In this document: piece after piece, positions 1 through 64,000 of the stretch
How the letters are laid out: every line of letters begins with the position of its first letter
Numbering within the stretch: the stretch's first letter is position 1
Source of the DNA: Phycomyces nitens
Taxonomy: Eukaryota; Mucoromycota; Mucoromycetes; Mucorales; Phycomycetaceae
Direction: 5' to 3'
NCBI GenBank assembly: GCA_022702545.1
Contig: JAHRBC010000005.1
Span: forward strand, 3,224,001 to 3,288,000
Length of the DNA: 64,000 nucleotides
The notes under the pieces: generated by a model
Told to the model about the DNA's origin: nothing
What the model saw: the letters and a program-made list of their open reading frames with translations, nothing else
Databases searched by the model: none
Made by a program: the position numbers and the translations under genes

Positions 1-1218
1 CAATTGCTCCTCGTCCTGCTACTGCTGACATGGATCTGATATTGGAAAAGCTTGTTGCCATGGAGAACAAGATGACCATTATGGAAGGCGAGATGGTGAC
101 ATCAAACGCCAGACTTGTAACGATGGATTCCAGACTTGGTGTCATTATTGTAGGAAACCGTGAGACTATCACTGCCATTGATAATTTCGTTGAGGCTGCT
201 CCTGCTGCTCCTGCTGCTCCTGCTGCTCCTGCTGCTCCTGCTGCTCCTGCTGCTCCTGCTGCTCCTGCTGCTCCTGCTGCTCCTGTTGCCTCCACCAGTG
301 CAACTAGCAATGTTGTTGTGACGGATCCCATTGCTTTGTCAAACCCCAGCAAGAGAGTTTCCACAGAGGTTTATGTAAGTATTATACTAAAGAGCAAAGA
401 CTATACTATCAGTTTGTTAACTTTTATATATTATTAGGCTGCGATCCGCAAATTCATGTGGAATCCAAAGTTTCGGTCAACTGTCCCAGCAGAAGTAGAG
501 GCCAACAACGATAAGCCCAGGTGGAACACCGATGTTCACTTCAATGTGACTCCCAACAAGGAGTTGGTTGATCGAATGCTCGTCTACCTGGGGCGCAAGT
601 TTGCTGGCGACGGAATGAGGCAAAAGGATCTTCGTGAGAGGCTCCACAAGAATTTCATTAGTAGATGCCGAAAAGTGAGAGAGTCTCCTGCTGTGAGGGC
701 TGCGTTGAACAGACGTTCACGAAGATCTGGTCGTGCAAACGAAGTAAGTTGTTTGCAATATATTAAAAATCTATTAAACACATATTAATAATAATATTTG
801 TAGAACTATGCTCGTCGTTTGGCAGCATATGACAATAACAGGGCTGAGATCAACCAGGAGATGGGTTGGAACTGCATAGGTGCACTCCAAAAGGGAGCAA
901 TGTCCGAGGGAGAATCAGATGACGAAGTCTCTGAAGCAGGAAGAAGACGTGTGGTTCGCACCATTCGCCCAAGTTGGAGAAGCAATGAAGTGAGTTGTTG
1001 CGTTGATTGTAAATAATATATTTAATGGCTGTTGATTACTGATGTGCAATTGATAGTTTAACCGATTCATCCAAGTCGTTGACAGATTCGTTGGTCTCCA
1101 ACTTGGAGCAAACTCCCACCAGTTGTTGTCAAGGGTTTATGACAGAACTGTGGACGTGGCAGTCCCGACTAATTTTAATCCCAGTCTTCCTCAGTGGGCT
1201 CTTAGACATGGGCTTTAA
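1..1218 (+). CDS. Family B partner gene (second gene) of B0, 5' truncated by window
   Basis: Four exons: up to 374, 438-743, 804-989 and 1057-1218, each joined by short GT-AG introns, with the stop TAA at 1216-1218. The window starts a few codons into exon 1, judged by the B4 homologue at 59916. Exon 1 encodes a low-complexity region with nine Ala-Ala-Pro units (about 190-290). Exon 2 holds the conserved core: FMWNPKF, an NNDKPRW motif and a TPNKELV motif. Exon 3 holds an acidic patch after AMSEGES and ends RPSWRSNE. No catalytic motif is visible. By position it corresponds to the second gene (TnpA type) of plant CACTA elements, which binds DNA; that role is inference. It is convergent with the transposase, with a 126-bp gap. 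Confidence 0.75.
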
Positions 1219-1344
1219 TAAAATATTTTTTTTATCTATCCATCTATTTTTTTTGACACGCATTACGTTTTGACAACATTTATAAAGGCAATGCTATTTC
1301 TGTTTGTTTTTTTTTATGAAAGAGAAAAGATATTTATTTATTTA

Positions 1345-4300
1345 TTATATGCAAAGCTTTTTGGGCAAAGGGATGACCAGCATCCTCTTCACGCCATTTC
1401 GGCTTGTGTGCGTGGCAGTCGCAACTTCTAAAAGAAGGCGATGCACTGGCAAGATGCACTCATGACTGGGGGAGAAAAGCCGGGCAAACATATATCAACA
1501 CCTTCATCCTCACGCGAACGATCATAGGACACACCATACCATCTCACAAAGGCGAAAACATGCTGACTTTGATATGATTGGCGATTTGGACGAACAGAGG
1601 CAGAGAGAGGCGGCGTAAAGTTGTGGACAAACATATACTGTATTTGTCCAGTATATGCAGTCTGGTTCTCACCCGTACTAGTGCCAAACAAAGCTTGAAT
1701 ATATGATCCACCCTTGCCAGAGCCATTGTGACCATGATAGATCTGCCCAAGAAGATTGATTGACTTTATCTTTGTTATCTGATTGTCGACAAACAGCAAA
1801 GAAGAAGTGGCGTATTGATAGCTCTCCAGCTCAGAAATGTCATAAGTATCCTTATAATACTCCAACAAATGAGGATAGTCGCCATCACTCATTGCTGTTG
1901 CTGGCCTAGCTTGGAGAGGAAACGCAGAGGGTGGAAGAGGCTCATTACCCTTGATCGGGAATTCGGAATCTTGGGATGCATCCACAAAATTTTGAATTCG
2001 GAATGGGCGTCGTGTTGGTGCAGGTGCAGGTGCAGGTGGAGACAAGGTGGCAAAGGACGAAGAAAGTTTGGCTAAGAGAGGAAGGAAAGGAGCAGATACT
2101 GATGACTTGAGGATGGCATTCGTATAGTCCTCCTTGTACGAATTCTGGACAAATGTTTTCATAAATGTTGACTCGAACCCGTCTCTTCTGTTTGTCTCGA
2201 TGTTCTTCAACAACCCATTGTATCTCTCAAACCCAAAGAGCCAATAGCCGTACACTGGTCCAAAATCACGAATGGTCTCGCGAAGATGGAGGTGTAGGTG
2301 CATATTGCAGGTGAGGACAGTGTGTGGGTATTGTTGTTCGCAGGCTTGACCAAATTTCTCCAGGTGACTATGGGCTTCATCAAGTTCGTCAAAAGTGATG
2401 GCTGGCTTTATCAAGAGGCGGCAGGCGTCGACAAAGCTAATCCAATTCTTGAACTTGGCAGCAGGGAGAACGGTCTTCAACAGAGTAGGGAGTAAACAAG
2501 CACCCAGGATTTCCACTCGTCGGCCTTCATATGGGGAAATCCCTTCCCAATCTTCGTCTTCAACACTGCGTAATCCGCAGGCAACACCATGGTCTCTGCC
2601 ACCCTCTGCATCTCACGAAGATTGTTGTCTGTGATCAGACCACTGGCAGTCCACGTCTCGACCATCCTCTTCGCCGTTCCCAGGAATAGGTTGTGCATGG
2701 GATCAATGATCGTTCCACGTACTAGATCAAAGTATCCAAGGCGATGCAACTGCGACCATCGAACACCATTTTCGACCTCCAGCTGATGCCTTTCTGAGGG
2801 CGTACTTGCACTCTTCCACTCCTCAGCATGCACCCGGTTTTGAGCACCATTTGCAAGTCTCCACGCACAGAAATCAAAACCACGAAAATCGACATTGTTT
2901 GTCCCTTCCAAGCGAGAGAAACTACGACTGCATTTGTAGCATGCATGGGTACTGTTATGAGACGTGAATCCACTGGTTTTCCTGGCGGCAGGGATATCAC
3001 ATGCAACCATGAAGAGTGCAGCACGGACAGTTACTCCACTTGGGTTTTCATAACTTGGAATGGCCATTCCAACATACAGCTGCTCCAACTCATCGACCAA
3101 GGGCTTGAGGTAGTTGTTAATCTCCTCTGATCTTGGTTCTTTTGGCCCAGGCATCAGACCAACAAGAATCACGTTCTCTGCCTTGAACCTATCCTCTCGA
3201 GGCAAATTGTTGATTGCGAGGTAAATTGCTCCAGAGGAATGGCTGATACCATCGAATGGCTGAAACCAATCAATGTTGAGAGTCAACATGAGTGAGTGCG
3301 AGTCTTCAACAAAGGGAACGCCGTTCTTGTCCTTCAACCCCTTCCACATCGCACCATCATAAACGTCGCACATTGTATCAACGATCTTCAACTCCTGGTT
3401 CCATTGTCTGATCTTGCTTTCGAAATCCGGGCGGAGGAAAAGGACTCTCAACGCCTGCTTGACAGACTGGTAGTTGTATTGACGTTTTGGGACTAAAGCA
3501 CCAGATGATGATTGCTTCATCAATTGGCAACCACATGGAGAAACGGAACCGAGCTTGGCGGAACTGCACTGAAGGGGAGCAGACCCAGCTTCCTCATAAA
3601 CCGTGTGGCAATCCTGGCACACAACGAATCTCTTTACACCCTTGGTCAAGGCAGTGAAACCCGTCATGCTTTGGAGACCAGAAAGGCTTGAAGGCAATTG
3701 GAAGTCCTGTCCGTAAATCGTCAAGAGTTTGTTGATGAACTCAATCAAGACAACAGCACCCTTATCGACCACATAACGGGATGCAAACAGAACAACGAAA
3801 ATGGCAATTGCCCTGTGCACTGGGTTTTCGGGCATACCAGGAGTAGCAAAAGGGTCTATTATTTAAAAAGGAAAATTATTAACACTCAATTTTTGCTTGC
3901 TTTTGTATTGTAGCTATTCTATACTGACCTTCACTGTCAAACTCCTCGACCTCAATCTCTTCATCATCGGCTTCATCATCGCTGTCATTGTCAGAGTCAT
4001 CGGTGATTTCGGCGCCATCGCCATTGGCCTCATTGTCAACTGAATCATCGTCAGACATCGGGACGGAATCCAAAAATGGTAGGCCGACCTGACCATCCGT
4101 TTCCATGGATTCGGATTGAGAGGTCGGGATTGCTACAAATATAGAATACATTAGTTTATTGCCCTGTACTGGTTTTCAAATAAATATTTTTTACCCTCAA
4201 CATCAACGTCCATCACGGCACTTTGTGTGCCTGAGTTCAATTAAAGGCTAATGGTTATTATTGCGCAGCAAAGATAAAATTAATATTGAAAATAACATAC

Positions 4301-4448
4301 TGTTTTCAAAATCCAAGACTTCTTCAAATCTTGCTCTTTTGGCATGACGCTGGGAAGTGCGCTTGGATACAATAGAGAATCCTTGCTGGTTGTTGTTGCA
4401 TTTGTTGCAGTAACAGGCAGTGTTGTTAAGAGCGGAAATAGAAGACAT
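1345..4448 (-). pseudogene. Family B Tnp2-type CACTA transposase, B0 copy, two frameshifts
   Basis: Exons: 4448-4301, 4230-4195, 4132-3929 and 3855-1345. Exon 1 carries a Cys cluster (CYCNKC) followed by RTSQRHAKRAR, a likely zinc-binding or nuclear-targeting head. Exon 3 is a strongly acidic linker. Exon 4 starts MPENPVHR and holds the Tnp2-like core: NIDWFQPFDG (first Asp), LMPGPKEP, ACDIPAARK (second Asp), a CYKC pair, RGTIIDPMHNLFLGTAKR and FGFERYNG (probable catalytic Glu). The frame breaks near 2488-2490 and 1468-1472. Both breaks are one base missing from a G run (plus strand), and the correct frame resumes at once, ending VIPLPKK before TAA at 1345-1347. Either error or mutation would explain them. 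Confidence 0.85.
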
Positions 4449-4478
4449 TGTTTATATGATTCGATTGTGAGATAAAAA

Positions 4479-4496
4479 AGGAAACAAGTGCTACAT
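4479..4496 (-). promoter_or_regulatory. Conserved upstream motif of family B transposase
   Basis: An 18-nt motif of the form TGTARCACTYGTTTCCTT lies about 30-45 nt before the transposase start codon. Copies B1 (22432-22449), B2 (37930-37947) and B3 (52601-52618) have it at a similar position, although flanking sequence differs. A core promoter or initiator role is inferred from position and conservation. Confidence 0.5.
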
Positions 4497-4670
4497 ATTT
4501 TAATTTGCTGTCATTTTATAGATGAAAAAAAAGCTATTGTTTTTTAATCTTTTGCCCGAACCAATAGGATGGATTAGAATTACACTTTTTATTTGAAGTA
4601 AAAAAAATATCTGAGATGAAAAAAAGCTCTATATTTCCACTACCCTTTTGCCACATTGATACAATGCTAA

Positions 4671-4690
4671 ATTTGGGAGTTTTTCCAGTG
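4671..4690 (-). repeat. 5' terminal inverted repeat of B0
   Basis: Read on the minus strand it starts CACTGGAAAAACTCCC. The first 11 bases match the other family B termini. Confidence 0.75.
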
Positions 4691-5388
4691 TAGAGAGAGA
4701 ACTAGATAATTTCGCTCAGGACAATTAATCAAGTTGACAGCAAGGTACTGGGAAGTTATAAAATCAGGAAAAAGGGAAAAGGATGAAAAGAAAAATCAAT
4801 CTTGGCACAGGTATGACTAGGAATTTCTATACAAGACAATTCACTAGTTCAGGGACGGAAATTAAGAGAGAGGTAACTGATAATTTTATTGATTGAATTT
4901 TTAGTCTCTTATATAGACTTCGTAAAATATTACTTGTAGATAATTATGAATTGATTAATAATGGATTATAGAAAATGGGTGTGAGAACAAAAAATAGAAC
5001 AGTAATATGAGATAATGGATGCGGATAATGAGAGATTGTGTAAAATGTAAAATGATAAGACAAGACAGAGATATGAAAATATGAGAAAACAAGATGTGCA
5101 GTAAGGATGATAATGTAAAAATGGGTGACAATAATGATAAAGAAAATATAGATATGTGAGAAAAATGTAGAGTGAAGATAAGGATAAATGCGCACAGACA
5201 GGAACATGGGGAAAGAGAAAATGAGATAGATGACAAAAGGTGGACACAAGAATGATAATTGAAATGCAGATAATGGGAGATAAAGATGGAAATGTAAAGA
5301 GGTATATGGGTAAAAAGTGACTTGCGATGCGATATGAGTGACGTCGCCATATTGACTGGACACGACGTCACTCTTTCTGGCAAGGCAG
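4691..5388. repeat. LTR-like sequence A, left part
   Basis: AT-rich, non-coding. It contains a motif (TTTCGCTCAGGACAAT near 4714) also present at about 13674, and a second stretch (AGTTCAGGGACG near 4848) matched at about 14044, with the same order of motifs in LTR-like sequence B. It continues at 13528 after the gypsy insertion and ends near 13593 in ACACCCGTGTCA. Its start is lost to B0. The long minus-strand open frames here come from low-complexity TA-rich sequence and are not genes. Confidence 0.5.
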
Positions 5389-5652
5389 TGTATCGATTAT
5401 GATACAATATGTCTCTCTTTTACCCTATTGGCGTATGGCTCTTAGAGTAGTCTTAGAGATCGGTTAAGTTATTATCCTTTATGAATCGGTAGATGTGGTC
5501 AGGTTAAATGAGAATCCTTATGTGCACTATCCAATTGATACGCAATATTTAGTGGGAAGAAGACTGAGTTTATTCAAATGAGTTCTTTAGTGATTATATA
5601 GGGTGACTATAAAAGGCAATGACTTATGACTTGGGTGTTGGCCCTCGTCACA
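5389..5652 (-). repeat. 3' LTR of the gypsy element
   Basis: 264 bp, TG...CA ended, differing from the 5' LTR at only a few positions by eye. The integrase frame stops just inside the element, 23 bp before this LTR. Confidence 0.92.
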
Positions 5653-5668
5653 TATTCCCCCTCCCATC
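5653..5668 (-). other. Polypurine tract
   Basis: Read on the minus strand, GATGGGAGGGGGAATA directly precedes the 3' LTR. This is the expected place and composition for the plus-strand primer of an LTR retrotransposon. Confidence 0.7.
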
Positions 5669-5674
5669 TTCGAG

Positions 5675-6931
5675 CTAGAGACTATTTCTTGGTTGATATA
5701 GACGAAGCGTTGACCTATTGACTCTTCTCTTGGCAGTATATCCTTGTTGATCCACTAAGGAATACGTGCCGTTATCCAGTGCGGCCCAAACTTTCCATAC
5801 TTTGGGCTTATAGGAAGGATCCAGCTTGGTTTTCTTCTGGAAATTCTTCTTAAGCACCAGGTCTCCTTCTTGGAATATCCCTGGTCCCTTGTCTGTCCTG
5901 GGCCCGACCGTTGTGATATCTCCAAAATCCTTTTCTTCATTTTCGAGGTGAATCTCTCTCATCGCACTGAGGCGCTTAGCCCCTAGCTGCCGGCCCACTT
6001 GTTGCAACTTATCTTCCAAAGGATGCCTCGGCGGCGTCCCATACAGAAGTTCAAAAGGGGAGATCCCTAGGACTGCGTGTGCTTTCATACGGTATGCGTA
6101 CAATACTTGATTGACATAGGCATCCCATTTCACCGGTTCTGTGTAGGTGAGTTTCTTTAAACTGTTCACTAGAGTCCCGTTGAACTTTTCCACCAACCCA
6201 TTTGTCTGCGGGTGGTAAGGGGCGGCGAAAGCATGCTTGGTTTCTACTAGTCTTAGGAAACGCTCGATCAACGCGTTGTCAAAGTGTAATCCTCCATCCG
6301 TGAGCACAATGCGTGGTGGTCCAAATTGGCAAAAGATCTCCTCGTACAAGAATTTGGCTGCTTCATCCGCAGTTGCCCTTGCTACTGCTCTGGTAACTGG
6401 CCACTTCGTATAGTATTCCATGGCTACGAGGAGGTATCGATTCCCTTGCTCTGACTTCGGCAACGGCCCAACATAGTCCAGGCCCCATCTCTCAAAGACA
6501 TGCCTCACGGGAATAGACTGCGGTACCCTTTTCTCTGTTTCTACAATATTAAATATTTGACACTTTTCGCAGCTTCTGACGTAGTCCCTAGTCTCTTGAT
6601 AAGATCTCGGCCACCAATACTGCATAAAGAGCCTGGCCCAGGTAGATTCCTGTCCAAAGTGGCCATGCCCGTCGTGCATCTCCTTCATCACGCCCTTCCT
6701 CTCCGAGGGTAACGGTATCAGCACTCGTTGTTCTCCAATCCGTTGTACTAGCTGGTCCCCCTCCAATCCGTACCTCCTGCTCTTTTCCTTGGTCTTAGCA
6801 TCGGCGCGGAGGTTTGGCACTTGGAGATACTCACGGATCGCTTCCAATTCTTTCTCGTACCTCTCCGGCTCTTCTCCTATCCACCAGGCGGGGAACAACC
6901 CGTCGAAGACTTCCTCCTCATCCTCAGCCAC
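5675..6931 (-). CDS. Gypsy pol, integrase part (separate frame)
   Basis: It encodes the integrase: a His-His/Cys-Cys zinc domain (HDGHGHFG, then CEKC), the catalytic core with Asp in WGLDYVGPL, Asp in VLTDGGLHFDN and Glu in NGLVEKFNGTL, and a short basic C-terminal domain ending LYQPRNSL. I see no chromodomain. It overlaps the end of the upstream gag-pol frame and is offset by one base at a run of nine Gs (6941-6949; Cs on the coding strand). One more base would fuse the frames without a stop. The first Met is internal to the real polyprotein, so this is not an independent gene. Confidence 0.9.
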   Translation of the reverse strand: MAEDEEEVFDGLFPAWWIGEEPERYEKELEAIREYLQVPNLRADAKTKEKSRRYGLEGDQLVQRIGEQRVLIPLPSERKGVMKEMHDGHGHFGQESTWARLFMQYWWPRSYQETRDYVRSCEKCQIFNIVETEKRVPQSIPVRHVFERWGLDYVGPLPKSEQGNRYLLVAMEYYTKWPVTRAVARATADEAAKFLYEEIFCQFGPPRIVLTDGGLHFDNALIERFLRLVETKHAFAAPYHPQTNGLVEKFNGTLVNSLKKLTYTEPVKWDAYVNQVLYAYRMKAHAVLGISPFELLYGTPPRHPLEDKLQQVGRQLGAKRLSAMREIHLENEEKDFGDITTVGPRTDKGPGIFQEGDLVLKKNFQKKTKLDPSYKPKVWKVWAALDNGTYSLVDQQGYTAKRRVNRSTLRLYQPRNSL

Positions 6932-9900
6932 CTTAGTCCTGGGGGGGGGTATCGGGACAGGACATCGGCCACCACGTTACTTTTTCCCGGGATATGTTTT
7001 ACGGTGAACTGGAACTCCTGGATAGCCATAACCCACCTTTGCAACCTGGAACTAGGCTCTGCCTTGAGAAACAAGTACCGGACGGCCATGTTATCGGTGC
7101 ACAAACAGAACGGTTTGTCCAAGATGTACTTTCTTAGTTTCTTAAAACTGTATACCACTGCCAGTAATTCCTTTTCGATCGTGGGGTAGTTCACCTCCGC
7201 TCCTTGCATTCTTCGTGAGATGAAACTAACTGGCCTCTCCTCTCCCTTGACATCTGGATCCTTTTGAGTTAAGACCACTCCTAAGCCCGCCTCTGATGCG
7301 TCAGTGTATAAGTTATAAGGCAGTAGAGGGTCTGGGAACTTGAGAGTACACGCGTTTTGCAACGCTTGCTTGAGTTGCTCAAAGGCAGTTTCGTGCTCAT
7401 TTCCCCAAATGAACGGAGCCTTGTGCTTGAGTAGCGAGTTCAACGGGGCTGCCAAATCTCCAAAGCTTTGAACATGCTTGCGGTAATACCCCGCCAGATT
7501 CACAAATGCCCTTATGTCCGTTTTATTTCTTGGTACTGGGAATTCTTGAATTTTGTTGATCTTACTGGACAGCGGGCTCACTCCTTCTCGGTTGACAGTG
7601 AAGCCTAAGACATCCACCTCTTGTCTGGCAAAAAAACATTTGCTGGGTTTTAACTTCATTTGTACTTCCCGTAACTTTTGAAAGACTTGGCGTAAGTGAC
7701 CGAGATGGTCAGCGAAAGTCTTGGAGTATACGGTCAGGTCATCAATATATGTTGATACAAATTCCGAGAGTTCAGCCATTGCCAAATAGATAGCGCGCGA
7801 GAAGGTGGCTGGACCATTAACTATCCCAAAAGGCATCGCCCGATAAGAGAAGTTTCCCCAGGGAGTGGCCATTGTCAGCTTTGGGATGGAGTCATCAGCG
7901 ACAGGGATCTGGTTAAATCCTTTTAATAAATCCAAAGTGGTGAAATATCTCACACCCTGAAAAGAGTCTAACACGTCGCTAATCAACGGGAGTGGCCAGG
8001 GGTCCTTTACGGTGACTTTGTTCAAGTCTTGAAACTGCACGCATAACCGTCGCTCTCCGTCCTTTTTCTTGACGTACAACGCCGGGAATGACCAACCTCC
8101 ATTGTTTGCACCATTGCGATCTGGTGCATGGGTTGTGGGCATAATTATGCCATGTTTCAGCATGGTATCCAGTTCTGCCCTGAGCATTTCTCTTTCTGCA
8201 AATGACATGTAATGATTCGGTCTCTTCATCACTGGCCTGGCATCTCCCGTGTCTACATGCAGCTTGATTATACTAGTTTGCGTTAGGTCAAAGTAATCCA
8301 TGCCAAATACATCTTTATACTCAAGTACGAGTGTTTTTAACTCTTCTTTGTTGGGATTGCTCAAATTGGCTCCTCCTACGCTCTGCATCAACGCTTCCTC
8401 TAGCTCATGGGAATTACACTCCTCGAGAACCTTCTCTACTGCCAAGGTTTCTGCCTCGCACTCCACCTCTTCTTTGGCAATTGGTACAATCAAGTATGAA
8501 CTGTACCCTGTTCCCTCCGTTGAATATTCGGTTGCAGTCTCTTCCTGTGTCACTTTCTTCTCCGACCTCAAACTTGGATATGTAACCTTGAGGGGGATGA
8601 CTTCTCCATCACTTCCTCTGCCTTTCCAGACGTGGGTGGCCCAATCGGTTACTATTCCGAGTTTATTCATCGCTTTCCTTCCTATCAACAGTTCGTAGTC
8701 AGGGATGTCGAAGCAGGTGGCGTCCACCACTATTGGGGGCAGGTCTCCGATTTTCAAGACCAAGTCATTGGCAATGCCTAATGACTTGACTTTTTGTCCG
8801 TCTGCCATGACATGTACCATGGTGGTGGGACCCAAGTCCAGGATTCCAGCCTCTCTGGCCTGTTGTAGACTGATAATGCATGAGGTGGACCCTCCATCAA
8901 GAATGGCATTCACTACTTTTCCATTGATCCTGGCGGCCACACGTGGTGCCCCATTTCCCGTGGTATCCGACGAAGCTAGTAGAGCACCCGCTTTGACTTT
9001 CTTGCGGTTCCGGGTTTTTCTGGGCTGTACCAGCTTACGCCGTAGGTCCGATCGAGTTGTTGGTGACAACTGGGCTATCTGTGCCATTGACAGCCGATAC
9101 ACTTGTTGGTTGAGCAGGTCTTCCGCCAGCCCCGAATTCTCATTGGTTCCACTGGTTTTTGACGGTTTTACTTCTTTCATGGGCTCATCCTGGTCTTGTA
9201 GTAGGTCTTGAATTCTGATGCGTTTAACGCCCGTGGGTTCAGCCACCTCACCCCCTAACTCTCTCTTCACCAACGCTGGCTCTACTTCGTGGTCTGACGC
9301 TTCTTTGATGCACTCTTCTCCTCCTTCCAGGGCAAGCATTGAACCTTGCGGACCTGCCCGTTTGCCTTTTCTTGGGCATTTGAAGAAAGGGTGTTCCGTG
9401 GGTTCTTCGCTACCTTTACATATTTTGCAAGGCTTCTTACAAACGGCTGCATCATGGCCTTCCTCTTGGCAGTTGTTGCATGCCGTCCTACGGGTTGTAT
9501 TCTTCAGATGTTCAGCAAGAAATATTTGCATCTTGTCCATCCGGTCTACCAGTTCATCGATGCGCGATTCTCCGCCTTGCTTCTTGTCTTTCTTGCTATT
9601 TTTGTTTGTTCCTTTTGGGCTCTCTTTGGTCTTGCCCTTGAGGCCCTTTTTCTTCGTTCGTGATGTCTCCCTTGCCCGGTATTTTTCTCCATCTGAATCC
9701 CCATCGCTGTTGCTTGCGGGCTCATCTGACTCCTCTTCCTCACTGTCGCTGTCCTCTTCTGAGTCATCTGACTCTTCAGCGAGCTCGATAGCAATTTTGA
9801 CGATCTGAGCCAGCGTGTTAAGCTTGTCTCTCTTGACCTCACTCCTCAAGTCTTTGTGGCGTAACCCAGCAACGAACTTCTTCCGGAGGTCTCTGTCCAA

Positions 9901-10222
9901 GAGTTGAGACGCTTCTTCGTCTCCTTTAATTTCATCCTTATAGTCCTCGACTAATTCCTGGAAATGGTCAGTGTATTCTCTGACTGACTCCTTGGCTTTT
10001 TGTTTGATTTTTATGATTTTCTGTAGCACATCCCAGTCCTTACGCTTTGGGTTGTACCTTTCCTTGAATGCGACTTTGAATTCCTCCCAAGTCTTAAAGT
10101 CTTGTCTGATAAACCATCTCTGATGAGTTGATTTCAATGTCTGTAGCACAGAGTCCAGTTTGTCCTGGTCCATGTTGAGGTGGCTTGTGCGTGTGAACGC
10201 TTCGAATTGCAAGAGCCACCTG
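6877..10222 (-). CDS. Gypsy gag-pol, 3' portion of gag through RNase H
   Basis: One long frame. From the left of the protein: a retroviral-type gag region (WEEFKVAFKERYNP, then ESVREYTDHF), a charged Ser/Glu-rich linker and a CCHC zinc knuckle (CNNCQEEGHDAAVC). An aspartic protease-like segment follows, with AILDGGST in place of the usual D-S/T-G. Next is reverse transcriptase with YIDDLTVYS as the YxDD box, then RNase H with YTDASEAGLG. The first 50 or so residues of gag lie on the far side of the MULE at 13057-13209. The two parts join in frame when the MULE and one 8-bp duplication are removed. The plus-strand open frames at 8.3-9.8 kb are shadows of this gene. Confidence 0.92.
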
Positions 10223-10376
10223 GTGGCACCGCATCTCCTTATTTTCTATCGTCTGATGTTTAAATTTGGAGGAATAGTGGCTTTTTCAGTGAAGGCTTGG
10301 CTGAGTTACTAGTTATTTTCTCTCGATTTCTTTTTATTTTTTTCTTTCTCGAATTCTTTATTAAAAATATTCAAAA

Positions 10377-12901
10377 ATGTCCAACAACACTATTATCTAT
10401 AACATTTCAAACATCCAAAATGCTTTGATCAACTCATCAATTGAAGGCATTAAAATGCTTCCTTTGAATACAACAATCTCAGTAAAAGCCAGTGAATGGG
10501 AGCAGTGCCTTGGCCGCATGAATGCACTCTGCTCAACAAAGTGGACAGTAAATAGAAAACTTCAGGATCAAAGTTTAGTCTTTGGAGAGACTAGACAATG
10601 TCATCGTTCTGGAAAATATCAGTCTAAGCGTCAAATCCGTCTTGCGCAAAAGGACTCAAAGAGATGTGGGTGTACTGCTGCTTTGAAAATCAAGCAGTAT
10701 AATGGCACCTCGATTGTTACTTTTTGCATGACAAAAGATCATATCAATCATGTTCCTGGAGAGCGCCAGGAAATCAGAACTTTGCCTTTGCCCTCTGAGG
10801 CAATCAAGATCATCGAGGATCAGCTGAGAAGTGGAAGCAGCTGTAGAAACACAAGGATATCTACTCTTAGACAAATTGAAAACTGGGGTGTGGGTATCAG
10901 AAAGCCCAATTATGAAGAGATTTACAATAGAATGAAGAAGGTTTGTTGGCAGTGATGTAAAGAAAAAGAGATTGAATTTAATAGTATGATACAAAATATA
11001 GATGGAAACATTGTTATATATGTTTAACTCAAATGAGAAGACATCTTTGTCAATCTGGTTGAACGAAAAGCTGGCATCCCAGAATTATTCAATCTTTATT
11101 GGAAATCTCTTGGCATACTCAAACAACCAAGATCTCTTTGCATTTGGATTCCAGTCGCCAACACAAGTACAAATCATGAGTTTATCTCAATCATTTTGCT
11201 TGGATGCCACCCACAGAGTTTCCTGTAGAAGTACGGAGGTTATGTACTCCTTGGTTACCAAACACCCTGAAACCGGAAAAGGTTATCCTGTTGCATTTAT
11301 GATCACAAATGATCAAAGTGTTGGTCCCATCAACCAATGGCTTGTATATCTTTGCCAAACCAACCCCTTCAATCCATTGGCAATCACAATTGACTGTTGT
11401 ATTGCCGAAGCCAATGCAATCACCTCTGCATTACCACTGTTAAATCAGAGGAAAACAAAGCACGGACAAGAGTACGGTGAGACTTTGTTTATTAAGAGAG
11501 AAAGAATTTGTGAATGAGATGAAGACTATTGCTATTCGTATTGTGCGTTTATATAGACATTGAGATGAGTGCTAGTGATGATATGATGATATCATGTAAT
11601 GTCTGTTCTCTCTACCAACTATTAGATATGACTTGTTATTTTACTTAGTACTATTAACCAGTGTGTTAGTACTAGTTGTTAGTGTGTCTTTACGTATGAA
11701 TAATGTATTTGGAAAGGTACACTCTTTAGTGCCCTTCCAGTAGGTCGGTTATTCAATATGTTTCAATATTGGTAATTTGTGTTAATGTTTCAATCTATGA
11801 TTATGTTGGATACAACAACCACAAACATCGATTCACTACTGTGAATTTCATGTCCTTCGTGCTTGGCAACATAACCTTGACAGTAAAGTCAAGCTAGATG
11901 GATCATTTACAACGCAACAGCTGGCAGAGTATAAGCAAAGCCTGAAGAACAGTTTGAAAAGTATTCTTGTTGAGTCAAATGAAGCAATCTTCATAACAAA
12001 AATTGGAGACTTTAAAAGAATAATCCAAGATCAACCTGAATTTCTAAGATATTTCGAGAGAAAATGGACAGGAAGCGAAAATATATTGAGAAGATGGGGA
12101 CGTCCTTTTGTTCAGCAGTACCACCAAAGATACTTGACAAACAACTACATTGAATCATGGCACAACCAACTGAAAGTCATTTATTTCAATCGCGCAAGAA
12201 TCAGAAGATTGGACTGTCTTGTCTTTATCCTGACCAACGATGTTGAGTTCTACTATGAACAAGAGGTTGAAAGACTTAATTTCAGCAATGGAAGAATGGG
12301 TCCTGTTGAAAATGAGCTTTCAAGAAACTCCTTTGCTGCCTCCCAAATCCAAGAGGACATACTCCCTTCTATGATCATTAACCCTTTGGGTGAGATTAGT
12401 AATAGTATGGATGACTCTCATGGTGAGTGGCAAATCAAGTCTTTTTCAACAGAAAATCAATGGTATACTGTCATGATTGAACATGGGTTGATCCAAAAGT
12501 GTTCTTGCCCCAGTTTCCACCGTCGCCAACTGCCATGTAAGCATATGTACCTGCTCAAGCGATACAGTAAAGCAAATTTGGTATATCATGAGCAGCAAGA
12601 CCATGCACACATGCAGTTGCAACAATCAGCCCAGAGTGTCAGAAATGAAGCTTTAGTGGATAACAATGTTGAGCAAAGAAATGGATTGCAAGATCCTAGC
12701 TTAGTAATCCAAAGTATTATGGCCAATGCAACAACATTGTATCATCAGAGAGAAGATTTGGAGAGATTGAGGAGCATTCCAGGTGTGGATATTTCTAAGT
12801 TAGAGATGTTAGACAGGTTACTGTTTGATGCATTAAAGCATGTTGATGACTTGAAGAATGAAAACTCTCTTCATTTCCAAAATATAAATACTCAACGTTA
12901 A
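10377..12901 (+). pseudogene. MULE transposase, broken
   Basis: Three open segments: 10377-10955 (an N-terminal region with a GCTAALKIK motif, like the FAR1/WRKY-type head of MULE proteins), 11002-11517 and 11836-12901. The second holds the first catalytic Asp in CLDATHRV and the second in TIDCC. The third starts YCEFHVLRAWQ, includes YIESWHNQL and ends with a SWIM zinc finger (CSCPSFH then PCKH). A 43-nt GT-AG intron may end the first segment (after 10939), but the frame still fails before 11002. About 330 bp of AT-rich sequence interrupts the gene between 11480 and 11835. Family assignment is firm; activity is unlikely. Confidence 0.85.
11480..11835. other. Insertion inside the MULE transposase
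   Basis: The MULE reading frame stops being recognisable after EYG and resumes at YCEFHVLRAW. The intervening bases are AT-rich and non-coding and are too long for an intron in this genome. They end near an ATACAACA motif like LTR ends elsewhere. No matching target duplication was found, so solo LTR is only a guess. Confidence 0.35.
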
Positions 12902-13056
12902 TAAAAATCAATCTTTTTCATAATAGGTTTTGTAACAAAAAGTATTTAAAAAATGTAAATAGATCACACTACAAGAATTTGTAAAAGTAAAAGCTGTCAC
13001 AAGTTCCTGTTATTCCTCCAAATTTAAACATCAGATGATAGAAAATAAGGAGATGC

Positions 13057-13209
13057 GTGGCACCCTCTGATTTGTGGAACACTGGAGGCTTGGTCATTAT
13101 CAACGCTAGTTTTGCTCGAGAATGACTCTTTGACTCTGCTTTGCTTGAAATTTTGGTTGAAGTTTGTTGTGTGGTAGTGTTTGTAAGTGGATGCAGTTAA
13201 ATTCCGCAA
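13057..13209 (-). CDS. Gypsy gag, N-terminal fragment
   Basis: It starts at the first Met (13209), 54 bp inside the primer-binding site, and encodes a Ser/Thr-rich head running to VPQIRG. The MULE then interrupts; the frame continues at 10222 with a WLLQF segment typical of retrotransposon gag. The open frame seen beyond 13057 into the MULE is spurious. Confidence 0.75.
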
Positions 13210-13246
13210 GGTTGAAGAGCCAAGATAATCTTTCTATTATTGAGTT

Positions 13247-13263
13247 TCTGGCAGAAGGCACCA
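13247..13263 (-). other. Primer-binding site of the gypsy element
   Basis: On the minus strand TGGTGCCTTCTGCCAGA follows the 5' LTR directly. A TGG start matches the CCA end of a tRNA primer. I cannot say which tRNA. Confidence 0.6.
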
Positions 13264-13527
13264 TGTATCGATTATGATACAATACGTCTCTCTTTTACCC
13301 TATTGGCGTATGGCTCTTAGAGTAGTCTTAGAGATCGGTTAAGTTATTATCCTTTATGAATCGGTAGATGTGGTCAGGTTAAATGAGAATCCTTATGTGC
13401 ACTATCCAATTGATAAGCAATATTTAGTGGGAAGAAGACTGAGTTTATTCAAATGAGTTCTTTAGTGATTATATAGGGTGACTATAAAAGGCAATGACTT
13501 ATGACTTGGGCGTTGGCCCTCGTCACA
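13264..13527 (-). repeat. 5' LTR of the gypsy element
   Basis: 264 bp, matching 5389-5652 base for base except for scattered single changes. Confidence 0.92.
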
Positions 13528-13593
13528 GCAGTCTGGAAAAGGATGACGTTGCTTGCAAAAGTGGGCGAAGCTGGAAAAACTACAACACCCGTG
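13528..13593. repeat. LTR-like sequence A, right part
   Basis: Continues 4691-5388 across the gypsy insertion and ends ACAACACCCGTGTCA. The same kind of ending closes LTR-like sequence B at 14565. Confidence 0.5.
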
Positions 13594-13598
13594 TCACG

Positions 13599-14565
13599 AA
13601 ATGACGCGTGTTGAGTTATGGTGTGTGGTGCAACAGGTCAGAATATATAAATAATATATATTGTATTCTTGTGATTTCGCTCAGGACAATCCAACAAGAA
13701 GAATTTGACAATCAGACGGGACTTGAAATAGATAAAGACAGTAAACAGGCAAACGGACAGGCAAACGGACAGGTAAACGGACAACGGACAAACGGACAAA
13801 CGGACAAACGGACAACGGACAAACGGACAAACGGACAAACGGACAACGGACAAACGGACAAACGGACAAACGGACAACGGACAAACGGACAAACGGACAA
13901 ACGGACAAACGGACAACGGACAAACAGACAAACAGACAACAGACAAACGGACAAACGAACAAACAGACAACAGACAAACGATGAGACAGTACTTGTAGAT
14001 CCTAACAGTGTGCAACTTAGTATTTCCCGCAGGACAATAGCTCAAGTTCAGGGACGATGTTCAAAAGAAATAGAGAGAAAACTGAATGTATTTTATTGAA
14101 TAAAAAATGGAGCTCTTTTATACTAATTGACAACTGTGCACGTAGTGACAATCTAGATATAACTTATGCTGAATGATGATTATCGAGAAGAGTGTACAGT
14201 TCTTCAGGCATAATCACAAAAGGAAATAATCGAAAGGAAAACAAAAAGGAAACTAAACATCAAGAGAGAAATGCACTATCGGGAAGTATACAAAAGGAGT
14301 AATATCAAGAAGTGCGAAAGGAACAAGTGCAATGCAGTGGGAAACAAACAAAAAAGGAAATATAAATCAAAGGAAAAGAAAGGGGAAAACATTTAGAACT
14401 CAACGGGGCTGTTGACGTAGACAAATGATTCCAAGAGATCGGATCATGCCTTGCATGTCCCAAGGGAAGGTGACGTCCTCGACTGTCCCAAGGTAAAAAC
14501 TTCAAAGTCACTAGTAAATTGAGGGTTGGTGGTCGTTGCTGGAACATTCTACAACACTTGTGTCA
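13599..14565. repeat. LTR-like sequence B next to the tRNA-Leu gene
   Basis: It starts TGACGCGTGTTG and ends CACTTGTGTCA, sharing the internal motifs of sequence A in the same order. Only CGAAA separates A from B, and GAAAG follows B, so GAAA may be a short target duplication. It contains an expanded minisatellite (13743-13980). No coding capacity is evident; I read it as a solo LTR. Confidence 0.45.
13743..13980. repeat. Minisatellite of 7-8 bp AAACGGAC units
   Basis: About 30 tandem units, mostly AAACGGAC and AACGGAC, with AAACAGAC variants towards the right end. It gives artificial open frames on both strands (Gln/Thr/Asn/Gly-rich one way, Cys/Leu/Ser/Val-rich the other), which are not genes. 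Confidence 0.9.
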
Positions 14566-14589
14566 GAAAGAGCCGGTAACTTGGCCGAG
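14566..14589 (+). pseudogene. Left target duplication of the LINE: 5' fragment of tRNA-Leu
   Basis: GAAAGAGCCGGTAACTTGGC and the next four bases repeat 19305-19330, apart from two missing bases (TG). The last 15 nt (14575-14589) are the first 15 nt of the tRNA gene. This marks the 3' end of the minus-strand LINE. Confidence 0.8.
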
Positions 14590-14886
14590 GTTAAAGATTA
14601 TGTTTTATTGAGAGATATAGTGCTGGCAGTCTATAGACCATTTAGCATCTCGAGAACTACTGGAAGGGAAGCAAAAAAGTCTCTTGGGCACAAGGAAGAC
14701 AAAAAAAAGTAGAGAAAAATGGAGTGAGCTAACAGTACTAAGATGAAAGCTGAGCCCTACTCTCCACTTCGCAGCTGTGAAATAGTTGTAACAGTGGAAG
14801 GGAGGAGATAGGAGAACAGACAGACAACTTTTCCTGTGCGAAAAGAACTAGAAAAAGATAAAATAAAATAAAATAAAAAAAAAATG
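14590..14886 (-). other. LINE 3' untranslated region
   Basis: Non-coding, A-rich on the plus strand near 14857-14883. Nothing else is visible. Confidence 0.6.
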
Positions 14887-17800
14887 CTAAGCAGCATGCC
14901 ACAAAGCACCATGGTTCTTCTCGTGGGAGTACTCCCCATCAGGGTTGCACAATTGATCGATGTGCCAGAGAATGGTGAGCAATGGCACCCAGTATGGCGG
15001 ACATGGGGCCGAGGAAGAGGAAGGGAGGGAGGAGATGGCAAAATCAATGGGATGATTCGCAGGAGAGGGAGGGATTGGGAGGGAAGCAAGGAGTTCTGAT
15101 GGGATCCTAGGGCAGATGGCGAGATGACGGCGAGAGGTGTGGTCTGTCTCACATGCACATGAACGAGGGTTTCCGGGTAGCCAACCCATTCGCCAACGAA
15201 CAAGGCGACCACGTTCTACTCGGGAAGCAGGGAGGAACAGGATTGGGTCAACCCCAAGGTCAGGGCGACATGCTTGGATCAAGACTTGGGTGGTGTTGGA
15301 GAGGAAGGTGGCGAAAAGGGACACTCGACGGGAGTCAAGGTATTTTTGTACGGCGTTGATGCTACGTACGTTGAGGGAAACTGGCATATCGAGAAGGAAT
15401 GGATGGTGGCTCAGCGGGACAAGGGAGGAATGGGAACGGTGGTGTTGGTGGAGGAGAGAAAGGAGACAGCGGGAAGGAAGGGTACGGGCCCGAAGGCAGA
15501 ACTTGGTAACAAGGATATCCTTGCGGAATCTCATGCTGGGTATATTACAGATGTGCTTCAACACAATAGTGGAGGACGTGGCATGCCCCCCAACTATCAT
15601 GCGAAGACACTTATCTTGTATCAGTTCCAAGGCCTTGAAATCCTTTTCTAGGAGTGGGGCAATGGCCAGGCCATACTCGAACTTGGGACGGATGAACGTT
15701 CGGTATAACCGAGAGCTCAAGAGCAGAGAGAAACCAGAACGGCAGGCACCAACGGCGTGCATTGTGGCCATGGCAGCAAGGGTACCAGCTCGACGATGGG
15801 TTACAATGGAGGGGGAATGAATTCCCTTACTCCGGAACGGCATGCCAAGGTAGATAAACTCATCCACTGCAGGGAGTAACTCACCATACAGGGAGAGGGA
15901 GGGAGGAGAGTGGGAGCGGGAGTTTTGGTACACAAATGCACATTTGGATGGACTCCAACGGTAACCGAGTTCCAGAGAGTGGGCTGCGGCCAGATCCAAC
16001 ATTTTCTGAACGTCAGGAACGGAACCAAAAATGGCAACGTCGTCAGCAAAGAGAAGAGAGTTAATCGGCGTGGGAGAGGTGGAATCGCCAAAGTCATCCA
16101 CACCTGAAGGATCCAAAAGGGCGCGATAGGAATCCAACGAGGAGGGAGAGGACGATGGGACATGGGCGGCGGATGTAGACAGAGCAACTGTGCGAAGGAG
16201 AGGCGGCAGGGAGTTGATGTAGATAGAGTATAAGTGGGGACTGAGGACTGAGCCTTGCAGTACACCTGTGGAAGGAGAGAAGGAATGGGAGGAGAAGTTG
16301 CCAAGAAGGACAGAGATGGAGACTTCGTCAAACATGTTGACAAGGAGGCCAACGAGGGCAGGGGGAGTTTGACGGCGGACAAGAGCATCCCAAATGACAC
16401 GTCGGTCTACGGTGTCATAAGCTGCCTTGATGTCAAGGAAGGCGACTACAGGGTAGCGGTTGTGGCGGCGGTAGTGGGCTTTGACAAGGTCATGCAAGCA
16501 GAGGGCCTGGTCCAGTGCTCCACGTCGGGGCGAAATCCACCTTGTGCTACGTCCAAGGGAGGAGAGAACTTGGTGAGATCAGGCGCAATACACATCTCAA
16601 GTAATTTCCGAAGAACAGAAGTGAGAGAGATTGGCCGATAATTGGCAGCGTCGTTTGGGTTACCCTTCTTGAAGATTGGGAAAACTTGGGCTTGGCGCCA
16701 GAGAGAGGGGACATAAGACCACTGCCAACACAGAGTGAAGAGCAGGGCAAGGAGAGGAGAGAGTTTGGACCGAACGGGCTTAAGCATTTCTGCACGGATA
16801 TGGTCAGGACCCGGCGCCTTGCGGCTAGGCATAAATCGCATGTATTCTTCCACCACTGACGAATCAAATGGGGAGTCAACAGCGGCGAAAGGCAGGTGAG
16901 GAGAGGTTGATGGAGGAGGAGGAGGGCGGGAGGAAGGAAGGATGTGGCCACTATACACCGAAGCAAGGTGGTTGCACATGATGGTTGCTGCAGCAGCTGG
17001 GCCATCGTCATGTTGGAAGACATGTTTGGGTTGTCGACGCCTTTTGATCTGTTTGATCTTGGAAGTGGCCTTGGCAAAGTCACGTTCCAGAGACCTACAG
17101 AAGGCGTGCCAGGATTGACGTTTTGCTGTCTGGACTTGTTGACGGAACTCCTGATGTGCATGTTGGTGCCGGCTCCACCAATTGATCTTGTCAATGCCAC
17201 AAGCACGACGCCATTGCTTGTAACAACCATCACGATGGTCGGCTGCCGCTTGAAGGGCAGGGGTCCAGAATTTCTTCCATTTGGATGGGCGGTGAGGGCG
17301 GGTACCTATTGAACTACTAAGAGAATCATAAATGAGTGTGTTGAAATCATTAGTAAGGGCATCAATGGGGGGAGGAGAGGAGGGCGGGTTTTGTACAATG
17401 TCTTGCAAGGTGTTGAGGAGGGGTGTGGCGTTGAGGATGAGGGAATCGGTGTAGAGTTGAAGGACGTCTGGTTCCTTGAGGCGTGAGAGGTTCCAGAGTC
17501 GGCGGAGAGGGGGTGGAGATGGAGGGGAAGGGTCAAGGTCATAGGTGAAGGAAAGTGAAAGAAGTCGGTGGTCAGAGCCTAGGGAGAGTTCGGTTTGAAT
17601 GTGGAGAGAGGGATTGGCGAAATTGGTGTTGGTGATGAATAGGTCAATGATACTGCTAATTTCGACTTCACGGCGAAAGGAAATGTAGGTGGGGGTGCAA
17701 GGAGAGAGTGAGCCATTAAGGACAGTGAGGGATCTTTCTTCTAGCCATGCACTAAGTGCTAGGCCGCGAGAATTTGTGGCATAATCTCCAGTGATGGAAC

Positions 17801-18213
17801 CCAAACGGGCATTGAAGTCCCCACAAAGGAGGGTGTCTTCAGTCAAAGGAATGTCAGAGAGAACAGAAAGGGCATCGGCAGTGGACATAGAGGGGGAGGT
17901 AAACACAAACCAATCGAAGGGTGCCAATCTTGACGGCGAGGGCATAGTTGTTGGGCATAGGGATTTGGGTGACGGTGTAAGGACAGGAAGGGGAGACTAA
18001 CAATGAAACTCCCATTGACCCACGGTATGTCCCAGCAACAGGGGGTCCGTACAAATGAAATTGGGACCATGATGTGAGAATACGCGCAGGTGACAGGAGC
18101 CATGTTTCTGTGATGAAGAGCATATGGAGGGACTGACAGTGGTTGAGCACGTCGTTTATGGCACGGGGTTGAAGCCCATTGGCGTTCCATAATCCTATAG
18201 AAAGCTCACTCAT
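14887..18213 (-). pseudogene. LINE ORF2: APE endonuclease and reverse transcriptase, two frameshifts
   Basis: Three overlapping open segments: 18213-17854, 17945-16446 and 16497-14887. The first two make an APE-type endonuclease (LWNANGL, FITETWL, then LCGDFNARLG and an SSIIDLFIT segment). The second and third make the reverse transcriptase (FPIFKKGN, NYRPISLTS, VAFLDIKAAYDTV, GVLQGSVLSP and the FADD catalytic box in LLFADDVAIFG). The C-terminus carries a zinc knuckle-like CACETDHTSRRHLAIC. The frame changes at 17892-17896 and 16527-16530. Each change is one base short in a G run (plus strand), and adding it restores a continuous ORF of about 1100 codons. So it may be intact in reality. Confidence 0.88.
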
Positions 18214-19090
18214 TCTTCCATGAGGCTGCTTGGATCGAGAGTGCGCTTTCTCTTAAACAGTTGTTCAGCATCCCCACCAAGAGCAGAACGGGAGGCACCT
18301 CATCAGAGCTAATCCACCCTTCTTCAACAAAGAAGTGGGCAACTGGGAGGGCAACATGGGGGCGGAGGAACTTGAGGGTCTGGAGACAACGCGCATTCTG
18401 TACTTGAATGGCAGTATTTGCCCGCTCGTCCAGAGGGAGATCGTGGTACTTGGGGTCTGCCAAGTGTTGTGGGTCAACGGGATCAAAGTCACCAATGATC
18501 TCCACCTTGGCTCTATTGAGTTGTGCCTCAAATTCGTCAATGAACTGGAGGTGGACCAGTATGCCAACAACTCCACGAGCAGGGAAATTAATGTCCAACA
18601 GACGAGCAGTGTCAATACCAAGGGTGCGGAGGGAGCTACGCACTTCCCTGTGGGTAAGGCGACGGGAGCGAGGAATATAAACGTATTTATATCCAAGGGG
18701 GCCAGAGGCCGCAGTGAAAATACGCTGAGAAGCAGCAACTCGGCGTGGGGAAGGACCCTTACGGGCAGGAGGGGGGCGGTTGACGCTGGCCTTGGCAGCC
18801 CAAGTGGAGGCTTCCAATCCTGGTTCCTGGGAACTGGGATTTGGGGCGGGGTCGGAGGTTGAAACATTTGGGCTATTGCCCAGGGGAAGGGAGGTTTGAG
18901 AGGTCGTAGCCTGCTCAAGACGTTTTCGGGTGTCCGCCAATTCTGCTTGGAGGCGGTTGTTCTCGGCTTCAAGAGCCTTCACTTGGACAGCAAGCTTCTC
19001 AGTGTTGTCAAGGCGGGTCAACATGGAGGCCAAAAAAGACATGAGCTCATTTGATGCGCCTGGGATTGGGGGCATCATTGAAGATGACAT
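18206..19090 (-). CDS. LINE ORF1 protein
   Basis: 294 residues. A heptad-like coiled-coil segment (VQVKALEAENNRLQAELADT, about residues 37-56) is followed by a Pro/Ser-rich linker. A C-terminal half follows, with a YVYIPRSRRLTHREVRSSL segment and an FVEEGW end. Coiled coil plus nucleic-acid-binding C-half is the usual ORF1 design of L1-like LINEs; it would coat the LINE RNA. I see no CCHC knuckle. It overlaps the ORF2 start by 8 bp in another frame, so ORF2 may be made by reinitiation. Confidence 0.75.
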   Translation of the reverse strand: MSSSMMPPIPGASNELMSFLASMLTRLDNTEKLAVQVKALEAENNRLQAELADTRKRLEQATTSQTSLPLGNSPNVSTSDPAPNPSSQEPGLEASTWAAKASVNRPPPARKGPSPRRVAASQRIFTAASGPLGYKYVYIPRSRRLTHREVRSSLRTLGIDTARLLDINFPARGVVGILVHLQFIDEFEAQLNRAKVEIIGDFDPVDPQHLADPKYHDLPLDERANTAIQVQNARCLQTLKFLRPHVALPVAHFFVEEGWISSDEVPPVLLLVGMLNNCLRESALSIQAASWKNE

Positions 19091-19315
19091 CGGGAATCGG
19101 GGAAAATAAATGTCGTTCGTTTGGGCTGAAACTTGGACAGTGGGTGCTTGGACTGGTAAGCTTAATGGAAAACTTGCTACGGAGGCGGGATGGGGCGTGG
19201 TAGGCGATGGATGCGTAGTTGTTGGCAGTGTTGGTTAGGATGGATGGAAAGTTCGGTAAAATTACTATAAAAGGAAATTTTTTGGGGTAAAAAAATCCTT
19301 AAGCGAAAGAGCCGT

Positions 19316-19398
19316 GGTAACTTGGCCGAGTTGGTCTAAGGCGCCGCACTCAAGTTGCGGTCTCGTAAGAGGCGTGAGTTCGAATCTCACAGTTACCA
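19316..19398 (+). tRNA. tRNA-Leu (CAA), intronless
   Basis: Full cloverleaf: acceptor GGTAACT/AGTTACC, D arm GCC...GGC, anticodon stem CCGCA/TGCGG with loop CTCAAGT (anticodon CAA), a long class II variable arm, T arm GTGAG/CTCAC around TTCGAAT and discriminator A. Box A (TGGCCGAGTTGG) and box B (GAGTTCGAATCTC) are present, and TTTT follows at about 19412. It reads UUG. It is the only host gene I can support here and is probably functional, because the LINE duplication left it whole. Confidence 0.96.
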
Positions 19399-19449
19399 AG
19401 CGAAGGCTGAAGTTTTGTTTATAATTTTTGTTTGTTTTGGATCTGGGTT

Positions 19450-19579
19450 GTTGTGTCAGAGTTGACATCGGCAACCAAAATCGGCTCTTGATAGGTAACC
19501 AGTAATGGTTGACCTTGTTGTGTAAACAATCAAGACCTTGCTGATTGGTTTCCATCTATATGTTTCTAAATGTCTCAAG
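19450..19579 (+). repeat. Dispersed repeat fragment downstream of tRNA-Leu
   Basis: It starts TGTCAGAGTTGACATCGG, like an LTR start. A diverged copy lies at about 57818-57925 inside B3. The A1 element interrupts it at 19580. Of the right flank, 32722-32750 continues it until the Harbinger element begins. Confidence 0.45.
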
Positions 19580-19978
19580 CACTACGGCGAGAGGAGTGGG
19601 AACAGCTACCAAAACGGTAACATAACTGCCGTTTTTTCTGATTTTAGACTGCTTTTTCTCCGCAGATTGTGGTTGAAAGGTAATGTCATCGATGCCGATT
19701 CATAAAAGTTGCATGGAATCTCTTTTCATCTGGCAATGAGGTAGTTGTAGTACCATAGAAAGGGCTTGTAAATTTTTAGGCAACCTTGTTTATTGAAATG
19801 AGCATTTTATTTGGTGTTGAAGATGTTGCACATTCTTGAAAAAAATAATTTTTGTCCTGTGTGAACGAAACAGTAATATAACTGCCATTTTTTGAAACTG
19901 ATTTTTGGTTTTTGACATTATTAGCCACTTTGTTTTATTCAGTATTAAATATTTGGGTATGAGAAAATAAGAGAATGA
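19580..19978 (-). repeat. A1 3' subterminal region
   Basis: It contains ACGGTAACATAACTGCCG-type motifs near the terminus (19600-19640) and around 19870-19890, matched in A2 and A3. No gene. Confidence 0.6.
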
Positions 19979-22234
19979 TTATAGGATTGATAGGTTACCC
20001 TTGGTGATACGTAAGTTGGTATTAAAAACAAAATATGGCGCAATCACAAAAAATTGATTGCTGTTTGGTGGGTATTGAATGAGACCAACTTGATAGATGA
20101 TGTCATCTACGTTGATGACGGCGAAAGTTGGTGAGGGTATATGTCCATGCAGGGTATCAGTTGGTCTCTTCTTTACAATCGGGACAGAAAAGTCATGTGC
20201 CGCTGTGGTATGCTCTTTCATGACATCAACAAATGCCAAAAAGTGGGTTATGCCATGGGTATCTTTATGCTGAAAATAAAACTCTACAGTGCCAACGAGC
20301 CAGCTTTGGATGGGTATATTGCAATGACTAGATGAAGATTTAAGAATGTGAGCAATCTCTACTTTGTATTTCGACTAATACCAATACTTACTTTTTATAT
20401 GTACAAGTAAACATGATATGATGGTTACCGCGGCTGGTCTCATTTTTCATTTTTCGGTATATGGATGAAGAGTACACTGTAGAGTCTTTCCAAAGGCGGG
20501 AAGCAACAACAATTGATGAGTCAGCAAGCTCAGTGGTATATGTGGTGGTATTTCGGGTATAATATCTCAGCAACGCATTTCTCACAATGTTGCTGCTTAT
20601 GCCTTCAATGGTATCATCAAGCAACTGAGTATTACGATGAAATGGTTCCCATAGCTGGGCACCACTTTCATCATTGGGTATATTTATGAAACTTGATTCG
20701 TTGTAGGTATGAGGATGAATGATGCTGGTATGGTTATGAAGATCGATGGCTGTATGGATATATCTGTGGATTGCAAATCGTTCTACGAGTAAGCTGGCAT
20801 TTCGCCCGCCTTTAGACTTTGACCTAATGAGCTTGGAATAGACGCCAATGACCCTCTCCATTGATCTGGTAGAATAACTCCTTAGAGGGCCCTGGCGTCT
20901 TATGATATAGGGTATATGGATGAGATAATGCTGGACTGGTCGGAAGACACTACGAGATAGTGTCTTTTGATGAACTTGGTATAATAGGAATGCATGCCAG
21001 TCTTTGAAATGTCTATTGAAAAAAAAGGTAATAATAAATGTTAAATAAAAGTAATGATTCACTTTTGTTTGACATACCTTTCCATTTCGTCGATCAGGGT
21101 ATATGTGAGTGACCACTGTAAGGCAAGTGCACACCCTTTTACCAAGGACAAGACGGCATTTTTGGCAGCCCTGCTTGGTAAATAGGGGACGACAACTGTG
21201 GGTATAATGTATAGAAGGAAATCAAGCCAATCTACTGCACGAGTGCCATCGATTTTCTGGAAGATGTTGTCGAAGCTGCCTTGGAATGAAATGGGTATAA
21301 ACTGCCTGAAGTTGGAAATGCAGTTTCCAATGGTCTCCAAGTCAGATCTGGGTATATAAAATGAGTAATTGTCTGCTGACTGGGTATTGTCTTCTTGGGT
21401 ATAGTAAAATTTGGTGTCTTTAGAGTGAGCAACGGATATAAGTTCAAAGAGGTGATGGCCGATTCCTCTTGCAATCAAATGCAGTTTGTCCAATGCAAAA
21501 AATGAAGAGCCAGAGAAGGTCGACAGTTTGGCAAAGAGACTTGGCTGGTATATGTTTTTGATCTATTATACATAAGTATTTAGTATAAAAAGAATGATTA
21601 ATTGAATATTCATATACTTACAGGGTTGCTGGTATAAAAATCTTCAACAGGTCTTAGAGGAGCAGAGCTGTCATCAAAGTATACTCCATGCCTTCTGTTA
21701 TCCGCTGGCTTTCCTTTGGTCTCGCAAATGCGGCAACCAAACAAACTGTTGTGTGACCCAAGATGGGCCATGTCTGCAACTGCAGGGATATCACCAGATG
21801 CCAACTGCAAGTGGACCTTTGATTGGCATATCTCAGCCCCATTGTGCTTTACAATGAGGCCATGAACTTCGAGGTCCTTTAGCTCATTTTTGATGGGTAT
21901 TAAAAATGAATCCAAATTGGATGGTTTTTTAGGACCAGGCAAAATGGCAAGTTGTATGAGGTATGGGGTGGTATATCTAAGCTTTTAATTAGTATTTTGT
22001 TTGTTTAAAATATTAATTATCTTATGGATGAATCGATGTTGAAAATGATTAAATGAATGATGGTATATGAGGCTTTGCCTTTTTTCTGGTTGAAAAAACC
22101 ATCGGTATATATGCCCAAGGCAATATCATTGGGATTGGCAAACATGCCTTGTCTTACGAGCTGCTTATAATTTTTGCCATCAAAAATATCATTGATTTCG
22201 CCAGCATGTGATTCTCTGTTGGCTCTGTATTGTA

Positions 22235-22268
22235 CACTGGAAAAATGGGTCTGAATACTCATGTGTGA
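22235..22268 (+). repeat. B1 left terminal inverted repeat
   Basis: CACTGGAAAAATGGGTCTGA and 14 further bases match the reverse complement of 28701-28734. Confidence 0.95.
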
Positions 22269-22431
22269 GCAAAGCTGTCTACCTGAGGAAAATTAGGGCA
22301 AATCTGCAGCTCAACACCTTTTTTTGTGTTCTGATTAAAAACGTTCTTTTGCTTGACCCCATTGGCTTGATTAAAAAGAATAAAACAACGTTGCTTTTTT
22401 ACCACTATAAAATATTAATAAATAAAGTATA

Positions 22432-22449
22432 TGTAACACTCGTTTCCTT
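22432..22449 (+). promoter_or_regulatory. Conserved upstream motif of B1 transposase
   Basis: TGTAACACTCGTTTCCTT, 30-47 nt upstream of ATG 22479, shared with B0, B2 and B3. Confidence 0.5.
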
Positions 22450-22478
22450 TTTGTTTTAACATTATAAACACAAACACA

Positions 22479-25400
22479 ATGTCATCTTCAAATACTTTTT
22501 ACAACACCAAGTGCTATTGCAATAGATGCAACAACAATGGCCAAGGCTACACATTGGTAGCAAGCCGAACTGCTCAGCGTCATAGCAAGAGAGCAAGAAT
22601 TGAACAGAGCAACTCAAATGAGATTGGTATGATAATTTCAGTGTTTATTTTTATGTATTGTATAATAATTTCGGCGGTATGAAACACAGACACTCAAGCA
22701 GACATGGATATTGATATTCAATGTAAGAAAAGTTTATTTGAAAAAGTAGAGACTAAGAAACTATTATATTCTATAAGCGGTCATTTCTATTCAACAGTCT
22801 GGACCCTCGGATGTATTGGACGGTCAGACCAACTCACCTTTTGGGATGCCGATGTAATGCTGGATGAGGGCGATTCAGTTGCTAATGAGGCCAATGTCGA
22901 TGGCGAACGCGATGACGAAAGCGATGATGAAGAAGATGAAGGCGAAGATGAAGTTGAGATCGAGGTTGAGGAATTCGACAGTGAAGGTGCGTGTTGCATA
23001 GCCAAAAGCAAAGAGAAAGCAGCAAAGAAAAAAGCCTGAAAAGAATTGAATATTAATTTTTTCGATTTTAAAATAGACCCTTTCCCAACCCCCAATATGC
23101 CTGAAAATCCTGTGCACAGGTTTATTGCCGTTTTTGTTGTCCTCTTTGCATCCCGCTATGTGGTCAACAAGGGTGCTGTTGTCTTGATCGAGTTCATCAA
23201 CACACTCTTGACGATTTACGAGCAGGATTTCCAGCTCCCATCCAGTCTTCTTGGTCTGCAAAGAATGACAGGATATTCTGCGATTTCCAACGGTATCAGG
23301 AGATTCGTAGCCTGTCCTGATTGCCACGCAGTTTATGAAGAAAACCAGTCTGTCCCCCCTCACTGTGTTTTCACGAAAGTTGGTGCACGTCTGACCTGCA
23401 ACTGCAAGTTGACCAAGGTTACATCGTCTGGAGCATTGGTTCCCAAGCGCGTGTTCCAATACCAGTCATTGAAGCATGCCTTGAAAATTCTTTTCCTTCG
23501 CCCTGATTTTGAAGCAAGCATTCAACACTGGAATCAGGAGCTCAAGATCATGGATACAATGTGCGACATCTTTGACGGTGTTATGTGGAAGGAGTTGAAA
23601 GACATCAGTGGTGAATCTTTTGTTGCCCATCCTCGTTCTTTGATGTTGACGTTGAACATTGATTGGTTCCAGCCCTTTGACAGGGTCACATACTCTTGTG
23701 GGGCCATTTACTTGGTGGTTAACAACTTGCCTCGTGAGGAGCGGTTTAAGGCAGAGAACACTATCCTTGTTGGACTCATGCCTGGGCCAAAGGAGCCAAA
23801 GTCCGAAGAGATTAACCATTATCTCAAGCCTTTGGTTGATGAGTTGGAACAACTGTACGTGGGAATGACTATCCCAACCTTTGAATGCATTTCTGGAGCA
23901 ACCGTCCGTGCAGCTTTGTTCATGGTAGCATGTGACATCCCTGCAGCCAGAAAGACAAGTGGATTCACGTCCCATAACAGCACAAACGCCTGTTACAAGT
24001 GTTGTCGCAAATTTTCTCGTCTTCCTGGGACAAGCAGTGTGGACTTCCGTGGGTTCAATGAGTCTGGGTGGCGTCGTCGTCGTGGTGTGGAGAACCGTTT
24101 GCATGCTGAGGTGTGGAAGAGTACAAGTACGCCCTCAGAAAGGCATGAGTTGGAGGTCGAAAATGGTGTTCGATGGTCGCAACTCCATCGCCTTGGATAC
24201 TTTGATCTAGTACGTGGAACGATCATTGATCCCATGCATAACCTATTCTTGGGTACAGCCAAGAGGATGGTCGAGACGTGGACTACTAGTGGTCTAATCA
24301 CGGATAGGAAGCTGGCTTCTATGCAAGTAATGGCCGAATCAATGGTGGTGCCAACTGACTACACCATTTTGAAGACGAAGATCAGTAGAGGATTTCCATA
24401 TATGAAGGCTGATGAATGGAAATCCTGGGTGTTGGTGTATTCTCCTGTGCTGCTCAGAGACGTTCTTCCTCTGGATAAGTTCAAGAATTGGATCGACTTT
24501 GTTGATGCTTGCCGTCTCCTTGCAACACCAACAATCACGTTTGATGACCTTGACGACGCCCATGCCCATTTGGAAAGATTCTGTCAGAAATGCGAAGAAT
24601 TGTATCCTGCTCCCACTCTCACCTGCAACATGCACCTGCACATCCATCTTCGCGAAACCATTCGTGATTTTGGACCTGTGTATGGTTATTGGCTGTTTGG
24701 GTTCGAGAGGTACAATGGCCTGTTGAAGAAGATCGACACCAACAGAAGAGATGGATTTGAGTCCACATTCATGAAGACTTTTGTTGAAGACATGTACAAG
24801 GGCGACTACGTACAAAAATGCTCTCCTGTCCGAACCAAGCTTCTTTCCGTCCTCTTCTGTCAAAACTCACATCATCATCCACAACTGCCACCTCCTCCTC
24901 TGCCCCTCTTTCACACACGCCATTTATACTTCAGCTATTTGTGCGTGCATCTTTAAAGCCTGAATTTCCGATAAAGGGAAATGAGCCCCTTCCTCTCTCT
25001 GCCTTCTCTCTCTTGGTGAGAAAGCCATCTGTAATGGATGATACAGATTATCTCCAGTTGTTGGAGTACTATCGGCTATCGTATGGTATACCAAGTCTTC
25101 AGCATTATCATCAGGCAACGTCTTCAGGTATCTTTGTTGATAATCATATCACAAAGATAAAATCTATCAATCTTCTCGGCCAGACGTATAAAGGCAAAAA
25201 TGGTTCCGTAGACCGTGGGTCATTCATTCAAGCACTATTCCTGGGTAGAGTTGGTGATCCTCCACGAGCATACACAGGACAAATTCAGTACTTGTTCCTC
25301 CACAAGCTCAGTTGTTCATCAATCGGAAATAATTCCACTCATGTCTTTGCTTTCGTGAGATGGCTCATCAACATGCCAAGTAGAACACGTGAATACGAAG

Positions 25401-25555
25401 GAGTTGAGGTCTGCTCGCCAAGTTTCTCTCCAGATGATTATCATTGTATATTGCCAGTACATCGTATTCTTTTGGAAGTCGCGACTGCTGAGCTGGTGTC
25501 TGGTGTTAATGTGAAGATGCTGGTCATTCCTTTACCAAAAAAGATGTATGCTTAA
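22479..25555 (+). pseudogene. Family B Tnp2-type CACTA transposase, B1 copy, one frameshift
   Basis: Exons: 22479-22626, 22690-22722, 22798 to about 22987 and about 23077-25555. Exon 1 has the Cys cluster CYCNRC and RTAQRHSKRAR, exon 3 the acidic linker. Exon 4 starts MPENPVHR at 23098 and has NIDWFQPFDR, ACDIPAARK, RGTIIDPMHNLFLGTAKR and FGFERYNG. These are the Tnp2 signatures and probable Asp-Asp-Glu residues. The frame shifts at 24814-24818, an A5 run that needs one more A. After it the C-terminal part (residues like FPIKGNEPLP, AYTGQIQYLF and VIPLPKK) is intact. Without the repair the protein loses its last 200 residues. Confidence 0.88.
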
Positions 25556-25687
25556 AGCATTAATAAATAAATACTTGTTTCTTTTAAAAAGAACAAAACA
25601 AAACATTCATTGCCTTTAAACATGTCTTTGGGATTAAATACGTAAGCAAGAGTAAAATAAAACAATTGTTTTTTATTTATTTTTTAT

Positions 25688-26802
25688 TTAATTTCTTATG
25701 ACCCAAGGAGGCAGACGGGCGGCCAAGTCACCAGGGACTGCTAAGTCTCTGACTCCTTTGAGATCTCTTGACAGCATCTGATGAGCATTCATCCCCAAGT
25801 CAAGAGAAACGAATGAGTCAACGATTTCAATAAACCGGTTGAACTAAATAGCATTTGTTAATATTTCAAAAATGATATCTTAATAAATATATTATTATAT
25901 ATTGTTTACAGAATAATTTACCTCATCGCTTCTCCAGCTTGGGCGATAAACGGAGACCCGACGCTTGCCAAGAGTCTTTGAAGTATCGTTGTCTGATTCT
26001 CCTTCAGACATTGCTTCTTTCTGAAGCAGACCAGAACAAACTTGCCCCATTGCCTGCTCAATGGCCTCCTTATGTTTGAGAAAGGCAGTCATGCGACGTT
26101 CGAAATGCTAACAAATATCCAACATGTATTCATTAATATTTGTCTCTAGTTTGAATAGTATACAACCTACATCTTTTTCACGGTTTGCCCTTCTCGAACG
26201 AGCGTTGGAGACTGCCTTCTTCTCAGAAGACTTTCTCTGCTCCTGACGACGGCTACAGAAGTTTCTGTAGACTTTCTCTCGAATGTCACTTCTTCTCAAG
26301 GGCGAGCCAACAAAATTTGGCCCAAGGTAAGCCAGTAGACGTTCTACCAGCTCCTTGTTGGGACTCTCGTCAAAGTGAGTATGGACATCCCACCTTGGCT
26401 TGTTGTTATTTGCCTGGATGTCAACCAACGCCCTTGACCTCAACTTTGGCTGCCACAAATATTCACGAATATCTTTCTGTTTGATCAAAATAAGAATTTA
26501 GTTGATAGGATATTATATCTGGTGACACCTACAAACACACGTTTCTTTGCATCAGACATCGATTCATTTGTGGCCTCGGCAGTTGGGGCAGCAACAGAGG
26601 CAAGAACAGGTACTGGAGCCACAATACTTGTGGCAGCAATGACAGTGAGGTTGGACTCAATAAGAGTCCCCATTCTTCTGTTCATCGTGGTCATGTCGCC
26701 TCTAATTGAGGCAAGATCCTCTTGGAGATTCGTGATGACCGTCTGCATATTGACATCGTCGTCAGCAGGTCGTGGAGCAATATTCCTTCTTTGGTTTGAC
26801 AT
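25688..26802 (-). CDS. Family B partner gene, B1 copy
   Basis: Four exons: 26802 to about 26532, 26476-26171, 26107-25922 and 25843-25688, all with usable splice sites and no internal stop. It encodes NQRRNIAPRP at the start, a variable Val/Ala/Pro-rich stretch, then the conserved core (LRSRALVDIQANNNKPRW, SPNKELVERLLAYLGP, RRSDIREKVYRNF). An AMSEGESDND acidic patch follows, then YRPSWRSDE and a C-terminus ending LPPWVIRN. It runs tail-to-tail with the transposase, 132 bp apart. It probably binds subterminal repeats or aids the transposase; that is inference from position. Confidence 0.75.
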
Positions 26803-27274
26803 TTTCTATTATAAATTATATCAAAAATACACAATATTTAATACTCGTTTACTACTTTAAGTTTAAACATATCTTTTACTTAAAACGCACAAGAGACAGA
26901 TAGATAGAAAAATTGGATTTGAGTGGGAAGAGTGAACAAGTTGGTCAAAAGGATTTAATAATATAAAATACAGATTATATATTAGTAAAGACAGCTTTAT
27001 TTATAAATCCAAAAAGACTTCTTGTACACATTAATGAACGGCACCATTATTGCTTTTGGACTCTATCCATTACACCTATTCTGTCTCTGTTTCAAATTAT
27101 ATATCCTTGTATTTTTTTTTCTTTTTAGCCTTTTTTCCTTTCTCTTGTTTCCTTATATCCGCGCCTATTTTCTCTTTCTTTTTTTACACCTCTTTAGACT
27201 AAAAATTGGCGGCTTCTTTATAAACACGCACTCATTCCAATACATCCTGCCTGCATTGCTCCTCCAAACTAATC
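26803..27274. promoter_or_regulatory. Shared promoter region between partner gene and third gene in B1
   Basis: Non-coding. A TATA-like CTTTATAAAC at about 27217-27226 lies 50-60 nt before the third-gene ATG, with CTTTATAAAT at the same place in B2. T-rich tracts at 27105-27190 give spurious hydrophobic open frames. Confidence 0.5.
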
Positions 27275-28207
27275 ATGGTCAGTTAAATGTGCCGGTGCCA
27301 TCTTGCAAATTATTCTGATTCTCTCTTTCTATTTTATAGACCTCTTCCACTTTCATAGCCTATTATATGATAACGTCATCAGTCCCAGTGTAAAAAAATA
27401 TTTTCGTGTCAAACTTTTTTTCTCTAATGCTTCTTATTCTCCTATAGGCCGCCGCCATCAATCACCCTATACCCCATCTGCGTCTTCTATCATCTACAAC
27501 TGTCATCATAATGGTAATGCTGTCTTTTAGCTTTTATACTTTTTTATATATTTATTCTGACTATCTCTTTTGATCTTATAGACCTCCTCTACTGGCATGG
27601 TCTATTATATGGTATCGTCATTGGTGCTATGGTAAAAAAATCTTTTTGTGTCAAAAAAATAATAATTTTCTTTTCTAACGTTTCTTATTCTACAATAGGC
27701 CGCCGCCATCACTGTCTACCTCATCTGCCTCCCTCATCATCTACGACTGGTTATCATAATGGTAATGCCATTTCTTGGTCTTTGTGCTTTTCAAAATATT
27801 ATTCTGGCTATTTACTAATAATTTTTTATACTCTTAATAAGAAGCTATTGTTGGCCGCCATATACCATCCCTCTACTATAATCGCCAACTCTGCTTCTGG
27901 TATGTAAATTAATTATTTTATCACTCAATTCACCTGTAATAATTTATTTTACCCCATCTCTAGTCAACCTAATCATACAAGATGCCATGCCGCACAACTC
28001 AGCCCCTCTTTGTCCATTCTTGTCCATCCCTTACAATGTAAGTATAATATACCTCGCATCTTGAATAGCACCCGCACTTTTGAATATATGTCACTAATAT
28101 AACTTTTATTATATCAGAACACTACCGCAACCACCCAAATCGCCGTCGGACCTTATTTTCAGGTATTGTTCAGTAGAGAAGCACCCGATCCAAGTAGTAT
28201 CAAGTAG
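27275..28207 (+). CDS. Third gene of family B: small spliced membrane protein, B1 copy
   Basis: Exons: 27275-27281, 27582-27631, 27699-27761, 27845-27899, 27964-28037 and 28118-28207 (7+50+63+55+74+90 = 339 nt, 112 residues). All introns are GT-AG. Two hydrophobic segments (about residues 8-29, GIVIGAMAAAITVYLICL core; and about 34-54, LVIIMLLLAAIY core) suggest two membrane helices. The tail is polar, with NNTTATTQ and PDPSSIK at the end. B2 has the same six exons with the same lengths. An extra exon pair (27340-27389 and 27448-27513) is a duplicate of exons 2-3. Including both pairs breaks the frame, so it is probably skipped. I recognise no family. Confidence 0.6.
27340..27513 (+). repeat. 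Duplicated exon 2-3 block in third gene of B1
   Basis: This block (50-nt and 66-nt exons with their splice sites) resembles 27582-27761. B2 has only one such block. It looks like a local tandem duplication of about 240 bp. Confidence 0.65.
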
Positions 28208-28734
28208 GCCGGTAGAAGCGGCAAGGATAGACAGTAATAGTATTAGAACTCGTGTATAGAACCATTCTATTCTTTCCAATAAACACAAATATAAACCATA
28301 AACAACCTAATAAGTACGGGATATAAAATAATGGGGGAGCATTCAATGCTTGATTACACAGTAATAGCCTTCAAATATTGGTTAAAAATTAAGAAAGCCT
28401 TCAATCCACCTGAGTATAATCGGATTTTAATCATGTCAAGAGGTTCTTTTGCTTTCAACTTTCCTCTTATATAAAGAGTGTACAACAACGAAACTTGGTT
28501 TCAAATAGACTTTTATTCTGTACATCAGGTCAAATTAATGACCCGCTCATACTAACAACCCCCACTTGGTCAGCCCATGAAGTAAATACTCATGCAGAAA
28601 CCAGGTCATAACTCATTGTGTAAAACTTGGCTTTGGCACATACAGAAACCCATACAGCGTATCTAATAAATCTTAATTTTACCCCTTAGTAACCGCACTT
28701 TTACACATGAGTATTCAGACCCATTTTTCCAGTG
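28208..28734. other. B1 right subterminal region
   Basis: Non-coding. It includes CCAATAAACACAAATA (about 28278), a plausible polyadenylation region for the third gene and shared with B2, then AT-rich sequence to the terminal repeat. Confidence 0.6.
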
Positions 28735-29570
28735 GTAGGAGCTCTCGGGTATCTGGATCGGCCAACATCTTGGATATGATGTCCCCAATGGACAAAAGCT
28801 TCATTTGGGCAACTGGTGCCTTCACCAACTCGGTTTCCATCTTGTAGCGCGCCTCGCCACAATTGGAACATTCATATTCCCCATCAGCCATGCCTTATAG
28901 TCTACAACCTGATGGGCACACATCATAGTCATGGCCCTCCAGATCCGACTTCTTCTTGAGCAGAACATCTACTCCTTCACCATGTCTAATCTTGGCTCCA
29001 GGCTCTAAAAAGAAAATGAATGATATAATTTATGTCAGTAATTGTTAAGTAAAATAACAGTAAGTAATATCATTTACCCAGCATGATCTCATCATGATCC
29101 CGAATGAGTGTGTTAGCAAACCTAACAATGTCTCTGTAGGCTGCCCTAGCTATTTTATGCTGGACCACCAAGTGAGAGAGATGGATACTCAATAGTTCAG
29201 CTTTGGTGAAGGTATTGAGCCCAATTTGCTCACTATTGTATATGTGCGCTCTACCCTCAGTGGCATCAAAAGTACAGCCACATTTGTATGAAAGGCTTTC
29301 ATCGGCTTCCATGATATCTGTAGAAAATGTAGGTATTATTTTGTATAAGTGTTTGTGAATCAGTGAATATGATTTTTTATTATTATTATTACCTGAATCA
29401 CCCATAGATTCATCATTATCCTGCATTTCAATATCTTCAGACAAACATTGGTGAAGTCTACTGTGGTTTTTCAGATGCTGGTAACTATTGAAAGTCAAGA
29501 CACACTGAGCACACTGATATGTCAGCATAGACATTTTGTCTCTCGATTGGTTGGTATTAGATGAAGACAT

Positions 29571-30256
29571 ATTGATAAAAAGTGTAACTGGCTAGGTTGG
29601 GTGAGGATGTGAAATATAGAGTTATAAAAAATCTAATGATGATAGCTTGGTAAAAAGAGTAGCTTTATATATGATTTATTTTATACTGAATGATTGCAAC
29701 AATTTTTCTATTTCTCATAGTGACGATTATGATGATGATGGCAGTATAAATTCTTCTCGGTTAATATATCTATTAGACAAAACACCTCTTGATAATAATG
29801 CCAATGGTAGTTGAGATGTCTCTTGCTCAATGTTGGCGATAACTGTTAAATTACTTATCGGTCAATAATTTTGGTAATAGGTAAGACATGTCTTGGTTAA
29901 TAATGGCAGTAATAGATAAAATACACGTTGGTCAATAATTACAATAAGTATGATATGACTAGGGTCATGTCATTTACTTTAGATTATTAAGAGGCTATAA
30001 TCATTACATATATAGTGTCTCCATGGTACATTAGTTATAAGGCTCGTTTATATTTCGATTCTTAATTTACACACCAATATATTCCTGATAACTGTAAATC
30101 ATTTATTATATCCTAGCTTTGCCTTGCAAATGATTATATCAATATATCATACTTTCTAATAAACCAAGGTGATAATAGATCCAAAGTATATATATTCTTT
30201 AATGCAAAGTACAACCTTCATTATATTTTAAATTATTAATAATTCACTTTATCAAC
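29571..30256. promoter_or_regulatory. Divergent promoter region of A1
   Basis: Lies between the two divergent family A genes. AT-rich, no open frame of note. It contains several copies of a GGTCAATAAT-type motif (29868, 29891, 29930). Confidence 0.45.
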
Positions 30257-31284
30257 ATGTCTGACATGAACGCTACCCTTATCAACTCTGTTAAGAAAGT
30301 TGAACGTGATGTTGCAGACATTAAACAAATGTTACACAGTCTTCAAGACCAGTTTAACAACCAATTTGGCTCAAAAATTAATGAAGAAGAAGTAAATGTA
30401 ATACAGCAGAGTATTATGGAGCAAAGTGGTAAGATTGTTTCCTTATCTTATTTGCATTCAATCGTTTTATTAATACATATAAATATATTTACTATTAGCT
30501 CTTGAGCGTGTGGCCGAATCTGTGAAGAGGGCTCAATTAACTGAGTATCCTAATCGACTTGGGAAACGATTGATTGATACAGATGGAGAATTCAAAGGAA
30601 AGTATGATACCCAACGGTATAACATGCTGCTGCAATTGCTTCATCATCAAGACTGGGAAGCAAAGTGCAAGGAGGTCCCAGAAAGACAATCTTTGTGTCA
30701 GTTGGTCCTTTTGACAGAGCACGAATTGACCATGAAGCGTCTTTTGCTCAAAACCTTGGCCCGTGCAATCAAGCGCGACTTGATTGACAAGGATTATCCG
30801 GAAACCAAGAAAGAATGGAGAGGTATTCCAGAGCATCAAAGGGAATATTACATGATGCATCTGGAAAAACTTGCCAAGGACAGTGGCCTTGAGATTTTTA
30901 AGTGCAAACGAATGTGGTGTGCAAAGAATCTTCTTCGCGACACATTCAAAAGTGATAGCCAAACTCACAGGAGAAGAATTGTAGACAACAGCCAGGCAAG
31001 TTTATTAATTAACAACCATTTGAATACTTTATAATTAAAACGATATTTTTATTATGCTATAACAGGAAGGAGCAAGCACTTCTTTCCTTTCAGAAGATGA
31101 GGCAGGTCAGACTGGCGATGGCGCCGAATCACCGATCATGGCAGATGTGCTGTAAGTTGTTTTTGTTGTTGCTCATCTATTGCTAATCCAATGCTAACAT
31201 AATATTTCTACTGTTTGATATAGCTCTACACCACCAAGGACAAGTGTTGAGCCAGTACAAAAGAGAAAGAGAACAAGGGTTTAA
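30257..31284 (+). CDS. Family A partner gene, A1 copy, intact
   Basis: Exons: 30257-30428, 30499-30999, 31066-31151 and 31224-31284, open throughout. It starts MSDMNATLINSVKKVERDV, a likely coiled coil (residues 1-45). The core is LTEYPNRLGKRLIDTDGEF and then DWEAKCKEVPE. An acidic Ser/Glu segment follows and the end is basic (KRKRTRV), a likely nuclear signal. Intron 2 has a GC-AG boundary (CAG/GCAAGT), also present in A2. The design resembles the family B partner genes (coiled or variable head, core, acidic patch) without clear sequence identity. Role unknown; DNA binding is the best guess by position. Confidence 0.7.
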
Positions 31285-32229
31285 GATTTTTTGTTTAGCC
31301 AACTCTTATTGGCCCCGTTGCATTTTTTAGCATATGCTTAGTGTGCTTTTTTTTCTTTTTTTTTGCTTTTCTTGTCTTGTCTTTGCACTGACTCTTTGAA
31401 ATAAAACCAAATGAGCCTCCTTATGTAAGATCGGCATGGTTATAAACACCTGATTGACATTCTGATTGAAGCATCTCCAACTCGATTACCTTTGATTTAG
31501 GAATGAAATGCAGCTCGCTCTTTTTCCCCCAGAAACAAAAGAGCGAAAACTTTTTACGGCTATATTACAATACGGTTTGTCTTTTTTACACTTGGCAATC
31601 TCTGTAAGATATACACTTTTCTTTTCTAATGAGCTGATTACTCTGTTTGCTACAATGAGATTCGAATCATTTTTGAATCATATGATTTGAATATGCCAAA
31701 GTTGATTTTCTATGGTAAGACGATTGTCTAATAATTATATTATTCTTCAACTAATTTTTCAGTACATATTCTATTGACCTCCTATTACATATAGTGTTTA
31801 TTTCCGGAGATCCCTTTCAGTATAATCATTCAAAACAAAAGACATGGTATAATAATTGACAAGCATAATATATACTTGCATGCAGTACAAAATAATGTAC
31901 TAGGTTTATATGATCACTTCTTTTTCTAACCACAATAAATTTTTAGCAATTGAATGAATGCTAAGGATCATCTAATATATATCAACGTAGTATTATTATG
32001 CGTGTATAGCTTATAACAAAGGTTTGTACTATATATGTTTTATAATATTAAATAGCATTAGTTTTAAGTATTTTTCTATAATAATTGTGCGCAAAATACG
32101 GTATGAATTAAATCAAGACATTCTATAATAAAGAATAAACCATTCTTTCAAAAGAATGGTCGTAAAAGAATAGCAGAACCCATTATCAAATAGACTACTA
32201 TAAAAGAGAGGTTATAGTGTATAATGGAA
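31285..32229. other. A1 5' subterminal region, proximal part
   Basis: No gene. It includes sequence similar to the 160-bp subterminal tandem units of A2 and A3 (31850-31960, one diverged copy). Confidence 0.5.
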
Positions 32230-32718
32230 GCATTTTTGATTAGATAAAAAAAACAGTAGTTATGTTACCAAAACGGTAGTTATCTGCCGATTATTTATTA
32301 GCAAAAAACGGTAGCTGCTACCAAACTCGCCTTACACAGGGTCATATCTACCGTTTTTCCCCACCAAAAAAATGGTAGCAATGTTACCAAAACGGTAGTT
32401 ATCTGCCGATTTTTGCCACTATAAAAATGGTAGCTACTACCAAATTCGCCTTACATAGGGTCATATCTACCGTTTTGGCCCACCAAAAAAACGGTAGCAA
32501 TGTTACCAAAACAGTAGATAACTGCTGATTTTTTGGTGGGGAAAAACGGTAGTTATGTTACCAAAACGGTAGTTATCTGCCGATTTTCGCCACTATAAAA
32601 ACGGTAGCTACTACCAAATTTGCCTTACACAGGGTCATATCTACCGTTTTTCCCCACCAAAAAATCAGCAGTTATGTTACCAAAACGGTAGATAACTGCC
32701 GATTTCTTAGCCATAGTG
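32230..32718. repeat. A1 5' subterminal inverted and tandem repeats
   Basis: At least eight copies of ACGGTAGTTATGTTACC or ACGGTAGTTATCTGCCG-like motifs in both orientations, some separated by ACCAAATTCGCCTTACA. CACTA transposase partners typically bind such arrays. Confidence 0.8.
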
Positions 32719-33001
32719 AAGTGTCTTAGATTGCGAATATCTCTCAAGTAGAGACAATTTTAAATTTGCTGTGATATTTTTACTATGCAGAAAATATGAG
32801 GAAATTTCTAATTTTAGAAGGTTTTTTTGAAACCAATGTGAAACCACCTTTTTTTGGACACTCATCTTGACAATAATTTGCAAAATTTGCTGAGCAACAG
32901 AATTCATGCATATTGCATTGTTAAAGGGCTATATGATGTTTTTTTTTGTAATTTTTGCATATTCTACTTTATCTTTCATACAAAGATAATATTTTACCAA
33001 C

Positions 33002-33887
33002 ATGTCACAAGAAAGAACAAACACTAATGCTGAAAGCAGCACCACAAATATCCGTTTCAAGGAATGTAACCCTTCTTTGCCTGTTAAAGAAGACAAGCCT
33101 CCCAGAGTAAATGGTTTCTGGACTGACAAGAAAGAGTTGGCACTCTTAAAAGAGTATGCCAATGTCTTCCCACCTGCTTGCAAGAGAGGACAGCACAAAG
33201 AAGCATGGGAAGAAATCCTTGCCAGTGTGAACGGGGTGAATCCCAGTGATCCACCATTGAGTTATGACTCCTGTTGCCATGCAGTTGATCGACTTGTAAG
33301 AAGCTATGGAAAAAGCTTCGAGGAGTCAAACGTCGCATCTCTTTCTGGTGCAAACAGAAATAGATCTGAAGTAGAGAAGGCTGTCTACGAGATCATCAAA
33401 AAGGTATATTTAATTTGTAAAAAATATTTTTACTATGCCAACTAAACATATATTGGTATCTTTGGAAACATAGAAGAATTCATATGATGATCTTAAGAAA
33501 GAAGGGAGAGAGAAGGTTCTCGAGAGAAATTACCGTAAGGCAAATATGGAGCGGTCCATGAGAGCCTTGGCCAGATCATTTGGGAATCACAAAAAGAATA
33601 TCCAGAAAGAAATACATGATCGCCGGCATGTGGACAAGGAGGCAAACACCAGGAACAACGAGCCTAGGTCTCTTTCCCCTCCAGTTGAGGAATCTGCCAG
33701 TGGTTCTGGCAGTTTTCAAGAGACAGAAGCAACCTCTGGTGATTGCCAGAATGGAGGGGATACTGGGTCCCTTAGCACCAGCCAAGAGGAGCAGCTCAAC
33801 AACATGGAAAGCCGGTTTACCAACATGGAAAGCCGGCTCACCAACATTGAGAAGCTGTTGGAACAGTTAGTGAACAAAATTAAATAA
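33002..33887 (+). CDS. Harbinger Myb/SANT-like protein
   Basis: Two exons, 33002-33403 and 33474-33887, joined by a 70-nt GT-AG intron, 272 residues. The first exon has a Trp-rich SANT-like domain (NGFWTDKKELALLKEYANVF, then HKEAWEEILASV). The C-terminus has two near-identical NMESRFTNMESRLTNIEKL repeats that would form a coiled coil. Harbinger elements use such a protein to bring the transposase to DNA and to the nucleus. Intact and convergent with the transposase (ends 29 bp apart). Confidence 0.85.
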
Positions 33888-33916
33888 AAATATTATAAGA
33901 TTTTCTTTTGTTTTTA

Positions 33917-34829
33917 TTAGATTATATAATCTTCATCTTCTCCATCAATCTTATCTCTTCTTAACCCAGAGATATACTCTTCAATTGTCAGCGGCTCCAA
34001 CCCAAAGTATGTATTGGTGGATGATCCACCACGGTGCACACAATGCAACATGTTTTTGAAAACAGTTGAGAGAATGTAGACAACTCCAGGTTCATTCTCC
34101 CCCGTCTTCATTGCATACTTGTACTTGCAATACTTGAAGTACTTCTCCACTTTGGCAAACTCCCACTCCACAGCTATTCTCATTTTTGACATGCTCTTGT
34201 TTATCAACTTGTCATCCTCTATTACACATAATTAATACACTGTTTATAGTTTCCCACCAGCTTGTGTTACTTTACCAGTAAGTCTTACACCTCCAAGTGG
34301 CGAGAACAAACATTTGGACGACATGTATCCAGGGTCGCCATACAACACATAAGGGCACCCATAACCAGATGGGATATCCAGGTATCTCTCAATTCTTTGT
34401 TCAGTCCTTGAAGAGAAATACATACTCTGGTCATGTCTTGAGCCAGCATAGGGACCAATTATGCTGCTGGTTATCCCATCTGGAGTAACAATCGACTGGA
34501 ACTTCAAAGCATGAAGATGCTTCCAGCCATTGTACAAAGCCTTTTGGTCTTCTTTGCTGTGGCTTGGGCAAGATACTGCTTGCATTGTACTGTCAATGAA
34601 CCCAATGACATTTGGGAATGCGGCACCTTTGTCATGCATGGCCTTGGCAAACTTCTTCAAGTTCTCTGGACTGAACTGCTTGGCGTTGAATTGGACGCCT
34701 CACTTTATTTGTTTGAAAACAAGGCTCTCCATCCCTCTGCAGACAACAGACACATTCGTCGGACCCATCCCAAAAAGTATAGACATATCACCCACACGTC
34801 TGGGAAAGCTGTAACGATTCAGCAACATG
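33917..34829 (-). pseudogene. Harbinger transposase, main part
   Basis: DDE_Tnp_4-type nuclease core: Asp in VIGFIDST, an NGWKHLHALKFQ segment, GPYAGSRHD, Asp in LYGDPGY and Glu in RIAVEWEF after a short intron (about 34257-34219). The N-terminal parts are at 44820-44969 and 51989-52092. The three pieces read in one frame once A2 and A3 and one copy of each duplication are removed. A single stop TGA at 34700-34702 stands where Trp (TGG) would be expected, so the gene is dead or was edited by a G-to-A change on the coding strand. Confidence 0.85.
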
Positions 34830-34895
34830 CACTACGGCGGAAGGACCGGTAGCTGTGCCAAAAACGGTAGCATAACTACTGTTTTTTATGATTTT

Positions 34896-35527
34896 TGAGC
34901 ACTTTATCTCCGCAGATTGTGGTTGAAAGGTAATGTCATCGATGCCGATTCATAAAAGTTGCATGGAATGTCTTTTCATCAGGCAATGAGGTAGTTGTAG
35001 TACCATAGAAAGGGCTCGTAAGTTTTTAGGCAACGTTATTTATTGAAATGAGCATTTTATTTGGTGTTAACGATGTTGCGCATTTTTGAGAAAAATAATT
35101 TTTCACCTGTGTGAACAAAACGCTAGCATAACTACCGTTTTTTTGAAACCAATTTTTTGTTTTTGATATTATTAGCCATTTTATTTTATTTTATATGACA
35201 TTAATATTTATTAGAGCACTTTATCTCCACAGATTGTGGTTGAAAGGTAATGTCATCGATCCCGAATCATAAAAGTTGCATGGAATGTCTTTTCATCAGG
35301 CAATGAGGTAGTTGTAGTACCATAGAAAGGGCTCGTAAGTTGTTAGGCAACCTTGTTTATTGAAATGAGCATTTTATTTGGTGTTAAAGATGTTGCGCAT
35401 TTTTGAGAAAAATAATTTTTTGCCTGTGTGAACAAAACGGTAGTTATGCTACCATTTTTTTGAAACCGAATTTTTATTTTTGACATTATTAGCCATTTTA
35501 TTTTATTTTATTTGGTATTGATATTTA
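34896..35527. repeat. Tandem duplication in A2 3' subterminal region
   Basis: Two units of about 316 bp, each with GCACTTTATCTCCRCAGATT and a GGTAGTTGTAGTACCATAG segment. A3 has the same duplication (51420-51930) and A1 only one unit. Confidence 0.8.
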
Positions 35528-35556
35528 TAAGGAAAGAAAAAAGAAAAAGAAAATTT

Positions 35557-36434
35557 TTATAAAGTGGCAAGGTTCCCCATGGTCACACGCAGATTGTCAT
35601 TAAACACATAATATGGTGCAATGATAAAGAACTGATTACTACTCGGAGGGTACTGGATGAGCCCAACTTGATGCTGAATGTCATCCACATTAACAGCATA
35701 TTTTGGCTGGGTTGTTTGTCCAGTTGAGCTGTGTGACCGCCGTATTACGATTGGCACAGATGAGTCATGGGCTGCTGTACCATGCTCTTTCATCACTTCA
35801 ACGAATGCCAGAAAGTGCGGTGTGCCATCAACCTCTTTATGCTCAAAATAAAATTCCACGGTGCCAACAAACCAGCTTTGAATAGTTATATTGCGACGGC
35901 TAGATAAAAATATAAAAAATGCGAGTGATCTCTATTTTGTATTTTGACTAATACCAATACTCACTTTCTGTATGGACAGGTGAACATCACATGATGATTG
36001 CCACGTCTGGTCTCGTTTTTTATTCTTCAGTACATACATGAAGAATGTACGGTTGAATTTTTCCAAAGACGAGAAGCAACAACAATCGTCGGGTCATCAA
36101 GTTCAATACTGTCCATACCACTGTTTCGCACATAGTACTTTGCCAAAGTATTCTTGACAACAGGGCTGCTGACACCTTCTAAGTCATCATCATTCAAGCT
36201 GGCATGTCAGTTGAATGGCTCCCATAGCTGGGCAGCACTTACACCATCTGGAAGATCTAAGAAACTTGCTTCATTATATGTGGACGGCTGACTTGTACTA
36301 GGATAATTCTGAGAGCTGTTTGCTGAACTGACAAAGCTATGAACAGCAAAGCACTCAACAAGCAAACTGGCATTTCTACCGCCCTTCAAGTTTGACGTGA
36401 TAAGCTTGGAGTATACTCTAATTACTTTTTCCAT
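35557..36434 (-). pseudogene. Family A transposase remnant in A2 (exons 6-7)
   Basis: Exon 7 about 35904-35557 and part of exon 6 (about 36434-35980) are recognisable, ending VGLIQYPPSSNQFF and NDNLRVTMGNLATL. Everything upstream is deleted and replaced by a fragment of the intergenic region. Confidence 0.8.
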
Positions 36435-36962
36435 GGGTAGGTAAGAGATTATTTGACTAATAATAGCAACAGCAGCAAAGACACTTCTTGGTCAATGATG
36501 ACAAAATCAACGTACCTGTCATCAATGATTGTGGCCAGTGAGGCACGGCTAGGACAATAGCACTCCACATTTACAAGTGCAAAAGAATGTGGTGTGCCAA
36601 GAATCTTCTTCAAGACACCTTTAAGAGTGCAAACCAGACTTGTAAGAGAAAAATAGCAGAGAACAGCCAGGCAAGTTTATTAATTAACAAACATTTGAAT
36701 ATACATTATAATTAATACAATATTTTTATTATGTTATAGCAGGAAAGAGCAAGCGGTTCTTTTCTTTCGGAAGATGAGGTATTTCAAACAGATGACAAGG
36801 CTGAATCCCCAATCATGACAGATGTACTATAAGTTAGAGCTTTTTGTTGCTCATCTATTCTCAATTTAATATTAATATAATATTTCTACTGTTTGATATA
36901 GGTTTACACCACTAGGAATGAGCAATGAGCCTTCATCTAGGAGAAACAGACTAAGTCTTTAA
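36435..36962 (+). pseudogene. Family A promoter fragment and partner-gene 3' remnant in A2
   Basis: 36440-36560 matches the A3 intergenic region (about 47800-47910, inverted). 36560-36962 holds the end of partner-gene exon 2, the GC-AG intron (donor GCAAGT at 36672), exon 3 and exon 4. The start of the gene is missing. Confidence 0.75.
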
Positions 36963-37929
36963 TATTCTTTAGGCTGCTCTTATTGGTTCTCTCATATTTT
37001 TAGTATATGTTTTAGCGCACTTTTTCTTTTCCTCTTTTCCTTTAGCTGTTTTATCTTTGCTTTGGTCCTCTCCTTTGAAATAAAATCGAATAACTCTCCA
37101 TCACATAAGATTGCCACCTTAATAAATGCCCAATTGGCATCTTGTATACCACATCTTCAGCTCTATTGTTTTTAATCTAGGAATGAAACACACATCTCGC
37201 CCTTTTTCAAGCACCAAAAAAAATGAAATTTTTTATAGCTGTATTACGCTGAGGTTAGTTTATATTTCTTTTCTTTTCTTTGCTCTACTTTTTTGAAGTA
37301 AAACTAAATGACCCTCCCTTATGTAAGGTTGTCAATGACATAAACATCCGATTGGAATCTTGTATACCACATCTTCAGCTCTGCTATCTTTAATCAAGGA
37401 ATGAAACACTCATCTCATAATTTTTCAGACACTAAAAAAAGGTGAAAATTTTTTACAGCTATATTACACTAAAGTTTGTCGTTCCCCACCTCCCCACCTG
37501 GGAATCTCTGTAGAATATGCATATTGTTTTCTTAATGATGTACTCATTATAATATGTTTACACTCTTTAATTAATCATATTGCGCATTCTCTATTCTCCT
37601 TCTACTGCATCTAGTATTTACATCTGTACGTTTCATATAGTGGCATTAATTCAAGAGATGCTTGGTATACCGATTAACAAGCACAATATATACTGGTATG
37701 CTATCCAAAACAATATGCTCGGTTTATTTGATTCACTGGGAAAACGGTCCTGAAGTACAATGATAAGAAGTAACCTTTTAACCTATGCAAAACTGGAGTG
37801 ATTTTGTATCTCAGAAAGTTTTTCATATTCAGGTTAAAGATAAAGCTTTACTCTATCTTATTGGCTTAGACACAATAGACATATGAATATCAATTTGTAA
37901 GATTATAAAGTTGTTGAGAATAAAGTAAA

Positions 37930-37947
37930 TGTAACACTTGTTTCCTT
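37930..37947 (+). promoter_or_regulatory. Conserved upstream motif of B2 transposase
   Basis: TGTAACACTTGTTTCCTT, 29-46 nt before ATG 37976. Confidence 0.5.
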
Positions 37948-37975
37948 ATTATCTTAATATTCAAAAGCATACAAT

Positions 37976-40900
37976 ATGTCTTCTATTACTCAACTTCGCA
38001 ACGAGGCCTGTTATTGCACTAAATGCAATGGTAACGCCCAAGGTTACAGTCTGGTAACAAAGAGAACCTCTCAGCGTCATAATAAGAGAGCAAGAATTGA
38101 CGAACTTGAAAGAATTGTGATGGGTATGATGATTTTGGTATTGTTTTTTGGCCCTTGTATAATAACACGGTTTTTTATTAAACACAGAAAGACAAAGAGA
38201 AATGGTGGAGATTGATATTGAACGTAAGGAATATTTATTTGAAGAGCAGCAGATAGTAACAAGCTATTGTATTCTATATGTAGCTATCACAACCCATCAA
38301 TCCGGTTCTATGGAAAGACAGAATGATTTTTCCCACTCACCCGTCGTGGAATCTGAGCTGATGCTGGATGGCGATGATTCAGCTGCCAATGAAGTGAATG
38401 GCAATGACAGCAACAATGAAGAGGAGAGCAATGCCGAAGACAGTGATGGTGACGACGTCGAGGAGATTGAAGTCGAGGATCTTAGCAGTGAAGGCGAGTG
38501 TTGAATAAAGAAAAAAGAACCTGAAAAAATTGAGTGTTAATAATTATCATTTTAAAATAGACCCCTTTTCCTCCCCGAGATGCCAGAGAATCCAGTGCAC
38601 AGGTCCATTGCCATATTCGTGGTCCTGTTTGCATCCCGATACGTGGTCAACAAGGGTGCTGTTGTCTTGATCGAGTTCATCAACAAGCTCTTGAAGATCT
38701 ACGAGCAGGATTTCCAATTGCCCTCTAGCCTTCCTGGTCTCCAAAAGATGACGGGTTTCTCAGCCTTGACCAAAGGAATAAAGAAATCTGTTGTGTGCCA
38801 GGATTGCCACAAGGTGTACGAGGAAGCTGAGTCTGTTCCTGAGTTCTGTAACTCATCCAAGGTTGGTTCCCGCTCTTCCTGTGGGTGCAAGTTGATGAAG
38901 GCGTCCTCTTCTGGTACTTTGGTTCCAAGACGCCAATTCCACTATCAGTCCGTCAAGCAGGCGTTGAGTGTCCTTTTCCTCCGCCCGGATTTTGAGGCCA
39001 ATATCCGCCATTGGAACAAAGAGCTTAAGGTCATGGACACCATGTGCGATGTGTACGATGGTGCCATGTGGAAGGACCTGAAGGATAAGGATGGTGTCTC
39101 CTTTGTTGCTGACCCACGTTCATTGATGCTGACATTGAACATCGATTGGTTTCAGCCATTCGATGGGGTGACTTATTCCTGTGGAGCAATCTACTTGGCA
39201 ATAAACAATCTTCCTAGGGCTGAGCGGTTCAAGCCCAAGAATATCATCCTTGTTGGCCTGATGCCTGGGCCAAAGGAGCCAAAATCAGACGAGATAAACA
39301 GCTACCTGGAGCCGCTGGTCAATGACCTGAACCAGCTGTACGTTGGTGTTTCCATTCCAACGTTTGAGTGCCCTTCTTCTGTGGTTGTCCGTGCTGCCTT
39401 GATGATGGTTGCCTGCGACATCCCTGCTGCCAGGAAGACTAGTGGCTTCACAGCCCATAACAGCACTCGGGCATGCTATAAGTGCAGTCGCAGTTTCTCC
39501 CGTCTGGAAGGCACGAGCCATGTGGACTTTCGTGGGTTCGAGTTTGTCAAGTGGAGGCTTGCCAATGGTGAAGAAAACCGGGTGCATGCTGAGGAGTGGA
39601 AGAGTGCAAGTACGCCCTCAGAAAGGCACCAGCTGGAGGTCGAAAATGGTGTTCGATGGTCGCAGCTGCACCGCCTTGGATACTTTGATCTAGTACGTGG
39701 AACGATCATTGATCCCATGCACAACCTATTCCTGGGTACGGCCAAGAGGATGGTCGAGACATGGACCGCCAGTGGTCTTATCACAGACCGGGATCTTTGT
39801 CAGATGCAAAAGGTGGCAGAGACAATGGTGTTGCCTGTGGGATATACCATGTTGAAGACGAAGATCGGAAAGGGGTTTCCCCGAATGAAAGCCGACGAGT
39901 GGAAGTCCTGGGTGTTGATTTACTCTCCTGTTCTGCTGCGGCCTGTTCTTTCTGGAACAAAGTTCAAGAATTGGATCAGCTTTGTTGATGCCTGCCGTCT
40001 CCTCACCAAGCCTACCATCACTTTTGACGAACTTGATGAGGCCCATAGTCACCTGGAGAAGTTCGGTCGGGAGTGTGAACAACAATACCCTAGTACCATC
40101 CTCACCTGCAACATGCACCTACACCTCCATCTTCGCGACACTGTTCGTGATTTTGGACCAGTGTATGGTTATTGGCTCTTTGGGTTCGAGCGATATAATG
40201 GGTTGTTGAAGAATGTTGATACAAACAGGAGAGATGGGTTTGAATCAACATACATAAAAAGTTTTACTGAAAATATGTATAAGGGTGATCTTGTGCAAAG
40301 ACTTACATGTCAGAGCCAAGTCCCCTTCAAAGTACTATTGAAAAAACTCACCTCCTTGTCCAATACTTTTATAGTAGCCCCAGCCCCAGCACCAGCACCT
40401 CAACGCCGTTTCCGTCTTGATGCATTCCTGCAAGCCTCGTTGGATGTCAGTCTTACGATTAAGGGTAACAAAGCTCTCCCTCCGTCAGCATTACCTTTAC
40501 CAACAGCAACAGCAACAACACAGATGGGTGATATCGACTATCCCCATCTCCTAGAATATTACAAGAGAGCATATGACAATGAGCACCTTGTTGACTACCT
40601 CCATGCATCTTCATCACCATTCTTTGTCAATGACCGAATCACAAAGATCAAGGCCATTGATCTTCTTGGTCAGACATACAAGAGCAAAGGTGGATCTGGC
40701 AGTCGCGGGTCATATATCCAAGCTCTTTTCTGGATTTCGAGGGTAGAAAGACAAACGCGTACACAGGAGAAATCCAATACCTGTTCGCCCACAACTTCGT
40801 TCCTCCTCCCAGCCCCTCCAACAGCCGCCCTCATTTCCACCACAAGCAACATGTGTTTGCATTCGTCCACTGGCTTGTTCCAGATCCTGACAATCTCAGA

Positions 40901-41065
40901 CCAGTTGAGCAAGTTGACGTCTGCCTCCCTGGTTTTGCGCCAAACACGTTCGACAGCATCTTGCCAGTGCACAGGATTCTCTTGGAAGTGGCTACGGCCG
41001 AATTAAAAATTGAAAACAACGCAAGGATGCTGGTCATTCCACTGCCAAAAAAAATATATGCATAA
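37976..41065 (+). pseudogene. Family B Tnp2-type CACTA transposase, B2 copy, two frameshifts
   Basis: Exons: 37976-38123, 38188-38223, 38284-38495 and about 38561-41065. Exon 1 has CYCTKC and RTSQRHNKRAR; exon 3 is acidic. Exon 4 has MPENPVHR, NIDWFQPFDG, ACDIPAARK, RGTIIDPMHN and FGFERYNG. The exon 3 donor is GC rather than GT (GGCGAG at 38496). The frame breaks at 38573-38576 (a C4 run, one base short, before MPENPVHR) and near 40726-40730 (TTTT, one base short). Beyond it the C-terminal block to IPLPKKIYA is open. Confidence 0.88.
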
Positions 41066-41202
41066 ATACAAATAAAACTTTTCTCTCTCTCTCTCTCCCT
41101 TTTAAAGAAGCAAAAAACAAAACAAAGCCAAGTAAAATATACATATAGTCCAAATAGCGCATATGTGAAACAGGGTGAAAATTAAGAGAAAAAGAAAACG
41201 TT

Positions 41203-42389
41203 TTATTGTCTCAGTGACCATTGAGGAAGGGAGGAAGAAAGCCCCTCAGGGACTGCTAAATCCGCAACGCGGCCAAATACTCTTGGGAGCATTTGGCGCA
41301 CGTTGACACCCAAGCCAAGGAGCGAGTACGAGTCCAACAACTCAATCAACTGATTGAACTAATATACATTCATTAGAATATTATTTTATGATTCAAAAGC
41401 AATAAAAAAATTTATTTAAATAATATGTTACCTCATCGCTCCTCCAGCCTGGGCGTACTGTGCGGATCATCCGCCGGCCAGGAACTCCAGGAAACTCATC
41501 CTCAGACTCACCCTCAGACATTGCTGCCTTTTGGATGAGTGCTGAGCAATCATTGCCTATCGCATTGTCAATGGCATCCTTGTTGGAGAGGTATGCCATT
41601 CGACGGCGATGGAAATGCTAATCAAACATATGTTTAATATTGTTTTTCAATCTCAAGTCTTTTAGATGCTATACTATTACATACATCAGCTTCCCGGCCG
41701 GCTTTTCTGGCACGAGCATTTGCGGCTACCCGTGCCTCAGGAGACGCCCTCTCCTGGCGACGCCTTCCGCAAAAGTTCCGGTAGACACTGTCCCGAAGAT
41801 CCCTTTGGCGCAAGCCAGTGTTGATGAACGTTGGGCCCAGGTAGGCAAGGAGTTCAAGAACCAACTCTTTGTTGGGAGATTCATTGAAATGAACCTCCGT
41901 TCTCCACCTGGGCCTGTTGTTGTTGGCTTGCACCATAGCCGGGTTGTTTGACCTGAAATTGGGCCTCCACAGATAGTCTCGTATATGTCGCTATTAAATT
42001 TTTATAAGCCAATGAATTGGTAAGCTATTGAGAATATTAATACTTACAAACGCTTCTGTGGCGGCACCAGGGTTATACTCCACCACAGCCGGGATGATGG
42101 GAGCTGGGCCAGTGGCAGGGATGGCAACAGGACCAGGAGCAGGGCCAACAATGGTGAATAGCTCCTCACCAAAGGCAGAAGCAAGCTCGGCGGCAGGAAC
42201 TGCACTGTTGTTGGCAGCCACCAACTCAGCCAAACTGTCAATAGCCTCGACAGTACTGGCGTTGCCTTCGATGCTGGTGCCAATGCGAGAATCTACCCTG
42301 ACAAGGATGTTTTGAATATCCCGCAAGGTCTCCAACAATTGGAGTTGCTCATCAGTTGAGCGAGAAGTGGGAGTGGATCTTGGTGCCAT
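41203..42389 (-). CDS. Family B partner gene, B2 copy
   Basis: Exons: 42389-42048, 41991-41695, 41617-41432 and 41358-41203, open with GT-AG introns. The Ala/Pro/Gly-rich variable region ends TEAF. Then comes the core (YLWRPNFRSN, QANNNRPRW, SPNKELVLELLAYLGP, RQRDLRDSVYRNF), the AMSEGESEDE acid patch, RPGWRSDE and a C-terminus ending PQWSLRQ. Convergent with the transposase, 137 bp apart. Confidence 0.75.
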
Positions 42390-42785
42390 GGTCTATAGAA
42401 TATCATATGTTTTCAAAATTAGCTTTATATTCTCTTTATAAATTATAGACTCTACTCTTTACATACAAAATACTTGGTTTGCGAGTGCAGGAGGGTCGAT
42501 TCAATTGTAAATAGATGGTCTTTATATACACAGATGAGTTTAATAAACAGATTCCTAATTACCCTTTGTATACTCTGTATAAATTAATAAAAAAATAATT
42601 TTGGATCTCTGCTTGAAATTAAATATCATTTCTTTCTTTCTTTTTGTTCTATCTTCTTATCTCTGTTGTTTTATCTCTACGTGGGTTTCTAATAAGACAT
42701 TCTTTATACTAACAAATTAATGGCTTCTTTATAAATGTATACTCATCCCAATACATTCTCTCTACATTGCCCATCTAGACTAATC
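42390..42785. promoter_or_regulatory. B2 promoter region between partner and third genes
   Basis: No open frame. TATA-like CTTTATAAAT at about 42727-42736, 50-60 nt before the third-gene ATG. Confidence 0.45.
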
Positions 42786-43468
42786 ATGGTCAGTTACATG
42801 TGCCGGTGCCATCTTGCAAGTTATTCTGATTGTCTCTTTCTATCCTGTAGACCTCTTCCACTTGTACAGCCTATTATATGGTGCCATCATCAGTGCCAGG
42901 GTAAATAAAATCTTTTCGTGTCCAATTTCTTTTTTTCTCAACGTTTGTTATTCTACAATAGGCCGCCGCCATCACTGTCTACCCCATCTGCCTCCTTCAT
43001 CATCTACAACTGGTTATCATAATGGTAATGCCGTTTCTTGGTCTTTGTGCTTTTCCCTAATATTATTCTGGCTATTTACTAATACTTTTCTATATTCTTA
43101 AAAAGTTATTGTTGGCCGCCATATACCATTCCTCTACTATAATCGCCAACTCTGTTTTTGGTATGTAAATCGATTTTTCTATCACTCAATTCACCCATAT
43201 TAATTTATTTTATCCCATCTCTAGTCAATCTAATCATACAAGATGCCATGCTGCACAACTCTGCCCCTCTTTGCCCATTCTTATCCAATCCTTGCAATGT
43301 AAGTATAATATCCCTTGCATCTTGAATAGCACCCGCACTTTTGAATATATGTCACTAATATAACTTTTATTATATCAGAATACTACTGCAACCACCCAAA
43401 TTGCTGCCGGACCCTATTTTCAGGTATTGTTCAGTAGAGAAGTATCCGATCCAAGTAATATCAAATAG
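42786..43468 (+). CDS. Third gene of family B: small spliced membrane protein, B2 copy
   Basis: Exons: 42786-42792, 42851-42900, 42962-43024, 43106-43160, 43225-43298 and 43379-43468, again 339 nt and 112 residues. Every exon has the same length as in B1 and all splice sites are GT-AG. Two hydrophobic segments (LYSLLYGAIISARAAAITVY and LVIIMLLLAAIY) precede a polar tail ending EVSDPSNIK. Silent and amino-acid changes against B1 are roughly equal in number by eye, so selection is not proven. However, the open six-exon frame in two copies is hard to get by chance. Function unknown. Confidence 0.62.
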
Positions 43469-43992
43469 GCTGGTAGAAGCGGCAAGGATAGACAGTAATA
43501 GTATTAGAGCTTGTGTATAGAACCATTCTATTCTTTCCAATAAACACAAATATAAACCATAAACCTTTTAAGTACGGGGTATAAAATGATGGAAAGAGTA
43601 ATTATTGCTTGATTATACAATAATGAGTTTCAAAGAGTGGTCAATACTGGCAGTTTGAATGGGTAAACAATAATAAACCCTCACTATTAGCGTATGAAAA
43701 ACAACAATAAGATCGCCCTTTCAAGATGTAAACACAATACCTGTACACCAAAAACATAATGTCGGATGTAACAATTGAGTATATCAAGTCAGTTAAGCAT
43801 GTCAAAAATGCTAACAAACCTTTGTTCCGTTCGCTGTCACAACTTTTACCATGTTTATTTCGAGTCTTACAACCTGATAGGAACCTAGGTTCTCCTATCT
43901 GTCATATCTGTGTTTTACCATAGAAAATTCGCGACTTTTCACATATTTATTTACAGTTTTACACATGATCTACTTTTACCGTTTTCCCAGTG
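43469..43992. other. B2 right subterminal region
   Basis: Non-coding, with the CCAATAAACACAAATA stretch shared with B1, ending in the terminal repeat. Confidence 0.6.
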
Positions 43993-44400
43993 ATTGCTTC
44001 ATTCTCTGACCACAATATCTTTATAGCAATTGATGAAGACCAAAGGCCTTCCAAGTCATGACAGTGATTCACAACAAGATGCTCGGCACGCTGATTAACA
44101 AGCACAATATATACTGGTATGCTACCCAAAACAATATATTCGGTTTATTTGATTGCTTCATTCTCTGACCACAATATTTTTATAGCAATCGATGAAGACC
44201 AAAGGTGCTATCCAAGTCATGACAGTGATCCATAACAAGATGCTTGGCACGCTGATTGACAAGCACAACGTATACTGGTATGCTATCCAAAATAATAAGC
44301 TTGGTTTATTTGATTGCTTCATTCTCTGACCACAATATTTTTATAGCAATTGGTGAAGACCAAAGGCCATCCAAGTCATAACAACATGTTGTTGGCATCG
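43993..44400. repeat. A2 5' subterminal tandem repeat, about 160-bp units
   Basis: Units start ATTGCTTCATTCTCTGACC at 43993, 44152 and 44313 (periods about 159 and 161 bp); an earlier unit ends at 37733. Inverted copies lie in A3 at about 45360-45660. Possible binding array for element proteins. Confidence 0.85.
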
Positions 44401-44639
44401 TGTATAGATTGAGTAAAAGGTTTGTACCATATACGTTTTATAATATTAAATAGTATTTGCTTTTGGTGTTTCTATATTATTATTATATATATTTTAATAT
44501 TATTTGAAATAAATCGAAATTATAAATTATAATAAACAATTATTTCAAATAAATGGCAGTAAAAAAAGAATGGGTGCTAGTATATAAAGTAATATAAAAG
44601 AGAGGCTATAGTATATAAAGAAACAATTTTGGTTGGATA

Positions 44640-44819
44640 AAAAAACGGTAGCTGTGCCTATTCCTGCCTCATAACTACCCTTTTTTTTCACACTAAAAAA
44701 ACGGTAACAGCTACCGAAATCGCCTTATACAGAGTCTTTACTACCGTTTTTTTTGGTGGGAAAAAACGGTAGTAATGCTACCAAAACGGTAGTTAGCTAC
44801 CATTTTTTCCGCCGTAGTG
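44640..44819. repeat. A2 5' terminal motif array
   Basis: Several ACGGTAG motifs in both orientations up to the CACTACGG end at 44819. Confidence 0.75.
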
Positions 44820-44969
44820 ATGGCAAACCCATAGTTTTTGCGAACTTGTATGCTCGAAAAGTGGCATATTTCAGGCAGCCCAAGTGCAGTGGTGATTGTC
44901 TCTATTTCATCCAAAGTGAAACGGAAAAGGTATGTACAAGCACCATCACCAAGAGCGTTCAGGTTTAGT
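44820..44969 (-). pseudogene. Harbinger transposase, middle piece
   Basis: 150 bp between A2 and A3, including one copy of each target duplication. Read on the minus strand it encodes an LGLPEICHF segment in frame with both neighbouring pieces. The plus-strand open frame here is a shadow. Confidence 0.8.
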
Positions 44970-46437
44970 CACTATGGCAGAAAAAACGGTAGTAAAGACT
45001 CTGTATAAGGCGATTTCGGTAGCTGTTACCATTTTTTTAGTGCGAAAAAAAAGGGTAGTTATGAGGCAGGAATAGGCACAGCTACCGTTTTTTTATCCAA
45101 CCAAAATTGTTTCTTTATATACTATAGTTTCTCTTTTATATTACTTTATACACTAGCACCCATTCTTTTTTTACTGCCATTTATTTGAAATAATGATTTA
45201 TTTTTTATTATAATTTTGATTTATTTCAAATAATATTAAAATATATATAATAATAATATTGAAACATACCAAAAGCAAATACTATTTAATATTATAAAAC
45301 ATATATGGTACAAACCTTTTACTCAAGCTATACACGATGCCAACAACATGTTGTTATGACTTGGATAGCCTTTGGTCTTCATCGATTGCTATAAAAATAT
45401 TGTGGTCAGAGAATGAAGCAATCAAATAAACCAAGCATATTATTTTGGATAGCATACCAGTATATGTTGTGCTTGTCAATCTGCGTGCCGAGCATCTTGT
45501 TGTGGATCACTGTCGTGACTTGGATAGTCTTTGGTCTTCATCAATTGCTATAAGAATATTGTGGTCAGAGAATGAAGCAATCAAATAAACCAAACATATT
45601 GTTTTGGATAGCATACCAGTATATATTGTGCTTGTTAATCGGCGTGCCAAGCATCTCTTGAATTAATGTCACTATATGAAGCGTACAGATGTAAATACTA
45701 GATACGGTAGAAGGAGAATAGAGAATGCGCAATATGATTAATTAAAGAGTGTACACATATTATAATATTCTTACCATAAAAAAGATATTGCTGTAAAATC
45801 AACTCATAAGATTTAAAACTTATTCAAATATAATGGTAGTTGGCAGAATAAGTACATCATTAAGAAAACAATATGTATATTCTACAGAGATTCCCAGGTG
45901 GGGAGGTGGGGAATGACAAACTTTGGCGTAATATAGCTATAAAAAATTTTCACCTTTTTTTAGTGCATGAAAAAATATGAGATGAGTGTTTCATTCCTTG
46001 ATTAAAGATAGCAGAGCTAAAGATGTGGTATACAAGATTCCAATTGGATGTTTATGCCATTTACAACCTTACATAATGGAGGGTCATTTAGTTTTACTTC
46101 AAAGAAGTAGAGCAAAGCAAAGAAAAGAAATATAAACTAACCTCGGTGTAATACAGCTCTATAAAAAAAATTTCATTTTTTTTTGGTGTTTGAAAACGGG
46201 CGAGATGTGTGTTTCATTCCTAGATTAAAAACAACAGAGCTGAAGATGTGGTATACAAAATGCCAATTGGGCATTTATTAAGGTGGCAATCTTACGTGAT
46301 GGAGAGTTATTTGATTTTATTTCAAAGTAGAGGTCCAAAGCAATAATAAAACAGGTAAAGGAAAAGAGGAAAAGAAAAAGTGCGCTAAAACATATACTAA
46401 AAATATGAGAGAACCAATAAGAGCAGCCTAAAGAATA
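44970..46437. repeat. A3 5' subterminal region with inverted tandem units
   Basis: Inverse of A2 36963-37733 plus 43993-44819. It contains two to three 160-bp units (about 45360-45660) and terminal ACGGTAG motifs. No genes. Confidence 0.75.
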
Positions 46438-47475
46438 TTAAAGCCCTAGTCTGTTTCTCTTTGATGAAGGCTCATTGCTTATTCCTAGTGGTGTAAACCT
46501 ATATCAAATAGTAGAAATATTATATTAATATTAGATTGAGAATAGATGAGCAACAAAGAAGCTCTAACTTACAGTACATCTGTCATGATTGGTGAATCAG
46601 CCTCGTCATCAGTTTGAAACACCTCATCTTCTGAAAGAAAAGAACTGCTTGCTCTTTCCTGCTATAACATAATAAAAATATTATATTAATTATAATGCAT
46701 GTTCAAATGTTTGCTAATTAATAAACTTGACTGGCTGTTCTCTGCCATTTTTCTCTTATGAGTCTGGTTTGCACTCTTAAAGGTGTCTCAGAGAAGATTC
46801 TTGGCACTCCACATTCTTTTGCACTTGTAAATGTGGAGGCCAATTTGTCTTGCCTGTCTTTCGAGTAGCAACATGTAGTATTCCTGCTGGCTCCCAGGAA
46901 TACTTTTCCATGTCTTGGTAGTTACAGGAAAGTCCTTGTCAATCAGATCGCTTTTGATGGAGTGAGCCAGTGACTTGAGCTGTAGGCGCTTTGTTGTTAC
47001 CACATATTCTGGCATAGGGAAGAATTGGGGTAAAATTTGTCCTTCTGGGATCTCTTTGCACTGTGCTTCCCAGTCTTGACGATGGAGCATTTGAAGAAGC
47101 ATGTTGTATCGCTTGGTATCATCCTTCTCTTTGAACTCCCCACTTGTATCAATCAGTCGTTTTCCAAGCAGGTCAGGATATTCAGTCAATTGAGCCCTTT
47201 TTACAGACTCGGTTACCCATTCAAGAGCTAGCAAAAAAAAGCATATATATATATAAATATTAATAAAACGATTGTATATAATTAAGAAATAAATAAATCT
47301 TACCACTTTGCTCCACAGTACTCTGTTGCATTGTGTTTAGTTCTTCATCATTGATCATTGGAGCAAATTGTTTGCTAAACTGATCTTGAAGAGTACGCAG
47401 CATTTGCTTTATTTCAGCAACATCGCGCTCAACTTTTCTGACCGAGTTGATGAGTGTAGTGTTCATATCAGACAT
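46438..47475 (-). pseudogene. Family A partner gene, A3 copy, one stop
   Basis: Exons: 47475-47304, 47227-46731, 46658-46573 and 46498-46438. It starts MSDMNTTLINSVRKVERDV and has LTEYPDLLGKRLIDTSGEF in the core. A stop TGA at 46788-46790 lies where A1 has CGC and A2 has CAA. The intron 2 donor is TC (A1 and A2 have GC), so splicing is probably lost too. Confidence 0.75.
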
Positions 47476-48135
47476 ATTTTGACAATGAATTTGTAAGAGG
47501 ATAATAAATATTGTACCTTATGTCATGCTCGCACATTTATATATCTACTTAAATTTATTATTATTTCGGTGTCTTGGAAAATATGATATAATATTATGAC
47601 TTACAAGACATGGCTAGGATTACCAAGGCACCTGTCATGACAGTGATAGATTGTCTTATCCAAATTAAGGCTGTCAATAAAAATGACGTTTGTGCCTAAT
47701 TTGGTAAATGATCAGATTCTAATGACGTTTAAACTTCATATAAGGAATGTCTACGATATCTTACCATTAAAAATCTGGAGTGCCATTGTCCTAGCCGTGC
47801 CACACTAGCCACACTCATTGATGACAGGTACGTTGATTTTGTAGTCATTGACCAAGAAATGTCTTTGCTGCTATTGCTATTACTAGTCAAATAATCTCTT
47901 ACCTAGTATCGTCATTATTAAACAATAATTGTTTTAACCATTGAATGAGAAATATTTTTATTGTAATCGTCATTATTATCATTACCAGGAGAATTGAAAA
48001 AACAAGACAACTGTTTAGTGTAAAGTTCTATGAGTATAAAGGTGTTCTTCATACCTGATTATTGGAATCCAATTCTTCTCGTATTTTTATACTTCAAACC
48101 ATTACCCAACCCACCAATTTACTCTTATTATCAAC
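47476..48135. promoter_or_regulatory. Divergent promoter region of A3
   Basis: AT-rich, no gene. A fragment (about 47800-47910) is retained inverted in A2 at 36440-36560. Confidence 0.45.
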
Positions 48136-51100
48136 ATGTCTTCTTCCAACTCCACCCAGCAGAGAGACAGATTGCCCACACAAGCATATGTGTGTACTCA
48201 GTGTGGTTTTGACGCTGTCAATTACCAGCAACTCCAAAACCACAAGAGGCTCCACAGAAGTATTGTGGTGTCAAATAGCACCGTTCAACACATTTCTGAA
48301 GATGTTGAAATGGAAGATGTTGTTGAACATGATATCAACGACATTGAATACATGAGCAATTCAGGTAATAATAAAAATACAATTATGTCCATTGTTAGCC
48401 AAGTTTTTACTCAATAATATACATACCTTTTCTATAGACATTATGGAAGCTGATGAAAACCTTTTGTACAAATGTGGCTGTACTTTCGATACCACTGAGG
48501 GTAGAGCACATGTCTACAACAATGGCCAAATTGGGCCAAACACATTTACCAAAGCCGAGCTATTAAGCATCCATCTCTCTCACTTGGTCGTTCAGCATAA
48601 GATAACCAGGGCAGCCTACAGAGATATTGTTAGGTTCGCAAACACACTTATTTGGGATCACAATGAGATTATATTGGGTAAATGATATTACTTACTGTTA
48701 TTTTACTTAACAATCACTGACATGAATTGTATTATTCATTTTCTTTTTAGAACCTGGAGCCAAGATTAGACATGGCGATGTTGTTGATGACATGCTCCAG
48801 TCAAGGTCTGACATCCGGGGCCATGACTATGATGTGTGCCCAAATGGTTGTAAGCTGTACAACTTGGGCAATGAGCAAGTTGAATGTGCAGCCTGTGGTG
48901 AACAACGGTACAAGCTGAATGACAGTATTGTCAAAGTCCCCATTGCAACAATGAAGATCCTCTCCATTGGGGATGTTCTGGCAAAAATGCTTGCCAATTC
49001 TGAGACCAGAGAGCTCCTCCACCATAGAGCCAACAGAGAATCACGTGCCGGCAAGATAAGTGATATCTTTGATGGTGAGAACTATCAGCAGCTAATGAGA
49101 CAAGGCATGTTTTCCAGTCCCGACGACATTGCCTTGGGCCTTTACACCGATGGTTTTGTCAACCAGAAAAAAGGCAAAGCCTCATATACCATCATTCATT
49201 TAATCATTTTCAACATCGATCCATCCATAAGGTAATTAATATTTTAAACAAACAAAATACTAATTAAAAGCTTAGATATACCACCCCATACCTCATACAA
49301 CTCGCCATTTTGCCTGGTCCTAAAAAACCATCCGATTTGGATTCATTTTTAATACCCATCATAAATGAGCTAAAGGACCTCAAAGTTCATGGCCTCATTG
49401 TAAAGCACAATGGGGCTGAAATATGCCAATCGAAAGTTCACTTGCTGCTCGCGTCTGGAGACATTCCTGCAGTTGCAGACATGGCCCATCTTGGGTCACA
49501 TAGCAGTCTGTTTGGTTGCCATATTTGCAAGACCAAGGGAAAACCAGCAGATAACAGAAGGCATGGAGTATACTTTGACGACAGCTCTGCTCCTCTAAGA
49601 CCTGTTGAAGATTTTTATACCAGCAACCCTGTAAGTCTATGAATATTCAATTAATCATTCTTTTTATACTAAATAATTATTTATAATAGATCAAAAATAT
49701 ATACCAGCCAAGTCTCTTTACCGAGCTCGCAACATTTTCAGGTTCATCATTTTTTGCATTAGATGAACTGCATTTAATTGCAAGAGGAATCGGCAAACAC
49801 CTCTTTGAACTTATATCCATCGCTCAATCTAAAGACAAAATTTTTTACTATACCCAAGAAGACAATACCCAGTCAGCAGACAATTACCCTTTTTATATAC
49901 CCAGATCTGACTTGGAGACCATTGGCAACTGCATTTCCAACTCTAGGCAGTTTATACCCATTTCATTCCAAGGCAGCTTCGACAATATATTCCAGAAAAT
50001 CGATGGCACTTGTGCAGTAGATTGGCTCGATTTCCTCCTTTACATTATACCCACAGTTGTCGTCCCCTATTTACCAAGCAGGGCTGCAAAAATTGCCGTC
50101 TTGTCCTTGGTAAAAGGGTGTGCACTTGCATTACAATGGTCCCTCACATATACCCTGATCGACGAAATGGAGAGGTATGTCAAACAAAAGTGAATCATTA
50201 CTTTTATTTAACATTTATTATTACCTTTTTTTCAATAGGCATTTCAAAGACTGGCATGCATTCCTATTATACCAAGTTCATCAAAAGACACTATCTCATA
50301 GTGTCTTCTGACCAGTCCAGCATTATCTCATCCATATACCCCATATAATAAGATGCCAGGGCCCTCTAAGAAGTTATTCTACCAGATCAATGGAGAGAAT
50401 TATTGGCGTCTATTCCAAGCTCATTAGGTCAAAGTCCAAAGGCGGGCAAAATGCCAGCTTACTCGTAGAATGATTTGCGATCCACAGATATATACATACA
50501 GCCATCGATCTTCATAACCATACCAGCATCATTCATCCTCATACCTACAACGAATCAAGTTTCATAAATATATCCAACGATGAAAGTGGTGCTCAGCTAT
50601 GGGAACCATTTCATCGTAATACCCAGTTGCTTGATGATACTATTGAAGACATAAACAGCAACATTGTGAGAAATGCGTTGCTCAGATATTATACCCGAAA
50701 TACCACCACATATACCACTGAGATCGCTGACTCATCAATTGTTGTTGCTTCCCGCCTTTGGAAAGACTCTACAGTGTACTCTTCATCGATATATCGAAAA
50801 ATGAAAAACGAGACCAGCCACGGTAACCATCATATCATGTTTACTTGTACATATAAAAAGTAAGTATTGGTATTAGTCAAAATACAAAGTAAAGATTGCT
50901 CACATTCTTAAATCTTCATCTAGTCATTGCAATATACCCATCCAAAGCTGGCTCGTTGGCACTGTAGAGTTTTATTTTCAACATAAAGATACCCATGGCA
51001 TAACACATTTTTTGGCATTTGTTGATGTCATGAAGGAGCATACCACAGCGGCACATGACTTTTCCGTCCCAATTGTGAAGAAGAGACGAACTGATACCCT

Positions 51101-51272
51101 GAATGGACATATACCCCCACCAACTTTTGCCGTCATCAACGTAGATGATATCATCCATCAAGTTGGTCTCATTCAATACCCACCAAACAGCAATCAATTT
51201 TTTGTGATTGCGCCATATTTTGTTTTTAATACCAACTTACGTATCACCAAGGGTAACCTATCAATCCTATAA
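48136..51272 (+). pseudogene. Family A CACTA transposase, A3 copy, two stops
   Basis: Seven exons: 48136-48364, 48438-48677, 48751-49231, 49276-49630, 49690-50174, 50239-50859 and 50924-51272, with clean GT-AG introns. Exon 1 has a C2H2 finger (YVCTQCGF then LQNHKRLH). Exon 3 has CPNGC and CAACG pairs. Exon 4 has LPGPKKPSDLD (the Tnp2 signature), DIPAVADMAHLGSHSSLFGC and HICK, and later exons have a conserved end (VGLIQYPP). Stops TGA at 50309-50311 and 50471-50473 both replace CGA (present in A1). Without them the protein would be about 900 residues. N-terminal zinc finger plus Tnp2 core is unlike the family B protein. Confidence 0.88.
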
Positions 51273-51419
51273 TCATTCTCTTATTTTGTCACCCAAATAT
51301 TTAATACCAAATAAAACAAAGTGGCTAATAATGTCAAAAACAAAAAATTGGTTTCAAAAAATAGTAGTTATGTTACCGTTTCATTTACACAGGACAAAAA
51401 TTATTTTTCTCAAAAATGC

Positions 51420-51985
51420 GCAACATCTTTAACACCAAATAAAATCCTCATTTCAATAAACAATGTTGCCTAAAAACTTACGAGCCCTTTCTATGGTACT
51501 ACAACTACCTCATTGTCAGATGAAAAGACATTCCATGCAACTTTTATGAATCAGGATCAATGACATTACCTTTCAACCACAATCTGCAGAGATAAAATGC
51601 TCTAATAAATATTAATATCATATAAAATAAAATAAAATGGCTAATAATATCAAAAACAAAAAATTGTTTCAAAAAAACGGTAGTTATGCTACCGTTTTGT
51701 TCACACAGGCGAAAAATTATTTTTCTCAAAAATGCGCAACATCTTTAACACCAAATAAAATCCTCATTTCAATAAACAACGTTGTCTAAAAACTTACGAG
51801 CCCTTTCTATGGTACTACAACTACCTCATTGCCTGATGAAAAGACATTCCATGCAACTTTTATGATTCGGGATCGATGACATTACCTTTCAACCACAATC
51901 TGCGGAGATAAAGTGCTCTAAAATCATAAAAAACAGTAGTTATGCTACCGTTTTTGGCACAGCTACCGGTCTTTCCGCCGTAGTG
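51420..51985. repeat. A3 3' subterminal duplicated region
   Basis: Two units of about 310 bp, inverse of A2 34896-35527, ending in the CACTACGG terminus. Confidence 0.75.
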
Positions 51986-51988
51986 AGT

Positions 51989-52092
51989 CTGGTGTACTTG
52001 GTTCTAGGGGCTCTTCTGGAAGAACCACTTTGCTCCTCTTGTGAAGTATAATCACTATCTTGATGTTGTTCGTTTTCAAAAAAGTTGTTCAT
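51989..52092 (-). pseudogene. Harbinger transposase, N-terminal piece
   Basis: It starts at ATG 52092 (MNNFFENEQHQDSDYTSQ) and reads to the A3 insertion, then continues in frame at 44969. Acidic/Gln-rich head. Confidence 0.75.
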
Positions 52093-52330
52093 TTTATGAG
52101 ATTTGAAGAATATTGGTAAGTGTAATAATAATAATAATATAGAAAGGCAAGAGATTTATAAATGATAATAATATCAATATATTATGTGTGTTCATTTCGT
52201 TTCCTTTAGGATGATATCCTGCAAAACGTGTCATTTGCATAAGGTGTCTCTGGGTTTAAAATGTAAAACAGTCCTTGTAAAAAAATTCTTTTTTTGGTAA
52301 TGAGTTTTAGAGAAAATTTAAAATTGTCTC

Positions 52331-52403
52331 TAATATACATACAAAAACTGTTTTGTTGGGTGGGTGAGTAAGTGTGTGTGTGTGTGTGTGCGTGTGTGTA
52401 AAG
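52331..52403. repeat. (GT)n microsatellite with flanks
   Basis: GT repeat at about 52371-52399, with flanks that occur inverted at 59777-59840 inside B4. Confidence 0.75.
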
Positions 52404-52600
52404 CACTGGAAAAACGGCCCTGAATACACTGGTGGTATAGTAGCCCTGAACTGGTGTGAAAGCTAGTCTATTTTTCAACTCCATAGTTTTCCTTTTTTTT
52501 TATTTCGAAAATATAATTTTACTACATCCTATTGGTTCAGATACAATGAGCATTAGAATATTACTTTTTATTATTATAAAAGTATAGCAAATAAAATACA

Positions 52601-52618
52601 TGTAACACTCGTTTCCTT
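52601..52618 (+). promoter_or_regulatory. Conserved upstream motif of B3 transposase
   Basis: TGTAACACTCGTTTCCTT, 30-47 nt before ATG 52648. Confidence 0.5.
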
Positions 52619-52647
52619 TTAATAATAATATTACAAACACAAACATC

Positions 52648-55600
52648 ATGTCTTCTTCCAACAGTATTTACAACACCAAGTGCTATTGCACTGTATGTCG
52701 TAATAATGAAGAAGGATTCACCTATGTGACAAGAAGAACTGTCCAACATCATAACAAAAGAGCCAGAGTAGATGCAGTATTCACATCTTCAAGGGGTATT
52801 TTATTTAAAACTGTTGTGGGTAGAAATAAACTTGGAAAGATACGAAAGAATTCGTGAGAACTTGTGTAGGGTGTTTATTCCAAAGAAAAAGGTTATGTTT
52901 CTACACAGAACTAACTACTGATATTTATATGTTTTCTGATTTATAATTCAGTATATGCTTTGGTAATATTTATCACGATGAGTCATCTTCCAGGAGTATT
53001 GTCTTTCTGGAAAGATCCAGAGAGACCTATTGATATGATACTTCTCCAGTCAGATCAGCCAGAGAGCTTTGGTAAAGAAGAGCATTTATGCTATTGGTAA
53101 TATTTTAATATTCCGACCCAGATACTTGGGTAATGTTTTTAGAATTATTAATTCATTGTAGTTGTAGTCTCTCAATCAAGTATTCATATAATCAACGAAA
53201 TATGTAGATGGAATATGATGATGCCATTAGATAAATATGTGTATATCTGTATATCCCATATTATGGTGATAACAATAATAATAATAAATAATAATCAATT
53301 ATGTGTATGATGATCTGTGTATTGGATAATCTCATAAAGCCAGATCCGTTTGACTGGAATAGCTGAGGATATTATTTTATCCTTCAGTCTTACTCTCAGA
53401 TTCAGCAGTGATCAATACTCATTTACAACAAAAACAACAGAGTATACTTGTATATTAATATTATATTATAAATAAAGACTCTCAAAGAGAAATGATGGAA
53501 GTTGATTCTGAGAGTAAGAAATATATTTATTTAAATGTCAATGATGTCTAACACACTATTATATTCTATATTTGTAGCTGTCATGACTTACCAACCTGGT
53601 CCCGTAGAAGAGGGCGGCCAAACAAATGTTCCTGTTTTGGAAATTGAGTCTATGCCTGCCAACGATGTCTCCATTGAGAATCGCGATGATGACAATGAGA
53701 TCTCGGTTGAGAATGACGATGGCGCCAGTGATGATGAAGATGTTGTTGAGCTTGAGCTTGAGGAGTTGGGTGCCGAAGGTTTGTACATAATCATTGAATA
53801 AAAGAAAAAGCCTGAAAAATTGAGTATTAATATTTTCTCTTTTTTTTTACAATAGCCCCTTTTGAAGCCCCTGGTATGCCTGAGAACCCAGTTCACAAGT
53901 TTATCGCCATCTTCACGGTCCTTTTTACATCCCGCTACGTGGTCAACAAGGGTTCCATTGTCTTGATCGAGTTCATCAATGAGCTCTTGAAGATTTACGA
54001 GCAGGATTTCCAGCTTCCAACAAGTCTTCTTGGGCTCCAAAGAATGACTGGATTTTCCGAGATATCCAAGGGAATCCACAGATTTGTAGCATGCCAAGAT
54101 TGCCATCAAATCTACGATGAATGCATGACAGTTCCTCCCACCTGTGTGTTCCAGAAGCTTGGATCCAACTCTGTCTGCAGGTGTAAGTTGGTGAAGGAGT
54201 CGTCTGTTGGTGCCTTGGCCCCAAAAAGGGTGTTTGTCTATCAATCCGTCAAGCATGCTATGAAGACACTCTTTCTTCGCCCTGGCTTTGAGGCCAGAAT
54301 CAGACACTGGAACTCAGATCTCAAGATTCCACAGACAATGTGCGATGTCTACGACGGCGCCATGTGGAAGGACATCAAGGACATCAACGGCGCCCAGTTT
54401 ACAGCAGATCCGTGCTCCCTCATGTTGGCTCTCAACATCGACTGGTTCCAACCTTTCGATGGTGTGGTGTACTCTTGTGGTGCCATTTATTTGGTCATCA
54501 ATAATCTACCTCGGGAGGAGCGATTCAAGCCAGAAAACACCATCCTCGTTGGTCTTATGCCTGGACCAAAAGAGCCAAAGTCAGAGGAGATCAACCACTA
54601 CCTGGAGCCGTTGGTAGATGAGTTGAACGAGCTCTATGTTGGAATGAATATTCCAACATTTGAGAGGCCAACTGGTGCCAGTGTCCGTGCTGCACTAATG
54701 ATGGTGGCGTGTGACATCCCAGCAGCAAGAAAGACCAGTGGATTCACCGCCCACAACAGCACATGCGCATGCTACAAATGCAATCATCAGTTCTCTCGTC
54801 TGGAAGGCACGACCAGTGTAGATTTCCGCGGTTTCGAGTTTGCTGAGTGGAGGCTTGCGAGTGGTGCTGAAAACCAGGTGCATGCTGAGGTGTGGAAAAG
54901 TGCAAGTACATCCTCAGAAAGACATCAGCTGGAGGTCGAAAATGGTGTTCGATGGTCGCAGCTGCATCGTCTTGGATACTTTGATCTAGTACGTGGAACG
55001 ATCATCGATCCCATGCACAATCTCTTTCTGGGCACGGCAAAAAGAATGGTGGAAAAGTGGACTGCCAGTGGTCTGATCGTAGACAGAGATCTTCGCGAGA
55101 TGCAGAAGATAGCCGAGACCATGGTACTGCCTGTTGCCTACAGCATGCTGAAGACGAAGATTGGCAAGGGGTTCCCCAGGATGAAAGCTGACGAATGGAA
55201 GTCGTGGGTATTGGTGTACTCTCCGGTTTTGCTGAAGTACGTTCTTCCACCAGCAAACTTTGCCAACTGGATCGATTTCGTGGACGCATGTCGTATTCTG
55301 GTCAAGCCAACAATAACGTATGATGATGTCGAGTCAGCTCACCTCCATCTCCAGCAATTCTGTCAATCGTGCAAAACGCTTTACCCTGCTACAATCCTCA
55401 CCTGCAATATGCACCTGCACCTCCATCTTCGCGACACCGTTCGTGATTTTGGACCCGTGTACGGTTATTGGCTCTTTGGGTTTGAGAGATTCAATGGCTT
55501 GTTAAAGAATATTAACACGAACAGAAGAGATGGGTTTGAGATGACCTATATGCAAAACTTCCTGGAAGATGCATACAAGAGTGACTATGTCAATGCCGTT

Positions 55601-56356
55601 TTTCCCAATTCGAGCCAAGTCCTCTTTTCTCCTGTTCTCCAGAAACTCACGTCCACCACACCCACCATCCTCTCCTCTCCCTCTACAACCTACTGCACAT
55701 TTGACTTGCAAGACTTTCTTCGACTCTCCAACGATGCAACAATTCTTGTCAAAGGCAATGAACTGCTCCCTCCGTCTGCATTTCCTCTCTTGACCAGTAA
55801 GCCTTCCTCAATAAGTGATGTCCACTATCCTTTTTTGTTGGAGTATTACAAGAAGCAGTATGACATTCCAGACCTAGTGGACTATCGTCACGCCTCCCTC
55901 TCGCCGTTTTTTGTTGATAATCAGATTGGCAAACTGAAATCAATTGATATTCTAGGCCAAACATATGTTGGCAAGAATAGTTCTGTCAGTCGTGGGTCTT
56001 TTGTCCAGGCACTGTTCCTTGGCAGATACGGCGACCATGCAAATGCGTATACTGGCCAAATCCAGTATATGTTTACTCATTCCTTCATGCCACCAACCAA
56101 CCAGATAATCTGCTCAAGTCATGGAATCCAGCACACCGAGCATGTTTTTGCATTTGTCTGATGGCTTCCTCTGTCTTCAGATAGATCACGAGAAGATGAT
56201 GGTGTGGACATTTGCCTGCCTGAATTTTCAGATGATGACTATCAGTGCATCCTGCCTGTTCATCGCATCTTGCTTGAGGTGGCCACTGCCAAATATACAA
56301 AGAACAATGAGACGACAACACTAGTCATTCCTCTGCCAAAAAAGCAATATGCTTAA
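52648..56356 (+). pseudogene. Family B Tnp2-type CACTA transposase, B3 copy, one stop and a solo LTR in intron 1
   Basis: Exon 1 52648 to about 52794 (Cys cluster CYCTVC, RTVQHHNKRAR), a long intron 1 containing a 619-bp solo LTR, exon 2 about 53480-53513, exon 3 about 53578-53778 (acidic), exon 4 about 53855-56356. Exon 4 starts MPENPVHKFIA and has NIDWFQPFDG, ACDIPAARK, RGTIIDPMHN and FGFERFNG. The frame is open to the end except for one TGA at 56159-56161 where Arg (CGA-like) precedes WLP in homologues. It ends VIPLPKKQYA. This is the least damaged complete exon 4 after B4. Confidence 0.88.
52812..53430. mobile_element. Solo LTR in intron 1 of B3 transposase
   Basis: 619 bp, starts TGTTGTGGGTAG and ends TTTACAACA, flanked by AAAAC at 52807-52811 and 53431-53435. 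TG...CA ends with a 5-bp duplication are diagnostic of an LTR retrotransposon; the rest was lost by LTR recombination. No coding sequence. Confidence 0.92.
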
Positions 56357-56480
56357 ATAAATAAATAAAAACATCTTTCCTCCAAGGCAAACAATTTTAC
56401 CTTCTAAGTATGTTATTAAGACAAACTGTAACAATCAGCTTAAGAAGAGATTTTTTTTAATTTTTTAATTGTTTAATTTT

Positions 56481-57609
56481 TTATTCGTCATCTCTGACGG
56501 TCCACTGTGGTGGTGGGGGGAGCATGCTGTCAGGGACTGGTTTGGTCACGACACTGTGGAAGCGTCTTTCCATCAGCTGTCAAGAATTGTTGCCCAAGTC
56601 GACACGGGCATACAAGTCAACCATTTTGAGGAAATGGTTGAACTAAAAGGACAATTAGTTTCTATTTATTATATTTCAAAAACAATAAACTTGGCTGGAA
56701 AACAATTTACCTCGTTGCTTTGCCAACTTGGGCGCTTGACGTGAACGATGCGCACACCTGGAGTCCCAGGTGTCTTATCACCAGACTCGCCATCAGACAT
56801 TGCTCCTATCTGAATGAGATTGGAGCAATCCCTACCCATTGCAGCATCAATGGCAGCCTTGTTCTTGGCATAGGTAAGGCCACGGCGTTTGAGGTGCTAT
56901 AGATCAATTGGTATTAATATTACTCTTAAAACTAAGCTCTGATTAGAATATAAAACACAACTTACATCACCCTCATGAGAAGAGCGCCGTGTCTTTGCCT
57001 TTGCGGCATCCCTCTTGCTAGAAGTCTGGGACTCCAGGTGACACCGACTGCGGAAGTGGTTGTGAACCTTTTCACGGATGTCACTGTTTTGCAACCTGGG
57101 GTCCCGAGACCTTTGCACCAGGAAGGCCATTAGGTTGTCCACCAACTCTTTATTTGGACTGTCGTTGAAGAAGACCTTGGTGTTCCACCTGGGCTTCCTG
57201 TTGTTGGCCTCAATTTTGGCCTGGTCATTCGACCTGAACCTTGGCGTCTACATGTAGCCATGAATAAGTCTCTATTTTATAGCATTAAATTAGTGAATTA
57301 TTATTACTCTGTTACTTACAATCACTTCCGTGAGGTCCTTTGGTTTTGGCTCAGGAAGAACATTGCCAGTAGTGCTGACAACTGGGGCACAGCAACAGGA
57401 ACCACTGGCCCAGCATTTGAAGGCTGACCAGTGTTGGTGTTGCCTCCAACATTGGTACCACTTTGGCCGTTCATGGTGGTATATGCTTGTTTGAGAAAGC
57501 CTACGTCGTTGCTTATTGTCAAGACAGTTTGCTTCATAGCAATTATCTCCTCCATCATCCGAGGATTCTCTGCATTGGGCTGAGGAGCGAGTGCGCATCT
57601 GTTTGCCAT
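56481..57609 (-). pseudogene. Family B partner gene, B3 copy, decayed
   Basis: Exons: 57609 to about 57319, 57271 to about 56968, about 56896-56713, 56642-56481. A frameshift lies at 57385-57388 (G4 run on plus, one base short), a TAG at 57248-57250 where Trp is expected, and a TGA at 56580-56582. The core (NNRKPRW, SPNKELVDNLMAFL) and the acidic patch are still recognisable. Confidence 0.72.
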
Positions 57610-58267
57610 TGTCTAAAGAATATTAAAATAGTCAGTGTCAATTATATTATACTGTGTCTGGATTTAATATAAATGATATTCTTTACTTGTAACTAAAAAG
57701 ATAATAAGATGATGAGAACACAAAAGAGTGAGAAAGAACAAGTCAATTATATGAAAAGCATATTATATATTAATAGCCATATACATGGCTGTATCCAAAA
57801 AGACTTCTTGTAGACTATCAGAGTTGATATCGGCAATCAAAATTGTCCTTTATTAATTAACTAGTGAGTTGGTCTCTTTGGATAAAGAAAAAGACTTTGT
57901 AAAATTGGTTTTTATATATATATACTTTGGGTTTATTCTATAACACAATTAATATTACTATTCATTTAGCTTTAAATCTATTTGTCTATATATTTTATTC
58001 TGTTTAAATTATACAGGCTCTTTAACAATAAACATTATCCATCTATCCCGAAAACCTTATTCTTTGAACCAAACGATTCTTGATAGTGTTGATTACACAG
58101 CTTTTTTTTTCACATTGATTCTGCGCCTTTATTGTAAGCCCAAGAAAATAATAAACAGCAGACTGAAACCTAGCAAAGCATATTAATCGCTCAAGATATA
58201 TTTTGGATTCCATCCATTACACCTATTCTGTCTCTATTTCAAATTCGATGTGGGCCCTTGTAATTAA
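57610..58267. other. B3 region between partner gene and B4, with inserted repeat
   Basis: 57818 to about 58200 is extra compared with B1 (26990-27060) and starts TATCAGAGTTGATATCGG, like 19455. The B1-like sequence resumes with CCATTACACCTATTCTGT at about 58213. Confidence 0.5.
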
Positions 58268-58799
58268 CACTGGAAAAACGGGCTTGATTACCAGTGTGGA
58301 AAGATAAGTAAACAATAGTGTAATTACCTGAATTATGATAGACTCTACATATAATTCCGCTTGAGAACAACCTGGTCTTAGCTGCTAGCAGTATGTCGTG
58401 ATAATTGCTAGCATAATTATTGAAAGAGGTGCTGCAGCTGAGGTCCAGTAGCACTTTCGGCGGGTATATCTAATTAGGTTATGGGGGGATTAAGCATTTA
58501 AATATGCGGTTCCGTTTTGAAAGAATCTATTTTGAGAGAATAACACTGTAGTATTTTACATCTTTACTACACTTTTTTCATCCTCATAGTGTAGTATTTA
58601 ATCTTCTTTATTCTTCTTGACCAATAATATATCACCCATTATTTGATTTCCCGTTTATAATTGATTGGTAATGTTTTACGTTTTTATTTTTATTAGAAAG
58701 AATAGAATGTTTCTAGGTTTAGGGTCTACTATTACGCCTATTCCTATGGCCTAGCCGTTTCTACCCGGTTGCCTGCTGCTATTTGGATGGAATATTTTT

Positions 58800-59400
58800 C
58801 TACATAAAAATACCTGCAAAAATATGAATATCCAGTGATTTTTTGGGCTGCGGGAGTGTTCTGTAAAAGATAAAGAAGTGTTATTGATATGGGGTACAAA
58901 GAGAAAATTTTTGTGTGTCAAAAGATACTTACATTGCAAGAGATGGGCAAGAGTGCGCAAAGGGGACTTGAATTTTAAGGCTGGATGGGCTGTGTGGCGG
59001 GTTTTACTATAAAAAAGGGAATAAAAATTAATATGGGTGAACAGAGTGATGATATATTTAATTTACATACCAGGAGCCGAATGGGTTATCAAAGTAGGGG
59101 GTATGGTGTGCAAAGGAAGACCAAGTGAGTCTATAAAGCACATAATAATAATTATTAATAAATAGTCTGAATAATATTTTGGATAAGCAAAAGAGATTTA
59201 TAAAGAATATTACCTTTATGATTACAATCACGAATGATGGAGGAGGCCGATGGCGTGAATAGAAAGGGCAGTCTACAATGGAATAGAGTCAGAGAGGGAA
59301 CAAGTATGATTGAAAGAAAATTTTTTACCTGGTGCCGATGACATCCTTACATAAGTTGTTTGGCCAATCTAAGAGAGAAAGTGAAAATAATTTTTATCAA
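58800..59400 (-). pseudogene. Third-gene homologue in B4, diverged
   Basis: Splice-bounded blocks match B1: exon 2 like 59368-59329, exon 3 like 59272-59214, exon 4 like about 59130-59071, exon 5 like about 59006-58932, exon 6 from 58860. Donor/acceptor sequences are shared (GTATGTAAATTAA at the exon 4 end, GTAAGTAT at the exon 5 end). Block lengths differ (40 and 59 nt against 50 and 63) and stops appear in the B1 frame, so this copy is either decayed or uses other exons. Confidence 0.45.
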
Positions 59401-59776
59401 GATGATGATACCAGTGAATGCGGCCAGTGAGTATTTGTCTAGATGGCCATTGTGGAAAGGATGAGTTGCAATGGGAGCGCACATCTATGAAAAAGAGATT
59501 AATTTGTGTGTATAAAGAGGTATAAAAAATGTCTTACCAGAGAAAGGCGCCAATATCAAAAAAGCAAGGAAAAGGAAAAATAAAGGGAACCAAAAAAAAG
59601 GAGAGAGTCTGAAAAAATTTTCACCTTTGAAGCATGCTGCGGAAAGCATGATGGATTGAGCCCAAAAACAATATCAAGGCCGATTTGCATCTCAGTGCTT
59701 CAAGACAATAGAGGAACATCTTTATAGTCATTCAAAATGCCTATATATAATGACCTTTTTGATATTCAACCTCTCT

Positions 59777-59840
59777 TACCTTTACACACACACACACACA
59801 CACTTACTCACTCACTCACCCAAACAGTTTTTGTATGTAT
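59777..59840. repeat. (AC)n microsatellite in B4
   Basis: AC repeat followed by ACTTACTCACTCACTCACCC; inverse of 52331-52403. Confidence 0.8.
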
Positions 59841-59915
59841 ATGGTATTTATTTTTATTTCAATTGAACAAAAACTAATAATTATAATCGAAATATACTTT
59901 ACCATATTCTAGAAA

Positions 59916-61087
59916 ATGGTTAACCAAAGAAGAACAATTGCTCCTCGTCCCACTCCTGCTGGTCCTGCTCCTGCTCCTGCTCCTGCTCCTGACATGGAAC
60001 AGATTATGGCAAAGCTTTCCAAGATGGAAGGCAAAATGACAAACGTCGAAGTGCAAGTGGGGTCTGTAAAGGCTCAACTCAACGTTGTTGTGGCTGGTAA
60101 TGCTTCAGCCATTAGAGCAATCGGTGCATTGGGTAGTGCCCATAACACTGCTCTTGTCAACTCTCCTGCCATTCCTGTTGCACCTGTTGCTCTTCTACCA
60201 GTTGTGCCAACCAAGCAGACAAACAACGATGTCTATGTAAGTAGCAAATTATATAGTATGTTATCAATTCATTATCTCATATACTGTGTCAGACGGCAAT
60301 TCGCAAATTTATGTGGAAGCCAAAGTTTTCGTCAAGAATAGCTGCAGAGATGTTGGCAAACAATAATAAGCCAAAGTGGAATACAAACGTTCCTTTCAAC
60401 CAAAGTCCAAACAAGGAGTTAGTTGTTAGGATCCTCAACTACTTGGAGCCCAAGTTTGAGAGCAAGGGAATGAGGAGAAGCGATCTGTACAAGAATCTTC
60501 ACACCAACTTCAGGAGCCAAAGTTCCAGAGACAAGAAGTCTTCTTCGGAGAAAGCTGCCGTGAACACTCGTTCAAGAAGGGCAAACCGTGCAGGCGAGGT
60601 AAGATATACTTTAAATAACTAATAAATATTTAATATCAAAGAAGCAGTATTAACTGAGAATTTTAGAGCCTTTCTCGGCGCTTGAATGCTTACCTTGACA
60701 ATGAGGACACAATCAATGAGATGATGGGCAAAGATTGTGCCAACATGATAATAAAGGAGGCAATGTCCGAGGGTGAATCTGACATAGAGACATCTGAAAG
60801 TGGTACCAAACGTGTCATCCGTACTGTTCGCCCAGGATGGAGAAGTGATGAGGTAAATAATAATAAGGCAATAACTGGGTTACATGTCTGAATTGTTATA
60901 TAAAATATTAATACTTGTATTTCAGTTTAATAGACTCATCACTATTGTTGACTCTCATGTCCTTGATGGAATGGGTTTGCATTCCCATCAATTCTTGCCT
61001 CGGGTTTTTAAGAGTGTGTCAAACTCAGTGGCCCCAAATGACGTGGTTTCCCGCCTCCCACAGTGGGCTTTTAGAAACGATGTATAA
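59916..61087 (+). CDS. Family B partner gene, B4 copy, intact
   Basis: Exons: 59916-60236, 60293-60598, 60667-60852 and 60926-61087, all open with GT-AG introns, 324 residues. It starts MVNQRRTIAPRP, then Pro-Ala repeats, a DMEQIMAKLSKMEGKMTNVE coiled-coil-like stretch and a Val/Pro-rich region. The core (KFMWKPKFSS, NNNKPKW, SPNKELVVRILNYLEP, RRSDLYKNLHTNF), the AMSEGESDIE acidic patch, RPGWRSDE and RLPQWAFRNDV follow. It is the reference copy for the family. Convergent with the transposase, 129 bp apart. Confidence 0.82.
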
Positions 61088-61216
61088 ATAAAGTTGTTGT
61101 TTATATTTTCTCACCCACTTCCCCAAGAACGTAATACCGTCAATATATATAAAGTATATTTTTTGGTGCCTTAATTTTGGTTATCTTTAAAAGAAGAAGA
61201 TATTTTTTATTTTATA

Positions 61217-63997
61217 TTAGGCGCAGATTTTTTTGGGAAGAGGGATGACGAGCATTGTTTTCCTATTAGTTCGAGTGATTTGCTGTCCAATGGCAACTTC
61301 TAACAAAATCCTATGCACTGGAAGAATACTGTTCAAGTCATCTGGAGAATACCTTGGGAGATACACCTCAACACCTTCATTCTCTCGCGTTCTATCACAG
61401 GTTGTGACAAACCATTTAACAAATGCGAAAACATGTTGATTGTCATGAACCATGCGAGTCGGGTGGAGATCATCAACTGGTGGTGGCACGAACTTGTGTG
61501 TAAAGAGATACTGAATCTGGCCTGTATATGCATTTACAACGTCCTCATTGCTGCCAACAAACAGTGCTTGTATAAACGACCCTCCATTTCCTTGTCTGTT
61601 TGAACCGCGATATACTTGGCCAAGTAAGTTGATGGACTTCAACTTTGTGATCTCGTTATCAACAAAGGAAAACAGGGAGAAGGCGTGCTGATAGCTGGTA
61701 AGACTGGGAAGGTCATAAGCATGCTTATAATAATCCAGCAAATGTGGATAATCGATATCACCAATTAATGTTTTCATTCCAACTTGCAGAGGAAAAGCCG
61801 AAGGAGGAAGAGGCTCGTTACCCTTTGCAGAATCCATTGTGGTCAGAGAAGCATTTACAAAATCTTGCAAGTTGAACTGAGGATGATTGATTGGCGAAGT
61901 TGTGGCTGGAAGTGTGGGTGTAGATACGAGCTTGGCAAAGACAGAAGAGAATGGGATCTTACTGGAGTATCCAAGGACTGCTTGCACATAATCGGCCTTG
62001 TATGCTTCTTCTACGAAATTCCTCATGTAAGTTGCCTCAAAACTATCCTTTCTGTTAGTGCTCACGTTCTTTAGCAAACCGTTGTATCGCTCAAACCCAA
62101 AGAGCCAATAGCCATACACTGGTCCAAAATCACGAATGGTCTCGCGAAGATGGAGGTGCAGATGCATATTGCAGGTGAGGACACTAGGAGGGTAAAGACG
62201 CTCGCACTTTTGACAGAATTTTTCAAGGTAGTCATGGGCATCGTCAAGTTCTTCAAATGATAGGGATGGCTTTACAAGGAGACGGCAGGCATCGACAAAG
62301 TCCATCCAGTTTCTGAACTTGTCATCATTGAGAACATCTTTCAACAAGACGGGAGAGTACACCAGCACCCAGGACTTCCATTCGTCAGCTTTCATAAATG
62401 AAAATCCCTTTCCAATTTTCGCTGTTAATGAAGTGTATGAAGCTGGCAGGATCATTGTCTTGGCGATTTGCTCCATGTCATTAAGTTGTCCATTATTAAT
62501 ATCGCCACCAGCAATCCACTTGTCCACCATCCTCTTCGCCGTACCCAAGAATAAGTTGTGCATGGGATCAATGATCGTTCCACGTACTAGATCAAAGTAT
62601 CCAAGGCGATGCAACTGCGACCATCGAACACCATTTTCGACCTCCAGCTGATGCCTTTCTGAGGGCGTACTTGCACTCTTCCACACCTCAGCATGCACCC
62701 TGTTTTCCACACCATTACGAATAGACCACTGCAAATAGTTGAAACCATGGAAATCCACACTGCTTGTCCCAGCAAGACGACTGAATTGACGGCTGCATTT
62801 GTAGCAGGCATTAGTGCTATTGTGGGACGTAAATCCGCTTGTTTTTCTGGCTGCTGGAATATCACATGCCACCATAAGGAGCGCAGCATGGACAGTTGTT
62901 CCAGATCCACATTCAAAGGTTGGAATCGTCATTCCAACGTACAACTGCTCAAGGTCATCCACCAACGGCTTGAGATAGTTGTTGATCTCATAAGATTTGG
63001 GTTCCTTTGGTCCAGGCATTAACCCAACCAAGACGACGTTCTCTGGTTTGAATCTTTCATCTCTGGGCAAGTTGTTGATTGCCAAATATATAGCACCAGA
63101 GGAGTGTGTTACACCATCGAACGGCTGAAACCAGTCGATGTTTAGAGTCAACAGAAGAGAACGAGGGCGGGCAACAAATGAAAGACCATCACTGTCTTTC
63201 AACTCCTTCCACATCTTGCCATCGTAAATGTCGCACATGGTGTCTGTCACCTTCAGCTCGTCGTTCCAGACGCCGATCTTCTGCTCGAAACCAGGACGAA
63301 GAAAGAGAACCTTGAGTGCATCTTTGATGGACTGATACACAAAGATTTTCTTTGGCACCATGGCACCAGACGTCGACTTCTTTGTCAGCTCACAGTTACA
63401 AGTTATATTTGCGCCTATTTTCACAGAGCTGCAGAGAGGGGGAACGGAAATAGATTCTTCGTATATTTGATGACAATCTGGACATGACACGAATCGTTTG
63501 ATATCTTTGGTGATATCACTAAAACCCGTCATCTTCTGAAGACCAGCAAGACTTGTTGGGAGCTGAAAGTCTTGTCTGTAGACTGTCAAGAGCTCATTGA
63601 CAAACTGGATCAATACAACGGCGCCCTTGTTGACTGCATAACGGGATGCAAAAAGAACAACGAAAATGGCAATGGCCCTGTGCACTGGATTTTCGGGCAT
63701 ACCAGGAGCACCAAAGGGTTCTGTTTTAAAAAAGGAAAATTATTAACACTCAATTTTGGCATGCTTCTTTATGATAGTTATTCAATACTGACCTTCACCG
63801 TTGAACTCCTCAACATCAATCTCCTCGACATCACTCTCCACATTGTCGCCATTGTTGCTGTCATTGACAATCTCGGTGTCATCGCAATTGACCTCATTGT
63901 CAACCAAATCATCGTCAGACATCGGGACGGAATCCAAAAGGTAGGTTGGCCTGACCGCCCATTGTTTCCATGGATTCAGATTCAAACATCGGGATTG
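61217..63997 (-). CDS. Family B Tnp2-type CACTA transposase, B4 copy, main exon intact
   Basis: Exon 4 (63720-61217) is open for 827 codons from MPENPVHR (63700). Approximate positions: CPDCHQIY 94-101, NIDWFQPFDG 192-201, LMPGPKEP 234-241, ACDIPAARK 284-292, a CYKC pair 307-310, RGTIIDPMHN near 385, FGFERYNG near 545, ending IPLPKKICA. Probable catalytic residues are the Asp of NIDW, the Asp of ACDIP and the Glu of FGFER; the assignment follows Tnp2-type CACTA transposases. Exon 3 (63997-63793) is the acidic linker; its frame is one base out of register with exon 4 somewhere before 63920. Exons 1-2 are outside. Confidence 0.88.
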
Positions 63998-64000
63998 CTA

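Follow-up and report, generated by a model that had tools for sequence, protein, structure and literature searches.

A third, spliced-looking unit at a fixed place in several families of CACTA elements

Background

CACTA elements are usually said to carry two genes; those of the En-Spm kind have tnpA and tnpD. The window analysed here, a stretch of 64,000 nucleotides from Phycomyces nitens, holds two elements, B1 and B2, in which a chain of short exons appears to lie beyond the second gene. The initial annotation read this chain as a gene for a small membrane protein. It is worth asking whether a protein is what these elements keep, or whether it is the transcript. Among the open-licence papers listed for CACTA elements in Mucor or in fungi, no title or abstract describes such a third unit.

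The elements that carry the unit

CACTA/EnSpm elements are recognised by inverted ends that start with CACT and by a 3-bp target duplication. B1 and B2 have both, and their ends and duplications match. The six-exon unit lies inside these CACTA transposons. The main features are these (TIR, terminal inverted repeat).

22235-28734, plus strand: CACTA element B1, 6500 bp, ends CACTGGAAAAATGGG, 32-bp perfect TIR, target duplication GTA on both sides
23046-25555, plus strand: transposase region of B1, two overlapping open reading frames (23046-24956 and 24818-25555)
25690-26802, minus strand: TnpA-like gene of B1, read from the sequence, with the start codon at 26802 and a left limit placed approximately, by eye
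37734-43992, plus strand: CACTA element B2, 6259 bp, 15-bp perfect TIR, target duplication ATT
38580-41006, plus strand: transposase of B2, 808 aa, Transposase_21 (E 4.8e-20)
61217-63700, minus strand: transposase of D1, Transposase_21 (E 6.1e-18)

The Pfam family Transposase_21 is found in B2, in D1 and also in C (E 5.6e-20). The best protein match to the B2 transposase is in Mucor saturninus, with 99% identity at 89% query coverage. B1 is assigned to the tnp2-type transposases by its nucleotide identity of 72.9% to the B2 transposase region. Its two open reading frames overlap, so it is perhaps not one intact frame, and a Pfam search of the second (24818-25555) returned no family. We call the second gene TnpA-like by its position. 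Exons 1 and 2 of the TnpA-like gene of D1 translate open. In B1 the third unit and the TnpA-like gene stand head to head on opposite strands. B1 itself sits in another repeat (19653-22234 and 28735-29618), a copy of which at 48088-51596 is without the insertion; part of this repeat has a weak Pfam match to DUF4218.

Structure of the third unit

The six exons proposed at first, of 7, 50, 63, 55, 74 and 90 nt, are identical in length in B1 and B2. Their introns were said to be GT-AG with no stop in the chain, and all ten splice sites are GT/AG in each copy, giving 112 codons plus a stop. The TATA-like box placed 50-60 nt upstream is CTTTATAAA, which in both copies begins 59 nt upstream of the ATG. 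All features below are on the plus strand.

27216-27224, plus: TATA-like box CTTTATAAA, 59 nt upstream of the ATG
27275-27281, plus: B1 exon 1, 7 nt, ATGGTCA
27340-27389, plus: B1 extra exon 2a, 50 nt, AG before and GT after
27448-27513, plus: B1 extra exon 3a, 66 nt, AG before and GT after
27582-27631, plus: B1 exon 2b, 50 nt
27699-27761, plus: B1 exon 3b, 63 nt
27845-27899, plus: B1 exon 4, 55 nt
27964-28037, plus: B1 exon 5, 74 nt
28118-28207, plus: B1 exon 6, 90 nt, TAG at the end
28278-28283, plus: AATAAA poly(A)-like signal, within the best conserved block of the unit
42786-42792, plus: B2 exon 1, 7 nt
42851-42900, plus: B2 exon 2, 50 nt
42962-43024, plus: B2 exon 3, 63 nt
43106-43160, plus: B2 exon 4, 55 nt
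43225-43298, plus: B2 exon 5, 74 nt
43379-43468, plus: B2 exon 6, 90 nt

The initial annotation did not include the second pair of exons 2 and 3 that intron 1 of B1 (27282-27581) contains, with its splice sites intact. Either pair alone keeps the frame and the two together shift it, so we reject the idea that cassette 2a-3a is part of one long B1 product. Two such pairs were also seen by eye in the C-type copy L076.

The 112-codon frame stays open in 1.5% (B2) and 1.8% (B1) of 5000 dinucleotide shuffles, and any of the three frames does so in 4.5% (B2) and 5.8% (B1). The other two frames of the real chain have 3 stops each. The choice of the six exons was made by eye and already took the frame into account. 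Given these chances and this way of picking the exons, the open frame is suggestive and not overwhelming.

Distribution over families and copies

A related unit adjoins the TnpA-like gene in five of the six families examined: B1, B2, C-type, D1 and the A/D2 type. The third, spliced-looking unit first noticed in B1 and B2 thus stands at a fixed place inside CACTA elements of several families. The C-type unit is known from L076 (with L077) and from an interrupted copy made up of L010 and L072, which was read by eye. The C element of the window breaks off at D (58268), and the C-type unit of L010 belongs to a C-type element further on. The flanks of the D element differ, being TAA in the window (58265-58267) and TGA at L010:544-546. 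By eye, the element sequence also differs on the two sides of D, as after recombination between copies.

The sixth family, E (L010:544-6617), has unrelated sequence where the third unit sits in the others. E has CACTG-like ends and at least 20 matching places. It has a few splice-like donors and, by eye, no clear frame. Between its second gene and its right part there is a Tc1/mariner-like transposase region (L010:3717-5310, by eye). Elsewhere, L009:266-2405 resembles a MULE-type transposase with a SWIM-like end and at least 1 apparent stop, again by eye.

The searched genome comprises 49 Mb in 11 contigs. It has at least 40 full-length matches to B1-type units, at least 31 to B2-type units (one interrupted), at least 40 to D-type units and at least 35 to C-type units, for which the query was the first half of the unit. 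For 23 of 27 B2-type transposase matches (those of at least 92% identity, out of 60 listed), one of the listed B2-type third units lies within 15 kb on the same strand. Near D2-type transposase matches, a D third unit from among the best 40 listed was found in 6 cases of 29, a figure of little weight given where that listing ends.

For variation within families we read 8 copies of B1, 30 of B2, 34 of D and 1-2 of C. The B1 copies are the nearest 8 of at least 41 matches, so variation in B1 is understated. The D copies are 30 of the 40 listed matches plus L073, L074, L075 and L009. C stands in the computed comparisons as one copy (L076 with L077).

Reading frames in the two clades

If the unit encodes a conserved protein, its distant relatives should be read in the same frame. 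This is not what is found between B and D. The D exons measure 73, 40, 59, 60, 74 and 111 nt. In an alignment from which the first cassette of B1 and of C had been removed beforehand, the D frame equals the B frame from late exon 4 through exon 6 and differs from it in exons 2, 3 and early 4. The unit of D1 itself has a stop at codon 88, in exon 5.

58752-59484, minus strand: third unit of D1, exons 59484-59412, 59368-59329, 59272-59214, 59130-59071, 59006-58933 and 58860-58752 (last end approximate)

We consider the strongest rival to be a real accessory protein gene, fast-evolving and dispensable, whose frame is gained and lost, whose starts move, and whose product is hydrophobic in B and C and polar in D. 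Several observations favour it. The frame is open in 8 of 8 B1 copies and 29 of 30 B2 copies, and the C copy L076 has 97 codons from an upstream ATG with a donor. Six of the 34 D copies are open over 138 codons. The frame of one of these intact copies, L056, would be open by chance in 0.8% of cases, and any of its three frames in 3%. The open frames are thus not to be dismissed. The joint of exons 1 and 2 is in phase 1 throughout B, C and D, where exon 1 is 7, 28 and 73 nt long in turn. Finally, the exons of B1, B2 and C have no gap columns, against 12, 13 and 19 in the introns (extra cassettes left out; exon 4 of C may be 3 nt longer). The frame shift over exons 2 to early 4 counts against such a gene.

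Coding constraint

The initial annotation held that a lack of spliced reads, together with dN/dS near 1 and stops in most copies, would refute its reading. As to stops, the families divide. They are rare in B2, where 29 of 30 copies are intact and the copies are young, and common in the D clade, where 28 of 34 have a premature stop (codon 88 in 25 copies, codon 26 in 3). As to dN/dS, the comparable transition-corrected ratios are 0.68, 0.75 and 0.98 when B1, B2 and C are compared in pairs (p 0.15, 0.21 and 0.53), none of them different from neutral.

The third unit is without detectable codon constraint, unlike the transposase of the same elements. In the transposase the third position takes a share of 0.50-0.56 of the substitutions in five pairs (p <= 1.1e-23). 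In the third unit, pairing B1, B2 and C with one another gives shares of 0.33-0.38, and setting exons 5-6 of each of them against D2 gives 0.34-0.39. None of these values differs from one third. Within families, 19 of 47 exon variants are synonymous among the B2 copies (15.5 expected), and 15 of 56 among the D copies (17.3 expected).

The same kind of count was made on exons 1-2 of the TnpA-like gene in 25 D copies, after leaving out 7 of 32 loci whose TnpA part was not aligned over 600 bases. Variants shared by at least 2 copies point to constraint there, being synonymous in 22 of 46 cases against 14.1 expected (ratio 0.48, p 0.011); with all variants taken together it is 28 of 79, which is not significant (p 0.17). 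At equal depth the third unit of D copies gives no such sign, with 9 of 36 shared variants synonymous (p 0.83). Exons and introns of the third unit are also about equally conserved. With gaps left out, none of the eight pairs shows a difference above 2.4 points between exon and intron identity (exon/intron 88.5/90.4% for B1-B2, 87.3/85.0% for B2-C, 59.9/61.1% for B2-D2 and 95.2/97.6% for D1-D2, the four other pairs differing by at most 2.3 points). A protein gene would have to be reconciled with the fact that neither codon-position nor synonymous constraint appears at any tested depth.

The membrane protein and its possible relatives

The two hydrophobic stretches reported for the product hold for B1, B2 and C and fail for the D-type products. 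The maximum hydropathy over 19 residues is 2.25 in B1, 2.47 in B2 and 2.06 in C; the intact D copy L056 reaches 0.85. The hydrophobic segment of the B2 product is stronger than in 1968 of 2000 shuffles, which again favours a protein. The relatives of a small membrane protein would be expected to keep its hydrophobic segments, and by these hydropathy averages they do not. A membrane protein as the thing that is kept is therefore not borne out, since there is no detectable codon constraint and in D the frame is shifted and the segment missing. We regard a dedicated membrane protein as doubtful, because the processing signals look better kept than any protein the unit could encode. The case is also a warning that, in pyrimidine-rich transposon DNA, a short open frame over several exons can look like a membrane protein.

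The proposed search of fungal proteomes did turn up relatives, though in Mucor saturninus alone, with a method that needs shared 5-residue words. Gene model P0001 matches the whole B2 query at 42%. Gene model P0002, whose number adjoins that of a transposase model, gives a partial match, with 95% identity to the D1 product as far as the D1 stop. P0002 continues beyond the position of that stop, which implies that an open D form exists in M. saturninus too. Their maximum hydropathies are 1.72 (P0001) and 0.85 (P0002). These matches can be claimed for a protein gene. Against this, both models are products of annotation and, read by eye, P0001 appears to take in three cassette pairs, each in a different frame. 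We take the fast-evolving protein gene seriously as a possibility, without expecting it to be the right answer.

One can also imagine that the elements captured a host gene, or part of one, which is now decaying inside them. The intron-rich layout is unlike that of the transposase reading frame, and other DNA transposons of fungi are known to carry accessory genes as cargo (PMC12730594). Searches with the third-unit product speak against such an origin: no Pfam family was found at the cut-off, solved structures gave no convincing relative (best E 0.93), and protein matches came from M. saturninus only, in the search that requires shared words. The genome searches gave the best 40 or so scored candidates, and a host copy could lie beyond these. 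A captured host gene seems unlikely to us.

Splice sites and the transcript

If a protein is not what is kept, the signals for processing a transcript may be. Over all ten splice sites, 34 of 45 splice-core bases match between B and D, against 54-57% elsewhere (p 0.004-0.01), and 8 to 18 of 676-691 circular shifts reach 34 of 45. A stronger claim for splice-site constraint was considered and dropped. The seven alignable sites taken alone gave 31-32 of 33 (p 2.5e-07 to 7.7e-06), and the full set of ten gives only the modest value. The best conserved 20-mers between B and D are in the poly(A) region (0.95) and in a stretch of intron 3 (0.90), followed at 0.80 each by a stretch of exon 6 and the exon-5 and exon-3 donors.

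Within families, 2 of 300 splice sites are lost among the B2 copies and 1 of 340 among the D copies. The B2 figure is, by our estimate, about what drift gives at the variant density of the unit. Constraint on splicing is therefore visible only in the long term, and modestly so.

One could suppose that there is no gene here at all, and that C-rich stretches and splice-like signals resemble exons by chance. The shuffle chances of 1.5-5.8% and the choice of exons by eye leave some room for this. It is hard to square with splice sites that are intact in B1, B2, C and D, with the splice-core agreement at p 0.004-0.01, and with a public M. saturninus model that has the same D-type exon chain. We consider it very improbable. 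A structured RNA was also considered and is rejected: the unspliced RNA of the B2 unit has no unusual fold (z +1.19; 19 of 20 shuffles gave a fold no less stable), and a search of 42600-44000 found no Rfam family at gathering score.

Probable exchange of the unit between families

The third unit seems to move between families together with its promoter region, since a block that contains both is far more identical between elements than the transposase is.

58600-59961, minus strand: exchanged block with the third unit, the shared promoter region and the first 46 bases of the TnpA-like gene

Between D1 and L073 this block of about 1.37 kb, which reaches past the poly(A) site on one side and into the start of the TnpA-like gene on the other, is 95.3% identical. 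The transposase region is 71.6% identical and a TnpA-like stretch 67.5%. B1 and B2 are 87% identical over a stretch that opens shortly ahead of exon 2b and runs past the 3' end, against 73% in their transposase regions. Recombination would be the simplest route for such an exchange. The edges of the block are sharp, and mosaic CACTA elements are seen in the window (58600-59961), in L073 and in L009.

What the unit may do

The layout of the unit, its pattern of conservation, the identity of the block between families and the lack of detectable codon constraint are all read from the DNA. We infer from them an accessory transcription unit that would matter through being made and spliced more than through its peptide, with a role at the level of RNA or of the promoter. 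We hold this reading to be evenly balanced between right and wrong. Transcription, splicing in vivo and any role of the unit are its conditional parts. The unit would start from a promoter region common to the TnpA-like gene, with which it is head to head. Splicing would remove the short introns of its transcript, and polyadenylation would take place ahead of the right terminal repeat. As the most likely role, firing and good splicing of the unit would keep the shared promoter open for TnpA and end transcription before the element terminus, and they might also keep the RNA from being treated as a target of silencing. What is retained in the long term would be the layout of the transcript, meaning the splice sites, the poly(A) region and the place, and not one protein. 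Any peptide made from it would be specific to a family and dispensable.

A more specific version goes further, and we offer it only tentatively, as one that is probably wrong in some part. Here the unit would be an exchangeable, intron-dense noncoding unit, swapped together with the shared promoter and present as a regular third component in most of these CACTA families. It would keep the element expressed, for example because its well-spliced RNA is not taken for a silencing target.

Comparison with known systems

The elements described here are like CACTA / En-Spm elements in their terminal repeats that start with CACT, their 3-bp target duplication, their Transposase_21 transposase and their second gene. 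They differ in a further, spliced-looking unit that separates the second gene from the right end and diverges from that gene.

TET/JBP dioxygenases are carried as cargo by DNA transposons of fungi, those of the EnSpm type among them, and have passed between transposon lineages (PMC12730594). The third unit resembles this cargo as an accessory unit that seems to have passed between lineages of transposons. It differs in having no known domain and no detectable codon constraint, and in an exchange seen among related CACTA families only.

A second parallel is SCANR of Cryptococcus, a form of RNAi linked to introns, where the efficiency of splicing decides whether transposon RNA is silenced (PMC5851062). 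This may suggest a reason to retain good splice sites in the third unit. SCANR, as presented there, belongs to another phylum and the parallel is by analogy (PMC5851062). By that analogy good splicing may shield transposon RNA from silencing here too. With its place kept in several families, its exchange as a block and its better kept processing signals, and without detectable codon constraint, the third unit lends itself to asking whether splicing as such helps transposons to remain active in fungi with RNA silencing.
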